From: Nymphaea colorata
Taxonomy: Eukaryota > Streptophyta > Magnoliopsida > Nymphaeales > Nymphaeaceae
Length of the DNA stretch: 64,000 bases
Assembly: GCF_008831285.2 (NCBI RefSeq)
Contig: NC_045145.1
Span: 10,662,802 to 10,726,801, forward strand
Direction: 5' to 3'
The position numbers were made by a program, and so were the translations under genes. Position 1 is the stretch's first letter. Each line of letters starts with the position of its first letter. Below the pieces are notes generated by a model, which was not told the origin of the DNA, did no database searches, and saw only the letters and a list, made by a program, of their open reading frames with translations. This document shows positions 1 to 64,000 of the stretch, one piece after another.

Positions 1-1106
1 GACTAATTGGGGCTTCAGATTATGTTGTCGCCTCCTGCACCCTCCTTTTGGAATTGAGTGGAGCAGAAGCTTACTGATCGCCTTCAGTGTTGGCAGAGAA
101 AACTGCTTTCTCTCCCAGGTCGTATTACTCTGGCTAAGTACTGCCTCGCGTCGGTCCCTCTTCATGCTTTGGTTGTCTTTTGGCCTCCTGTGGCTGTTTT
201 GCGTAGGTTTGATAAGCTTATTCGTAAGTTTATTTGGAATGGTGATCGACCTTCTGATCGCCTCACGGATTGGGATGTGATTGCCTTTTTGCGTCTTCTT
301 GGTGGTGCTGGGGTTACCAACCTTAGTCGGGCTAGCAAGACTTCTCTATGTTCTTGGTGGTGGCGGTTAGCAATTGAACATTTTCCTATAACCCAATTCA
401 TTAGTTCCAAATTCGACATGTCTTCCCCTAGCGTTTGGAATGCTTCTATCTCTCACACCTCCCCCTCTCACTTTTGGTGCGACATGCTTTCTGTCCTTAC
501 TCTTTTCCTCCGCCTTGCTGACCTCTCATCGTCCACGTCCCCATCCTGGCCTCTTTCACCTACCCGTGAGTTCACATTTTCTTCTTGCTAACTGGCCTCC
601 TTTGGTCCTTTTGTCGCGTCGTTCCCACCCCGGTCCCTTTGGTCTCCTGGCCCGTCTCCCCGTGCCATTGCTTTTGTCTGGCTTCTTCTTACTGGTCATA
701 TCAACACTTTTGACCACCTGCAACGCCTTGGCATCAGTTTGGCTAACTAGTGTCTCCTTTGTCTTGTCGCGACTGAGTCTCGGGTTCACCTTTTAACTTC
801 TTGCCATTTTTTTTCTAGTGTCCCTGCTTATGTCTGGCATTCCCTTGTTTGTAGTCTTCCAAATTCGCCTTCCATTCGTCTTCTTTTTCTCTTTTGTCTT
901 TCCCCCCACCTGACTGCTTCCTGGGTTCATGTCTGGAGGCCGTGGCTCATTTCAGCTTGGTGGCGCATTTGGGAGGAGCGCAACAACAGAGTCATCAGGG
1001 ACACCTTCTCTTCGCCAGATTCTGTGGCTTGTCTTGTGCAAGGGGATGTCCAGTTTGCCATTCGATTGAAGCGCCGCTGTCCGTTTGCGACTGGGTGACT
1101 GTGCCG
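1..1106 (+). pseudogene. LINE (L1-like) reverse transcriptase C-terminus and zf-RVT region, 5'-truncated and broken
   Basis: The end of a plant non-LTR retrotransposon ORF2, entering from the left edge. From 58 to about 420 it reads a typical post-RT segment: a cysteine-tryptophan-rich stretch with SLPGRITLAKYCLASVP, then FIWNGD, then LGGAGVTNLSRA. A zf-RVT-like part follows at about 661-800 (FVWLLLTGHINTFDHLQRLG), and the ORF2 tail at about 940-1060 (WWRIWEERNNRVIRD). These pieces lie in different frames with in-frame stops, so the copy is dead. The upstream RT and endonuclease are not in the window. Family assignment rests on motif order. Confidence 0.8.
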
Positions 1107-1250
1107 CGCCGCCTTTCCTCTCTCTCTTATTTTTCTATGCATTGTATTGTATATATCCTCTTCCTGATTCTGTTTTTGCGGTTTGTTTTTTTGTGGATGT
1201 ACCTAGGGGATCTCTTGTCCCCAAATTTTGTTATATATTCCCATTTTATC

Positions 1251-1253
<3 letters not shown>

Positions 1254-1292
<39 letters not shown>
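1254..1292. repeat. (CT)n microsatellite
   Basis: About 39 bases of pure CT dinucleotide just after the LINE remnant. Antisense open frames here are artefacts of the repeat. Confidence 0.95.
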
Positions 1293-1295
<3 letters not shown>

Positions 1296-1438
1296 CAATT
1301 CCAGACTCTCTGCACGGAGGGCTTATGAGAGCTCCCCAAAACTATCCGCGTAGAGGGTCTCTCTCTCTCTCTCCCCAATTCCAGACTCTCTGCACGGAGG
1401 GCTTATGAGAGCTCCCCAAAACTATCCGCGTAGAGGGT
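1291..1438. repeat. 80-bp tandem duplication after the CT tract
   Basis: A 68-bp unit beginning CTCCCCAATTCCAGACTC and ending CGCGTAGAGGGT occurs at 1291-1358 and again, identical by eye, at 1371-1438. A short CT run separates the copies. The match suggests a recent slippage or unequal-exchange event seeded by the CT tract. Confidence 0.95.
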
Positions 1439-2040
1439 TGAAACAGTCTACGGTGCAGTGGTTGGGGGAGAATGTCACTATGGGAGAGTGTGCATCCTTC
1501 CAATCTCCTAATGGTCATTTTTTAGAATTCCAGAGTGAAAATGTTTGGAACCAAGTGCAATGGTTAGATTTTTCATTGCCAATTTGATAAAATTGGAGTT
1601 TGACGAAACTGGTATGAATTTCAAATATTTGAATTTTATTCCTGCTCTACAGAAAATTTTGGACAAGCAAACATACCCAAAGAGTTCTGACCACAGATAA
1701 AACTCCGACCTCGTCTCGTCGTTTTCTTCCGCTATATTTTATTTCTTTTTTGTTCATTCCCTTCTTTATATTTTCTTCATTTTTTCGTTGAGCAGATGGA
1801 ACTAAAATGTAGCTAGATGGGCTTGTGTCAGGTGAAAAAGCAGAGATGGAGAGCAAGAAAACATAGAAAATTACATAAGAACAAAAGAGGAAATATTTGA
1901 TTCTCTCTTTTTGTCTTATTATTTTTTTATAGAGAAATGTTTTGGTGGGGAACGGGGAAAACCCGATCAGACTTTGGGATTTGTACTCTCAAGAAGAGAT
2001 ATGCTTGATAGTGTGGTTCAGATTTTTTTCCCCCCATTAA
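1439..2040. other. No gene recognised
   Basis: AT-rich sequence with only short chance open frames. I see no domain, tRNA or terminal repeat. Confidence 0.6.
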
Positions 2041-2059
2041 TTGGGCATAAAAGCTTTCT

Positions 2060-2600
2060 GCCGTAGAATGCAAAGCCTGGTTCATGAGCTTAAAGGAGTT
2101 CAGCTCGAGCTTGGGCATAGTCCACCGAGTCGAGGTCGAGCTACCTTTTCAAAGCTCGACTCCAGTTCTAGCTGAGCATTATATGAGGGGGCTCATGTAC
2201 ATCGATCAGGGTTGGTGAGCTAAGGGTATTTGGAGATGTCAACAAACCTGAGCATTATATGAGGGGGCTCATGTACATCAATCAGGGTTATGAGCTAAGG
2301 GCAATTGCAGATGTCAACAAAGAATTATGAATAGCAAATGCCGGGCTGTCGTCGGGTACTTCATAGTCGGCCCGACTTAGGCCCAAGAAAACATGACCCG
2401 GGCTGGCCCGATAAGCTCTGATCGGGTTGATAATAATTTTTTTTATTAATATATATATATATATATATATTATATTTAAAAAATATCTTTTTTTTAATGT
2501 AATTGAGTCGAGCTAGAACTCAAGTTTTCAAGCCCGAGTTTTAGATGTCCGACTGGCTCGGGTCTAACTCGTTATTAAACCGGATCGACCCTTGGCCCAA
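2060..2600. repeat. Remnants of GAGCTCGAGC-rich and GGCCCG-rich small repeats
   Basis: Two plant-repeat vocabularies sit side by side: AGCTCGAGCTTGGG-like words at about 2100-2170 and 2500-2580, and GGCCCGAC/GGCCCGAT words at about 2340-2430. They flank an (AT)n core near 2449-2472. The first vocabulary matches the better-delimited hAT MITE at 52389-52860. No clear ends or target duplications were found, so this is called only as repeat remnants. Confidence 0.5.
2174..2321. repeat. 76-bp tandem duplication
   Basis: A unit starting GAGCATTATATGAGGGGG occurs at 2174 and at 2250. The copies differ by a few substitutions and small indels, and both end in GATGTCAACAAA. Confidence 0.9.
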
Positions 2601-2623
2601 GGGAAGCGAATTTGTGACAATAA

Positions 2624-2639
2624 GGCCACGTTTGATGGC
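2624..2639 (+). repeat. Harbinger left terminal inverted repeat
   Basis: GGCCACGTTTGATGGC, 16 of 16 bases complementary to the right end. Target-site TAA precedes it. Confidence 0.92.
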
Positions 2640-2690
2640 TGGGGGAAAGACTGTTGAAGAGGAAAAACATGAAAAAAATGTACGATTTCA

Positions 2691-2792
2691 ACCGGTGTTA
2701 TCAAACACCGGTAACTTTTTCCGGGTAAAAAGGTTGATCCAGGGTAATTTTTCCCTGGAAAAAAGTCGGACCCTCCAGGGTCCGACTTTTTT
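2691..2792. repeat. Left subterminal hairpins of the Harbinger element
   Basis: Three palindromes in about 100 bp. ACCGGTGTT (2691-2699) pairs with 2704-2712 around loop ATCA. TCCAGGG (2738-2744) pairs with 2753-2759. The 16-base arm 2759-2774, containing GTCGGACCCT, pairs with 2777-2792. They are candidates for transposase or ORF1 binding sites. Confidence 0.8.
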
Positions 2793-2985
2793 GCGCAGAT
2801 AAATTTTTTGCCCGTTAGGGCTTCCTCCTCACTCTTGATCCTGTTTGATCACTCGCCTGACCGCTCGCTGTGCTCTCCACCACCGCCGCTGCTCTGCCTC
2901 TCGCCCGACCGCTCGCTGTGCTCTCCACCACCGCCGCTGCTCTGCCCAGTTGAGCCGTCGTGGTCTTCCGAAGAAGTTGAGGTAC
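2754..2985 (+). repeat. Harbinger leader, first copy; probable 5'-UTR exon
   Basis: Contains the GTCGGACCCT hairpin, then GCCCGTTAGGGCTTCCTC, then a GC-rich part with an internally duplicated CTCTCCACCACCGCCGCTGC unit. It ends at GAAGAAGTTGAG before a GTACGC splice-donor-like site (2982). The same order of elements recurs at 8315-8550. I read it as a promoter-proximal, first non-coding exon of the transposon genes. The short open frames here look like chance. Confidence 0.65.
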
Positions 2986-5276
2986 GCTGTTGTCTCTCTC
3001 CCTATTCTGCGTTCTCCCTATTCTATGATGATGAAGATTTTATGTTCAGAGGACAGGGAGGCATGTGATGATGGTGATGAGTCTGACGCCATGCTCGGCA
3101 TCCCCTTTATGATCATCATCATCATGCAAACGCCCAAAACGCTTTTTATCCTGCTTTCTTTCCATGATTGTCTTTGCAGATAACCCTCGCTATCTCTTGC
3201 TCTCTCTGTTTTTTCCTCTTTATATATATTCATTCCCCTCGTTCATTCCCTCCATGTCTTCCACATCCCCTCTACTGTTTCCCTCTTTTCCTCTCAGAAA
3301 TTTTGAGCTTGGATTGTTTCAGATAAAAGTAGGAGAAGTTGCCATCCCCTCTTTTGCTTCTTTTTGATATATTTTATATTTTCACCGTTCAAACCTCATG
3401 GTTCGTTTGTTAACTGCTCTTCTTTGTCATGGGCTTTTGTTGTTCACTTATTTCTTTCTTTTCCGATTCTTCATTGAGTTGGGTTGGGTTTCCCTACATG
3501 AAGATAATAACTCATTCTGCCTTTTGGCATGGGCTTTTTGTATACTTCTTTCGTTGGTTTCTGTTTTTCTTTTTCATCTGTCTTAATGCTGGTATGCTTA
3601 GCACATAGCTTCACCACATTTATGAAGTCTGTCACCGTGTTTTGGGCTTTTGGCAGATGTAAGAATCTTGTGTGCAAATATTACATAATGCTATGACAGA
3701 CTTTATCTAATTTCCCCCGGTAGCATTGGTCCCCAAGTGTGACCCTCTTCTTAAATGCACGAAACTGTCCCCACTAGTATCCATTTTTCTTCTGATAACA
3801 ATAAAAAAAATATGTCTCATTCAGCGGTTTGGAGACCCATTTAATGCTCACTGCTATTATGAAGAGAGAAGTACCTTGTTAGAATTCTAATCCTGCTAAC
3901 TCCCACAGTTCAGTTTCATTATAGGCTGTAAGATGTTGTTGTAGGGTACTCGAGAAGGTTTTTCTGCTGATATCTGTTCTTGTTTTAAGAACTTTTCAAC
4001 ATAATTTAGGAATTGAATCATATATAAAAGTCAGCTCTCCTGGATTTGGTTTTCTATCTGATTTCTTAAGATCTCAATGCGCCAGAACAACTGGTAGATT
4101 TAGATATGATCGTCTCATTCACATTCTTCCAGGCCCCATAGGACCTCATTACCAAACCTATTAACTTCAACTTTGGGACATCTCTTTGAGAGTTAGTGGA
4201 ATGGGACCTGCAGTCCCACCTTGTCCTGTTTTCATTGACGTGGAAGGGGACCCATTAGGAGTTCATCTTGTCCTATAAACTGGTTGAGAGAGGGAGGAGG
4301 GAGAAGAGGCAAGGCAGAGATGATTGGGGTATTGCCCATAGCAGTGCAACAGGAGATTGAATAATTTTTATACATTCATGAAGTTGACGCCCGTTACCAA
4401 TCACTGCGACCTCCCTTTCTCCAACCTGGTAATGAATTCCTAGAATCTTATGTTGCACGCAGACTTTGAACATTCACCTAAATCTGCTTATGTTGGAAGT
4501 ATATTGAAAACTGGCTTTCCTTGGAGCAATACATTTTATCAAAGCAGAATAATGTCTGAGCCATGCTTTCTTCTTTAAAATATCTGAACTTTCTAGTTAC
4601 ATGAACTTTTGAAACATGCTTTTTTTCTTGAACATGACTCTGCCAATCCTTTAAATATCAGCAAGGTTAGCCTTCTAGCCGAAACAAGAATTCTGTTCCT
4701 GGATACGTAGACATGATTCCTTATACATTCATAGTTTCATACACTCAAACCTGCGTTTAAAAATTTTTTTCTTCAATTCTGACTTTTATTTCTTGCTTGT
4801 CGCCTCAGCTATAATTTATTGGTCATCCATAATGCCAGTTCTGCTCAAAGAAACTGGATATGATAGACATTCACCTAGTTGATCCCGAAAAAATCTGAAA
4901 ACCAGCAATATTTTGTATTGCTCATCGAGATCAATATGAATGATAAACGTTGGTATCAATGGGGTCTTTGCATCTTTTACATATTTTTCCTACCACCAAC
5001 CTCTGTACCCATAGTAGTATAGTTGTTTGATATTAAAAATTTTGATGAAAATTCATTTGAGCAGAACTGGCATATTTTAAATATTTTTGATGAAAATTCA
5101 CATTTTAATTTATTGGTTTATTAATGCACGTGCATGTGTGATAAAAAAACTGTTTGTTATTGGCCAGTCATTATTCTTACAATTGAAAATGCAAGTTAGT
5201 ATTGTCAATTTTGTTTACACATACGTTTTCATATTCAATGTTGTAGTTGTGAAGGAATATTGTGCAAATCATTAAC
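2986..5276 (+). other. Harbinger internal region upstream of ORF1, probably leader intron
   Basis: About 2.3 kb of T-rich, stop-rich sequence between a donor-like site after the leader exon and the ORF1 ATG. An acceptor-like TGTTGTAG lies about 35 bases before the ATG. I recognise no protein domain or further captured exon here. Confidence 0.5.
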
Positions 5277-6274
5277 ATGGAGGATAGTGGTACATCAAGG
5301 GAGAATCTTACATGGACTGAAGCACAAATGGACTACTTAGTCCAGCTTCTTTTGGAGCAATCACGCATTCCTGGTATGAAGTCTGGTGGAGGTTTGAAGG
5401 CAAAAGCATACACAGCAATAGAAAGAAGCATGATAGACCGCTTCGGAAGGGACTTCACTAAGGACAAAATAAAAAATAAACTGAAATATGCAAAACCAAA
5501 CTTGACAGTGTTGAAGGAAATGATGAACACAAGCGGGTTTGGATATGACCCTACTAACAAATGCATTGAAGTTGACCCCCAGGTTTGGAGTGAGTACATT
5601 GAGGTATGTTAAAGAAATCGTAATTTTAGGTTTTGTCTTACGTGTCTTTTTTTCTGTAAATGTTGAACCTATTAAAATTTTTTCAGAAATACCCTAATAG
5701 AAAAAAGTACAAAGGACCAAAGTTTTGGAGATACTATGATGAGTTTCTTGAGATATTTGGTGATTCTCACGCAACTGGGAACACAGCAGACACGTGCAAC
5801 AGCATGTTATTAGAGGATATTATTGAACCATTCCCAACAACACCTGCTTCCCAATCGACTCCATTTCACATGGAACCTGAAAATACACAATCATTCACAC
5901 AGATGCTTCATGAAGATAGTCCTTCAATACAATCGCCAACATCTGCAACTCCTACACCTCAACATCCCACCATGACAACCAACAGGACTACAAATAGGTC
6001 TAAAAGGAACAGGTCAGACTATGATGAAGAATACTATAATTTGTTGCACCGTATTGCTGACGATGTGCATACCATGACAAATGGAAGTAAAGGGGTTCAA
6101 TTTGTCCAGTGTTGTGAAATACTTCAAGAATTGGTTGAGACAGGACAAATTGATTCTGAAACACATGTGAAGAGTTTTGATTTGTTGGCTGAGGGCACGA
6201 ACCCCATGATCTTCGTCAATATTCCATCTTCACAACGGGTGCCATGGTTGACACGTAAACTGAATGGGTCGTAG
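5277..6274 (+). CDS. Harbinger ORF1: Myb/SANT-like DNA-binding protein
   Basis: Accessory protein that in PIF/Harbinger elements binds DNA and helps the transposase act in the nucleus. Two exons, 5277-5603 and 5687-6274, joined in phase 0 across a GTATGT...TTTCAG intron, give 304 residues. Residues about 8-109 form a Myb/SANT-like fold: LTWTEAQMDYLVQLLLEQ, then the helix around FGRDFTKDKIKNKLK, then VWSEYIE. A KYPNRKKYKGPKFWRYYDEF motif follows just after the intron. The middle is Ser/Thr/Pro-rich with a basic NRSKRNRSDYDEE stretch. The C-terminus (SFDLLAEGTN...VPWLTRKL) resembles that of the host gene at 38.3-39.3 kb. An upstream GTG is in frame, but the ATG at 5277 is the first methionine. 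No frameshift is seen. Confidence 0.88.
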
Positions 6275-6548
6275 GTAAGAACTCATTGTTAATTATATGT
6301 TCAACGGTACATTAGTTGCACATTGCTCATTTTATATATGTTCCATCTATTATTTTGTGTCTTATGTGTTATTGGATGAAGTTTGCAATGGTTGTTTTTT
6401 ATGTATTCATGTTCTTTAAGTATTCATGTTGACTGTATTAGCAAATGCATTGTTTTTGGATGATGTTTGCAATGGTTGTTTGTACACTTTTTTTCACGAC
6501 ATGTTCTTCAATATTTTTTGTTATTATGTTTCATGCAGTTTAGTTGAA

Positions 6549-7893
6549 ATGGCTGACATCGACATGTTCTATGATGACGAAGAACTAGAGTGTTATTTGA
6601 TTCGGATAGTGTTCGTCTTCATCTTTTTTTGGTTAAGACAACTACCTCATACTAGGAGGATTGTTCATCCCTTTCGAGAAGCTGGTTCTTCTTTTGTTCA
6701 ACTCATGCTTGAAGGTCATCCTAGAAATTGTATGGACTTACTTCGCATGGATCGGCACACATATATGACATTGTGTACCACTCTCAAAACTAGGAATTTA
6801 TTGGAGGATGCTCGTGAGATTAGTCTAGAAGAACAAGTAGCTATATTTTTATTGACCATTGGACATAATGAACGCAATCGTGCAACTCAGAATACGTTTC
6901 AACATTCTGGACAAACAATAAGTAAATATGTCAGCCTTGTCCTACGAGCATTATGTATATTGGGTAGGGATTTCATCCGGCGCCCCAACATTGAGATGCC
7001 AAGTAGTATTCGGCGATCTGAAAGATTTTTTCCATATTTTCAGGTATTTTCATAAACGTAAACATTTTATGACACGTGCATATATGTCTAACCAGTATAT
7101 ATACTATATAGGATTGCTTAGGTGCAATCGATGGCACCCATGTACCTGCATGGGTCTCAGCGTCAGATCAAGCAAGATTTCGCAATAGAAAAGGAGTCAT
7201 TTCTCAAAATGTCATGGCTGTAGTTGGATTCGACACTCGATTCCACTACGTCTTGGCGGGATGGGAAGGAAGTGCAACAGACTCAAGAGTATTATACAAT
7301 GCACTTGATCATCCAACTGACCCATTTGTTGTGCCAGAAGGTACGTACTTCCACTCAACATTGCATACCTTCTTATGGGCATTTCACAAACTTTTACGAA
7401 TTTGTGTTCACTTGTAGGAAAATATTATCTTGCTGATGGGGGTTATCCAAACATTGTCGGTTTGCTAACACCTTATCGAGGGCATCGATATCATATGTCT
7501 GAATTTAGTGCACCAGGGGCACGCACACCTAGAACTCAAGAGGAATTATTCAACCATAGGCATTCATCACTACGAAATGTAGTAGAAAGAACTTTCGGCA
7601 TGTTGAAAGGACGTTTTCCAATACTAAAAATGCAAGTGCACTATCCATTGAAAAAACAAGTTCAAATTGTTCTTGCTACGTGTGTACTGCACAACTTCAT
7701 AATTGAACACAATCCGAATGCCGAACAATTTGTTGATGAAGAAACTCAGTCGAATGATAATGTTTTCTTAAGCGAACCAGAAATCGCAAGACAAACACAT
7801 CAACGAGGAAGCAACAATCTTCTGAGAACAGCTATAACAGGTCAAATGTTTACAGATTATCAGTTGAATAGTAAGTTCATTTATCAGTTATAA
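6549..7893 (+). CDS. PIF/Harbinger transposase (DDE_Tnp_4 nuclease)
   Basis: Catalyses excision and insertion of the element. Three exons are inferred from clean splice sites: 6549-7043, 7112-7340 and 7418-7893, giving about 399 residues. An N-terminal helix-turn-helix-like part (EEQVAIFLLTIGHNERNR, then FQHSGQTISKYVSLVLRAL) precedes the catalytic core. The DDE triad is visible: D172 in GAIDGTHVPAWV, D222 in GWEGSATDSRVL, and E298 in SSLRNVVERTFGMLKGRFPIL. The LADGGYPN and VLHNFIIEHN signatures of the family are also present. The reading frame is open throughout, which is unusual among the broken elements of this window. The 3' end could instead be spliced at GTAAGT near 7871 to an acceptor near 7978, changing only the tail. 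Confidence 0.9.
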
Positions 7894-8314
7894 CGAAGTT
7901 CATTTATCAGTTATTTGTTGATGTATAACAAGTTAAATGTTTAATGTATGTTTGACATCTACTTTGTTTTTAAATAGGACAACGAAGATGAAGCATCAAC
8001 ATATATATTACAACGAAGATGAAGCATCTATTTTGTTTTGTGATGAAGCATCTATTTTGTAAAGTGCAGCAAAGAACAAGAAGATTACAATGAAGATGAA
8101 GCATCTATTTTAAGATTGTCTGTTTTGTTTTTTGGATGTATACTCTTTAAACTCATATACTAGATGGGTAACCAATACTTTTTTGGATGTGAACTAACAA
8201 TATGGGCACCTACTTGAATGTTGGACAATACTCTTTAATGTATATTCCGCCCAAGTTTCTGTATAAATGTATATATGTTATCAACTCTTTCTTTTCTTGT
8301 TGATTGCTTATGGG
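7894..8314 (+). other. 3' part of the transposase unit, short imperfect repeats
   Basis: Contains several imperfect copies of AACGAAGATGAAGCATCTATTTT (at about 8015-8110) and T-rich sequence up to the second leader copy. No coding domain. Likely the transposase 3'-UTR. Confidence 0.5.
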
Positions 8315-8550
8315 CCTGGAAAAAAGTCGGACCCTGAAGGGTCCGACTTTTTGGCGGAGACAAATTTTCTGCCCGTTAGGGCTTCCTCATCACCATCATT
8401 CGCTTCAGCCTCCAGCCGTCGTCCGCTCGCCATGCTCTCCACCACCGCCGCTGCTCTGCCTCCAGTCGTCGTCCGCTCACCGTGCTCTCCACCACTACCG
8501 CTGCTCTGCCTCCAGCCGTCGTCGTGGTATTTCGAAGAAGTTGAGGTACG
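8315..8550 (+). repeat. Harbinger leader, second internal copy (direct repeat)
   Basis: Recapitulates 2754-2985 in the same orientation: GTCGGACCCT hairpin, GCCCGTTAGGGCTTCCTC, duplicated GC-rich CTCTCCACCACCGCCGCTGC-type unit, and GAAGAAGTTGAG|GTACGCC. It lacks a terminal inverted repeat on its left. This suggests recombination between two copies of the family rather than a nested transposition. Confidence 0.82.
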
Positions 8551-8669
8551 CCATCCCTATATGCATATTTTGATGATGGCCTGTGGCCCTACCTTCCTTG
8601 AATCAGGCCATTGTATCTGGGGTCGCAAGAGTAGCCTTTGGTAAGAATTATGTTTGGGACATGTTAATT

Positions 8670-9594
8670 TAAAGAGTGCACTTTTCTGGGTCAGCATTTA
8701 TCACTGCAAACGTTTGTGTCATGATTTTTGTCATCATAGCGGGTAGTGTCCTTGGATTTCAAAGTGGATGGCCTGGTTATGCCCTTTCCAATGGGTAAGG
8801 GAAAAGTGCACTCTAGATGGTTATGCACTTTTAACTTTTTCTCCTATATGCATTGGAACTATTTTTATGAGAAATTCTCAATTCATTTCTTGGTTTTGTT
8901 GAAGGTGGTTGAAGCTGGAGATTTAATCTATGTTCTTGTTGTGGTTCTAGGTACTTTCCTTTTGGAGTTAATGGGATGCTTGCTGGATCCGCTACTGTTT
9001 TCTTTGCATATATAGGCTTTGATGCGGTTGCAAACACGGCTGAGGAGGTATATTGCTATTTACATAATTATGAATGTCATTCAACCCATTTTTGCTTCAT
9101 TCCATGTGACAAAAATTTTTGAAGTTGGATATAGCAGAAACAATTCGTTATTAACTTTCATAGGCACTTGTTAGTCAAAGCTTTTATTGTAAATATAGCC
9201 TGATATTTGTAGTCAGTTCACTTCATGCTTGACGCTCATCCTATCTTGCAGGTGAAGAATCCACAACGTGATTTGCCATTGGGAATTGGAAAGGGATTTT
9301 ATCCCTAGCTGTGTCTTGTACATGCAGGTATCTGTGGTTATAGTTGGTTTGGTGCCTTATTATGCAATGGATCCTGACACACCAATTTCATCTGCTTTCT
9401 CCAGCCATGGGATGCAGTGGACAGTGTAAGTCAGCTTTAATGGAAATCGTGTGGTTTTTTGTAGGTTAGCCAAATGACTGTGGTTGGCTTAATTCATCTG
9501 CGTTTTGTTTTAGGTACATTATCACTGCCGGTGCAATTACTTACTGCTCTCTGTGCAACATTGTTGGGTTCAATCCTTTCCCAGGCAAGTTCTT
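8670..9594 (+). pseudogene. Captured fragment of a cationic amino acid transporter (CAT family)
   Basis: Four exon pieces with intact-looking introns. About 8690-8794 reads ...VCVMIFVIIAGSVLGFQSGW. 8951-9047 reads YFPFGVNGMLAGSATVFFAY then IGFDAVANTAEE. 9252-9425 reads VKNPQRDLPLGIG, then VGLVPYYAMDPDTPISSAF. 9514-9594 reads YIITAGA. This is the contiguous middle of plant CAT permeases, which carry basic amino acids across membranes. The piece is dead: a one-base deletion at about 9304 breaks the third exon, the fourth shifts frame at once, and there is no start or C-terminus. Introns are retained, so it was copied from DNA, not mRNA. It lies wholly inside the Harbinger element. Confidence 0.87.
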
Positions 9595-9775
9595 CGCAGC
9601 TTGAAAATATAGTTAACCAATGAGATTGCATACCATTGGAATTATTTAGTAATCATGTATTTGCTTGTTTTTTGTCCTGTACATGTAAAACATGTGTTGG
9701 AAACAACGTTAACGATTTGTTTTAGGAGCATTAATCTTTGTTTAAACTAATGTTTCTGTATTCCATAACTTGTAG

Positions 9776-9865
9776 ATGATTCCAGTGGCTTTGAACGATG
9801 TAGCGTTTTCAACACACGCGGTTTTGTTGACAGGATTCACAGTTTTGCAAGTTTTAATCTATGAA
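9776..9865 (+). pseudogene. Captured exon of a cystinosin-like (lysosomal cystine transporter) gene
   Basis: A 90-bp open exon bounded by TGTAG and GTAATT. It reads MIPVALNDVAFSTHAVLLTG followed by FTVLQVLIYE. I recognise this as the conserved segment of plant cystinosin homologues around the NDVAFS-HAV motif, in a PQ-loop protein that exports cystine from the vacuole or lysosome. No other cystinosin exon was found nearby, so it is a single-exon fragment. It lies 180 bp after the amino acid transporter fragment, and the two genes are unrelated. Confidence 0.78.
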
Positions 9866-10153
9866 GTAATTGGATCATCTAACGGAACCTTCTTTTTTTC
9901 CTGTCTTCTCCTGGTTTTCGTGCAGTTTTATAGAGGATGGCTTGTTATCAATTTTAATAGATGATGTTTACAACTTTCTAGCGTTTATGTTGTACATTAC
10001 AAAGGGTTTTATGTAATAACTCTATTATTGAATGGCTTTAAATATTTTTTCCATGGCTGAATTGCATATCTATGTGTAGGTGGTGGACGGTCAATTGCAG
10101 TTTTTGACCATGACAAAAAACGGTCAAAAAATTTTTCCTTGAAAAAATTTTCT

Positions 10154-10244
10154 TGCCTAACAAACTAGGCATTTTTTCCTTTGGAAAAAAGTTCCAGACC
10201 ATCAAACATGGTCTGAAACAAGAAGAAGGGAATTTTACCCTTCT
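10154..10244. repeat. Right subterminal hairpins of the Harbinger element
   Basis: TGCCTA (10154-10159) pairs with 10166-10171 around loop ACAAAC. CAGACCAT (10195-10202) pairs with 10208-10215 around CAAAC. AGAAGGG (10224-10230) pairs with 10238-10244. The CAAAC loop word is shared with the terminal repeat and the left hairpin. Confidence 0.78.
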
Positions 10245-10300
10245 GTCATTTTTTCAGGGTAAAATTACCGTAGAAAAAGTTCCCCCTCTAAAAAATCGGT

Positions 10301-10316
10301 GCCATCAAACGTGGCC
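10301..10316 (-). repeat. Harbinger right terminal inverted repeat
   Basis: GCCATCAAACGTGGCC followed by target-site TAA. Exact complement of the left end. Confidence 0.92.
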
Positions 10317-10319
10317 TAA

Positions 10320-12657
10320 CGGAAAGATGGGCGGAGATTTTGGGGAAACGATTCCCTCCAGTATCGGGGAATATATATATATTCTTTTTCGTCAGGAGAC
10401 GATGAGAAAAAGTTTCCTCTTTTCCGTCCTTTTCCGCGTATTTCCTCGTCCTCAAACGCGAGACCTATCCTCCACGCTGTTTCTTTCTCTGATAGTTGAC
10501 CTGCAGTTACGGAGGGAAGCGGGAAACCTTCTGGTACACTCTCTGTGAAGCCCTAGCTCGACTCTTGAGACTCTCTAGTTTGGAGGTTTTCGCTTTTCTT
10601 TTTTTCTGCTCAATTGGTTTTGTGAAGTCTTTGGGCGAAGTAATTGTACAAGGTTTGGAAGACACCTATTTTTTTGGGAATCATCTCGTGCCTTTTCAAG
10701 TTAAACCCGGGGCTCAATTAGGGTTTCGGACTATTTTCTTCTTCGTTCTTTCTTCCCCCAAAATGTTCTCCATTTCTGGTTTCTCCTAGTTCATTCTTTT
10801 CCTTTCTTGGAACGTTGAACCTTAGTCTTCGAATCATGTTCTTAAAAGTAAATTTGACCTCCCTGTTCAACCTAGTTGAGTTAGCTAGTGCTTCACATGA
10901 TTCCATGACTTTCATCCGAAAGAACTGTTTGGTTCAGGCTTGTAGTGTGAAGACGCGTTAGTTTCCAGTGTCAACTATTTACTTCATCGGATAAAACAAC
11001 ACCTTTGTCGCCGGAGTTCTCTCTATCCTGGATAAAGTCTAGTCATTTGTCGGAATATGAAAGTAGAAAGGAGCCAGAAGGTCTTGACAAGGTCATGAAA
11101 ATATAACAGAAATTCAAGGTTAGAGGACAACCCCGGTCCCCTTTCATGTTTCAGTTTCGTATATATTTTACCTGTTACTTCCATATACTGCTACGTGTTC
11201 TTATCTTTCTCCTGTTCCATTCGCGTCTATGTTCATAATTTTTGTGGCAATCTTTTCTGTTTAAAACATTAACATTGACCATGTAGAAATCAAGTAAATC
11301 CACGTTTAGAAGGGCACTTAGTTGTGCACCATTTGTTGGAGAAATGACTATTTGGGATGTGTTGGTCGTGAGTTCTTCGAAATGTAGCTAGGCATTTATG
11401 TAAAGCTTATTTTGCTTTAATAATTGTATTCTGTGTACCTAAAATTGCTAATGGGTGACTAGGTGGTACAACTAGGCCTAAGCCACTGGTTCAAATAATT
11501 AAAATGGTGAAAACCCATGATAAAACAAATAACTATTATTATGACTTGAGTAAAGCTCGTTGTAATACATGTAAATGTAAAAGTTTATGATAATGAACCA
11601 AGTTACACATATCTAATGTTATGAGTCTATGACTCCATAGGCAAAGTAAGTCACTAGTTTAGTCAAAAAGGAGGGAACAAAAAATTAAAACCTAATTGAT
11701 GTGAACAAACGTACCTGTGTCACACAGGCAGAGCGTATGGAATTTTTGAGAAAGACTTGGATGTGGGTGTGCCGACAGTGTAGGTGTCTGTGCATATATA
11801 TATATATATATATAGTTATATATATATGTAGCGAGAGAGAGAGAGAGGAACCAGAAGCAGTCGGTGGTTGCTAGAATGATGGAATCGCTGGTCGCCAAAG
11901 AAAAAAAAAAGAATTCATGTTCTTTCAAGTTCCTTTCCCCTTTCTCAAAACAATTAATATATATCATTATATCTATTTTTTTGACGTTTCTTTTAATAGT
12001 TTAATAACTATTTGAATTTTGATCTATGTGCTTATAAGAAACTTAGTAGAAAACTGAAAGTTTGATGTTTCTTTTTCTGCTTTTTTTATATTTCTAAAAT
12101 GTTGGAGCCCCAAGATTCTTTTGAGGAAAACAAGATTTCCTCTTTAATACCCTAAGAAACGTCACTGATAAAAATATGGAACCATATTTGTGACCGTGGT
12201 ATATACTATATACATAACTGAAGTACTTGTATATAGATATATCTAAGAAATATGGTTCTTAAAACAATTTCTGTCTAGCCATGTTGTGCGAACTATAATT
12301 GAAGTTTTGTATTGGTGCATCAAATCTTATACTCTTCATGATTTATTTGATATAAATAATGCCTTAGATCATGTCATTTGGACGTAAAAATGAGGAACTT
12401 AGTAAGTCTTAAGAATTGGTATATTGTGGGCTATTAGTTTTCCAAGATATCAAGATACAGTACTTATGTTAAAATTACATAAACTAAAGCTCATTTCCCA
12501 ACAAATATACATAAATCACATTTACAAAGGTTGAACGAAAAAAAACACTTATGAACAATGTTTTCTTAAGCAGTGCAGCTGCAATAAGAGCACAGTGTCA
12601 TTACTCTCTTTCTCTCCTTCCCTCTCTTATATACATGTACATCTGTGTATGTATAAG
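10320..12657. other. No gene recognised; possible leader-like segment near 10.4-10.8 kb
   Basis: About 10400-10800 is less AT-rich and has CCCTAGCTCGACTC and TTAGGGTTTCGGA words of the sort found in plant 5' leaders, but no coding exon can be identified. The rest is AT-rich, with an (AT)n tract near 11795-11829 and a GA run at about 11831-11846. No RNA gene or terminal repeats seen. Confidence 0.5.
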
Positions 12658-12919
12658 CATTGTCACAAATATCGTTCTCGGGCTTTTAGTGGCAAGATTT
12701 TTCTTGGGGTTTTAACGGCAAAGTTGTATTTTGGGGGAAAATCTCGGGAAAAACTTGAAAAATTTTTAAAAATAAAAAATAGGTATAAATGAAATAAATG
12801 AGAAACTAACAGGAAAACATAAATAAAACTATATAAAAGTGATAAAATGAATGTTTTAATGATAATAAAAATGATGAAAATAATTTAGTTTAAGTTTATA
12901 TTTGAGTCATGGTAATGTT

Positions 12920-13139
12920 TGTTGAATAATATTTATGTTAGGTGGTGTTTTGAATATTTAATAGTGTAGGAACAGCTCTTTATTAATAATTGTTCTAGTC
13001 GTGGACTTATTTGCAATTTGTTTGTTTCACCGTAATTCTCATTTAACATGAGATTAAGGCAGATTAATCAAATACGAATTTCAGTTTTCTCTCTCCCTTT
13101 CTCGACCTCTTCTCTTCTCCCATCTGACTTCATGCAACA
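12920..13139 (+). repeat. 5' LTR of Copia copy 1
   Basis: Begins TGTTGAATAATATTTATG and ends ATGCAACA. Matches 18254-18473. Confidence 0.93.
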
Positions 13140-13151
13140 TGGTATCAGAGC
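13140..13151 (+). promoter_or_regulatory. Primer-binding site, initiator tRNA-Met type
   Basis: TGGTATCAGAGC lies immediately after the 5' LTR. This is the usual plant Copia primer site for minus-strand synthesis. Confidence 0.9.
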
Positions 13152-13843
13152 CCAACCCTTCTTGGGACTGACACCTATTTCTCTCCATCTCATCGTACCC
13201 ATCTTCTTCCTCTTCTTCTGTTTTCATTGTGGGTTTTGTGGATCCAACTGTTGGATCATGCATATTGGGCTCGATCTAGGGTTTTCTCAACAAAAGATTA
13301 AAACCCTAGATCGATGGCTTGTTGAAGTGGACATGGTTGCAGAATAGTTAATTGTTCTTCAAGCTGGATGGATGTCAAAATATATTAGTCGAGCAGCATG
13401 GTTCAGAGTTTAAGTCAAAAATCGCATGCGTGTCTTCTTCCTTGTCGCTGGTCACTTTGTGCTAAATTCTGGCGTCTCTCTTGCCTTCAACATTTGATCG
13501 AATATATAGTGGCTTCCTGCTAAGCGTGGAACAACAGTAAGTGTTAAAAACATCTGATCTTGTCAGTAGAATATGTGACCAGTCCTCAAGTAGTGGCTTG
13601 ACGTGGATGTTAGGTCTGATATATGGTTTCAAACTGTCGTGATTTACATGTGGAGTTAAATGGAGCATGAAAAAGAGGCCTACAATGACCGGTTACTTGC
13701 CTGCCGTGGACCAGCCCTATACGTTATGAAGTGTTTTTTTTTTTTTTTCTAACAGCAGAAAGTTCTTTATCATCTGCTGCTGCATATCTGTTTACTGCTG
13801 TATATTCTAGTCAGTTGGCGTAGTTCTGTTTTTTGTGTTTACG

Positions 13844-16800
13844 ATGGACCTTGGACAGCAGTGTAATATGGCAGACAACCCTAAGATTGAGTCTCATAAT
13901 GAATACAAATTTGTTGGGAATCCAGTCTTCTATGGTTCTACTGTGAAATTAGATGGTCACAACTATGAAATTTGGTCACGTATGTTCATGATGTCTGTAG
14001 TAGGACATTGAAAAGACGATATTATCAAAGAAGATGAACCGAGTGTTAAAACAGGAAAGTATACCACATGGAAAGAAGATAACAATATAGTTATGTCATG
14101 GATTATGAACAGTGTGCAATCTGATATTGGTTCCACACTTGCTTATTACATGACTACGAAACACATGTGGACATTCTTGAGACAGATTTATTCTCATGAC
14201 AAGAATGTGTCAAAAATTTTACAAGTAGAGGAGGAGTTATTCAAACTGCAGTAATGTGACTTAGAATTGTCTCAATAATTTGCTTCAGTTAAAGAACGAT
14301 TGAAGGCTCTTTGACCTCCTTGTCAGGCATGTTACAAGACTCATTTTGAGCAGACAATGGTAGCAAAGTTCTTCGCTGGTCTGTCCCCTAAATATGAGGT
14401 AGCTAAAGTATAGATGCTATCTGGAGCAGAAATTCCAGATCTTGCTGAGGCATATAATAGACTCAGTAGATTGGCTATATCTCTCTCTCAGCCCCAGAAT
14501 GAGGCTCATGCTGCTGCCTTAGCTGTGTCTGGAAGGCGTGGACAGGCCACAAGGGAAAGAGGCTCACGTCGCGGTGTAGGGGGTAGGGGAGATTTCAGTG
14601 TACATACTGTGGAAAATTGGGACATTTAGAAGACATGTGTTGGGACAAACATGGTCGTCCTGCTTCCATTTCCCATGGTAGGAGATTTACTACCTCAGGT
14701 GGCAGAGGGACCTTCACTTCTCAGACTCCTGTAGGTTCAGCCCGAGCTACTACACCACTTGGAGACACTTCTTCCATGATGACTTCTGATAGCTCTACTG
14801 TGACCATGAGCAACGTATAGTATGATCACCTTATGGCTCAGCGTCTCTCCCTGCCACGACGTCTGTAGCTGCCTCCTCTGTTGTGTTATCTGTTGGTAGT
14901 ACTTGTTGATTATGGTGCTTCTGGTGCTTTGAAACATTTTTGTAGTCAGCCTCACTTATTTACCTCATTGCATCGTTTTGCACAACCTCAACATGTTTGA
15001 CTTGCTAACGGGAGACTTTCTCCTATTATGGGAGTTGGGAATGTGAAACTCTCTAGTTCTATCATTCTTTCCTATGTTTTTTATGCTCCAGAGTTTCCTG
15101 CTAATCTTCTGTCTGTTATTCAGTTGACGAATGATTTGTGCTGTAGAGCCATATTTGATCCTAATTCATGCCTTTTTCAGGACTTGTAAACTGGGAAGGT
15201 GATTGGTGGCCGCCATGAGCACAAACTCGTTTACATACTGTCGGAACCAGTGGAGATTGTGGCATCTATTGCTCTGTCTAAGCGTACCTCGTATCAGTGG
15301 CATCTCCGACTAGATCATCCAACAGTGTCCAAGCTTCGTAGGGTTCTCCGTAATGTTTTTGTGTCTGAGTCATTTCAATGTGAAGCCTGTCAATTAGGCA
15401 AACACACTAGAAGTAGTTAACCTTCCAGTATTAGCCTGTCTAGTCATACAGTTTTCGATCTTCTTCATGTTGATGTTTGTGGGCCTAGCCAGGTTGTAAG
15501 CCAGACCAAGTTTAGGTATTACCTTGTTATTATTGATGATTTTTCTCGTCTAAGTTGAGTATTCTTGTTAAAAGATAGCTCTGAAGTTATCTGTATTCTT
15601 CAAAATTTCATTATTGAAATAAAGATTCAGTTTGGTTCCATTGTCAAAAACATTCACACTTATAATGCTTGTGAATTCAAATCCAATACATTGCTGCACT
15701 TTTACTTCAAATATGGAATTTGCTCTCAATTCACTTGTCCCCATACTTCTCGATAAAATGGTATTGCTGAACGTAAACATCGTCAGTTACTTGATATGGC
15801 TCGTACTCTCATGATACATAGCTATGTTCCAGCCCAATTTTGGGGTGATGCCATTCTCACTGCATGTTACCTGATTGACCATCTTCCATCATCGTCTATT
15901 GGAAATCAAATACCTATTCAACCCAAAGTCTTTGGGTTACTTGTTTTGTTCACATCTTTGGCCCCAATAGATACAAACTTGGTGCTCAATCAATTAAATG
16001 CATTTTCATTGGCTACCTAAAACACCAAAAGGGTTATATTTGTTTTGACTCTCATACCCATAAACAGTACATCAGTGCGAATGTTACATTCTTTGAGTTT
16101 CATCTTTATTTCTAGTCTACTCCATCACTATCAAACAGGTCATCGTCTATTCCTTTACCTATACCACCTGTTCCCCTGCAGTATATTCCTTGTGATTCAT
16201 CGCCCAATGTCAGCAGATTCTATGATCCTCCACTGGTATACACCTGCCGACATGCTTCTGCTCATGACTGCCCACCGGTTGCTTCTCATGATGTAAGTAT
16301 ACTTGACCTCACTAATCCTCCTCCTCAAGATGCTTTTGAAATATCTTTGGACTTACCTATTGCCTTAAGTAAAGACAAATGACAGTGTACTCGTCATCCT
16401 ATCTCTAAGTTTGTTTCTACTGACAGTATTGGTGGTAGCCTGCAGCAGTTTGTGTCAGCCTTGTCAGTGCATTCTATTCCCTCTAGTCACCAACAGACAT
16501 TACTTGACCCAAAGTGGTGGCAAGCTATGCAAGATGAGATGGAGACTCTACTGCAACAGGGGACATGAGATTTGGTTGATCCCCCTTTTGGTTGTGATGT
16601 TGTTGGCTCCAAATGAGTTTTTACTATAAAGTATCTATCCAATGGCTCAGTGGAGCGCTACAAAGTTCGCTTTGTAGCAAAAGCATAAACATATGGTGTT
16701 GATTTCTTTGAGACCTTCTCTCTGTGGCCAGGATGGAGACCATATGTCTTATTGTGTCAGTCACTGTATATTATGATTGACCCTTATATCAGTTGGATGT

Positions 16801-18223
16801 CAAAAATTATTTCTTATATGAGGATCTTGATGAAACTGTTATATGCAGTAGCCTCTGGGCTTTGAATGTCAGGGGGAGTGTGTTAAGGTATGGTTGAAGA
16901 AAACTATATATGGTTTAAAACAAAGTCCTTGTGCCTGGTTTCACAAATTCTCCGAAGTTGTGATAGAATGTGGCTTTAAGAGGTCTCAGCTGGACCATTC
17001 ATTGTTCATCAAGAAAGGATCTAGAGGTACGGTTGTGCTAGTGGTGTATGTTCATGATATTGTTTTGACAGGTGAATGTGAGCAGGAGGTAGCACTAACA
17101 AAGACACTTCTCCAAAAACATTTTGTTACGAAAGATATTGGTCAGCTACAGTATTTCCTTGGCATTGAAGTGGCTCGTAGTAGCGAGTCTTTGTACTTGG
17201 TTTCACAAATTCTCCGAAGTTGTGATAGAATGTGGCTTTAAGAGGTCTCAACTGGACCATTCATTGTTCATCAAGAAAGAATCTAGAGGTACGGTTGTGC
17301 TAGTGGTGTATGTTCATGATATTGTTTTGACAGGTGAATGTGAGTAGGAGGTAGCATTAACAAAGACATTTCTCTAAAAACTTTTTGTTACGAAAGATAT
17401 TGGTCAGCTACAGTATTTCCTTGGCATTGAAGTGGCTCGTAGTAGTGAAAGAGTGGTGGTATGTTCTTGATCTTTTACTGGACACAGGGATGTTAGGAGC
17501 TAAACTTGCGACTCTTCCTATGAACCCTCGGCTACATCTGTATGATGATGACTCAGAAGAGATAACTTCACAAGCTTACAGATTGCTGATTGGTAAACTT
17601 CTTTATGTAATAGTGACTCAGCCATATATTAACTTTGTTGTGGGAAAATTAAGTCAATTCATGGAAAGACAAAAAAAAGTCACATTGGGATGCAACTATG
17701 TTAATTGTCAAGTATTTAAAGTCCTCCCTTGGCAAAGGTCTTTTCTTTAAAAAAGGTACATCCCTTGATGTTGAAGCTTATAGCGATGCAGATTATGCAT
17801 GCTCAATTGATGACAGGAACTCTACCAGAGGGTTTTGTGTGTTTGTCGGAGGAAATCTTATATCTTGGAGAAGTAAGAAACAAAATGTTGTTTCTAGGTC
17901 CAGTGCTGGATTCAGAATATCGTGCTACGACTCAAGCTGTTGCCGAAATGACTTGGTCTAGATCCTTACTTGAGAGTCTTGGTATTTCTATTTCTATACC
18001 TATAAAAATGTTTTGTGATAACAGGGCTGTCACTTACATTGCTAATAATCCCGTATTTCATGAGAGGATAAAACACATTGAAGTAGATTGCCATTACATT
18101 CGTGATATGGTTCAAGGGGAAATCATTTCCACCATGGAGCCTCAGAAGATCAAACAACTGATATCTTTACTAAAATCTTGCTTATTGCAGAGTTTTCCAG
18201 ATGTTGTGACAAACTTAGTATGA
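13844..18223 (+). pseudogene. Degenerate Copia gag-pol
   Basis: Gag starts at ATG 13844 (MDLGQQCNMADNPKIE) but stops at 14009. A nucleocapsid zinc knuckle, CTYCGKLGHLEDMC (CX2CX4HX4C), is seen near 14597-14640. Protease is eroded (DYGASG near 14910). Integrase pieces are LRLDHPTVSKLRR (15310) and HVDVCGPS...VIIDDFSR (15470-15550). RT runs from about 16510 to 17500 (IYGLKQSPCAWFHKF, VVYVHDIVL in place of the usual YVDD). RNase H is near 17770-18150 (AYSDADYACSIDDR). Many stops and shifts: the copy cannot encode its own proteins. An internal 261-bp duplication interrupts RT. Confidence 0.88.
16937..17459 (+). repeat. About 261-bp tandem duplication inside the reverse transcriptase
   Basis: The segment starting TGGTTTCACAAATTCTCCG at 16937 recurs at 17198 and runs to GTGGCTCGTAGTAG near 17448. 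The two copies differ at only a few bases. The YVHD motif therefore appears twice. Confidence 0.92.
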
Positions 18224-18243
18224 TTAACATCTATGCTTTAGCT

Positions 18244-18253
18244 TGAGGGGGAG
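18244..18253 (+). promoter_or_regulatory. Polypurine tract of Copia copy 1
   Basis: TGAGGGGGAG immediately before the 3' LTR; plus-strand primer site. Confidence 0.88.
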
Positions 18254-18473
18254 TGTTGAATAATATTTATGTTAGGTGGTGTTTTGAATATTTAATAGCG
18301 TAAAAACAACTCTTTATTAATAATTGTTCTAGTCGTGGGCTTATGTGTAATTTGTTTGTTTCACCCTAATTTTCATTTAACATGAGATTAGGGCAGATTA
18401 ATCAAATACGAATTTCAGTTTTCTCTCTCCCTTTCTCGACCTCTTCTCTTCTCCCATCTGACTTTACGCAACA
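18254..18473 (+). repeat. 3' LTR of Copia copy 1
   Basis: 220 bp, from TGTTGAATAATATTTATG to TACGCAACA. About 12 substitutions relative to the 5' LTR. Confidence 0.93.
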
Positions 18474-18742
18474 ATGTCAATGGTAAAAAAATAGGAAAAT
18501 GAAAAATGATGAAAAAATCGCTAAAAAACATGATAATAACTTGATGAATATTTTTTCCCCATTTTTTCAAAATATCACGATTTTTCCTTTTTTTTTGTTT
18601 TTCTTATTTTGGCGTTAATATCACGATATTTTCAAAAATACCGTGTTATCTGTGACATTGTAATAATATAAGTAAGCATTGAGTGCAGCCTAGGTGATTA
18701 GTTAAACCTAGAGCCTAGACAAGTCTAGGTACATTCAGTTAC

Positions 18743-18743
<1 letters not shown>

Positions 18744-18789
<46 letters not shown>

Positions 18790-19101
18790 GAGTGAAAGGT
18801 GACTCAAGTTATTCAGAGTCACCCAACCGTCTAACCAGGGCCATCCATCTGATACAAATGATGGTTGAGAGAAAAAGGTGAAAAATGAAAGTAGATGATG
18901 AAAATGTCCATCACCTTTTTCTCCTTGTTTTTCTCTTAACCATCTATTATGATGGATTGAACGGCCCTGATTAGATGGCTGGTTGACTCTAAAAAGCTAG
19001 AGTCACCATTCAATTTTCTTATATATATATATATATATAATATGGATTTTACACACACACACAGATATATATATATATTTATATATATATATATATATAT
19101 A
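18744..19101. repeat. (GT)n/(AT)n microsatellites flanking a MITE
   Basis: A GT tract runs into AT repeats up to 18786. AT repeats restart at about 19021 and continue, with an ACAC patch, to 19101. The MITE at 18787-19018 sits between them. Confidence 0.9.
18787..19018. mobile_element. Foldback MITE inside a TA microsatellite, copy 1
   Basis: About 232 bp, largely an imperfect inverted repeat. The left arm reads GGTGACTCAAG...CAGAGTCACCCAACCGTC. The right arm, reversed, reads GGTGACTCTAG...AGAGTCAACCAGCC. Both arms reach AGGGCC. It is bounded by TA repeats on both sides. A second copy lies at 36419-36661 in a like setting. This recalls Micron-type MITEs that target (TA)n; the family name is an inference. 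Confidence 0.72.
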
Positions 19102-19111
19102 TGTTATACAT

Positions 19112-19235
19112 CATTGTCACATACATCGTTTATGGGTATTATATGGCAAGAAATTTCTCGAAAGTTGTATCTCTCGGGAAAATCTTGACAAATTTTATAA
19201 AAAAATCCTTAAAAAATTATATAAAAATAAAATAA
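19112..19235. repeat. CATTGTCAC-family fragment
   Basis: Begins CATTGTCACATACATCG and continues with the family words GGCAAGA and TCTCGGGAAAATCTTG. No right end was found. Confidence 0.55.
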
Positions 19236-19760
19236 ATGAGAAATAAAAAACATTGAAAAATGAGTAGATAATCAACAAATGAAAATTGGAAAATGAAAAC
19301 TAACAGTTTGGCAAATACATAACTAACAACTTGCGTATAGGATTTAAATTTTAAAACCTCAAACAATTCATAAGTCATAACCAGCAAACAGATTATAAAT
19401 TTATCACAAGCTAGCTTACGTCTCATATTGCATAAAAGCGAGTACGGTGCAATATACAGCAGCATATGAAATTTAAAACCAGCAAACAGATTATAAGATC
19501 AAAATAAAAGAGAACGATGAAACATAGAGTATCATATTAGTTATTAGATGAATAAAACAGTAACCATCAATCAACACAACAAAACGTGAATAAAATGAAG
19601 AGAAGAACCGTGGAAATGATGAACATAAAGTTATGAAACATGAACATAATAAAATATTTCTAGAATATACAGCACCATATTAGTTAATATTTATTGGGTG
19701 AAGATCCTACCTTATTATGTCCAACGACTCCTATGGTTGTGGCTGCTTGTAGGCTTCAAG

Positions 19761-20157
19761 CTAAGTCACACGGGTGGGGGTGCGATACAGGGATACGGGT
19801 ACGGACACGACAATTTTCACAATTCTCGGATACGCGGATACGACAAATATAATATTATCAAAAATTATAAATTGAAAAAAAAACATTAAATTAATAGTTC
19901 ACTATTAAAGTCACAAACAAAACATTGTTTATCACAAAACATTGTTTATCAATATCATCATTCTAGTCATTTATCAGAAAAACAGAAAAAAAAACCCCAA
20001 AGAGAAAGGGAGAAGAGCTCAACTTAAAATCTGTTTTTTTTGGTTCGGATTGGGTCTAATCCAGACTCGATCCAAAACGTATCCATGCCGTATCCGCACC
20101 CATATTCCCGTATTGACACAGATACGTGGGCCAAATAGGCGTATCCGTGTGACTTAG
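19761..20157. mobile_element. hAT-type MITE, 397 bp, with perfect 8-bp target duplication
   Basis: Starts CTAAGTCACACGG and ends with the complement CCGTGTGACTTAG. It is flanked by GCTTCAAG at 19753-19760 and 20158-20165. The interior is rich in GGATACGG/CCGTATCC words and has no real coding capacity. The 8-bp duplication indicates hAT mobilisation. A likely relative is at 36877-37231. Confidence 0.88.
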
Positions 20158-20165
20158 GCTTCAAG

Positions 20166-20685
20166 CCTTCAACGGTTCAACCTAACTAACGTTTGACGAC
20201 AACTTAGCATCAGTCCTGCGACTTCCGTCGATGCTTGCAGCTTGCAAGCTTCAACTTCTCACAATCAGCCTCCGCCCTTTGACCCCACTCAGCTTTCGTC
20301 CGTCTGGCGACTCCCCTCCCAACTTCAAAGTTCAAAACCCCTTTTCACCCGAATGATTTTTTATTTCAATCTAATCTCTCTTTTCTACCTAAAAGTACCT
20401 TTTTGCCATTAAAAGGGACAGTCAAGTTTAAAAAGAACCAACTTTTCTTCAATATTACATGTGGTGCCATTGTTTAAAAAGCACACCTCGTGCTTAAAAA
20501 AAAGTTCGTGGTAGTTTAAAAAACATGAAACACGTATTATATGCGTTTTTAATTTTTTGGCATTTTTTTAAAAAAGATGCATCTAATTGCCGTTTATTCG
20601 ACTTTTTTTTTCCATATTTAACACATTTTTCTTCGATTAATATGCGTTTTCTGTGACAATGTTATATGTATGTATAATCTATATT

Positions 20686-20729
<44 letters not shown>

Positions 20730-21905
20730 AAACAAAAAAATAAAATTTAAGATATTAGAAAGACTTATATTATTTAAATTGGTAAGTACAGTAATCTGTT
20801 GTCCATAATGCTGTCTATGGTATGATCCATTATGTTACATATTATAATTATGGAAGAAAACCATACAATGCACCCCAAAAACTAGGTAGGGGTGTAGTAT
20901 CCATATCAAATTGGATGTAGCTTGTGATACGTATTTGAGGTGACTTGCTAGTTGCAATACATCAAAAAACGTAAAAAGCTGTGAAAAAGGCTTTTTTTTT
21001 TGAAATTTATATAATTTTATTAAGGCTGGACATTAATTTTTTTATGAAAGGCTTTCTTTCACATTTAAAGTTTTACAAAGTAAAATTATGGTTGATTTCA
21101 TGCAACAAACTTAGAGTTTGTATAGTATCCTATAATGGCCTTTGCCTATCCTTAAAAATAAAAAGTTTCAAATTTTATAACTATTAAGTTGTTTAAAGAT
21201 TCCAAATTAGTAAGTAATAAATAACAAACATTTATTTCTTTTGTTACTATTTAAGTACTGAAACTAATTTAAGTGGACAATTTTGATTGTTTTTGATGAA
21301 AACATGCATGTGATAGTGCCATACATTTTCTTTTTTTATGTCTATACAATTCATGTTTTTTCATAGAGAGATATTTTCCTTTTCTTTTCTTAATTTTGTT
21401 GTTATTTGTATTTTTTTCTGACTGTTCTTATTCTTGCTGAATTTTACTACTAAAAAAGTTTTGTGAATTTTTATATTATGGTATCTAACTTTGGACCCAA
21501 CTGATACATGTTGCATGTCACAGCAGTAGTACACAATAAGTATATTAAACATACTAATGACGTACAATACACACCCAAAACTACATAACATACAATGCAT
21601 ACTCCAAAGTCCAAACTACATTAATAGATCGGGTTATAGAATATAACTAGTCAACATGTATAAGTAACGTAGAATGCATACTCTATTTTTTATGTGTATT
21701 CCGCATGGACACACACACACACACACAAAAAGACAAAGTAAATGTTGATAAACTGCAATCAACATCTTTGGTTTTTTTTTCATGACAAGCAGTTGGACAT
21801 CTTATAGCAACAATCGTGTAGATTGCTGTGTGAGAGCCATCACTTTGTATAACAAAAAGCATGTTGCTTTGATGTTTTTTAATCTTTAATGATTTGCATG
21901 AATTT
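20166..21905. other. AT-rich DNA without recognisable gene
   Basis: Holds an (AT)n tract at about 20690-20724 and an (AC)n run at about 21711-21726. Open frames here are short and low in complexity. Confidence 0.6.
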
Positions 21906-21913
21906 CAATAATG

Positions 21914-22218
21914 TATTGCCACAAATATCATTCTTAGGCATGGCTTGGAAAGTTTACTTTTGTAGGGAAATCTTGGGAATTCGAAAGATTTGAAAATAAA
22001 AAATTATGAAAAAACTAGGTTTCTACTTTTTTTCTTACAAAAACATTGAGAAACATTTGAAATACTTATAAAATGTTAAAAGAAACCTCAAAAAAATTGA
22101 AATATATATTAAAAAACATGAAAAGGCAATAAAAATCTGGGAATTCTTTCATATTTTCACCCTTTATTTTAGTCTTTTTTTTTGCTTTTTTGAAAAAAGG
22201 CTGACATTTGTGATAATG
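21914..22218. mobile_element. CATTGTCAC-family MITE with 8-bp target duplication (7/8)
   Basis: 305 bp starting TATTGCCACAAATATC and ending ATTTGTGATAATG. CAATAATG (21906-21913) on the left matches CAATAATA (22219-22226) on the right at 7 of 8 bases. The duplication length points to hAT-type mobilisation. Confidence 0.65.
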
Positions 22219-22276
22219 CAATAATATAACTGCTTATAGAATCTACTTTGGGTCATAGGACAGCCATTTTAGTACT
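22217..22276 (+). repeat. 60-bp inverted arm, left
   Basis: From TGCAATAATATAACTGC to CAGCCATTTTAGTACT. Complementary to 22682-22741 at about 58 of 60 positions. Confidence 0.93.
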
Positions 22277-22681
22277 ACATAGCATCATTAATATCGTTAT
22301 CAGGTTTTTAACGACGAGATTTTTCTTAGGTTTACAACAGGAAAGTTTTTTTTTTTGAGAAAATCTTGGAAAAAACTTTAAAAAATTAAAAAATTAGGTA
22401 TAAATGAAATAAATCGGAAACTAATAGGAAAACATAAATAAAACTATATAAAAGTGATAAAAGGAATGTTGTAATAATGATAAAAGTGATGAAAAAATAA
22501 TTTAGTTTAACTTTAAATTTGAATCCATGGTAGTATCAATGCTAAAAATAGAAAAATGAAAAAAGGGGAAAAAATATGAAAAAAACACAATAAATATTTT
22601 TTCGCTTTTGTCTTTATTTTCTTATTTTTCACGTTATTATCACAATATTTTTGAAAATATCGCGATATCTGTGACACTAGT
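22277..22681. repeat. CATTGTCAC-family element lying between inverted arms
   Basis: Closely matches the two halves of the element split by Copia copy 1: AACGACGAGATTTTTCTTAGG, AGGTATAAATGAAATAAAT, GGAAAACATAAATAAAACTA and ATATCGCGATATCTGTGACA. Non-coding. Confidence 0.75.
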
Positions 22682-22741
22682 AATACTAAAATGGCTGTCC
22701 TATGACCCAAAGTAGATTCTATAAGCAGTTATATTGTTGCA
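22682..22741 (-). repeat. 60-bp inverted arm, right
   Basis: Complement of 22217-22276 with about two mismatches. The pair brackets a 405-bp element. Confidence 0.93.
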
Positions 22742-24360
22742 TTATTACACAAATTAGTTAAGTCATACCGACAAAAGACTTGACAAATATAGCAAAAAGT
22801 AACAAATGGTAAAAATATATTTAGTAATCATTCATTGAGTTTGTGGTTCAGTCTAAACTTTAGTCTGATGATCATTGACAAAATGTTAAAGAAAAATACC
22901 AAAAGCCAATATTTCATGTAACATGTCATGTATATCTTCAATAAAATTAACTTGTCAAAAGACTCTCAAAATATTTCATGTAACATGTCATGTATATCTT
23001 CAATAAAATTAATTTGCCAAAAGACTCAAAATATTTCTAAGCAGATGAGTTCCAGCACCAACAAAATGATTGTCTAGTGGCCTAAAGTTGCCAAGGTTTG
23101 ATAAGGTCCTTATTTGTGTCTTCTCTGTCACTTGGTTTGCCACATTTCCTTGGTCCTAGTCCAACTACCCTTGCACTTCTACGTGATAGTAAGTTGAAGG
23201 TTGAACTGCCCAATTGCACGTAGTACAATGATTGAGAAATAGTAGATGCTACAAAAGAGAAAGGGGAAGAAGGGATGTGCATTGACCATGTAATGAGGCT
23301 GATATGGACCACCTTGTAACATTGGATGATTGCTTAGTCATTCCATGCAAGATGCTAATTGATGGCAATGTCTTCATATAATAAATACCTACCTGTTGAA
23401 GATACACATCTCCAAAACATAGTAAGGGCCGTAAGGCATACTTTCGAGCCTTACATGTTATACAGGAACTATTCATGAAAAGAAAACATAGGCATTGCTG
23501 AATGTGTTTCTTGTTGTAAATGACAAAAGAAACCTGGTAAGGGAAAACAACAAAGAAAGCCTAGACGTGGCACCAGTAGAAATGGAAAAGCTAACTGGTG
23601 TACGTGTAAGCAGTAAAGGTCTGTCAAGAGATCGGAAAAACTGGAATATGAAGAGATGGGAATGTCTATGTATATGTATATACACATAATAAACATAGAT
23701 AGATGATGAAATTCTCATTCAGCTATTTATCATTTTAGAAAATCTGTTCTGCCTTTCTACTGCAGTAGCTAAGTAACATGGACTCTTCAAAACTGTGGCT
23801 GCACCTGAGTCGTGTTGGGTGAAGCAACAAGCAAATTGCTTTAATTTTAATTGAATCATTGACCAAGCCATAGTTTGTTAGTCATTAATTGTTGTTTTTA
23901 TTACTTGTGAACAATTTATTGTTTGTTTTTTATGTTTGTAGACAACATATAGATAATGAATATATCTATCCTCACTGCACCTGCACCCATGTTTTTTTAA
24001 AAAGCGCCCACCCACACTAGCATCGATACCTCACACCTGTGTGACATATAGGTAAATATATAAAATCAATTGCCTAAGATACATCTATCTGGTTGTGAGG
24101 TTATTTTAAATATTTAGTGAGTTTGAATCTAAAACCCTACTTGATCTCTAAGTCTAAAACATGCAGTACTTTTGTAGTATGATTGATCTTGCCTTATCGG
24201 TGCCAATGGTATACATGCCATTTCTAGATAATAAGCATCCTTTGGTTTCCATCTTGTTCTATTTTTTTACTAAAAACCTTGGCCTCTTGTTGCATGCTAG
24301 ACGACACAACAGATCTTTAACATGTGCTTGCGTTCTGTTCTCATGTGTTTTCATGTTCAG
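22742..24360. other. No gene recognised; 62-bp tandem duplication at 22909-23034
   Basis: The unit ATTTCATGTAACATGTCATG...AAAAGACTC occurs twice. The rest contains short open frames on both strands around 23080-23720 that match no family I know. An upstream exon of the Myb/SANT gene could lie here or further left but was not identified. Confidence 0.5.
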
Positions 24361-25015
24361 ATCTGCAGCAGAAAGGAATGGAGGGCCCAGCTGTGGGTCG
24401 TAACAGAAAGAACATAAGTTGGACACCACTTATGGATGACTATTTCATTAACCTCATGGTAAAAGAGGTTCACAGAGGCACAAAGGTAGAAAATTCGTTT
24501 GCCAAGCATGGTTGGAGCCACATGGAGAGATTGTTTCAGCAAAAATTTGGAGCTCTTTACAACAAGGACTGTATGAAAAATCGTGTAAAGACTTTAAAGA
24601 AGCAATACAATGCTATAAAATCTCTATGTGAACAAAGTGGAATTGTTTGGAATCATGAGTCTCAAATGTTAGTAGTCAATGATGAGGCTACATGGGAAGC
24701 TTATAGCAAGGTGTGTCATGTACAAATTATATCATTATATGTGATTTAGTAGTATAAAGATTGTTAGTAGCTAAGACCTAGTATTGCAGGATCATCCTGA
24801 AGTGCAAAAGTATAGAGATAGGTGCATACCACATTATGAAGATCTATATCTTATATTCTCATATATCCCTGCTGATGAAGAAGACAATATTGTCGGAGCT
24901 TCTGCAAAAGGGGTTAGTACAGAGGTGGAAACCATGGATATGCGTGCTTCACCTATATCTTATGCTCATGATTATATACTTGATGATGTGCGAGGTTCAC
25001 CCTCGTCAAAATCAG
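24361..25015 (+). CDS. Myb/SANT-like domain protein (L10-interacting MYB / At2g24960 type), first module
   Basis: Probable nuclear DNA-binding protein of the plant family derived from Harbinger ORF1. Exon 24361-24710 starts after TTCAG and encodes NISWTPLMDDYFINLMVKEV then WSHMERLFQQKFG...WEAYSK. Exon 24790-25015 (after TTGCAG) begins DHPEVQKYRDRCIPHYEDL. An ATG at 24378 may be the start. The open frame also reaches the acceptor in phase 1, so a further 5' exon is possible. The second exon ends in phase 1 at TCAG|GTGATG. The exon at 38330 supplies exactly the two bases needed, so both modules are joined here as one gene across a 13.3-kb intron. No stop or frameshift within the module. A separate truncated gene is the alternative. 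Confidence 0.72.
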
Positions 25016-26043
25016 GTGATGGTACAAATATTACATGCGTCAATCATTGTTTTCTGATATAAGCCAATAATGTCAAGCTTATGTCTTAAGTACAATTCTT
25101 GTGATTGTTCTGTCTTTGTCTGTTGTGACCTAGTCTCATTAATTTGTTACTGCAGAAAAGATATGTTTTTTGAGCTTACAATTAGCTTTTAAAATCAACA
25201 AATTCAAGGAGAAATGTACAATAATATTTATCACAGGTAGGTGGACTGTCTTTCCACCTAATCCTGTTTGCACAACATCTCAAAATTTTTGTTGTTCCAA
25301 CCACACTAAATGCAGACTGACATGCATTCTGAGGCTTGAAAGCTTAGAGCATTCTGAGCTGTACTACAGTGTTAGTTTTGGGCAGGTGGCACAACTGCAT
25401 CCTGCATTCTGTAGCCATTTTGCTCAATAGTTCATTTACTAGTTATTTTGGAGGTTCATCTAAGCTTAATGTTCCTGCTGAGAACTGAAGTGAGCAATTT
25501 GGCTTCATATCTGCCATGTTTGGGCTAAGACTGCTGTTTAGACAAGTCCTCACCAGCTCAGCTGGCACCACCACCATGGGACTTGAGTCAGCGCTAAAAA
25601 AGCTGGGGGCATACATGGCTAGGTTATAGGTGGACTTAAAACATTTAAGCTGCAGTTGGTCCATCTGACTTAAATTGAGTATCCTAGGTCTAGATGTATT
25701 GGTATCTCACACAAGGTGTTGAAGTTTTGGCTGTCTTTCTTGCACAGGCCTAGTTTATTATTTCTAGAATTCTTGGTTTGATCTGTTCTCCATGTCATCT
25801 GATGTAAGGCTGATGGAATGGCCCTTTCAATGTTTAGAACAATAGAATCTTGTGGCTTTTAGTTCTTTAAGGTCATTGAATCTGGTTTATGTTGACCCTG
25901 CGTGTATGAAGCTTCTGAAATTCCATATGCTTTCAATCCCTAGTGGCTAGTGCCTAGTGGAACTTGCTCTATTTATACTAGTAAAACGTTAATCCTTTTT
26001 TGTGTTTTCTAGCGGGTGGTTTGGTGGTGGGAGGGGTGTGAGT
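25016..26043 (+). other. Intron of the Myb/SANT gene, no feature
   Basis: Stop-rich sequence up to the hAT insertion. No additional Myb/SANT exon found. Confidence 0.55.
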
Positions 26044-29000
26044 CAATGTTGTAAAACACGTATCGTAAGCCGTATCGGTCGGGCTTTAAGATATGCCGTA
26101 AGTATCGTAATTTTTTTTTAAAAAATAATAATAAATCAGAAAAAATATAAAAAAATCGAAAAATTCATAAAAAAAATCAGAAAAAATTAAAAATAATAAA
26201 TTCTTCATAGAAAACATGTTTTAGATAATGATAGACTTATTATTGCTAAATGCTATAAACTTACGCGTTCACGGTTCATCATTCATACTTCATAGACATC
26301 AAAATTCATAACAATATCATTCAATTTCAATCAGCAAAGCATAAGCCATAAAGTGATAAAACATTCAAGTGTTCAACAACCATAGATTCATAACTCTTAA
26401 GTCATTCGATACATATAATGATTCATCATTCATAATCTTCATCATCTTCGTCTTCATCTTCTTCTTCATCTTCATCGTCAAGAATTGAAAGATCCTCGCC
26501 AACATATTCAGCAGCAGCAGTAGCACTAGCAGACTCTCCTTCATCAACAAAGCCTTTTGTTGCTTCAGCTTCAAGGTTGAAGCATTCAAGATTTTCATCA
26601 TCAAATATTGTAGCTGGTTCTTCCTCAATCCATGGCTCTAGATCGTCAAAGTTTTCCAAGCTGATAGGATCGAACTGAGATGTGTGCTTCCTTGCTGCTG
26701 TTTTTTGTAATTCTCTACGTTACATAAGAGAAAACTTGTTAATATATAATTTCATATAAGTATATTGTACAAAAAATGTAAACATTAAGCTATATTACCT
26801 TTGTTTCAACCTCATATTATATCGAACAAAGACAAGGTCATTCAACCTTTTATGTTCGAGCCTATTCCTTTTTTTGCTATGGATATGTTGGAACACACTC
26901 CAGTTCCTTTCGCATCCACTAGTACTGCATGTTTGGCTGAGGACTTTGATTGCAAAACGTGCTAGGTTTGGACAATCAAACCCATACCTATTCCACCACA
27001 AATCTAAACAAAAATATATATAACATTATAACAAATCAATGTGAAAGTTCTAAAAGAATCAAATGTAACAAATGCAAAGTAATTTAAAGTTATTAAACAT
27101 TTATATGTATTTACCTGGATGCATGGTTGTCCTGGCTCAAACAGTGACAGGTTGTCCCATGCCCCGATAAGAAGTATCATATAGATCCAACTCATTGCTG
27201 ACGGCATCTTGTTCTCTAGAATCTGCCACTAACACGTTAATACAATCCAACAAACCACACAAGACTTCTCTGTCCTTCTTAAAATGTAGGAGAAAATCTA
27301 ATTGCAGGATTTAGATAGTAAGCTGCTGCATGAAGAGGTTGATGAAGCTGTCCAGTCCACCTTTTATCTATCATCTTCCATATGGGTATATATAACTTTT
27401 TCTTTCCTTTTAAGTTGTTTCGAATTGTCTCTTTTGCTTTATCCATGGCCTCATATAAGTACCATACGGAAGACCTATCCTCGTCGTCAGCTAACCTGAG
27501 GACTTTCACTAATGGAACACAGACCTTCAATAGCTTCAGACATGATTCCCAAAATTCGTTATTAAATATGATATCCACAACTAAAGAAGCATTTCTTTTA
27601 TGAGCATGTGGATATGCAGCCCATTCTTCACTAGCGAACATCTGCCTCAAAGTAGTTCTTTGTTTCACTACACTCTGCACAATCAATACATTTGTGGCAA
27701 ATCTAGTTTGTGCAGGTCGTATCAATTCAACTCTTTTTGTAAACTTTCTCATCAAACTCAATACATATGCATGATTATAGATAAATTTTGTTACCTCTTG
27801 ACATTGGTCAATGGCTGATTTCATATCATGCATCTCATTAAGATCTTGAAGCATAAGATTAACACAATGAGTGACACATGAACTCCAAAAAAACATTTCA
27901 TACTTTTGAAATAACAAATTTCCTGCAGCTTTATAATTTGCAACATTATCTGTAATAAATTGTACAATGTTTGCAGATCCAACTTCTTGTACGACATTAT
28001 CAAAAACATTGAACAAAATCTTAGCAGTGTTAGGAACATCAGACAAGTTAAGAGATTTCAAGAACATTGTACCTTTAGGGCAATAAACAAGAAAATTTAC
28101 AAGTGTTCTTAACCTTGTATTAGTCCATCTGTTTGACATAATGGAGCAACCTGTTTCCTTCCAAGATAATTTCAATTGATCGCAATGTTCAGACACTTCT
28201 TTCACCGTATCTTGAAGAATTTTACTCTTCAACTGATGATATGATGACATTTGAATCCGGGGCCTATAGAAGCAATTGCATCTGCCATGGCTTGGAATTG
28301 AAAAGAATTAGCTGCATTAAATGAAATACATGCATCATAAAACCATTTCCCTACCATCTTTTGTGCTTGATATAACATATCTTTAGATGTCATAGCAGCA
28401 CGAATCTGCGGCTGACCACTTGGACTAGTATCACGCCTAGCCCCAATATCTGTTGTGCCTCTTCTCTTCCTGTTATGTCAGATCGACCTCCTTCATACAT
28501 GATCCCTTTTCCTCTACGATCTCTACCTCTTGAGGTCTCCAAATCTGTTCTTAGACTGCTATCATCTTCATCATCACATTCATAAGCTTCTTCCTCTTCT
28601 TCTTCATCTTCCAAAGGCTCATTATAGCCTACATCAGCCTCTTCAATTTCTTTTTGTATCTTCTTTTGACGTAAAGCATGAAACATATCTAAACATTGCT
28701 GACGCACAAATGGAGGCAAAGGTTTGTTTGGTCCTCCAACACAAGGAGACACATCTTTGGAGGTCCCTGCCAAATGGTGTTTCATTCTACTAATCCCTCC
28801 TGAAAATGTATTCCCACAAAAGCTACATTTGAGTTTCAAGCGGTTATTCTCCTTCACCTTTTCGCACCATTGCCATGTAGGATCCATATCTTCAAAAAAA
28901 AAAAAAAAAAAAAAAAAACGAAATCCTATGGTAAACTTAATGAAAAACATTCAAAATCTTTCAATCTACGATTGTACGGTAAAAAATTATAAATATATGG

Positions 29001-29342
29001 TAAAAACATGAGATTTCATACCTTACGATGAAGAAATGAAGAAAACCCCTTTCCTCCCAATGAAAATCAACCACCCACGCACAAATCGACCCCTTAATCT
29101 TCGATTTTACGGTGAAAATCAACTTTTTGATGGTGAAAATGGACGATCCCCTCCTTGACGACAGTATCCGAGCGTGAGAAATGAAGAACGAAGGGTATTT
29201 TTCAAAAAGAAGTCGAATAAGTAGGTATCGGGCGGGTTTCTGTGAAATCAGCCTGTAAACACCCCTATTTACGATATGGGGGGTGTATCGTACCGTATTT
29301 TCAAAACGGTACGATACGTATCATACGATACGTACAACACTG
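26044..29342 (-). mobile_element. hAT transposon with BED finger and DUF659-type transposase, 8-bp target duplication
   Basis: 3,299 bp. Ends CAATGTTGTA (left) and the complement of CAGTGTTGTA (right) differ by one base. GTGTGAGT lies directly outside both (26036-26043 and 29343-29350), a perfect 8-bp duplication. Subterminal GTATCG/CGATAC words cluster at both ends. The transposase runs on the minus strand and is broken. The insertion sits in the long intron of the Myb/SANT gene. Confidence 0.92.
26426..28887 (-). pseudogene. hAT transposase, frameshifted
   Basis: Read from 28887 down. A BED-type zinc finger (CSFCGNTFSGGISRMKHHLAG) is followed by an acidic and basic linker. A DUF659-like core at 28250-27279 includes CSIMSNRWTNTRLRTLVNFL and FITDNVANYKAAG. 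Then AYYLNP, then the hAT dimerisation region near 27001-26795 (TSGCERNWSVFQHIHSKKRN). The end is a very acidic tail. It is inactive: shifts near 28460, 28240 and 27290, plus an in-frame stop near 27140. A poly-A run at about 28893-28916 lies just upstream of its start on this strand. Confidence 0.9.
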
Positions 29343-29350
29343 GTGTGAGT

Positions 29351-30745
29351 TGCTAGAGCAGTCCGTATAGTGAACTCACCATATATTATTAGATGATGAA
29401 GTGGACAGCTATAGTGCATGTAACTCATCGTTTAAACAATTTTGAGAGTTTTTCACTAGACTTTGAGTGTTTTATTGGTGGATTAAGGCTGTGGCTTATA
29501 TAGGGACCTGGTAATTAGTATACCATGTGAAGATATGGTCTAGTTAATGCTACAGGGGCTAGATTTGATGTCAATCCAATATATAACCTGACTCAAAATA
29601 GTTTCACCTGTTTAGCTTTTCTAAGCATGTCAAATTATTTCAGGACATGGACATAAATATCAGTATTTTTTCTTAAATAATACAAGAAAATGGAAAAAGA
29701 TATCCCACCAATAAATATCTAAAGTAAATCCATTTTCAAAAAATTGCCGAACCTCAAATTTTGTAATGAAACCATAGATTGTACTTTATCATTTGAAAAT
29801 GAAACAACTTTATATGGGTTATTTAGGGATTAGAAAATTGTAGGAAGGACTTAGAGTTATTAGAATCTTTCTTTTTATTTTGGGACTGGCCTTTCTGTCT
29901 TTGTCTCTCATGGAAGGGGAAGAAGAAAAGCACCAATTTTTCTCCTTTTCTATTTTTTACTAAATCCTCTTGTCTTCCTTTTCTTTCATGACTATGTTAG
30001 TAGATTATAGTATATGGATAAGTTTTGGCATGCTTAACCCATTTTGGATGGTTAGTGATGAGTTTTTGCTTTGAATAACTTGTTGAAAATGTTTGTTGAA
30101 AATCAAGTAAAGATATGTACCAAATTATAAAGTCCTACTCTCTAGTGAAGTACTGAGCATGGGTTGTTCTGTAGGGAACAGGTATAAAAACTTAATTTGA
30201 ACTCCTCAAGTACTAAGGTAAGGCTTTGTCAATCAATGGAATTGAATGTTCCCAAAGATGGGATCAAATCAGTATATGAATCATTTCAATCAAGCTAAAC
30301 TAACAAAAAGAAACCAACTAGAGCTAAATCCTAAGCTAATGCAACTATTTTCAAGCTCAAACTCCAATGCGGGGCTTCAACTCACAAAATCAAAGTACAA
30401 AATCACAGTACAACCCAAAGACAAGATCAAACAATAGCCAGTACTTCTAATAAAGTTAGTGAACCTACATGAACATCTATTTACACAATGGGTATAAAAG
30501 CCCATTGACTGATTTTTTTCCCCTTTCCGGACATCTCGTTCTCTCTCTGCTCTCCAAGGGTTGAGAGAAGAGATGTTCATGCTGGATCTTTAGCCTACTC
30601 CTACGACTGATGAACCGGCGAAAGGAGGTTGTGGCATCAAAGCAAGAGAAAACCCAATGCCATGGACAGGTGGGTTTCTTGAAGATTTTCATTGTCATTG
30701 TTTTTTTTTTTTTTGACACCGGAAAAAAATGATGGCCGTCACCAG

Positions 30746-30781
<36 letters not shown>

Positions 30782-31735
30782 AGAGTTTGTTGCTGGAAGC
30801 CCTCGATGCAGAGTGTTTTAGACAACCGAATGGAGGGCTTCGGTCATCAAGAACCCTATGCACAAATCGAGGGTTTCCAGTGCATGATACTAAGAAATAG
30901 TTTTTTTTCCTTTTAAATTTATTCACACCAAAAAAGGGGCTGCCAGAGCAGCGTTTGTGCCCGATGTAGCTCTGTCAAGTGCCTTTGTTTCTTCTTTTTT
31001 TGTTTTATTTATTCACACTGGAAAAGGGGCTGCCAGAGAAGCCCCTGCGCCTGATGCATCTGGCGGACATCTTTGTTTCTTTTTTTGTTTTTTCCACACC
31101 GGACCGATGCTACAATGTTGGGCGTTAAACGTTGCAGCCTGATGCTGCAATGACTAATTTTTTCATGCTGAGAAGCTCGTCCCACCCCTTGGCTGGGACA
31201 ATGATTTCAAGATGCTAATCCTGGAATCCTTCAACAGGCAGAATTTCCATCCAGCGTTTGCTAGACAGGGATCAAATTTAAAAATCTGAATCTCCATTCC
31301 TCTTCTACACTGGGATTCCAGCAGAGCAAACGTGCCAATAGTTATGTACGATATAATAAGAACCATTTTCTCTTTCCCTTTCTATTCTACAGTGGAGGTT
31401 TGAGTGGGAGGTGTTGGAAGAGTTTCGGCATCTTACTTCATGTGGAACCATGTTTGTGTTATCTATTACTTGCGAGTAATAGATAACACATTGTTATCTA
31501 TTTGGATGATAGTATCAGAACCTATGCCACGACAATATATTTCAAGAAGATGGAGAGATGAGAAAGAGCATGCTTACAACTTGCTTTTAAGCATCCATAA
31601 CCTATCCTTAATTAGGCCTTTGGTAAATAGATGAGCGACCTCCTCGGAGTGGATAAACTTGGCTTCAGTCCTTGTCTTCTATCTTTTGCCTCACAAAATG
31701 TTTTCCGGATATGTTTGGCATGACTATGGTGAACA
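29351..31735 (+). other. Intron of the Myb/SANT gene, short repeats only
   Basis: Holds a (CT)n(GT)n tract at about 30748-30781 and a roughly 90-bp imperfect tandem duplication starting near 30919 and 31009 (shared ATTCACAC and GGGGCTGCCAGAG). No gene seen. Confidence 0.55.
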
Positions 31736-31738
31736 AGT

Positions 31739-33713
31739 TTAAAAGATATGTTTATACACTATAGCTATCACACCATAAAACACATTGTGAAATCTCTCTC
31801 CCATTTCAGTCAACAAGTGATAAACCCATGTGGCTTCAGCAATGGCTGCAAAAGTGGGCCTATATTCAGCATTAGTATTAGACCTAACCATGGTTTTTTG
31901 TTTCTTGCTGCTCCATGACACCAAATTTTTGCCTATGGATACACTAGACCCTAAAATAGACTGCCTTTCATTAGGTTATCAATGGTGTAGTTTATGGTCA
32001 AACATTGTTAGGAGGAGAAAAGCATGAATTGAGCTACTTGACTGAGTGCACAATGTTAAGGTATGTGAAAGTCAAGTATTACACCATACCAACAATGCTA
32101 CAATATTAAGTGGGATAGTAATGCAACTCTCCAACATGGACTGCTATCCTGTGATTAGAATGTTGGGAGTTGCTAGGGTCTATCCTGTGATTAGAGTGTT
32201 GGGAGTTGCTATGGTTTTTCAATCCTTCATGCTCACTCTACTTAAAACATTAATAAGATATTTGTATTGGGTAAGTGTCATATTCAATCACTTAGTTTGT
32301 CAATCTCAACCTTAAGAAAGCAGTGCAGTTCTTGAAGATCCTTTAGTTTCAATCTCAAGCTCAAGACAGTAGCACAGTTCTTGAAGTTCCTTCAGTCTCC
32401 AACATCTTCACCTCATTAATGTGGTCATGTAAACTACTTGTAATAATAATGTCATCCACATATACCAACAATAAGGTAGTGATACTTGACTACTAGTAGG
32501 TGAATAGGAAGTGGTCCAGGTGGGATGTTTGAAAGCCATGATTTTGGATTTCAGATGAAAAACTATCAAACCACGACTGCAAAACTTGCTTCAAACCATA
32601 TATTGCCCCTTTAATATGTAGATATGACCCCTTGAATCTCTTTTCATGTACCAGGTAGTTTGCTCAATGTATGCTTCCGCCTTTAGATGTATGAATGCAT
32701 TGTTGACATTCAATTGACTAAGTGATCAGTTATGTGCCCAGCAAGTGCTGAAATAATCCGCATGGTGCTCGTTCTGATAATTGCACTAAATATTTCATCA
32801 TATTCTTGTCTAGCTTGCTGAGTAAAACCTTCGTCAACAAGTCGTACTTTATACCTTTCGATACTCTCTTTGGGTTTATATTAATTTTTATATTCCCACT
32901 TACATTCCACAACATTCTTGTCAGGTAGTTGGGTACAATCTCCCAAATGCCACATTCATGTAGAGCCTCTATCTCGTCATTCATGGCTTTAATCCACTTC
33001 CTTGAGTTCACAACTTGATATGATAGGTTTGTCCTCTTTGGCTGAAGTCGCTAAAAGCACCTGAAAATCCATGGAGGACTTGTCATAGTTTATCCATGGC
33101 TCAATCAGATTATGAGCTCTGGTAGAGTGTTAGAAATCAGATACATGGGATGGCAAGGGAGATGGGCTGCTTTTGAGAGTAAATAAGCAAAGGGGATAGG
33201 TGTTCCTTTCCTTGATGAGTGTAAGTAATGTCCTTGAGTCATAGCCACAAATATCCCGATATATTCGAAAATATCGCAATACTTTTGATAAAAACAAGAA
33301 CAACAAAAAAAACAGAAAAATACCGTGATATTTCAAAATATCGCCAAAAAATATATATCACATTTTTATTGTGATAAAATCAGTATAAAGACACGACTTC
33401 ATCGCATTTTTTTTGTTGCTGTTTAAACCTGTGCTCAAACAGGGGCGTTCTTGGTATTTTTTGAAAAAATTTTAAACTTGAACCTGCACGTGCTCCATTT
33501 CCTTTTTAAAAAGGGTAATTTTTTGTAAAGAAAAAACTTTAAAAGGGCAGATATGAACTCTTTTCTTCTTTTTAATTGGTAAAAATGGAAAACGGAAAAG
33601 TTCAGGATTAGGGTTTCCAAGCCCTCTTTTTCCATCTCGATAGGGACTGGGTGTCGCGGCTCTTTAGTGAACCTGGGAAGAAACCACCTGCAGTAGGTTA
33701 TATTTTTTTGTCT

Positions 33714-33744
<31 letters not shown>

Positions 33745-34690
33745 GAATCTTCTTTGCAGTTTTCCCTTCACTCCCACCTGGCCCTGTCTTTTAACTATTT
33801 AATAGAGGAGAAGCAAGCTTTATGAGAATAGACTTCAAGTTCTGTTTTTCTTTTTTTCAATGTGTGGCATGTGACTTTTTTATATTTTTTTCTGTTTTTC
33901 TTTTTTTCAAAGTGTGGCATGTGACTTTTTTATATTTTTTTAAAAAATTGCCGAGATTTTCTTGAGAAAAATAGCTTCGCCAAAAAATACCCAAGAAAAC
34001 CATGTGGAAGAATCTTTTGAGAAAGTAGCTTTTCATGATCAAGCTGGTTATGCTGCTGCAAGCAACTTGGAGTGCAACCTCCATTAGTGGTGGCAAAAAG
34101 CTCTACACTACGCTGTGAATTGTACACATCAACCATGGGTAGTAAGGCACAACTCTCATCAACTTGATGTCCAAAGTCAGTTCATCGAAGATGATGTTAC
34201 ACGATGTTTTTATGGTGGGTCATAACATCTATATTCCTTGTCATTTGCACATCCCATAAACTTGTAGTTGATAGCTTTATCTTAAAAGTTAAAACTTTGT
34301 GCCACAGGCCCTTGTCAACATGAATATAACAACACTTCAAAAAACATTCAAGTTGTTACAAAGGGTGGAAACCAAACAGTGCAAAATAGGAGCTTTATCC
34401 TCAAGGATGTTCATCAGCTACTTGTTTATCACATGTACTATGGTGTAAACTGTAAAGCACTTCTGTCTATAGGGAGGTTGGAAGATTGTTGTAGCATGTC
34501 ATACTTATGGCACTCTAGACAATATGTGTGCGTTTGTGCTTGGCAATCCCATCTTGTTGACTATCCATGCAAGACACCTTTTCCCTATGCCATTACTCTT
34601 AAGATAATTTATGAAATCACTAGCCGTGAATTCACCTCCTCTATTAGAGTGGAAAGCTAAATAGATTTGAAAAATTGGGTTTTGACAAGA
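31739..34690 (-). pseudogene. Heavily eroded Copia pol, antisense to the host gene
   Basis: Reading downward on the minus strand: an integrase piece near 34680-34590 (FHSNRGGEFTASDFINYLKS), the RT start at 33011-32940 (RKWIKAMNDEIEALHECGIW), the RT palm near 32460-32430 (LLLVYVDDIIIT), and RNase H at 31924-31800 (VSWSSKKQKTMVRSNTNAEY). Order and orientation are consistent with one Copia element. Stops abound and no LTR pair was found. A CATTGTCAC-type repeat appears to interrupt it at about 33240-34000. Confidence 0.82.
33237..34000. repeat. CATTGTCAC-family related sequence with 50-bp tandem duplication
   Basis: Begins CATAGCCACAAATATC and carries family-type words GATATATTCGAAAATATCGC and CTTGAGAAAAATAGCTTCGCC. 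A 50-bp unit (TCTGTTTTTC...TGTGGCATGTGAC) is duplicated at 33841 and 33891, and a poly-T run lies at 33716-33744. The extent is uncertain. Confidence 0.5.
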
Positions 34691-34699
34691 GCATGAAAG

Positions 34700-36400
34700 A
34701 GTTGAAATAGGGGAAAAAAACTTCAATTTTTTTTTTCTGACCTCATCTTTAATGCCAAATCTCTGACCTGACCACATTTTGCAAGTCTGATCAGATTGCA
34801 GGCATGAGATGTCAATTTGTTGTGCCTTGAGAAAATGTGAGAAAAGGACAGAATGTGTTGGGTAGATGAATACCGAAAAAGAATTAATATTCTGAACAAA
34901 TCAGACGTGGAGAAAATACCAAGACAGGAGGAATGTGAAAGAACAGCAGGGCACAGGACAGATGCATCTACATCTTAAACAAATCAAAGCAAAATAGGGT
35001 CTTGAAGTATGAAACACACAGAACTGATTAATATAGCAACCATACACATCAGAAGAGGAGTATATGAAGAGAAATAAGAGGCATTGAGAAATAGCTCACA
35101 GATCAGAGGAAAAGGAAAACAGATAGAGAAGATGTCGATTGAAGAGGAAGAAAACTGAGCACCAACCATAAGAAAGGACAGATATTTAGGGGAAATGAAC
35201 AGAAATCAGATATTAAGAAAGATACTCACAAAAGTAGATTCTGAGCTATGTCACATACATATATAGAAGTTAAAGTGAAGAAAAAAGAGGGAAGTCGGAC
35301 ATTAAAATGAGGGTTTCGAAAATTTTAATGTTAAAATGGTTTAAGTTAAAATGTAAAAATCGTTAACATTAAAATCGGACAAATTTGGACTCTGTCAACT
35401 TTGACCGAGTCTGAAAAAGGTCAACAATGACCTTGGGTGCGTTGACTGCACCCGGTACGGTCAACGCAGTACCCTGCCGTACCTGTACCCATACCCGTGT
35501 CGTACCCGTACCGTGTGGGTACTCCTCCTTAGGAGGAGTACCCGTGTGACAGAGTTTCTGAGAGAAAGAATAATCCAAGATCTCGCTCTTGAAGCAAGCA
35601 AGGAATCTTCAATGCCACGCCTTTGCAAGAAACTGGCCCAGATCTATGGCTTTGGTAAGTCCAGATTTGTTCACGGTTATGAAGAGGATACAAGATGGAA
35701 GGGGATTTCTCAACAGCAAATGGATTGCCTTAAGAGAGTCAGGCATGCCAACTCATTAATATAAAACAGATTTTACATGAATAAGTAATACAATGGAGAA
35801 TACAAAACCTACAAGTCTACCTCTGTTTACACACATCCATGAAACAGAACATATGACCCACTGGATCCAAACCCAAAGACAAATACATCTTTTCAATAAA
35901 TACCATGACTTCGACCTTTTTTAATAAAATTACACATTATCAGGAACGAGTGCTTCTATGGCGAATTTTGTGATATTTGTGGGAATAATTACTGGCACAA
36001 AATACCTTTTAATGTCAGAAATACTAATTATTTTTGTAGTGGCAATGGGGATGGTATTAGCTCCTATTTATTCTTTATCTAGTGAACACATTCTAGGCAT
36101 GTCTCAATGAATTTTAAGATTTTATGCTTCTGTTGTTATATCCTTTGCATCAACATAACATAGGCTGCGGATTTCTCTTTTCTTTTTTCATCATGGTTAA
36201 ACAAAAACCTACTGTTTCTTATGTACACTGAGTTGTCTGGAAAGGCGCTGCACCTATGTTGACACAGCTGGACATAGATGCAGGTGTAGGACACAGCTTG
36301 GACACGTTAAATTGATACTTGTAATTTCCTGTGTATATGGTATTTTTTGTTTATCAGTACTTTATGAAAATGAATAATATGTGTGTGTGTGTATATATAT
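34700..36400 (+). other. Intron of the Myb/SANT gene, no gene recognised
   Basis: Includes a GTACCC/GGGTAC-rich patch (35400-35540) that resembles one half of the MITEs at 19.8 and 36.9 kb. The short open frame at 35513-35764 has no recognisable domain. Confidence 0.5.
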
Positions 36401-36418
36401 ATATGTATGTATGTATAG

Positions 36419-36661
36419 GAAAATTGAATGGCGACTCTAGCTTTTTAGAGTCACCCAGCCATCTAATCTGCACCGTCCAATTTAACATGATGGACGGTTA
36501 AGAGAAAAATAAGGAAAAAAAGGTGATGGGCATTTTCGTCATTTAATATTAGTTTACACATTTTTTTCGTTGTTTTTCTTTCAACCATCCATCTGCTTTA
36601 GATGAAAGGTCTTGGTTAGATGACTAGGTAACTTTAGATAACCAGAGTCATCATTCACTCA
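36419..36661. mobile_element. Foldback MITE inside a TA/GT microsatellite, copy 2 (inverted)
   Basis: About 243 bp starting AAAATTGAATGGCGACTCTAG and ending CCAGAGTCATCATTCACTC. The start matches the reversed right arm of the copy at 18787-19018. GT/AT repeats lie to its left and (CT)n(AT)n to 36730 on its right. Confidence 0.7.
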
Positions 36662-36732
<71 letters not shown>

Positions 36733-36876
36733 CAAGCTGTTTGAAATTGCTTTGCTCTATATCTGCATGCTTACCCACGCCCATGTGACATAAATCTTTG
36801 TTATGTGACCTAAATGTAGTGGATTTGTTCTTCTATTACATCAGGAGTAGCTTTATAAATATGTTTGTCTGCTGAC

Positions 36877-37231
36877 CTAAAACATGTGGGTACGGGTACA
36901 GACACAACAACTTTAAAAACATGTGGGTACGGGGATACGGCAGAATATATGGGTACGGGTGTATGGCAGAATATATGTATATATGCAAAATAACACAAAA
37001 AAATCAAAATGAAAGCAACATTTTAATAAACAAGTGATATAAATAAGAACATTATACGGTAATGAACAATAACTCTAAGAATAGAATGAAAAGTAAGGTG
37101 AAAAAAATTAAATCAAAGTAAAATTAAGCAGTTTCCATCTATAGGTACCCAAGTGTGTCCAAGTACCCATTTTGGGTACGGGTACGGCGACACAGGTACG
37201 TGGACCTTACTGAAGTACCCATGTGACTTAG
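36877..37231. repeat. Probable relative of the 19.8-kb hAT MITE
   Basis: Starts CTAAAACATGTGGGTACGG and ends CCCATGTGACTTAG, with GGGTACGGG words inside both ends. Terminal similarity to CTAAGTCACACGG is clear, but no target duplication was found. Confidence 0.55.
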
Positions 37232-37385
37232 GTCACAGCCTTGTTGACATTTCAGGACATGAGACACTGTCATAGCCACGTTGGATCCATTCAATCCATT
37301 TGTACTGTTTTTTTGTCCAATTTGAGACTCAATCAACTTTGACCAAAGTTTTTTTTTTCTGGGTTTTTAACTTTTAAGTTTTTAG

Positions 37386-37725
37386 CACTGTTACAAATAT
37401 CATGAGATTCTTGAAAATCTCGTGATATTGATGAGGAAAACAAGTCAAATAAAAAAAACGGAATTTCTCATGAGATTTTGAAAATTTAGGCTAAAAAGAA
37501 AATCTGACGATTTTCTTTGCAATTTGTTTGTGACTTTTTGGTGATTTTTTGCCTTTTTGTTTTTCAATTATTAGCTTCTTATTTAATCTCTAATTTTTAA
37601 GGTTTTTCACTTTTTAAAATTTGCTAAGATTTTTCCCAAAATTTTCCCTAGAGAATCAACTTTGTTGAAAAATGCCCGAGAGAAATCTCACCGATATTTT
37701 CCTGTGAACAATATTTGTGACAATG
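37386..37725. mobile_element. CATTGTCAC-family MITE, 340 bp
   Basis: Starts CACTGTTACAAATATCATG and ends ATATTTGTGACAATG, giving an imperfect terminal inverted repeat of about 15 bp. Flanks GTTTTTAG and GCTTGTAG match at 6 of 8. Contains a palindromic CATGAGATTC...AATCTCGTGAT segment. Confidence 0.65.
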
Positions 37726-37997
37726 GCTTGTAGTTATCTTTTTTTATTTTCTTATTTGTATTATCTTTTTCTCTAAAACCTATTAATTGCAAACACTTTT
37801 ATGTTATGTTTGTTTATCAACTTGTCAACTATTTTTTTGACAATCTTGTTCTTGACAATCTTGTGCATACATATATATTATTTATATATAATATGTTTCT
37901 ATCTATATATATTATTTATATATAATATGTTGCATCGGTCTGCATGTGTGAGACATTCGACATCTAGATGGATGGATGGCCGGAGGATTTCAGCTTC

Positions 37998-38001
<4 letters not shown>

Positions 38002-38075
<74 letters not shown>
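38002..38075. repeat. (AT)n microsatellite
   Basis: About 74 bases of AT repeat, 255 bp before the next exon of the Myb/SANT gene. Confidence 0.95.
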
Positions 38076-38077
<2 letters not shown>

Positions 38078-38329
38078 TCAATTTTTTAATAATTGGTCTG
38101 CACCCTCTACCCATGCCTGCATCCATGTGACAATTAAAATCGTTCGACAAACTTGGTTTTACCATCAAAACAAGTATCTTCAATATGGTCTTGGACTCTT
38201 GATGTTAGTACCTGATTTTTAGTGTAATCAAATGGATTGTTTCATGCTATTGAGTATAAAATAATATGCTTCCACAAATTCATTTGGATATTTTTCACTT
38301 TCTTATGTACAAGAATAATGGGTTTACAG

Positions 38330-39339
38330 GTAGTGAAGGGACAGAAAGCCCAGCCACCAATCGTGATAGGAAGAAATTGAATTGGACTCCGCTCATGGAT
38401 CGTTATTTCATAAGTCTTATGGTAGAAGAAGTTCACAGAGGTACCAGGAATGATGACTCATTCAGTACGCATGGTTGGAACCGTATAGAGAGGGAATTTC
38501 AGAAGAGATTTGGCATTCAATTCCATAGGGACTCAATGAGAGTTCGGCTAGAGAGTTTAAGAAAGCAGTTTAATTGCATGAAGACCTTAAGTGAGGAAAG
38601 AGGATTTGTTTGGAATCATGAGATACAAATGATCACAGCTTCTGATGAGAGCTTGTGGGATGACTACACGAAGGTCTCTTATTTTTCATGTTTCCAGACT
38701 CGGTAGTAACATAGGAAGATAAAGTTGCAGATATTTTTGACATGTTGATGAATGCAGGTACACCCTGAAGCACGTGAATACAAAGGTACAAAACTACCAT
38801 ATTATGAAGATCTGTGTTCTATATTTTCTCCTCTGATTGTCAATGGAAGATACAACACAACAGGGGCTGATCTTCACAGAAAAGAAATTGTCCTTGCTAT
38901 GGAAGCTGTTAGAGCTGCTGGACATCCATTATCTTCCCTTATATCTAGTGGTCGTGGACATCAAGCCAATGGTGTACAAGACTCATCAGAATTGGCTGTG
39001 GATAAAGATATATCAAACAAGCGAAGGAAGCATTTATGTGTGACCCCACCAAGTTTAGATTGTTCAAGGAAATCTTATGCAGTTACTTGTGATGTGGTGA
39101 AAGCTCTTCAGCAGATGGCAGCTGCTGTTAATGGCTTAGCAAGTGCATTTAAAGAGGTCAAGAACTGTCAACTTGTAGAGAAGTATATTTCTGCTCTCAG
39201 TGAGATACCTGGCATGGATCCAGATCTCTTTTTAGCTGCTTGTGATCTTCTGGAGGATGAAAGAAAAGCTAGGACATTTTTAGCACTTAACATGGACCTA
39301 CGGAAGAGATGGTTGATTAAAAAGCTTCGTCCTTTCTAA
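38330..39339 (+). CDS. Myb/SANT-like domain protein, second module and C-terminus
   Basis: Exon 38330-38673 follows TTTACAG and encodes KLNWTPLMDRYFISLMVEEV, WNRIEREFQKRFG and SLWDDYTK. Exon 38758-39339 follows AATGCAG and encodes VHPEAREYKGTKLPYYEDL, a linker with a basic NKRRKH patch (possible nuclear signal), and the C-terminal ISALSEIPGMDPDLFLAACD / MDLRKRWLIKKLRPF region. The stop is at 39337. Frames are open and the splice sites are canonical. The first two bases complete the phase-1 codon left at 25015. Each module has an intron just before the D/VHPE motif, at the same place as in the Harbinger ORF1 (E|KYPN). Plant proteins of this layout include the L10-interacting MYB and At2g24960 groups. 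The precise orthologue is unknown. Confidence 0.82.
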
Positions 39340-42300
39340 CAATAACATTGTTGGTATGTCTGTTTTTTTTTTTTCCATTTTTGCTTTCATCTGATGTGTA
39401 ATTATGTGATAGAAGTTTCTTCTGATAACCTTAAATCCTTTTTAAACATGACACTATTAGTAATTGATTGTCTAATACACCTTTTTTTTTACATGGTAGA
39501 GACATTGTTACGCAATTCCATCTTTGATTTTTGACATCATATCTCCATGTTACCTTGGATTTAATTTAGTTCAATAATTTGGTTGTAGCTTTATTTACTA
39601 TCCTGGAGATATTTTGCTCTTTGTTGGTGTGGATGTTAGCTATTTAAGCATTTCTATAGATAGTTGATTTCAAGGTTCTTTAATTAAGAGCAAACCTCGT
39701 CTTAAAGTTTGCATCTTTGAAAGTCAGCGGCAGTGAAGTCATCAATGATGGTGAGATGCTGAGCCATATGATGCAGAATGTAGTTCATTTGCAAAGAAAT
39801 TGAATCCAGCTATAGCTGTGCGTCCGCTGGAGTGTAGAAGTGCCTGCCCTGCAGCTCGGCAGAACTTGAGTAATGCAATTTATTTGCTGCAATTTGTCAG
39901 CTCATAAAAATGAATCTGTTGCTGTTATGGTAGCATTTATCTGTACGGAGATATTAAGGTTTTGAGGTTTGGAATTATTCATGAACAAGGAAAATGAGAG
40001 TGAAAAACGATTAAAGCTTCTATGGACATGTTCTCCTTGACAGAAAAGAGTAGCAAGGAATATGGTACATGACAGCTTATACGTGCCAAAATCACAACTT
40101 CATGGGATCCTAATCAGAAGAGTTTAGTTTATGTTTTGAGCCCACAATAACAAATGTTACTTCAACTACTGAATCCATCGTGATTGAAAAATTCGTAGGG
40201 GATGAATAGAGTTGGCTTAGTCAGAGTTGCACCATCAAGATTCAAGACGGAGGTTGCCTTCAATTTGCTTTCTTTCCGACGCAAACCTGCAGGGAGTCGA
40301 GGCCTCCCTTGACCATTTTATTTAACAAAAATTGGAGCTATACACAAAGCTACAGAAACAGCTGAGGCAAAGTGCACGTACATTATGGGCAACCAAAACG
40401 AGTGTACCGACGCTATACAGCAGAGAACATTAGAAAGTAAGCCCCCACAGGGGAAAGCTGACGTACAGTTCCTCGCATCGAAAGGATAGTCCTTTCCAGA
40501 ATCTGGAGAGGAATGTTTCCGTCATCAATTTGGGGTGCCCAAGCCTTCTTCAAAATGTTAGTTAAGGATCTGAGGACCGAAGTCCTTCCTTCAATGGATC
40601 TGCAGCAAAAAGGGATTTCCACTTCTGTTATTGGAGAAAATCCCTATTCGAGAATAGGAGTCATCTATGTTGGAGAGACATTGGGAAAGGGCAACCATCT
40701 CCGGAAAAAGGAGTTCCTCGCCATTGACTATATGAGTAACATGATATGCATCATGGGAGCCCTTGCTGATCACTGCACCAATAAAACCTGTTTGGAATTG
40801 AGAGTAAGGGAGATAATGAAGATGAGAAGTTCATGTTTGCCATTGGAAGGCAACGGTCCACATTGGATACCAGTTTATCCAAAAATCAACCTCCTTAGTG
40901 AGATCTTGCCAATCAATGGATAGGATGTGCTCAATGCAACTTCGCCTAGATGTAAAGCTTCATTTCTGAGGTTCCAGATCTTCCAGATAGAAAAGAGGGA
41001 AAAATTGTAATCCAGCACCTACCTAGCCAGCCTCTTCAATTTCAAAGGGGTGGGACTGTTATTCTCAATGTTATCCCTTGACGTGAAATTAAGTGGTTCT
41101 GCAATTCGAAACAATGTTATCAAAATTAGTTTGTGAATCGAATCAGAAAGCAAATCGGGATTGGAAAATCGTTTGTGAATCGGATTAATTAAAACATACT
41201 TTTTTAAGATATATTTTTTATGATTAGAATGCACATTTTAGATAATAATAATAATAATTTGTAATAGTCAAAATAATAACGTAATAATAACACCTCGATA
41301 ATAATATTTTCATAGAAAAAAATATATTTTTGTTCTTATTTCACAGGCGAAGGCTCCTGCCCCACTTTTATCTATATTCCCTAATATTCCTTCCCTTTTT
41401 AGGAAGGACATTTTTTCCCCATCACAACAGGAAGACTGGAATTTGAACGATTCTTTGAGGCTTTGGAATCAGATGCTCCATTGAAGAGGATCTGATTCGA
41501 TTCGGCCGATTCAGTCCGATTTTGACAACACGGGCTTGAAATTCTACTGATTCCAAGTACCGCGATTTCCCAGGTAACTAACGGAGGAACATAGGCCGCA
41601 CTTTTGGATGCTTATGGAGGCAATTAATTGATTTATTTGAAAGTCATAACATTCAAATTCAAAATCAACAATTTCAAACTGCATAACGTTTCCCACATAA
41701 CTTGAATGTTTTATGAAGATGCATAAATCAAGATCACAACACCATAAAAAAATATGAGTAAGAGCAAAGAAGTTTCTCAACTCGACTGTCACATAACAGC
41801 AGTAAATCGATACACAAGTATAAACTAGAGAGCTTTTATGACACATGCAACAAAATTGTCTTGGTTGCAGGCCCTATGCATACTGCAAGAAGCTTAATGA
41901 AAAGAAATTCCGGGCAGAATATGTTGAAAGAAATCACCTTTCACATCTAATTTTGCCTTTGAAATTAGATTAAAAATTTGGAGTTCATAAAAGTTTGTCA
42001 AAAATCACAATCTAGGTTGACTAATGAACATGGCCAAATGTGGAGGCGACGCTTTATTCAAAATGTGCAGTGGGTTTTTATGACATTTGGATCAAATATT
42101 TACTTATTGAGCTAAGGTTTTCTTCCTATTGCTTTTTACAATAAATTTTGAAACTATTTTAAGTCAAATATCTCAAAATAATTATGCAACACAAATACTC
42201 CCATTTAGTCATGGTAAGAACTCAAACGAGTCAAGTCATTGGATTAATGCTTTAGGTTCAATTCCATATAAATAGCACTATGCGTCCACTTCAAAATTAT

Positions 42301-43512
42301 GAAATTAAGGAATCTGGTCCGTTTGTTTGGCATCAAAAATTGTGCTAACAAAGATCATCTCGCGTGACATTTTTATTCCACAACAAATACAGGTCAATAG
42401 ATGCACGTTAGACTTTATCAGTGACTCTGACTAAGGATAAGCACTTAAAGATGTGTTTCAGGCCTTCTCACCACACCAGAATAAAAACCAAACTCAAGCT
42501 ATAACTAATTTATAGGAGGTTCCACCTTACTCTCAAACCTGGACCATGCTTTCCTATTTGATAAAACAATCAAAAGATAATTTTCTTTGGACTCGAACTA
42601 CCAATTGAGGCTGCAGATTCAATCCACCACACAGGATTAAAGTTTGAAGATGGTGACGCTATTAAATAAGAAAATGTCATTTTGTAAATGCCCTTAGGTT
42701 TGAGCAGTGACCCAGCAAATGAAAAATGAACATTCCAGAAGCATCCTTGACTTGTTTTCATAACTAAAATGCTTTATGGTATGCCACGACTGATTTTCGT
42801 ACTTGCCACCTTTATTTCGGCAAATCGTCTTGCTTTCTCATTTCTAAATGCAACAACTTCACTTTCCCTGTTCGACGTTGGAAACTAATCGACTCCACAC
42901 ACGATGACGAATACTTACAAACGTGTTAAACATTGAACAAAGGCATTTAAAGGTTGGAAAGTAAAGGAGATTATATTGGTCAATTCGTCATGATTATGTC
43001 CAATGAAAATATAGGTTGTTACAATTGACATGCCAGCACATTTATAATCATATGTGCCATAATATACTTGAACAGCACATATAAAACCATTGCCATTATT
43101 TTAGCATCAAGTATGTCTAAAATTCCAAACAGTGTCATTAGTTCAGATGATATCTTCTATGCTAATAAAGTTGCAATGAGATACCTCATTTAGCTATGGC
43201 AGATATGCTGACTTAGTAGTGGCAAAGTAACTTTAAATGTATCATTGTGAACATGTACGTTCGATGTATCAATGTATAACATTATCATTCTATTATAGTT
43301 ATATTATACTAATTTATATGACTGCACAACTATATTATAGTAACTACAAAACCAAGCTTCTTATATAATATATAAATTCTATAAAATACTATTAACATTA
43401 TAATGACATACATTGTCATTTTAGTGGTGAGTTACATATAACTTTAACCAAACCATTGCTTGATGCAAGCATCTTATAGAATGCTAGATCAAATTTATGT
43501 GGCATTACTACT
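39340..43512. other. Downstream of the Myb/SANT gene; no gene recognised
   Basis: 39340-39900 is probably 3'-UTR and flank. 40320-41000 is less AT-rich and open on both strands (for example 40513-40923 on plus), but I recognise no domain and call no gene. 41000-43500 is AT-rich and featureless to me. Confidence 0.5.
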
Positions 43513-43520
43513 GTTGTAAT

Positions 43521-44278
43521 CAATGTTATCTGTATCGTACGATACGTATCGTATATGTCAAAGAAACCTATACGATACGTGTTCAATACACGATACGCGT
43601 GTGTATCGTACCCGTTCCAGCCGTATCGTACGATACGGGCGATACACCCCCGTATCGTACGATACGGGAGAAAACATAAAATTCTTTATTTTTTAAAAGT
43701 TTAAACACTCCTTCCTCTCTCTCTTCTTGTATTTAAAGACTCCAATAGACATAGGAAGGAGAAATTTTGCGTATTTTCATAAAAATTAATCGATGATTCA
43801 TCGATTTGGGAGATATCATCGTTCAATCATGAAATATGATAACTATATGTTTGAACTTATAAAATTCTGATGTAATCTAAGTCTTAAAACTCCAAGACTT
43901 AAGACTCTAAGTCCTCAAATTTTATAAAATTTTCAAGTTTAAAATTGTGATAGATGCTTATTGTGTTAATTTGAATATTTGATTTCTTATTTTTGAATGT
44001 GTTGTTGATAGTATACACAAGAATGTTCCTTATGTATGATGATCTTTTTTATATTTGAATACATTTTTTTATTTTTCTTGATTTCTGATTTTTTGTTCAT
44101 TGTTTTCAGATTTTTGAGAATTTTTGTCTATTTTTTCTGATTTTTAAATATTTTTTAAAATTAAAAAAATAATTTTACGATACGTTATGCTACGTTTACG
44201 ATACGTTATGATACGGCGTATAGGTCGGCCCGACCGATACGCGATACGCTACGCCTTTTATAACATTGGTTGTAATCA
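43521..44278. mobile_element. hAT-type MITE rich in GTATCGTACGATACG, copy 1
   Basis: 758 bp with CAATGTTAT at the start and its complement ATAACATTG at the end. GTTGTAAT lies directly outside on both sides (43513-43520 and 44279-44286), a perfect 8-bp duplication. The left 150 bp and right 60 bp are packed with ATCGTACGAT-type palindromes; the middle is AT-rich. Ends resemble those of the hAT at 26.0-29.3 kb (CAATGTTGTA, CGTATCG, TATCGGTCGGGC), a possible source of transposase. Confidence 0.9.
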
Positions 44279-44286
44279 TACCACAC

Positions 44287-46380
44287 TAGTGTTTAGACAA
44301 ATGTAACATTTTTATAGACATTGTTACTATTATGACAATATACAATGTTTAGCTAATTTGTCACCTGTAAGAGCAGTTCTAAAGGCTGTCAATGACGATA
44401 ATGATGACACAAATGACATAGTGGTTCACTTGTGATTGAAGATGATTTCCAACATAAGAAAAATATCCTTGATGCACATGGAATAGAAGAAAGTGTTTAA
44501 ACAATAGGGCATATGCACTAATAAAATAGTTGCGAGTTTTATTATGTATGCAATGATGATCTTGATGTACATAGATAGGAAAATGTTCTAGTAGATGTGC
44601 AGTATGTTTGAGAGAACACAATATGAGTTTGGTGTATGCAAAGATCATCACGATGCAGAAAAGGGGATAGCTAGATGTGAGAATCTACAAACAATGCAGT
44701 AGTGAGTTTTATGAATGCAAGCATCCTCTTGACATGCATAGACAAGATAAAAGCATTCTAATGAATACGAACATGCATGAACAGGGTGGAGATGATTTTG
44801 TCATTCCATGTGTTGGAATGGGGTTTAGTAACAACAAAGATGCCATCATATGTTGGAATAGGTTTATACTCACCCATGGGTTTAGCATTAGGAGCGTAAA
44901 AAAAAAAATGAAAATAGATTACTGTAAAAAAACATGTATGTCAGAAAGGTGGATTGCTATAGCATAGTAAGACCAACAAAATCCATAGCGGATGCCTTGC
45001 AAAGATGGTAGCGAGAAGACTTCCAAATGACATTTTTTTTGTTAGGAGTTCGATTGCTAATCACAACATCCCTTAGTTTCTCTTCAGCTTGCATGCATGT
45101 TGAGGTTTCATCAAAAAATAACATCCATTCATTCACCAATTGGAGAGTAGTGCCTAATGCTAGTGTTCCTTTTAGGCAGACATGCAACTAAATCAACATG
45201 TGGATGGTAGGTGTGAGAATGCACCATCTAAAGAGCCATCTTCAATAAAGGAGAGTGAATATTATGAAGAGTGGTAAAATACATCTCTTTACAGGTCATC
45301 TCCAAAAGAAGTCAAACATAGACCCCAACTTTAGTGCCCTTCAGTTGAATAAGGATGATAATGTAACAAACATGTGTTGGGTGCACACTCATTCACCACT
45401 ATGCTACAAGTGCTTCAATGATGTTTTTCCATTTGAAATTTTGGAAGTTCTTTCCTTAGCTCTTTGCAATTCTCTTCTTTTTCTTCTTTTTTTCCAACAT
45501 TGGGGGCAAGTTCCTTCTTCAACTTCTACTCTTCAAAGGAGGATGAGGAGACCTCTTGGGAGACATCCTTAACACCTTGGAGGCTCATTTGGGAGACTTC
45601 TGGATCATCCGAAAACGAAATTTCATTTTCTTCAGCCAATCTATTTAGAGGTATGTAGTCAATATTTCAATCGTTTTTTTTTTCTTTTTCCCTTCTTCAT
45701 CTTTCCATAATCATATAAGATAGCTCTAAAATCTCCTCTTTAAAGTTAAAAGCTATTCTTGAGTGCACTGAGAGCATGAGCAAGGTGAAATAAAATTTTA
45801 TTTTTCATTCTAAGATCAAAATATATTTCTTTCTTTTCTTTGTTCATTGAATGTGTGCATTGTTTATGTTTGAGATGATGTTCATGCATAAGTTGATTGA
45901 TTTTTCAATTAATATTGAATGAGCGGTAAGATGAGTGCTTGGTTGGGATTTCTTTGACATTATGTTAATTTTGAATTGAGATTTGTCCAACTCGAAAAAA
46001 CCTTTACAAATGTGTACATGTTTAAATGCATTTTTATGACATTCTTACATTTAATATTTCTCTTAATCACCCGATTATGGATCAAAAGGAGAGCTTTATT
46101 ACATTATTAACCTTTTATTTATGTATTTTTTATTTTCTCCCATACCCAAAAATGGAAGAAATAAGTTTCCTTGTAATATAAAAAATACCTATTGTTTTAC
46201 ATGATCATATAAAAATATTTTAAATCTCATTTTCAAAAGAGAGTTCCAAAAAAGAAGAAGAAAAAAAAACCTCTTTAATGAGGCCTTAGACATTTAGCCT
46301 AAGATCTTGCATGAGCTTAAGTTCCTCTCCAGCCTACATAGAAAAATTAAAATCTAAAATACATTAAGTTATTTTTTTTA
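44287..46380. other. No gene recognised
   Basis: Several open frames under 110 codons on both strands; none shows a known domain. Confidence 0.5.
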
Positions 46381-46387
46381 TTTTAAT

Positions 46388-46558
46388 TGGCATATATATA
46401 TATGCATATATACACATATATATACATATATATGTACATAAATATCTCCATCTATTTTTCTCTTTGATTTAAAATATCCTTTTATGGACTTTCGTATACG
46501 TATATATATAAATATATGTACATGTATATTACACACACACTCTCTAGAATGGTCTTCT

Positions 46559-46613
<55 letters not shown>

Positions 46614-46714
46614 GATTTAAGATCTTATTTTTATAAAGTTTCTTGTACATATACGTATTATATACTTATATCTCTCTCTTTATTTTTAGAATCTTCTTTT
46701 CTTTGATTTAAGAT

Positions 46715-46805
<91 letters not shown>

Positions 46806-47098
46806 GACACACACACTCTTATGTCTTTCTCTTTTTCTGGAATCTTCTTTTATCTCTCTCATTGATTTAAAATCTTTTATAAATTTATACACACACACAT
46901 ATATAGCTATCTCTTCCTATAATCTCTCTCTCTCTCTCTCTCTCTCTTTGATTTAAAGTCTTCTATTATAAATTTTCACATAAGTATATATATACATATA
47001 TACATATGTATATCTCTATCGTTTTAAAATCTCCCTCTTTCCAAAAATCTTTTCTCTTTCTCTCTATTTTTTTGGCTTAAAATAATTTTTTATGAATG

Positions 47099-47188
<90 letters not shown>
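46388..47188. repeat. Dense microsatellite cluster
   Basis: Alternating (AT)n and (CT)n arrays: CT at 46557-46612 and 46925-46949, AT at 46716-46804 and 47100-47187, with short ACAC runs. Intervening words such as TTTGATTTAAGATCTT repeat four or more times, so the whole block looks like a decayed higher-order repeat. Confidence 0.85.
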
Positions 47189-47189
<1 letters not shown>

Positions 47190-48065
47190 TATCTTTATTA
47201 TTCTTTCTTTCACTCGTCCAAATATCTTTTTTCTAGGACCTAAAAATTTAATTTTTATTTGTTGACTTCATTAAGACTAAAACTCAAGTAATGACCTAAT
47301 GTTGAAATTATGCTTGATTGTTTATAATCCTATTTTACTTTAAAAAACTTTTTTTTTACAAGAATATTCATGTCAAAATTACAGAAAATACGCAAATGTA
47401 GGAAATTTAGATGTATGTGATGGTAGAAATGCTCATACATGTATGTTATGATATGAATGAACAATTTATTTTCAAGTATATAAAATGAATGGATTTATGT
47501 ATCCACAATCACTTATGAAATTCACTAATGATCACAAGCATTTTCTTAGTGAACTTAAGCAAGATAAGATAGAACTGTGGGTAGATAGTAACCAAATTAG
47601 AGCAATATCTCAAAAGGACAATAAACAGGATGAGTATAAAGATTTGTGACCCTTAGCTTTATTCGTTCTTAAATGGGTACTCAACTGAACAATAAGTTTC
47701 TTTACCTATCCAATTTCTAATTGATCAACCAACTTAATGTTTCAAGGAAACACTAAGTGATTTCAAAGAAATTTTCCAAAATATCAACATTAGCTTTTCA
47801 AGATTTTCAAATATTACTTGCAAAGATCTCCTGATTTTAAAATTTCTTAGATTAAAAGGGTTTATCCTCTCAAATGATACTTCAAAATTTTCTCATCCAA
47901 TATCAGTCTTCAAAAGTATTTCCAAGCAACACATCACATTTAGGGTAAAGAAGATATTTAAGTAAAAATAAAATGCATTAAGAATAAGCATAGTCCTTGG
48001 ATTAATTACATCCGTTAAAGGTACCGGGAATAGCCAATCCTCGTACCGACGGAAAAGATATGGAT
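47189..48065. other. No feature seen
   Basis: AT-rich sequence with no notable open frame or repeat. Confidence 0.55.
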
Positions 48066-48069
48066 TTTA

Positions 48070-48560
48070 TAATTAATAAGAGCTCCTTGGATTCCTCTGC
48101 TTCTCTAGATTATGCCTGTAAAGTTTTATAATTTTTGAAGTCGTCTATAAAAAAATATGGATTTTTGAATGACTGTCTGTCGCTGGAGTGTTTTCTGCGA
48201 CATAAAATCTGAAAACTACATCAGATTCCAGCGACCGGCGCTGCTAGCTCCGGTGTCAAAAAATAACAAATAAGCACTCGTTGGATTTGCCTGATTCTGA
48301 AGATTACTCTTGTAAAATTTCATAATTTTTGGATAAGCGGTTGAGGAGATACGGATTTTTGAGTGACCGCCTATCGCTGGAATGCTTTCCTGTAAAACCA
48401 GAAACTGAACGGTATTCCGGTGGCTGGCGCTGTCAGTTCCGCTTTCGGAAATTATCGAGCATGAGCTCGTTGGATTTACTTGCTTCTGAAGATTATCTCG
48501 GAAAAATTTCATAATTTTGAAAAACCCGATGAAGATATATTAATTTTTGAATGACTGTTG
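48070..48560. repeat. About 190-bp tandem repeat, roughly 2.5 diverged copies
   Basis: Units start near 48080, 48271 and 48461 with CTCGTTGGATTTGCC-like sequence, then GAAGATTA, TTTCATAATTTTTG, TGGATTTTTGA(G/A)TGAC and a TCGCTGGA...GGCGCTG part. Divergence between units is substantial. It could be LTR-internal satellite material; no retroelement ends were found. Confidence 0.75.
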
Positions 48561-51500
48561 ATTGAAACAGGAAAAAGAGGGAGGTGCTCCCGTGAGGGGA
48601 GAGAAAGACCAGCAAGAAATGAAAAGAGGGCTAGGGTTGGACCAAATTTATATCAAATTTAAAAAATTACAAGAATGGTCCACCTTAGTAGTGTAGTTTT
48701 CGGAAAAGCGGTTATATTTTTCAAATATTCATGTCGCAACGTTTTTGCTAAAAACTTTTTCAAGAAGAGGCATGTGTTATTTTCAGCATGAGTCGGATAT
48801 TTCATACGAAATAGCGAATTGGTACCCTCTAAGTCCTTAAAATGTCCAAAAGAGAGTTTTTATTAAATTGTTTGCAATTTCAGTGAAAAAGTGAAATATT
48901 ATGTTGTATTTGCTCTATAATGCCTTTAGTTTTGTTTGAAATTTCAGAAAAAGGGTTCTGAGATCTCTTGTTTCTATATAATGATTACAATATTATTATT
49001 TGAATTTTTGGATGTGAGATACTATGTATTGTTGCATGTTTACTCGACTTTGTTTTGTTGCCATTAAATCAAGTTATAAAATGGCTTATTTTTGTTGTAT
49101 GAGAAACCGAGCCTAAGGGCAGTTTTTGTGAGAGGTAATAGACGATGTCTAATGATGAGAAACCCTCACATTTGAAATTCGAAGGCGAAACGTTGACTGT
49201 GTGCAACAGTTTATGTGAGTGGGAGCTTGTGTTTTTGCCCAGTGTTTGGCTTTGTCTCGGGAGGTGGTGGTGTGCGATAGCTCATTGTTGGCGCACACTC
49301 CTCTGTCTGTACTGGAGGGTCCATAGGGTATTGGGTGGCATAAGGGTCTGGGATTTTGTTGTTGTTGTTGGAGAGCGAGGCGTCTCCTGGTCCCTCAACC
49401 CGGGTGCCTAGAGGTGGCATGCTGCTGCAGCGGCGATCTGGGATATCTCAGGAAGCTTCACTACATGTTACCCTCGATCTGTTGGATCGCCTGGTGAAGA
49501 TGTGTTCTGTTTTGCCCGTCAGTGCCTATGGGGTTTTCTATTGTTGCTCAGCACGATGACCATGACATTGTCAGAGAACCACGGTTGGAAGCCTACAAAA
49601 TTTTGAAGGTTGTACACACCTCATTTTGTTTCTGATAATGAGACGTAACTTTTTGTGTGTTAAGATTTGGGTACTTATGGCTGTTGATCATAGGGACTCA
49701 TTCGTTTTTGTTTGAAGAGATAAAATATTACTTTGTTGGGCCATGTTCCATTTATAGCTGAATTTTTCCATACTTAGAGGAATTTTGACCCTTCTTTCTA
49801 TCTCTACAGATAGTTCTTGAGGGTTTGTAGCTATTAGATCGACCTTCTCATGCTTGTGATGGACGGGCATTGGCAGTCTGGACACTGCGTCGGATTTGGG
49901 CTTAGTGGTTATTTTAGTTGTTTGGGTCCAAGTGTTTTTATTGTTGAAATCAATAAGAAGTTGTATGTTACACCTGTTGCAAAACATGTTTCAACAAACA
50001 AAAATACCAGGTAAAACATATTAAGTAAAAATTCATTGACTTTATGCACTAGAATGAGTAGTAATGTCATCTGTTAGATGTTGAAGGTGATGCTTTGAGG
50101 GGTGGAGCATATGCTGATTTGTTATAGCTGGCAATAAAAGAGACAATAGGTTATATGTCCATATGTCCTCAATAGAGAACAAGTACTTATTTCATTTGTT
50201 ACACATTATACATGATGCATTTGATGGAGTTGAAAGATGTTTTATTGTACCATAGTTTAAATGAAGTAGATGTTGATTTGCCACTACCACAACCAACAAA
50301 GCAGACAATAGGTTGTAGTCATCTATTCTACTATACTTGAACATCTATAGAAATGTCGTTATTTGAGACTAAATCAATCATACAATGCTGCTATTGATTG
50401 AATGTCTTGTGTCTTGCATTCAGTACAAGCAATATTCACTGCCTTCGCATGACTTGTGTATGTCATTTGTTACACACAAGGGTGCAAGTTGAAGATGATT
50501 CTATTGAAGCATAGTTAGCTGAAACAGATGCTCAAGGAGTCACCAACAGTTAAAATAAATGATCAGTGGTAGACTGTGAAATGCCAAAGGCAACCATACA
50601 GTTAGCATATAGGCAAATGTGGATTGGAACTGAAAGGCTTCAATCCTAGATTAAATTGGTTCATAAATTTGGTAATCTTCACATAAATAATTTGTTTTTG
50701 AAGTTCACATGCTCATGAAGCTTGAATTAAGCATTCCTCAATTGATTAGATGTTTATAAAAAATTTGGAGTACCTATTAGTAATGATTTGTGATATATAT
50801 GGTAAGTTGTATGCACTCACATGCTTCATAAAAGTATGCACCAAATGTTTGAACAGTGGCCAATCATCAGTTCTGTTTATTTTATGTTGTCATTTTTTGA
50901 ATTCACAACCATTCTCACCAATCATTTCCAGCTTATTGAGTAGGATCTTTTATTTATACATGCATGCATTCAAAAGACAACCATAAGCTTTGTGATATGC
51001 AACTGTTGTATCATGTATATAAAGTACATGACATGCTCTATTTATTGGTATGACTTTTTGCTTTGATTCACAAATCCAAAAGTAGACTTGTGCATGCTTC
51101 TTAAGCTTTTGTGCTGTACACCTTTGGAGTAATTGTGCTGTACACCTTTGGAGTAAGTAACTTGCTATTGGTAGTTGGAGAACTAGATGGGAAGACCTTA
51201 TAAGTGAATGCTAAATGGAATAGCGATGTGCACCCATATGCAACCCAGAAAAAAAGAAGTTGAGTTGAGGACAATCTTTTGGGGAACTTCACCGTACATA
51301 AAATATGTAAGTATTTGGTATTAAATAATACATCTTATGTCTGTTGCTACATTTTACAACCCATGTGTATAACAAATGTTGCAGAGACTATCAATTGATT
51401 TGCACTTTAGTTATGCAAAGATCCTTATCCCCATAAGCAAGGGAAAATGTTTTGAAAATATTCTACTGTTGATTAGAGAAAGTGGTGTGAATCTGGAGGC

Positions 51501-51600
51501 AAATTAAAAATAGGGAAACAAAATTTAGGAAAAGGGAAAAATATTTGTTTGCTTGCATATAGAAAGTCATGTCAAGGTTGATTTCCAGCTTGGAAATAAA
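48561..51600. other. No gene recognised
   Basis: The 49140-49560 stretch is relatively GC-rich with overlapping short open frames on both strands but no known motif. The remainder is AT-rich. 51114-51150 has a tandem TTTGGAGTAA...GCTGTACACC duplication. Confidence 0.5.
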
Positions 51601-51609
51601 ATCCACATC

Positions 51610-53505
51610 TACTACAAAAAATAGCAGTTTTATTGACGTGAAGGAAATGTCAAAAGAAAAAGCAAAACCGTCAGTAATATATATATTAATGGCACACTGC
51701 ACCTGTAACGTAGATGGTGTCGCTGAAGAAACTGCGAAACCGTCATTGTTTTACCGACAGCATAGTAATGTTAGTAAACTTTGCACTATTACTGACAGGT
51801 ACTCTATGTGGTAAAAAGTTCGTTTTGTATTGACGTTTCCAGACCCTTAAAATAGTGGACAGCTAGACGAGCACAATCAGACCACGAATATATTCTAGTT
51901 AAAATAGCTTGTCGCCCACTGGACAAAGGCAGCGAAGTGTAAATGATGATGATTGATAGGACGGTGCACAAAATTGTAGGTTGCAGTTGCATTAAAGTGA
52001 ACGGTTGTAGATGGATAGGTTGTTGAAGCAGTAAAATGATCTACCATGAAATATTGAAATGCTTTCCAATCTAATTTACATAAACTAAAAAAGTAGAGAA
52101 TTAGAGCTGTGTGTGAGCATCAGAAGCGCGGTAACTAAATGAAAAGGGAAAACGAGCGTGTGTGAGCGTCGGGAGCAGCTAATTAGAGCAGAGAATTTGT
52201 GCAGAGGAAACCTCATTACACACTGCCCTAACAGATGGCCGATGAAGGTGGGTGCACTTGTTACTGACCGTGGCCAGTGAAGGTGGGTGCGATATGGACG
52301 ACGGTGGCCAGTGGAGGTGGGTCGCCAATGGAGGTCGTCACATCGACGGTGTGCAGCTTCATTGCTGGAGGTAAAGAAGACCTGCAGTTAGGGCTGCACA
52401 GGAGCCGAGTCGAGCCCAAGCTTGGCCAGTTCAAATTTGACTCGTCTGAAAACACTCGAGCTCGAGCTTGGCTCTAAAGTCTTGACTCGAGCTCCTTATA
52501 GCAAGCTCGATCTCGAGTTGCCTACGCAAAATCGAGCTGGAACTCGATTAGTTTAACCCATTTAATTCGTTTAATATTAACTCGTGTAAGCATTAACTCG
52601 CTCAACTTGTGTAAGCATTAACTCGTTTAACTCTATAACTTGTAAAACCGGTTTTGACAATATTATATAGAGTATTGGTTTGCGAGTTGAGTTGAGTATA
52701 AACGAATCGAGTTCCTGAAACTCCAATTCGACTCGTTTATCATTTCGAGTATCATTATAAACTCGAACTCAGCTCATTTATAAACGAGTCGAGCACAAGC
52801 TGAGTTTTTTCGAGCGAATACTAGTTGAGCCCGAATGACTGGGTTACTTGTGCAGCCATACCTGCAGTGAGAAAACAGAAAGTAGAAAGGGGGAAAGGGA
52901 ATCCGATGGAGAAAATAAGGGTTAGCATTGATTGACTGGAACAGCAGAACCGTCAGTAAGAGAGGCTACATTGATGCGCACCGAAACCTATCAGTAAAAC
53001 GAACATACACTGAGGGCAAGGGAAACTTTAGTGATAAACTTATAAATACTGATGACTCAAGAAAAAAATGTCAATAATAAACAGAAAAATACTGACGACG
53101 CAAGTGATAATCAATCAACAATGACGATTGACGAAGGCCATCAGTAAAAGTTGAATCCTTACCGACATGCACGAAATACATTAGAACCTATTCCCTCCGC
53201 GAGGGACACCATTACTGTTACTGACAGGCACCCATAAGGTCAGTGAAACATTGACCACTGACGAGTATAGTCAAACGAGACTATTGGCTGAAATGAATAT
53301 TGATTATCCGTTAGTTCATCAGTAAATATCCAGTTTTTAGTGACGACTCTTTCCGGAAATCAGCAAATATGAAGCTTTTCTGAAAACTATATCCGACTGT
53401 AGATAAAAGCTTTTTTTATTGATACCATTGGGACGCCGCCGACGAAATCCTTTTTTAACAGACGGTTTTGTTTCCCGTCAGTAAAAGTTCGCTTTGTTTG
53501 TAGTG
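51610..53505. mobile_element. CACTA-like non-autonomous element
   Basis: The right end reads AAGCGAACTTTTAC in complement behind CACTACAAACAAAG. The left end reads TACTACAAAAAATAGC, the same terminus with C changed to T. Subterminal regions on both sides are studded with ACCGTCAGTAA/TTACTGACGG words in both orientations, as in EnSpm/CACTA elements. No transposase is present. Flanks ATC and ATT match at only two of three, so the boundaries are likely but not certain. Confidence 0.65.
52389..52860. mobile_element. hAT-type MITE rich in GAGCTCGAGC, nested in the CACTA-like element
   Basis: 472 bp. TAGGGCTGCACAGGAGCC at the left pairs with the complement of TGTGCAGCCATA at the right. CCTGCAGT lies directly outside both ends (52381-52388 and 52861-52868), a perfect 8-bp duplication. 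The interior is filled with ACTCGAGC/GAGCTCG words. Remnants of similar sequence lie at 2.1-2.6 kb and 54.5-54.8 kb. Confidence 0.88.
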
Positions 53506-53508
53506 ATT

Positions 53509-55027
53509 TGATTTACTTGGGAAGTTGTTTCTTTCAACTTCTTGCATATGGATGTATATACCTAGTGTTGACCTCATTCACACTTTTAATTTAAACAACC
53601 AAGGGCTCTGTTTGGGAGCTAGCATTCAAATGAAAACCTCACAACCTTTTTGGGTGCTCTACTTTTGATATCTCGCCAAGCTACCAGGACACGGATTCTT
53701 TGCAAAGAACTAATTTAATTGAGCTGGCTAACATGGCGTCCTACATTGTTGCATGGTAGTAACTAGGGACTTTCACATATAAAGGTCCATACTGGAGAGA
53801 GAGATCGAAAAAATTTGTAAAGAGAGAAAGGTAGATGAATAAATCGATTGATCACCAGACGTCGGGAGAGAAAGAGGGACAGAAACAGCGGTTCTAGAAA
53901 GCAAGTGGAAGACCTTTTTTTCTCAGACGACCTTTTCGACTCGGCACTTCCTTAAGCTCCATTCTCTAACCATGTCTTTGGATTCCATTGCTCGTCAAAA
54001 GAGGTGGATTATTAAACTTTGATATGCCAAGTTGATCGATCGGCAAAGAGAGGCAGATGAGAGAGAGAGAGAGAGAGAAATCTGATTGTCACTCTGAGTC
54101 GGAGGGATATGATTGTCAGTCGGTAATTTGGCACCAGAAGAACATATTCTAACTTCGTATGTGGGGGCTGCACGAGCAGAATATCTGTAGAACGATAGAT
54201 ACATCCTTCGAATCAATGCATTGTTCTAGGATCTGCACACGATACGAGGGGAACGTGGCATGAAAGGAACAAGGGGTGAAATGGTTTGCCTCCAAGGCAG
54301 ATTCGTAATTAATGTCTTTGATGAGAAGTCGATGCGTTTTACCATTATAGGAATGGTTAGGCTCTTAGAGTCTTCGGTCAGGTCCACTCTTCGGTAAGAA
54401 GGTGAAGCGTTTTACCATTATTGAAATGAGCGAGTTGAAAGACGGGCCTCTTCCATAGGTTTTCCGTAGGAATGTATAACGAGCGAGTTGAGTTTGCTTG
54501 AGATTGGCTCAACCTTAACTGTAGTTCAAGTCAAACTTTATAAGGCGAGTTTGAGCTTGGAAAATGAAATCCGAGCTCTAGCTTGGCTCATTTAAACTCA
54601 TGTCACTTGAAGAAAATGATAACTAATAGAAAGGGTGATAAAATTCATTAACAAATTATCGAAATGCCTTTAATAATTGGTAAACAAGGAAACATGAGTC
54701 GAATGGGGTTTAAACGAGTTGAGTTGGAATAACTCGAAAATGACTTAGTTTATAACTCGAGTTTTAAATTAAGTTGGAGCTCGACTGGTTTATGGTGGGG
54801 TTGTGGTAATTGGACGCCTCCAAGCACGTGGAGTTGCGGGAGGAAACCCCAGTGACGTCCTTTGTTCGGGAAACGAACATATGGCTGCATGGAAGCATCT
54901 AACGCGACCCAAAAAGCTTTCCGGAACAACCACCGAATATTCGGCCTCTCGTTAACCACTCAGACTCCCGCGTACTTCCTTGGTCCCGTGTCCATCTTCA
55001 TACGGAGTGCGCGAAAATCGAGCTACG

Positions 55028-55072
<45 letters not shown>

Positions 55073-55242
55073 TCGTCGAGGCAACAAATATTAGGTTCCT
55101 CAATAATGGGGCACAATGGTATTTCTCTAATCATTATCTGTTTGTGGAGGTCCTTGTTTCTCCTTTTAATTCATTAGGGTTCTGTGTCATGTCTAGTTGA
55201 ATTAGTTTTGACTTGTTTTGCCCTATGCATGAACCCAAAAAG
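53509..55242 (+). other. Region upstream of the inositol monophosphatase gene
   Basis: Contains GA at 54059-54079, a GAGCTC-type repeat remnant (54480-54790) and a (CT)n tract at about 55031-55070. The stretch at 54840-55030 is less AT-rich and could include promoter or 5'-UTR sequence of the downstream gene, but no TATA box or start site can be assigned. Confidence 0.5.
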
Positions 55243-57151
55243 ATGTTGTCGGAACGTACCTGATTGTGGCGATTGAAGCGGCGAAAGGAGCTGGAGATGT
55301 AAGAGATTCTTTCCCCCCCTTGCAAATTGGTAAAGTTGGTGCTTGGCAGTGTTCTGGTTGGAGTTCTAATTTTGATTGGTTGGTGATATTTAGGTGATCC
55401 GTAAAGGATTTTACCAATCAAAACATGTAGAGCATAAAGGCCAGGTAATTATTTTAGGAGTGCATTGTGGTACCTAAGCTATTTGGGTTGTTTTTATTCT
55501 GGTTGTTATATGTTTGTTGCGCTCCTTAGGTTGTGATTCTTTTATGCATTCAAGTTCTGTGAAAGTGAAAACGAACTATTTTCCCTCAATATGGAGATTA
55601 CTGTGAGCAATGGTTTTTCCCCTAAACTACTGGGTTCTGTTCCGTATTAATCGTCTACCGCTGGTACTTCTTGCACGTCTTGTTTCTCAGGTGTGGTTTG
55701 AATTTTTGGTTTTTCTACTCGTGTCCTTTTATTGGTCCTGTTTTTGTTCTCGTCCTTTTATTGGTCTTGATTTGCTTGTGGGTCTTTCTAGAATCAGATG
55801 TGGAATTCGATGAGGGCAACTAATGTTTGTGTGTGTGTGTGTGTGTATGAACACCTTCTAGGCGTAACCCAAATACTATTTTTTTTTTTTTACACAGTTT
55901 GGCATGGTGATACTAATTAATTAGTCCATTGGACAATGATTGAAAGCTTCCCTTCTGTTCAAGTTTGTGAACGGCACTTGTCATTCTTTTGCAATGAAAA
56001 TTGTTCCTCTACATTATGCCAAAGAATATCGATTGTTGAAAACGTTGATTCCCCCATGAAGGTGGTATCAGTAGTTTAAATGTTGACTGATAATATGTAC
56101 ATGACTTGGTTCCCGTATAGGAATTCAATTTAGTCTGTGTTTGCTTTTGTGGCAACCAATTCCTGGTAACCGAGACTGCTTTATTTCATTAGTGTATTTG
56201 AATGTCAGTTAAATTTATTTCTCTTATTGGAGATCATTGCATGTGCAATACTTTTGTTCAATGTCTGGATAATTTAGTCTAATCTAGTAACGCTTTAATC
56301 TTTATAGGGAATACCATATTAGCTTGTTTTTGTTGCGTTTGATGCTTGCTAAACATTTGGCTTTTGTATGCTTGGACTATTTACACTGATGTGTTTTTCT
56401 TTACATTCCTTTTAATGTCCCATCTTTTCTCGATTTGTTTCCTTTCTCCACTTTTCTTTTCATCTGTTTTCTTTGTTTGATCCCTGGGGAGCACAAATCC
56501 ACCTATGCTTTGGCTTTTACGCCAGACCACAAACACTGTATTCAAGCTGGAGATGCCTCCTTAACTTTTGAAAATTTAGCTGATTACCAGGCCATATGTG
56601 TATACGTTTCCTTTTCCCATTCTTTCAGTGACTCCTTTTTTTCTTTTTTTTATCCCATTGAAGGTTGATCTGGTTACCGAGACTGATAAGGCCTGTGAAG
56701 AGCTTATATTCAATCATCTCAAAAAGCATTTTTCTGACCATAAGGTATTATATGTGGGTAAATTTCCACTGGATAGGGAATGGAGAGAGCTGTTACTGAA
56801 CCGTCATTATCATGATGACCATTTCTATTTTCAAAGTTTATAGGAGAAGAAACTTCTGCATCACTTGGAACTGTAGAACTGACTGATGATCCTACTTGGA
56901 TAGTTGATCCTCTTGATGGAACAACCAATTTTGTTCATGGGTATGGACTGGTTCCGTTTTCTTGTGTTCTTTACATTTAGAATATTTTCTTGCAAGATTT
57001 CAATGGACTACACACTCAAAGTCTGCAAAGTGCTTGATGCTTATCTTAATGATGGGTGTTTTTCAGGTTCCCTTTTGTTTGTGTTTCAATTGGCCTTACA
57101 ATCGGAAAAATTCCTACTGTTGGTGTTATATACAACCCAATAATCAATGAG
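55243..57151 (+). CDS. VTC4: Inositol monophosphatase family enzyme (VTC4/IMP type), 5' exons; gene continues past the right edge
   Basis: Mg2+-dependent phosphatase of the family that hydrolyses myo-inositol 1-phosphate and, in plants, L-galactose 1-phosphate for ascorbate synthesis. Exons: up to 55298 ([14 protein letters not shown]), 55394-55444 ([17 protein letters not shown]), 56664-56744 ([20 protein letters not shown]), 56837-56940 ([20 protein letters not shown], then [15 protein letters not shown]) and 57067-57151 ([16 protein letters not shown]...YNPIINE). Phases join cleanly. Metal-binding GEE and DPLDGTTNF motifs are intact. The later half of the enzyme is not found before 64000, so the next intron exceeds 6.8 kb. 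One oddity: the ATG at 55243 is two bases out of frame with the first exon, implying an upstream start exon, a sequence error or a disabling insertion. The symbol reflects family resemblance, not proven orthology. Confidence 0.85.
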
Positions 57152-57233
57152 GTAAGCATATGTATGCTTGTGATGTTTATATTTTTATGTGCTTAATTAT
57201 CAAGCATTCCAGGCAATAGAAACTGTTGACGGA

Positions 57234-57476
57234 TCTTGGTGTTTGGGTTCGGGTCTGGACCCGATCCAGTATGTCCTAATTAGGGCATACTTATATCATT
57301 GTAAACCCTAATCTAAAGTTTTAATGAAATCTTAAAAGAGAGAGAGTCTGGTCGCTAGTGGGCGCCAGTTCCTCCTCGTTCGTGGTTTTTTTCTTCAAGC
57401 TGAGGGTTTTTCCACGTTACATCATGTTAATCGTATTCCTTTATTCTTGATCTTCGTGTTTCTACATGGTATCAGA
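57234..57476 (+). repeat. 5' LTR of Copia copy 2
   Basis: 243 bp from TGTTGACGGATCTTGG to TTCTACA. Contains the element's promoter by position. Confidence 0.94.
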
Positions 57477-57488
57477 GCCGTGAAGTTC
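57477..57488 (+). promoter_or_regulatory. Primer-binding site, initiator tRNA-Met type
   Basis: TGGTATCAGAGC directly after the LTR, identical to that of Copia copy 1. Confidence 0.92.
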
Positions 57489-58240
57489 CGGCGTGTCTGA
57501 TTCGCGTTTTGTTTCTGTTGTGGTCGTGTGAGAGGAGGACTCGTGCCGGCACTGTTCATTGACCATCGCCCGACGCCGTGCCGTTAGTGTTTGCTGCCCG
57601 ATGGGGACGCGGTCATCGCCCGACGCTGTTGGTGTTCAGGCATCTATTCCAACAACTCACTCGGCGCCGTTGGAGTTCCGGCGTCTTTTCTAGCGCCTCA
57701 CTCGACGCCGTTGGAGCTCCGGCGACGCCTCGACGCCCTCTGGAGTTCTTTCCGGAGACTCTGTTTCTGCCCTGCTTGCCGCTGTGAAGCTCCGGTGGAC
57801 CTCGACGAAGGCTGTTGTGCCCGACGGTGCATCTTCTGGCTGCATCGCCTGAGAACGTTGCCGCCGCCGCCCCCAGCGTCTCCAACTGCGTCGCCCGTTG
57901 TTACTCCATCGCCTGGTGGAGTCCCTGCGTCGCCCGGTGGAGTCCCAGCGTCACCAGCTGTTGCCGCCCTGCCGCTGCCTAGCCTCTGCCGCCCTGCTTC
58001 TGACGCTCCGCCCTGCTGCCTCAGCGTCGCCCGACGCTCCTTGTCGCCCTGTTGCCTCAACGTCGCCCGACGCTCCCTGTCCGTTGCTTCTTGCCCCCCC
58101 TTCACCGTCTGCCTTGCCTGCTGCCTTGCCTTGCCTGCTTCATCGTCTGCCGTTGTGCCTTGCCTTGCCTACTTCATCGTCTGCCGCTGCTCGCTGCTAC
58201 TGTTCCTTTTCTGCTCTCTTTATAGCGCTGGTCTGTGATT
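57489..58240 (+). other. GC-rich leader between primer site and gag
   Basis: About 700 bp much richer in GC than its surroundings, with TCGCCCGACGC recurring near 57567, 57616, 58025 and 58061 and a CCTGGTGGAGTCCC-type repeat near 57912-57945. Overlapping open frames on both strands are composition artefacts. It may hold packaging or translation signals, or be acquired sequence. Confidence 0.6.
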
Positions 58241-59278
58241 ATGGCAGCGTCTTCCTCGTCCACCGTCAACACTGATCAATCTGAAATTGGGTCTTATAGA
58301 CCTGAGAATGTTCCCGTTCAAGTCACAACTATTCGCCTTACCAAGGAGAACTATGTCTCGTGGTCGGCTGCTATGACTATGGGGATTGCAGGCCGCGGTC
58401 GGATTGCCTATATCAATGGAAGAAAACCTGAACTGGCAGAGACAAGTGGTGTGTGGGACACTTGGTTTCTTGAGGATAATCAAGTAAAAACTTGGATTGT
58501 CAACTCTGTTTCAGCTGATATCCAACCCCTTATTCTTCGAAAGAAGACTGCGAGAGACATGTGGGTGATTTTGGAGCAAATGTATGGCCAGAAGAAAACA
58601 ACTATCCGGACTTACCAACTCATGAAGACTGTCTATGGAATTCGTCAAAGGAACTTATCTGTTGCAGATTATTATGGGGCTTTGAAAGCCAAGTGGGAGG
58701 TTCTTGATTATTATTATGACATTAAGTGGCATTGTCCTTATGATCAGGCACTTCATGTTGCTAAAGAGTGGGAAAATAGGGTGTTCCTCTTATTAGCTGG
58801 TTTAAATGATGAGTTTGAAGGTGTTAGAAGCCAGATTCTGAATTCAGGAGAAGTGTCGAGTATTGAGGATGTGTATTCTCGTGTTGAAGCTGAAGAACAG
58901 AGGAGGCTGGTTACTGCTGGGGGAAAGAGAAATCTCATGTCATATAATGAGAGATCTGCTCTTGTTAGTCGGGGTCCTGGACGCACCACTAGATCTCTTC
59001 GTAGATGTACTCATTGCAAGAAGAATGGTCATACTGTGGATTTTTGTTGGGGTCTTCATCCCGAGAAAAAGGGTAACAAAGGGAAATCATCTAATGGGAA
59101 GCCGACTGTCTCTGAGGAGACAAAATCTAGTGGAGGAAAGATCTCCATTTCTGCTGAACAACTTCGGGAACTGAGGGCTTATTTGGGTCGGATCGATGTC
59201 AATCAGGTTGAGGCATCAGATGAGATAAAGGCTAGTCATGCTCTTGCCATTGTAGGGATAAAGGTAACTCTTGTGTAG
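58241..59278 (+). CDS. Copia Gag polyprotein region
   Basis: Forms the retrotransposon particle and binds element RNA. Open from ATG 58241 for 345 residues. The N-terminus has the plant Copia gag layout (LTKENYVSWSAAMTM, then TARDMWVILEQMYG). The zinc knuckle CTHCKKNGHTVDFCW (CX2CX4HX4C) is near residue 260. It ends at 59278, where the protease frame begins one base shifted. In intact Copia elements gag and pol are usually one frame, so this is more likely a single-base lesion than programmed frameshifting, though the latter cannot be excluded. Confidence 0.88.
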   Translation: MAASSSSTVNTDQSEIGSYRPENVPVQVTTIRLTKENYVSWSAAMTMGIAGRGRIAYINGRKPELAETSGVWDTWFLEDNQVKTWIVNSVSADIQPLILRKKTARDMWVILEQMYGQKKTTIRTYQLMKTVYGIRQRNLSVADYYGALKAKWEVLDYYYDIKWHCPYDQALHVAKEWENRVFLLLAGLNDEFEGVRSQILNSGEVSSIEDVYSRVEAEEQRRLVTAGGKRNLMSYNERSALVSRGPGRTTRSLRRCTHCKKNGHTVDFCWGLHPEKKGNKGKSSNGKPTVSEETKSSGGKISISAEQLRELRAYLGRIDVNQVEASDEIKASHALAIVGIKVTLV

Positions 59279-59280
59279 GG

Positions 59281-62200
59281 GAATGGATTGTGGACAGTGG
59301 TGCTACTCACCACATGACGGGTAACCCTAAATTGTTTCATGAGTATAAGTTGTCTTCTGGAAGGGAACGTGCATCTCTTGCAGATGGTTCCTCTACATCT
59401 GTGGCCAGAGAAGGGAGTTTGTCCTTGTTGGACAAATTTCATGTGCGAAGAGCATTACATGTCTCTCAGTTTCCCTTAAATCTCTTGTCAGTCAGTAAAC
59501 TTACTAAAGAGTTGAATTGTGAACTCATCTTTTCTGCAACTCGTTGTATTTTGCAGGACTTGGCGACAGGGAAGAGGATTGAGATTGGTTTGGCGTCTGA
59601 TGACTTATATCGTCTTCCCATACGCGTGGCCACGGCTCTTGTGACAGCGATCAGCATGACAGAAAAGCACAGAGAAGATTGTCTTCAGTCCTTCTTGTAT
59701 TGGCATGAACGCCTTGGGCATTTACCTTTTGGGATTTTGAAACAGTTGTTTCCCGATTTGTGTTCCACTCTGAATTTGTCGTTGATTTCTTGTGATGTAT
59801 GTCAGTTTGCCAAACATGTGAGGGCTTCGTACCCTATTTCTACTAGTCGTGTTAATGAAGCTTTTTCCTTGGTTCACTCTGATGTGTGGGGGCCTTCGGG
59901 AATTCATACCCGTCAAAGTTTTCAATATTTTATAACTTTTATTGATGACTTCTCTCGGACCACCTTTGTGTACTTGTTAAAGGATCGAAGTGAGGTACCT
60001 CATATCATAGAAACCTTCATTCTACTTGTGCAAACTCAATATGGTGGAACGGTTAAACCTTTCGGTCGGATAATGCCCGTGAGTATATGTGTCAGCCAGT
60101 TGAGGAGTTCTTTCGAAAAAAGGGGATTGTTCACGAGACGTCCTGTAGTTATACTCCCCCACAAAACGGGGTGGCTGAGAGAAAGAATCGCCAGCTCCTT
60201 AATGTCACCAGAGCCCTTTTATTTCAGAGGAATCTTCCAAAGCACTATTGGGGTGATGCAGTTCTCACTAGTGTGTATCTCATCAACCGCATGCCCAGTT
60301 GTGTGTTGAATGGTCGGACTCCCCATTCTTTAATTTCGAGAAGTCGTCAACCTTTTCTCCTCCCTCCTCGTGTTTTTGGCTGGGTGTGTTTTATTCATGA
60401 TCACAGTCCCAATGTCAAGAAACTTGATCCCCGGTCTATTAAGGGTGTGTTTGTTGGGTATTCTCCTACTCAGAAAGGGTATAAGTGTTTTGATCCTACC
60501 ACTGGTCGAGTTTATGTTACACGGGATGTTACCTTCTTGGAACATGCCTCTTACTTTTGTGAGAATCCTCTTCAGGGGGAGAAGTTTGTGGTTAGGGAAG
60601 AGTATTCTCAAAGTCAGGAGATTCAATTTACAGAATTTTTAGACTATAAGAAAGGAGAACCTCTCACAGTTGTTGATGTACCTGAGAAGGAGGAAGGATG
60701 TGACACTGGAACTGAGAAGGAAGGTCATCGTTTGTTTGGACAGGTCTACTCTAGACGAGGTGCTCGGACAGAGGAGGTGACTTGTGGTGCGAGATCTACT
60801 TTCAATCCCAATGCCATTCCTTCCCTGGATGAACCAAGTCCTACCTTGAAGATTCAAGATGGGGTTGAAAAGAAAAATGAAGATCTTCCCATTGCCCTGA
60901 GGAAAGGTGTCAGGTCATGCACTCAACACCCGATTGGTAATTTTGTATCTTATTTTAGACTTAGCAAAGATTACAAGTGTTTTGTATCTTCTCTTTCTTT
61001 GGCTGTGATTTCCAGGACCGTTGCTGAAGCTCAAAGTGATTCCAAGTGGGCGGATGCTATGAAAGAAGAAATGGAAGCCTTGAGAAGAAACATGTCATGG
61101 GAAGTTGTGGAGATTCCTGAGGCAGCTCACTTGGTTGGATCCAAGTGGGTGTATACCATTAAGTACAAACCCGATGGAAGTGTTGAAAGATACAAAGCTC
61201 GTCTTGTGGCCAAGGGGTTTAGTAAAAAATATGAGATTGATTATTTAGAGACTTTTGCTCCAGTTGCAAAAATGAAGACAGTTAGAGTTGTTATGTCTCA
61301 ATGAGTGGAGGATGTACCAACTCGATGTTAAGAATGCTTTTCTCAATGGTGATCTCGAAGAAGAAGTGTATATGCATATGCCCCCAGGATATGAAGAATC
61401 AGAGAATTGCTGTAAGCTAAAAAAGGCTTTATATGGCCTCAAGCAGTCGCCTAGAGCATGGTTCGAACGACTCCGACGAGTGATGCAACATCATGGGTAC
61501 AATCAAAGGAATGGAGACCACACTCTATTTGTGAAGAAAAAGGAGGGCAGAGTCACACTTTTACTTGTATATGTTGATGACATGATTGTCACGGATGATG
61601 ATGAGGAGATCTTCAAGTTAAAAGTGTTACTGGCTACTGAATTTGATCTCAAGGATCTTGGCAAACTGAAGTATTTTCTTGGTATTGAGATTGCTAGATC
61701 TAGTATTGGCCTTGTACTAAACCAAAGGAAATATACATTAGATCTATTGGAGGAGACTGGTAAACTGAGATGTAGACCCGCTTCTACCCCACTTGATACT
61801 GGACACAAGCTAAGCCTTAAAGATGGAGAGCTGCTCTGTGAAGAAGTTAAGGGAAGATATCAACGTCTGGTTGGAAAGTTGATTTATCTTACCCTTACAA
61901 GACCAGATATTACGTTTGCGGTGAATGTACTGAGTCAGTTCATGCATGCATCTACTGATATACACCTGAAGGCTGTGGACAAAATATTGTGCTATTTGAA
62001 GAGAAATCCTGGCAAGGGACTCTTGTATGTGAAACAAGAGAATGTAGAGATTGAGGGATACTCCGATGCAGACTGGGCAGGTTGTGCTGATACCAGACGG
62101 TCTACCACAGGATATTGTGTCTACTTGGGAGGAAATCTTGTTGTCTGGAGGAGCAAGAGGCAGGATGTGTGTTCTCGATCTAGTGCAGAGGCAGAGTATA

Positions 62201-62526
62201 GAGCCATTGCTATGGGAGTGTCAGAGTTGCTATGGCTGAAAATATTGCTGACTGATATCGGAATAAAGGTTGAAGGGCCAATGAAGATGTATTGTGACAA
62301 CAAGTCTGCAATCAACTTAGCCAATAACCCTGTTCTACACGACAGAACAAAGCATGTTGAGATTGATCATCACTTCATTGCTAAAGAGTTAATTTTACCT
62401 TACATGAAGTCTGAAGACCAAACCGCTGATATTCTGACGAAAGCTCTATCTTCAACTTCATTCGAGAGAAATGTATCCAAGTTGGGCATGTTTGATATGT
62501 ATGCCCAACTTGAGGGGGAGTGTTGA
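59281..62526 (+). pseudogene. Copia Pol: protease, integrase, reverse transcriptase, RNase H; at least two internal frameshifts
   Basis: Protease WIVDSGATHHMTG begins at 59284. GAG-pre-integrase YWHERLGHLPFGIL is near 59700. The integrase core runs HSDVWGPSG (59875), FITFIDDFSR and TPPQNGVAERKNR (60151). RT has KWVYTIKYKPDGSVERYKAR (61144), YQLDVKNAFLNGDLEEEVYM (61315), LYGLKQSPRAWF and VYVDDMIVT (61570). RNase H has GYSDADWAGCADTRRSTTGY and SAEAEYRAIAMG, and the tail ends inside the 3' LTR at 62526. Frame changes at about 60056 (integrase) and about 61295 (start of RT) break an otherwise well-kept pol, so the copy is non-autonomous but recent. Confidence 0.92.
62511..62520 (+). promoter_or_regulatory. 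Polypurine tract of Copia copy 2
   Basis: TGAGGGGGAG immediately before the 3' LTR, the same sequence as in Copia copy 1. Confidence 0.9.
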
Positions 62527-62763
62527 CGGATCTTGGTGTTTGGGTCCGGGTCTGGACCCGATCTAGTATGTCCTAATTAGGGCATACTTATATCATTGGA
62601 AACCCTAATCTAAAGTTTTAATGAAATCTTAAGAGAGAGAGAGTCTGGTCGCTAGTGGGCGCCAGTTCCTCCTCGTTCGTGGTTTTTTTCCTCAAGCTGA
62701 GGGTTTTTCCACGTTACATCATGTTCATCGTATTCCTTTATTCTTGGTCTTCGTGTTTCTACA
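62521..62763 (+). repeat. 3' LTR of Copia copy 2
   Basis: 243 bp, about seven differences from the 5' LTR. Confidence 0.94.
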
Positions 62764-62822
62764 GAAACTTAAAATTTTTTTGATGGTACTTTGATGTAGA
62801 TTGTAGTTCCTATTAGTGAAGC

Positions 62823-63540
62823 TGTTATCCGTATCGTACGATACGTATCATATATGTTAAAGAAACCTATATGATACGTATTCGATATGCGATACGCGTG
62901 CGTATCGTGCGATACGGGCGCTGTATCGCACGATACGGGGTGATACACCCCCGTATCGTACAATACAGGTTAAAACACAATTTTTTTTATTTTTTAAAGT
63001 TTAAACACTCCTCCCTCTCTCTCTTTTTGTATTTAAAGACTTCAAGAGATGTATGAGGGAGAGATTTTGCACATTTTTATAAAAAATAACCAAGGATTCA
63101 TCGATTTGGGAGATATTATTGTTAAATCATGAAAGATGATAGCTATATATTTTGAACTTATAAAATTGTGGTGTAATCTAAGTCCTAAAACTCCAAGTCC
63201 TAAGACTCTAAGTCTTAAGATTCTATAAAATTTTCAAGTTTAAAATTGTGATGAATGATTATTATGTTATTTTGAATATTTAATTTCTTATTTTTGAATG
63301 TGTTGTTGATACACATGAATGTTCCTTATGTATGATGATCTTTTTTATATTTGAATACATTTTTCTTGATTTCTGATTTTTTGTTCATTTTTTCAGATTT
63401 TTAATAATTTTTCTCTATTTTTTCTGATTTTTAAATATTTTTTAAAATTAAAAAATTAATTTTACGATTACGATACGTTACGATACGGCGTATAGGTCGG
63501 CCCGACCGATACGCGATATGCTACGCCTTTTATAACATTG
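62823..63540. mobile_element. hAT-type MITE rich in GTATCGTACGATACG, copy 2
   Basis: About 718 bp, collinear with 43521-44278 from TGTTATCCGTATCG to CTTTTATAACATTG. Flanks AGTGAAGC (62815-62822) and AGTGAAGG (63541-63548) match at 7 of 8. The left terminus appears to have lost its first bases (expected CAATGTTAT). It lies in the inositol monophosphatase intron, about 60 bp after Copia copy 2. Confidence 0.85.
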
Positions 63541-63548
63541 AGTGAAGG

Positions 63549-63802
63549 TATTCTCTTTTAACATTTGTGACTTTTGAAAATAGAATAAAATCCTTTTCAT
63601 TCCTGAAGATACTTTAGGGAATGATATGAATAGTCATGACTGAACTACAGAGAGAGTGGCAGTTGGTCCCCATAAGAAAACATTGACACATATAAATATA
63701 AAATTGTGGACATTCATGCAGGTTTAGACACTGGTGCCAAACATTTAAGAAACTTGGGTGCAGTGACAAGGCCGTACACATACATATATATTATACATAT
63801 AA

Positions 63803-63881
<79 letters not shown>

Positions 63882-64000
63882 AACAATAAGATCTGCAGCA
63901 ACCAAGCACATATATTCATAGTTTATATTTATAAAATATAAAATCATTATACAAAAAATAACACATTATACTAAAAAATTCAAAAAATCAATCGGCCATG
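63549..64000 (+). other. Intron continuation with (CA)n(GA)n microsatellite
   Basis: ACAC repeat at about 63803-63819 runs into a GA tract to 63879. No further exon of the phosphatase is visible before the end of the window. Confidence 0.75.

Follow-up and report, generated by a model that had tools for sequence, protein, structure and literature searches.

Coding PIF elements with captured host DNA have been described in grapevine, where Pifvine-3 (Benjak et al. 2008, PMC2528002) belongs to the elements that hold ORF1, a transposase and transduplicated host exons and introns, and in C. elegans, where the Harbinger Turmoil-1 (Sela et al. 2008, PMC2572040) combines a transposase with captured coding pieces. 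Pack-TYPE elements are by definition non-autonomous and lack a transposase, and the fusion of neighbouring Pack elements is a published model (the Catoni model) in the same article (Gisby and Catoni 2022, PMC8903248). As its pipeline is outlined there, any element with a transposase match is classed as autonomous, so a fusion of a coding with a Pack element would go unlisted as Pack-TYPE.

A 64,000-nucleotide window of Nymphaea colorata contig NC_045145.1 contains a 7,693-bp PIF/Harbinger insertion at positions 2624-10316, between TAA duplications. Comparison with its relatives makes it probable that two members of the same PIF/Harbinger family are combined in this chimeric element, which later transposed as a single unit. 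It resembles Pifvine-3 in joining ORF1 and transposase to host exons and introns that several copies share; in that element the extra DNA forms a long 5' region, and fusion with a non-coding relative is not described in the sections devoted to it (PMC2528002). With Turmoil-1 it has in common a Harbinger transposase and unrelated captured coding pieces, there two in number with one intron-bearing, although the account of Turmoil-1 places them within long 760-bp inverted repeats and gives one full-length copy (PMC2572040). Stepwise acquisition of pieces and neighbour fusion into AB or BB forms are presented for Zm-Pack-PIF cluster 18 and Os-Pack-Mariner cluster 217, which as presented are non-autonomous and a few hundred bp long (PMC8903248). 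The impression in the preliminary description that a coding Harbinger with host fragments is much less familiar does not hold, the combination being already published for Pifvine-3 and Turmoil-1. Gene-carrying transposons are known, and the Nymphaea element is an unusually clear example, not a new kind; it leaves the known chemistry of the superfamily unchanged. The novelty lies in a fusion of coding and Pack elements whose near-parents, donors and later transposition can all be seen, which gives a well-resolved case of gene cargo meeting a transposase, with two near-parents, three donor loci, the junction and the later movement in one assembly.

Ends, coding regions and a second copy

The element is bounded by perfect 16-bp terminal inverted repeats (TIRs) at 2624-2639 (forward) and 10301-10316 (reverse), found by repeat search and in the sequence, with TAA duplications read at 2621-2623 and 10317-10319, as first described. 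The repeat search gave the pair as 2623-2639/10301-10317, the extra base belonging to TAA. Short TIRs with a 3-bp duplication, TAA here and TCA in a second copy, are features of PIF/Harbinger elements, as are the two proteins discussed below. A further copy of the right-end motif (10198-10213, forward) occurs about 103 bp inward from the right TIR and is present in many family members. When 25 related loci were scanned with up to 3 mismatches to the ends, 18 had both ends and seven lacked one or both; the 3-bp flanks are identical in all 18 with both. Rfam gave no match at gathering score in the window.

ORF1 (5277-6274, forward; exons 5277-5603 and 5687-6274) would encode 304 aa with a Myb/SANT-like DNA-binding domain (Myb_DNA-bind_3, PF12776, 2.2e-15, 57.8 bits, cut-off 23.6), separate from a 399-aa DDE_Tnp_4-type transposase (6549-7893, forward; exons 6549-7043, 7112-7340 and 7418-7893) that covers the full profile (PF13359, 5.7e-25, 88.2 bits, cut-off 24.8). 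Exon borders follow a splice model picked by GT-AG, in which neither gene has an internal stop. The earlier claim of open ORF1 and transposase is thus supported by model and Pfam alike, with D172, D222 and E298 presumably forming the DDE triad, as placed by its motif. Given these open coding regions, the element is possibly autonomous. Related transposase pieces are numerous in the genome, with at least 172 matches (150 of 585 candidates scored).

Another copy with the same ends, as the preliminary description had suggested looking for, is present on contig C3. It is 7,694 bp long, differs from the window copy at 6 places (5 substitutions and 1 indel), carries the same pieces of a cationic amino acid transporter (CAT) and a cystinosin gene, and is flanked by TCA on both sides; in its transposase gene, exon 1 ends with a stop as its final codon. 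The C3 copy is inserted in a repeat, and among the 40 matches listed for its joined flanks 38 cross the site, the remaining two being its own flanks. All four of the 38 empty matches that were aligned are uninterrupted at the site, although the C3 flank, unlike these four, is without 7 nt about 10 nt to its right. Because the C3 copy has its own TCA duplication and empty-site matches in the repeat, the element moved recently, together with its cargo and as one unit. The TIRs do delimit one insertion when compared with an empty site, a comparison that rests on C3: for the window insertion the assembly has no empty counterpart, the only two matches being its own flanks.

Captured pieces, donors and near-parents

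Like Pack-TYPE elements, the window element holds captured gene DNA between its TIRs; unlike them, it encodes an open transposase. The CAT piece, initially placed at 8.67-9.59 kb, is real and intron-bearing but extends further, over 8702-9720 (forward), with 94.2% identity to a vacuolar CAT4-like gene at C1:19812703-19813719, the donor exons of which match PDB 9hjk at 2.4e-70. Likewise the cystinosin-homologue piece, reported as one exon at 9.776-9.865 kb, includes intron and spans 9715-9913 (forward; 93.0% to C2:7002378-7002578, with donor exons matching PDB 7zk1 at 1.5e-25). Both host fragments are confirmed and their count of two was too low, as a third piece at 9968-10115 (forward) is 92.6% identical to C10:15559390-15559533. 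The next exon of this C10 gene is WD40-like at 24.6 bits, just below the Pfam cut-off of 27, while the donor exon by itself has no match in Pfam or PDB; the gene is perhaps DmX-like, WD40-like being the only label that has support, from a match below cut-off. The donor loci come from a search in which 40 of 188 candidates were scored, and the same search gave no source for 8553-8701 outside two relatives, L034 and L037. The CAT piece is unlikely to be functional, its frame being broken relative to the donor by small indels, one of 4 nt; the cystinosin exon is open, but a single exon. As the third donor is a WD40-like gene, the shared amino-acid theme of the first two looks like chance, as was allowed from the start, and a functional link among donors is not needed.

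The first 5.7 kb of the element is nearest to L010, a coding relative on C2 with a stop in ORF1, which matches 2621-4599 (95.0%) and 4975-8317 (97.3%) and reaches 98.7% across the ORF1 and transposase block. L010 has no match to 8552-10024, and so lacks the CAT and cystinosin pieces, and its right end differs (89.2%). The last 2.0 kb is nearest to L034 on C8 (C8:3389346-3392311), a complete Pack-type element of 2,966 bp flanked by TTA, with a B-type left end whose TIR has 4 mismatches as read by eye. L034 has no match to ORF1 or transposase, in keeping with the Pack-TYPE definition, and shares with the window element its right end and all three captured pieces (CAT, cystinosin, WD40-like), arranged in the same order. 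It also keeps about 0.9 kb of interior absent from the window tail, namely cystinosin-gene DNA (about 0.35 kb at 9715-9720) and CAT-gene DNA (about 0.58 kb at 8553-8560). The window CAT block is 97.1% identical to L037 and 91.5% to L034, and 9721-10316 is 96.0% identical to L034 and 95.8% to L037. L037/L038 was compared over two stretches about 5.1 kb apart; no left TIR was found in them, and the DNA in between may hold a transposase.

The two parts meet at 8315-8317, where CCT is common to both sides as a 3-bp overlap. The head has a leader module at 2754-2987 (forward) that is repeated at 8315-8551 (forward), where it belongs to the Pack-type tail and is without the first part and left TIR of its source element. 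This second module resembles other family members more closely than it does the head module (82%; 40 of 142 candidates scored): in a single unbroken alignment L017 is closest (89.2%), and L034 and L038 align in two pieces at 92-98%. Similarity between the head module and the second module stops at GTTGAG|GTACGC, a motif that 15 of 22 modules in the family carry exactly and all 22 with at most one mismatch. Its GT at 2982 reads as a putative 5' splice site, and the modules may act in promotion and splicing; expression of the cargo from such a module is conceivable.

Proposed origin of the composite element

In the model that we favour, the head (2624 to about 8314) derives from an L010-like coding element, and an L034-like non-coding element already loaded with its CAT4-like, cystinosin-like and WD40-like pieces supplied the tail (about 8315 to 10316). 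Head-to-tail joining would have cost the coding element its right end and the Pack-type element its left end, leaving one left and one right TIR, such that the transposase would handle the whole as a single element. The two would most likely have been neighbouring insertions, the inner ends being taken out by a deletion across a 3-bp microhomology, and the fused element would then have transposed at least once to give the window and C3 copies. The window element has the features of neighbour fusion, as a tandem pair of family members with outer TIRs kept and inner ends lost. The exact parents are not among the relatives found (40 of 188 candidates were scored in one search, 40 of 142 in the other), and against exact parentage the left 392 bp of the head is only 88.4% identical to L010; the near-parents also sit on different contigs. 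Side-by-side family pairs do occur: at L012 two elements of like orientation are separated by 715 bp, and a motif resembling the right end, with 3 mismatches, ends at the TAA in front of L022, although neither pair is the two parents. A template switch or gene conversion during excision-gap repair would give the same appearance as deletion between neighbours; the 3-bp junction is compatible with it and family members combine ends and interiors in many ways. Nothing decisive speaks against this route, which we consider the less likely one, the pairs at L012 and L022 favouring fusion only mildly.

Direct, piece-by-piece capture by the coding Harbinger, with L034 and L037/L038 as later deletion derivatives, is improbable. 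Internal deletion of coding elements is a common origin of non-coding Harbingers, and short ORF1 remnants (5260-5353, 97-98%) persist in the non-coding L017, L020, L021 and L022. However, such capture does not predict a second leader module nearer to other members than to the head, and L034 has a B-type left end and retains cystinosin- and CAT-gene DNA missing from the window element, so that it cannot have arisen from that element in its present form. Since L034 has the same pieces in the same order without a transposase and L010 lacks those of CAT and cystinosin, the cargo probably arrived with the fused Pack-type tail. Of the initial picture of a Harbinger carrying host pieces, the termini, duplication, open coding regions, intron-bearing pieces and movement as a unit stand, and capture by the coding element itself is weakened. 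Simple nesting of a Pack-type element within a coding one might be suspected from the internal position of the second leader module, but a nested insertion would keep both TIRs and a duplication, and the right end belonging to the host element would lie beyond it. The right end is instead L034/L037-like (93-95%), not L010-like, and no inner TIR within 3 mismatches exists inside the C3 copy (L009), which has the same structure; we reject nesting as very improbable. Repeated, similar family members could also mislead an assembler, yet the junction is common to two copies with different flanks and 3-bp duplications, one of which has empty-site copies, and the suspicion that the CAT and cystinosin exons reflect assembly error can hardly be upheld.

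Wider reading and single-locus matches in the head

We tentatively suggest that fusion allowed a coding Harbinger to take over a Pack element and made its cargo self-mobile, with two promoter-like leader modules in the same orientation, one before ORF1 and transposase and one before the CAT-cystinosin-WD40 cargo, both carried because the tail kept its own. Such fusions may be a regular route to autonomous cargo, overlooked because surveys class anything with a transposase as autonomous. This suggests a class that Pack-TYPE surveys would miss by design and that could be recognised by a transposase together with duplication of the leader module inside the element.

Three stretches of the head (all forward) each match one locus, with transfer conceivable in either direction. 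The first, candidate captured host DNA at 3025-3574, is 88% identical to C11:2164598-2165149, a locus without family ends; a neighbouring ORF has no Pfam match above cut-off and is perhaps LITTLE ZIPPER-like. A second at 4478-4916 is 72% identical to C11:19044552-19045026. The remaining stretch, 3712-4460, is 88% identical to C9:15131716-15132441, likewise without family ends, which sits 2.6 kb from a RING-domain ORF.

Coding capacity and composition of the element

With perfect 16-bp TIRs, TAA on both sides and open frames for ORF1 and transposase, the element at 2621-10319 agrees with the preliminary description. Under a GT-AG splice model of our choosing, ORF1 encodes 304 aa and the transposase 399 aa, neither having internal stops; the former contains a Myb/SANT-like domain and the latter matches DDE_Tnp_4 in full. 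D172, D222 and E298, assigned from the motif, are presumed to form the DDE triad. Among the window element, L010 on C2, the more distant relative L028 and a second copy on C3, both frames are stop-free in the window element only. In the C3 copy a nonsense change falls on the final codon of the first transposase exon, in L010 one lies inside ORF1, and L028 has several stops. Related transposase pieces are common in the genome, with at least 172 exon-level matches (not a gene number) from the best 150 of 585 candidates scored; in the same 150, identity of at least 98% in the last transposase exon occurs only at the window, C3 and L010 places.

The preliminary description also reported fragments of cationic amino acid transporter (CAT) and cystinosin genes, and donor loci that continue these genes bear this out. 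At C1:19812200-19814500, CAT exons extend beyond the shared stretch on both sides; PDB 9hjk, vacuolar cationic amino acid transporter 4, matches them at 2.4e-70. C2:7001900-7003000 matches the cystinosin homologue 7zk1 at 1.5e-25 and runs on into the next cystinosin exon. A third locus, C10:15557000-15559800, runs on into a WD40-like exon (24.6 bits, under the cut-off of 27), the captured part itself giving no family match. All three pieces are oriented as the transposase. For the coding head, too, there are matches to single loci, at 88% on C11 and C9 and at 72% on C11, all of them possible donors. In two non-coding relatives, L017 and L013, part of the interior reads as WD40-like (PF00400, 22.5 bits, under the cut-off of 27) and may correspond to a different portion of the C10 gene.

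Origin of the cargo

The relatives' matches group the head with L010 and the tail with L034 and L037. L010 (6,291 bp, TAA on both sides) aligns with the element in three blocks, 2621-4599 (95.0%), 4975-8317 (97.3%) and 10025-10319 (89.2%), none of which covers the CAT and cystinosin pieces. L034 on C8 (2,966 bp, TTA on both sides as read by eye) matches the tail leader module at 92.5% over 159 and 95.2% over 42 positions, and the rest of the tail over 8553-9720 at 92.3% and 9715-10317 at 96.0%; the alignment gives no match to ORF1 or transposase. Within L034, CAT-gene DNA gives way to cystinosin-gene DNA near its position 2333-2335. The CAT block is closest, at 97.1%, to another C8 locus, L037/L038, of which part was read. 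Taken as a single unbroken alignment, the tail module has its nearest relative in L017 (89.2%), since an internal repeat varies in its copies in L034 and L038. Compared with L034, the tail is missing ~0.58 kb, with 8 bp shared at 8553-8560, and ~0.35 kb, with 6 bp shared at 9715-9720, a pattern consistent with deletions. The boundary between head and tail is at 8315-8317, a CCT common to both sides. The true parents were not found among the related loci compared. The finding of a coding Harbinger with host fragments is real, and its interpretation changes in one main respect: the cargo probably arrived by fusion with a Pack-type relative, not by capture.

Second copy and insertion sites

The preliminary description had proposed looking for other copies, and a search of the 407.8-Mb genome (783 contigs) located the complete structure once more, on C3. 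This copy of 7,694 bp differs from that in the window by 5 substitutions and 1 indel, and has TCA on both sides within flanks unrelated to those of the window. With 8300-10319 as query, the whole tail is covered at these two places only among the best 40 of 188 candidates. At an assumed rate of 5e-9 to 1.5e-8 substitutions per site and year, the five substitutions would correspond to roughly 20,000-65,000 years.

When the C3 flanks were joined with a single TCA as an empty-site query, 2 of the 40 matches listed were C3's own flanks and 38 crossed the site at 76-84% identity. All four of the 38 that were aligned are uninterrupted at the insertion site, with TCA in three and TTG in one; each has 7 nt, ~10 nt right of the site, that C3 lacks. 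The window site occurs once in the assembly, which leaves no empty counterpart to be found there.

Leader modules, family arrangements and movement

The leader module occurs twice, at 2754-2987 and 8315-8551, with 82% identity. Both modules close with GTTGAG/GTACGC, exact in 15 of the 22 family modules examined and within one mismatch in all 22, as would be expected of a conserved 5' splice site. A candidate acceptor lies at 5245-5246, upstream of ORF1, and the modules may act as promoters and leaders. Both contain tandem repeats of 48 and 50 bp in varying copy number (2852-2946 and 8408-8523).

An end scan of 25 related loci, allowing up to 3 mismatches, found both ends in 18, every one with identical 3-bp flanks (TTA, TAA, TCA or TAG), and no such pair in L023, L025, L026, L029, L030, L032 and L033. 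L015 and L016, 98% alike with the same flank, may represent one event. Family members share ends and interiors in many combinations. At L012 (C8:24215600-24225400, reverse-complement 1887-5379 and 6094-9380), two TTA-flanked family elements share an orientation and are separated by 715 bp, a possible pre-fusion arrangement. At L022 (C4:25945900-25955700, reverse-complement 1092-1095), a motif resembling the right end, with 3 mismatches, stops precisely at the TAA preceding the element, suggesting two insertions with one TAA in common. Fusions could start from either layout. A copy of the right-end motif also lies at 10198-10213, ~103 bp inside the right TIR, with equivalents in many family members.

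Harbinger elements are moved by their ORF1 protein and transposase, which bind the outer ends, cut the element out and reinsert it at a TNA-like triplet, creating a 3-bp duplication. The fused element would be bound at its outer ends, excised whole and reinserted in the same manner; since inner ends are absent, cargo and coding region would move together.

Grapevine PIF elements (PMC2528002) resemble the window element in combining transposase with transduplicated host exons and introns, common to several copies. Turmoil-1 is likewise a Harbinger, holding two captured coding pieces (PMC2572040). Other sources describe transposase-bearing CACTA elements with captured pieces (PMC8978399), fusion of neighbouring Pack-TYPE elements (PMC8903248) and, in a 2026 review, gene capture (PMC13317346). 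Searches confined largely to open-licence papers turned up no published fusion between a coding element and a Pack element.

Elsewhere in the window, two Myb/SANT-like ORFs unrelated by position to the element, at 24321-24746 (Myb_DNA-bind_3, 5.1e-25) and 38260-39336 (C-terminal part 25.9 bits for At2g29880_C, cut-off 26), could be genes of Harbinger ORF1 origin. Adjoining minus-strand ORFs at 27282-28950 match DUF659 (2.9e-54) and zf-BED (5.5e-05), arranged as in hAT-like transposase genes, and consecutive long ORFs at 58226-62523 are, by eye, a candidate Copia-type polyprotein.
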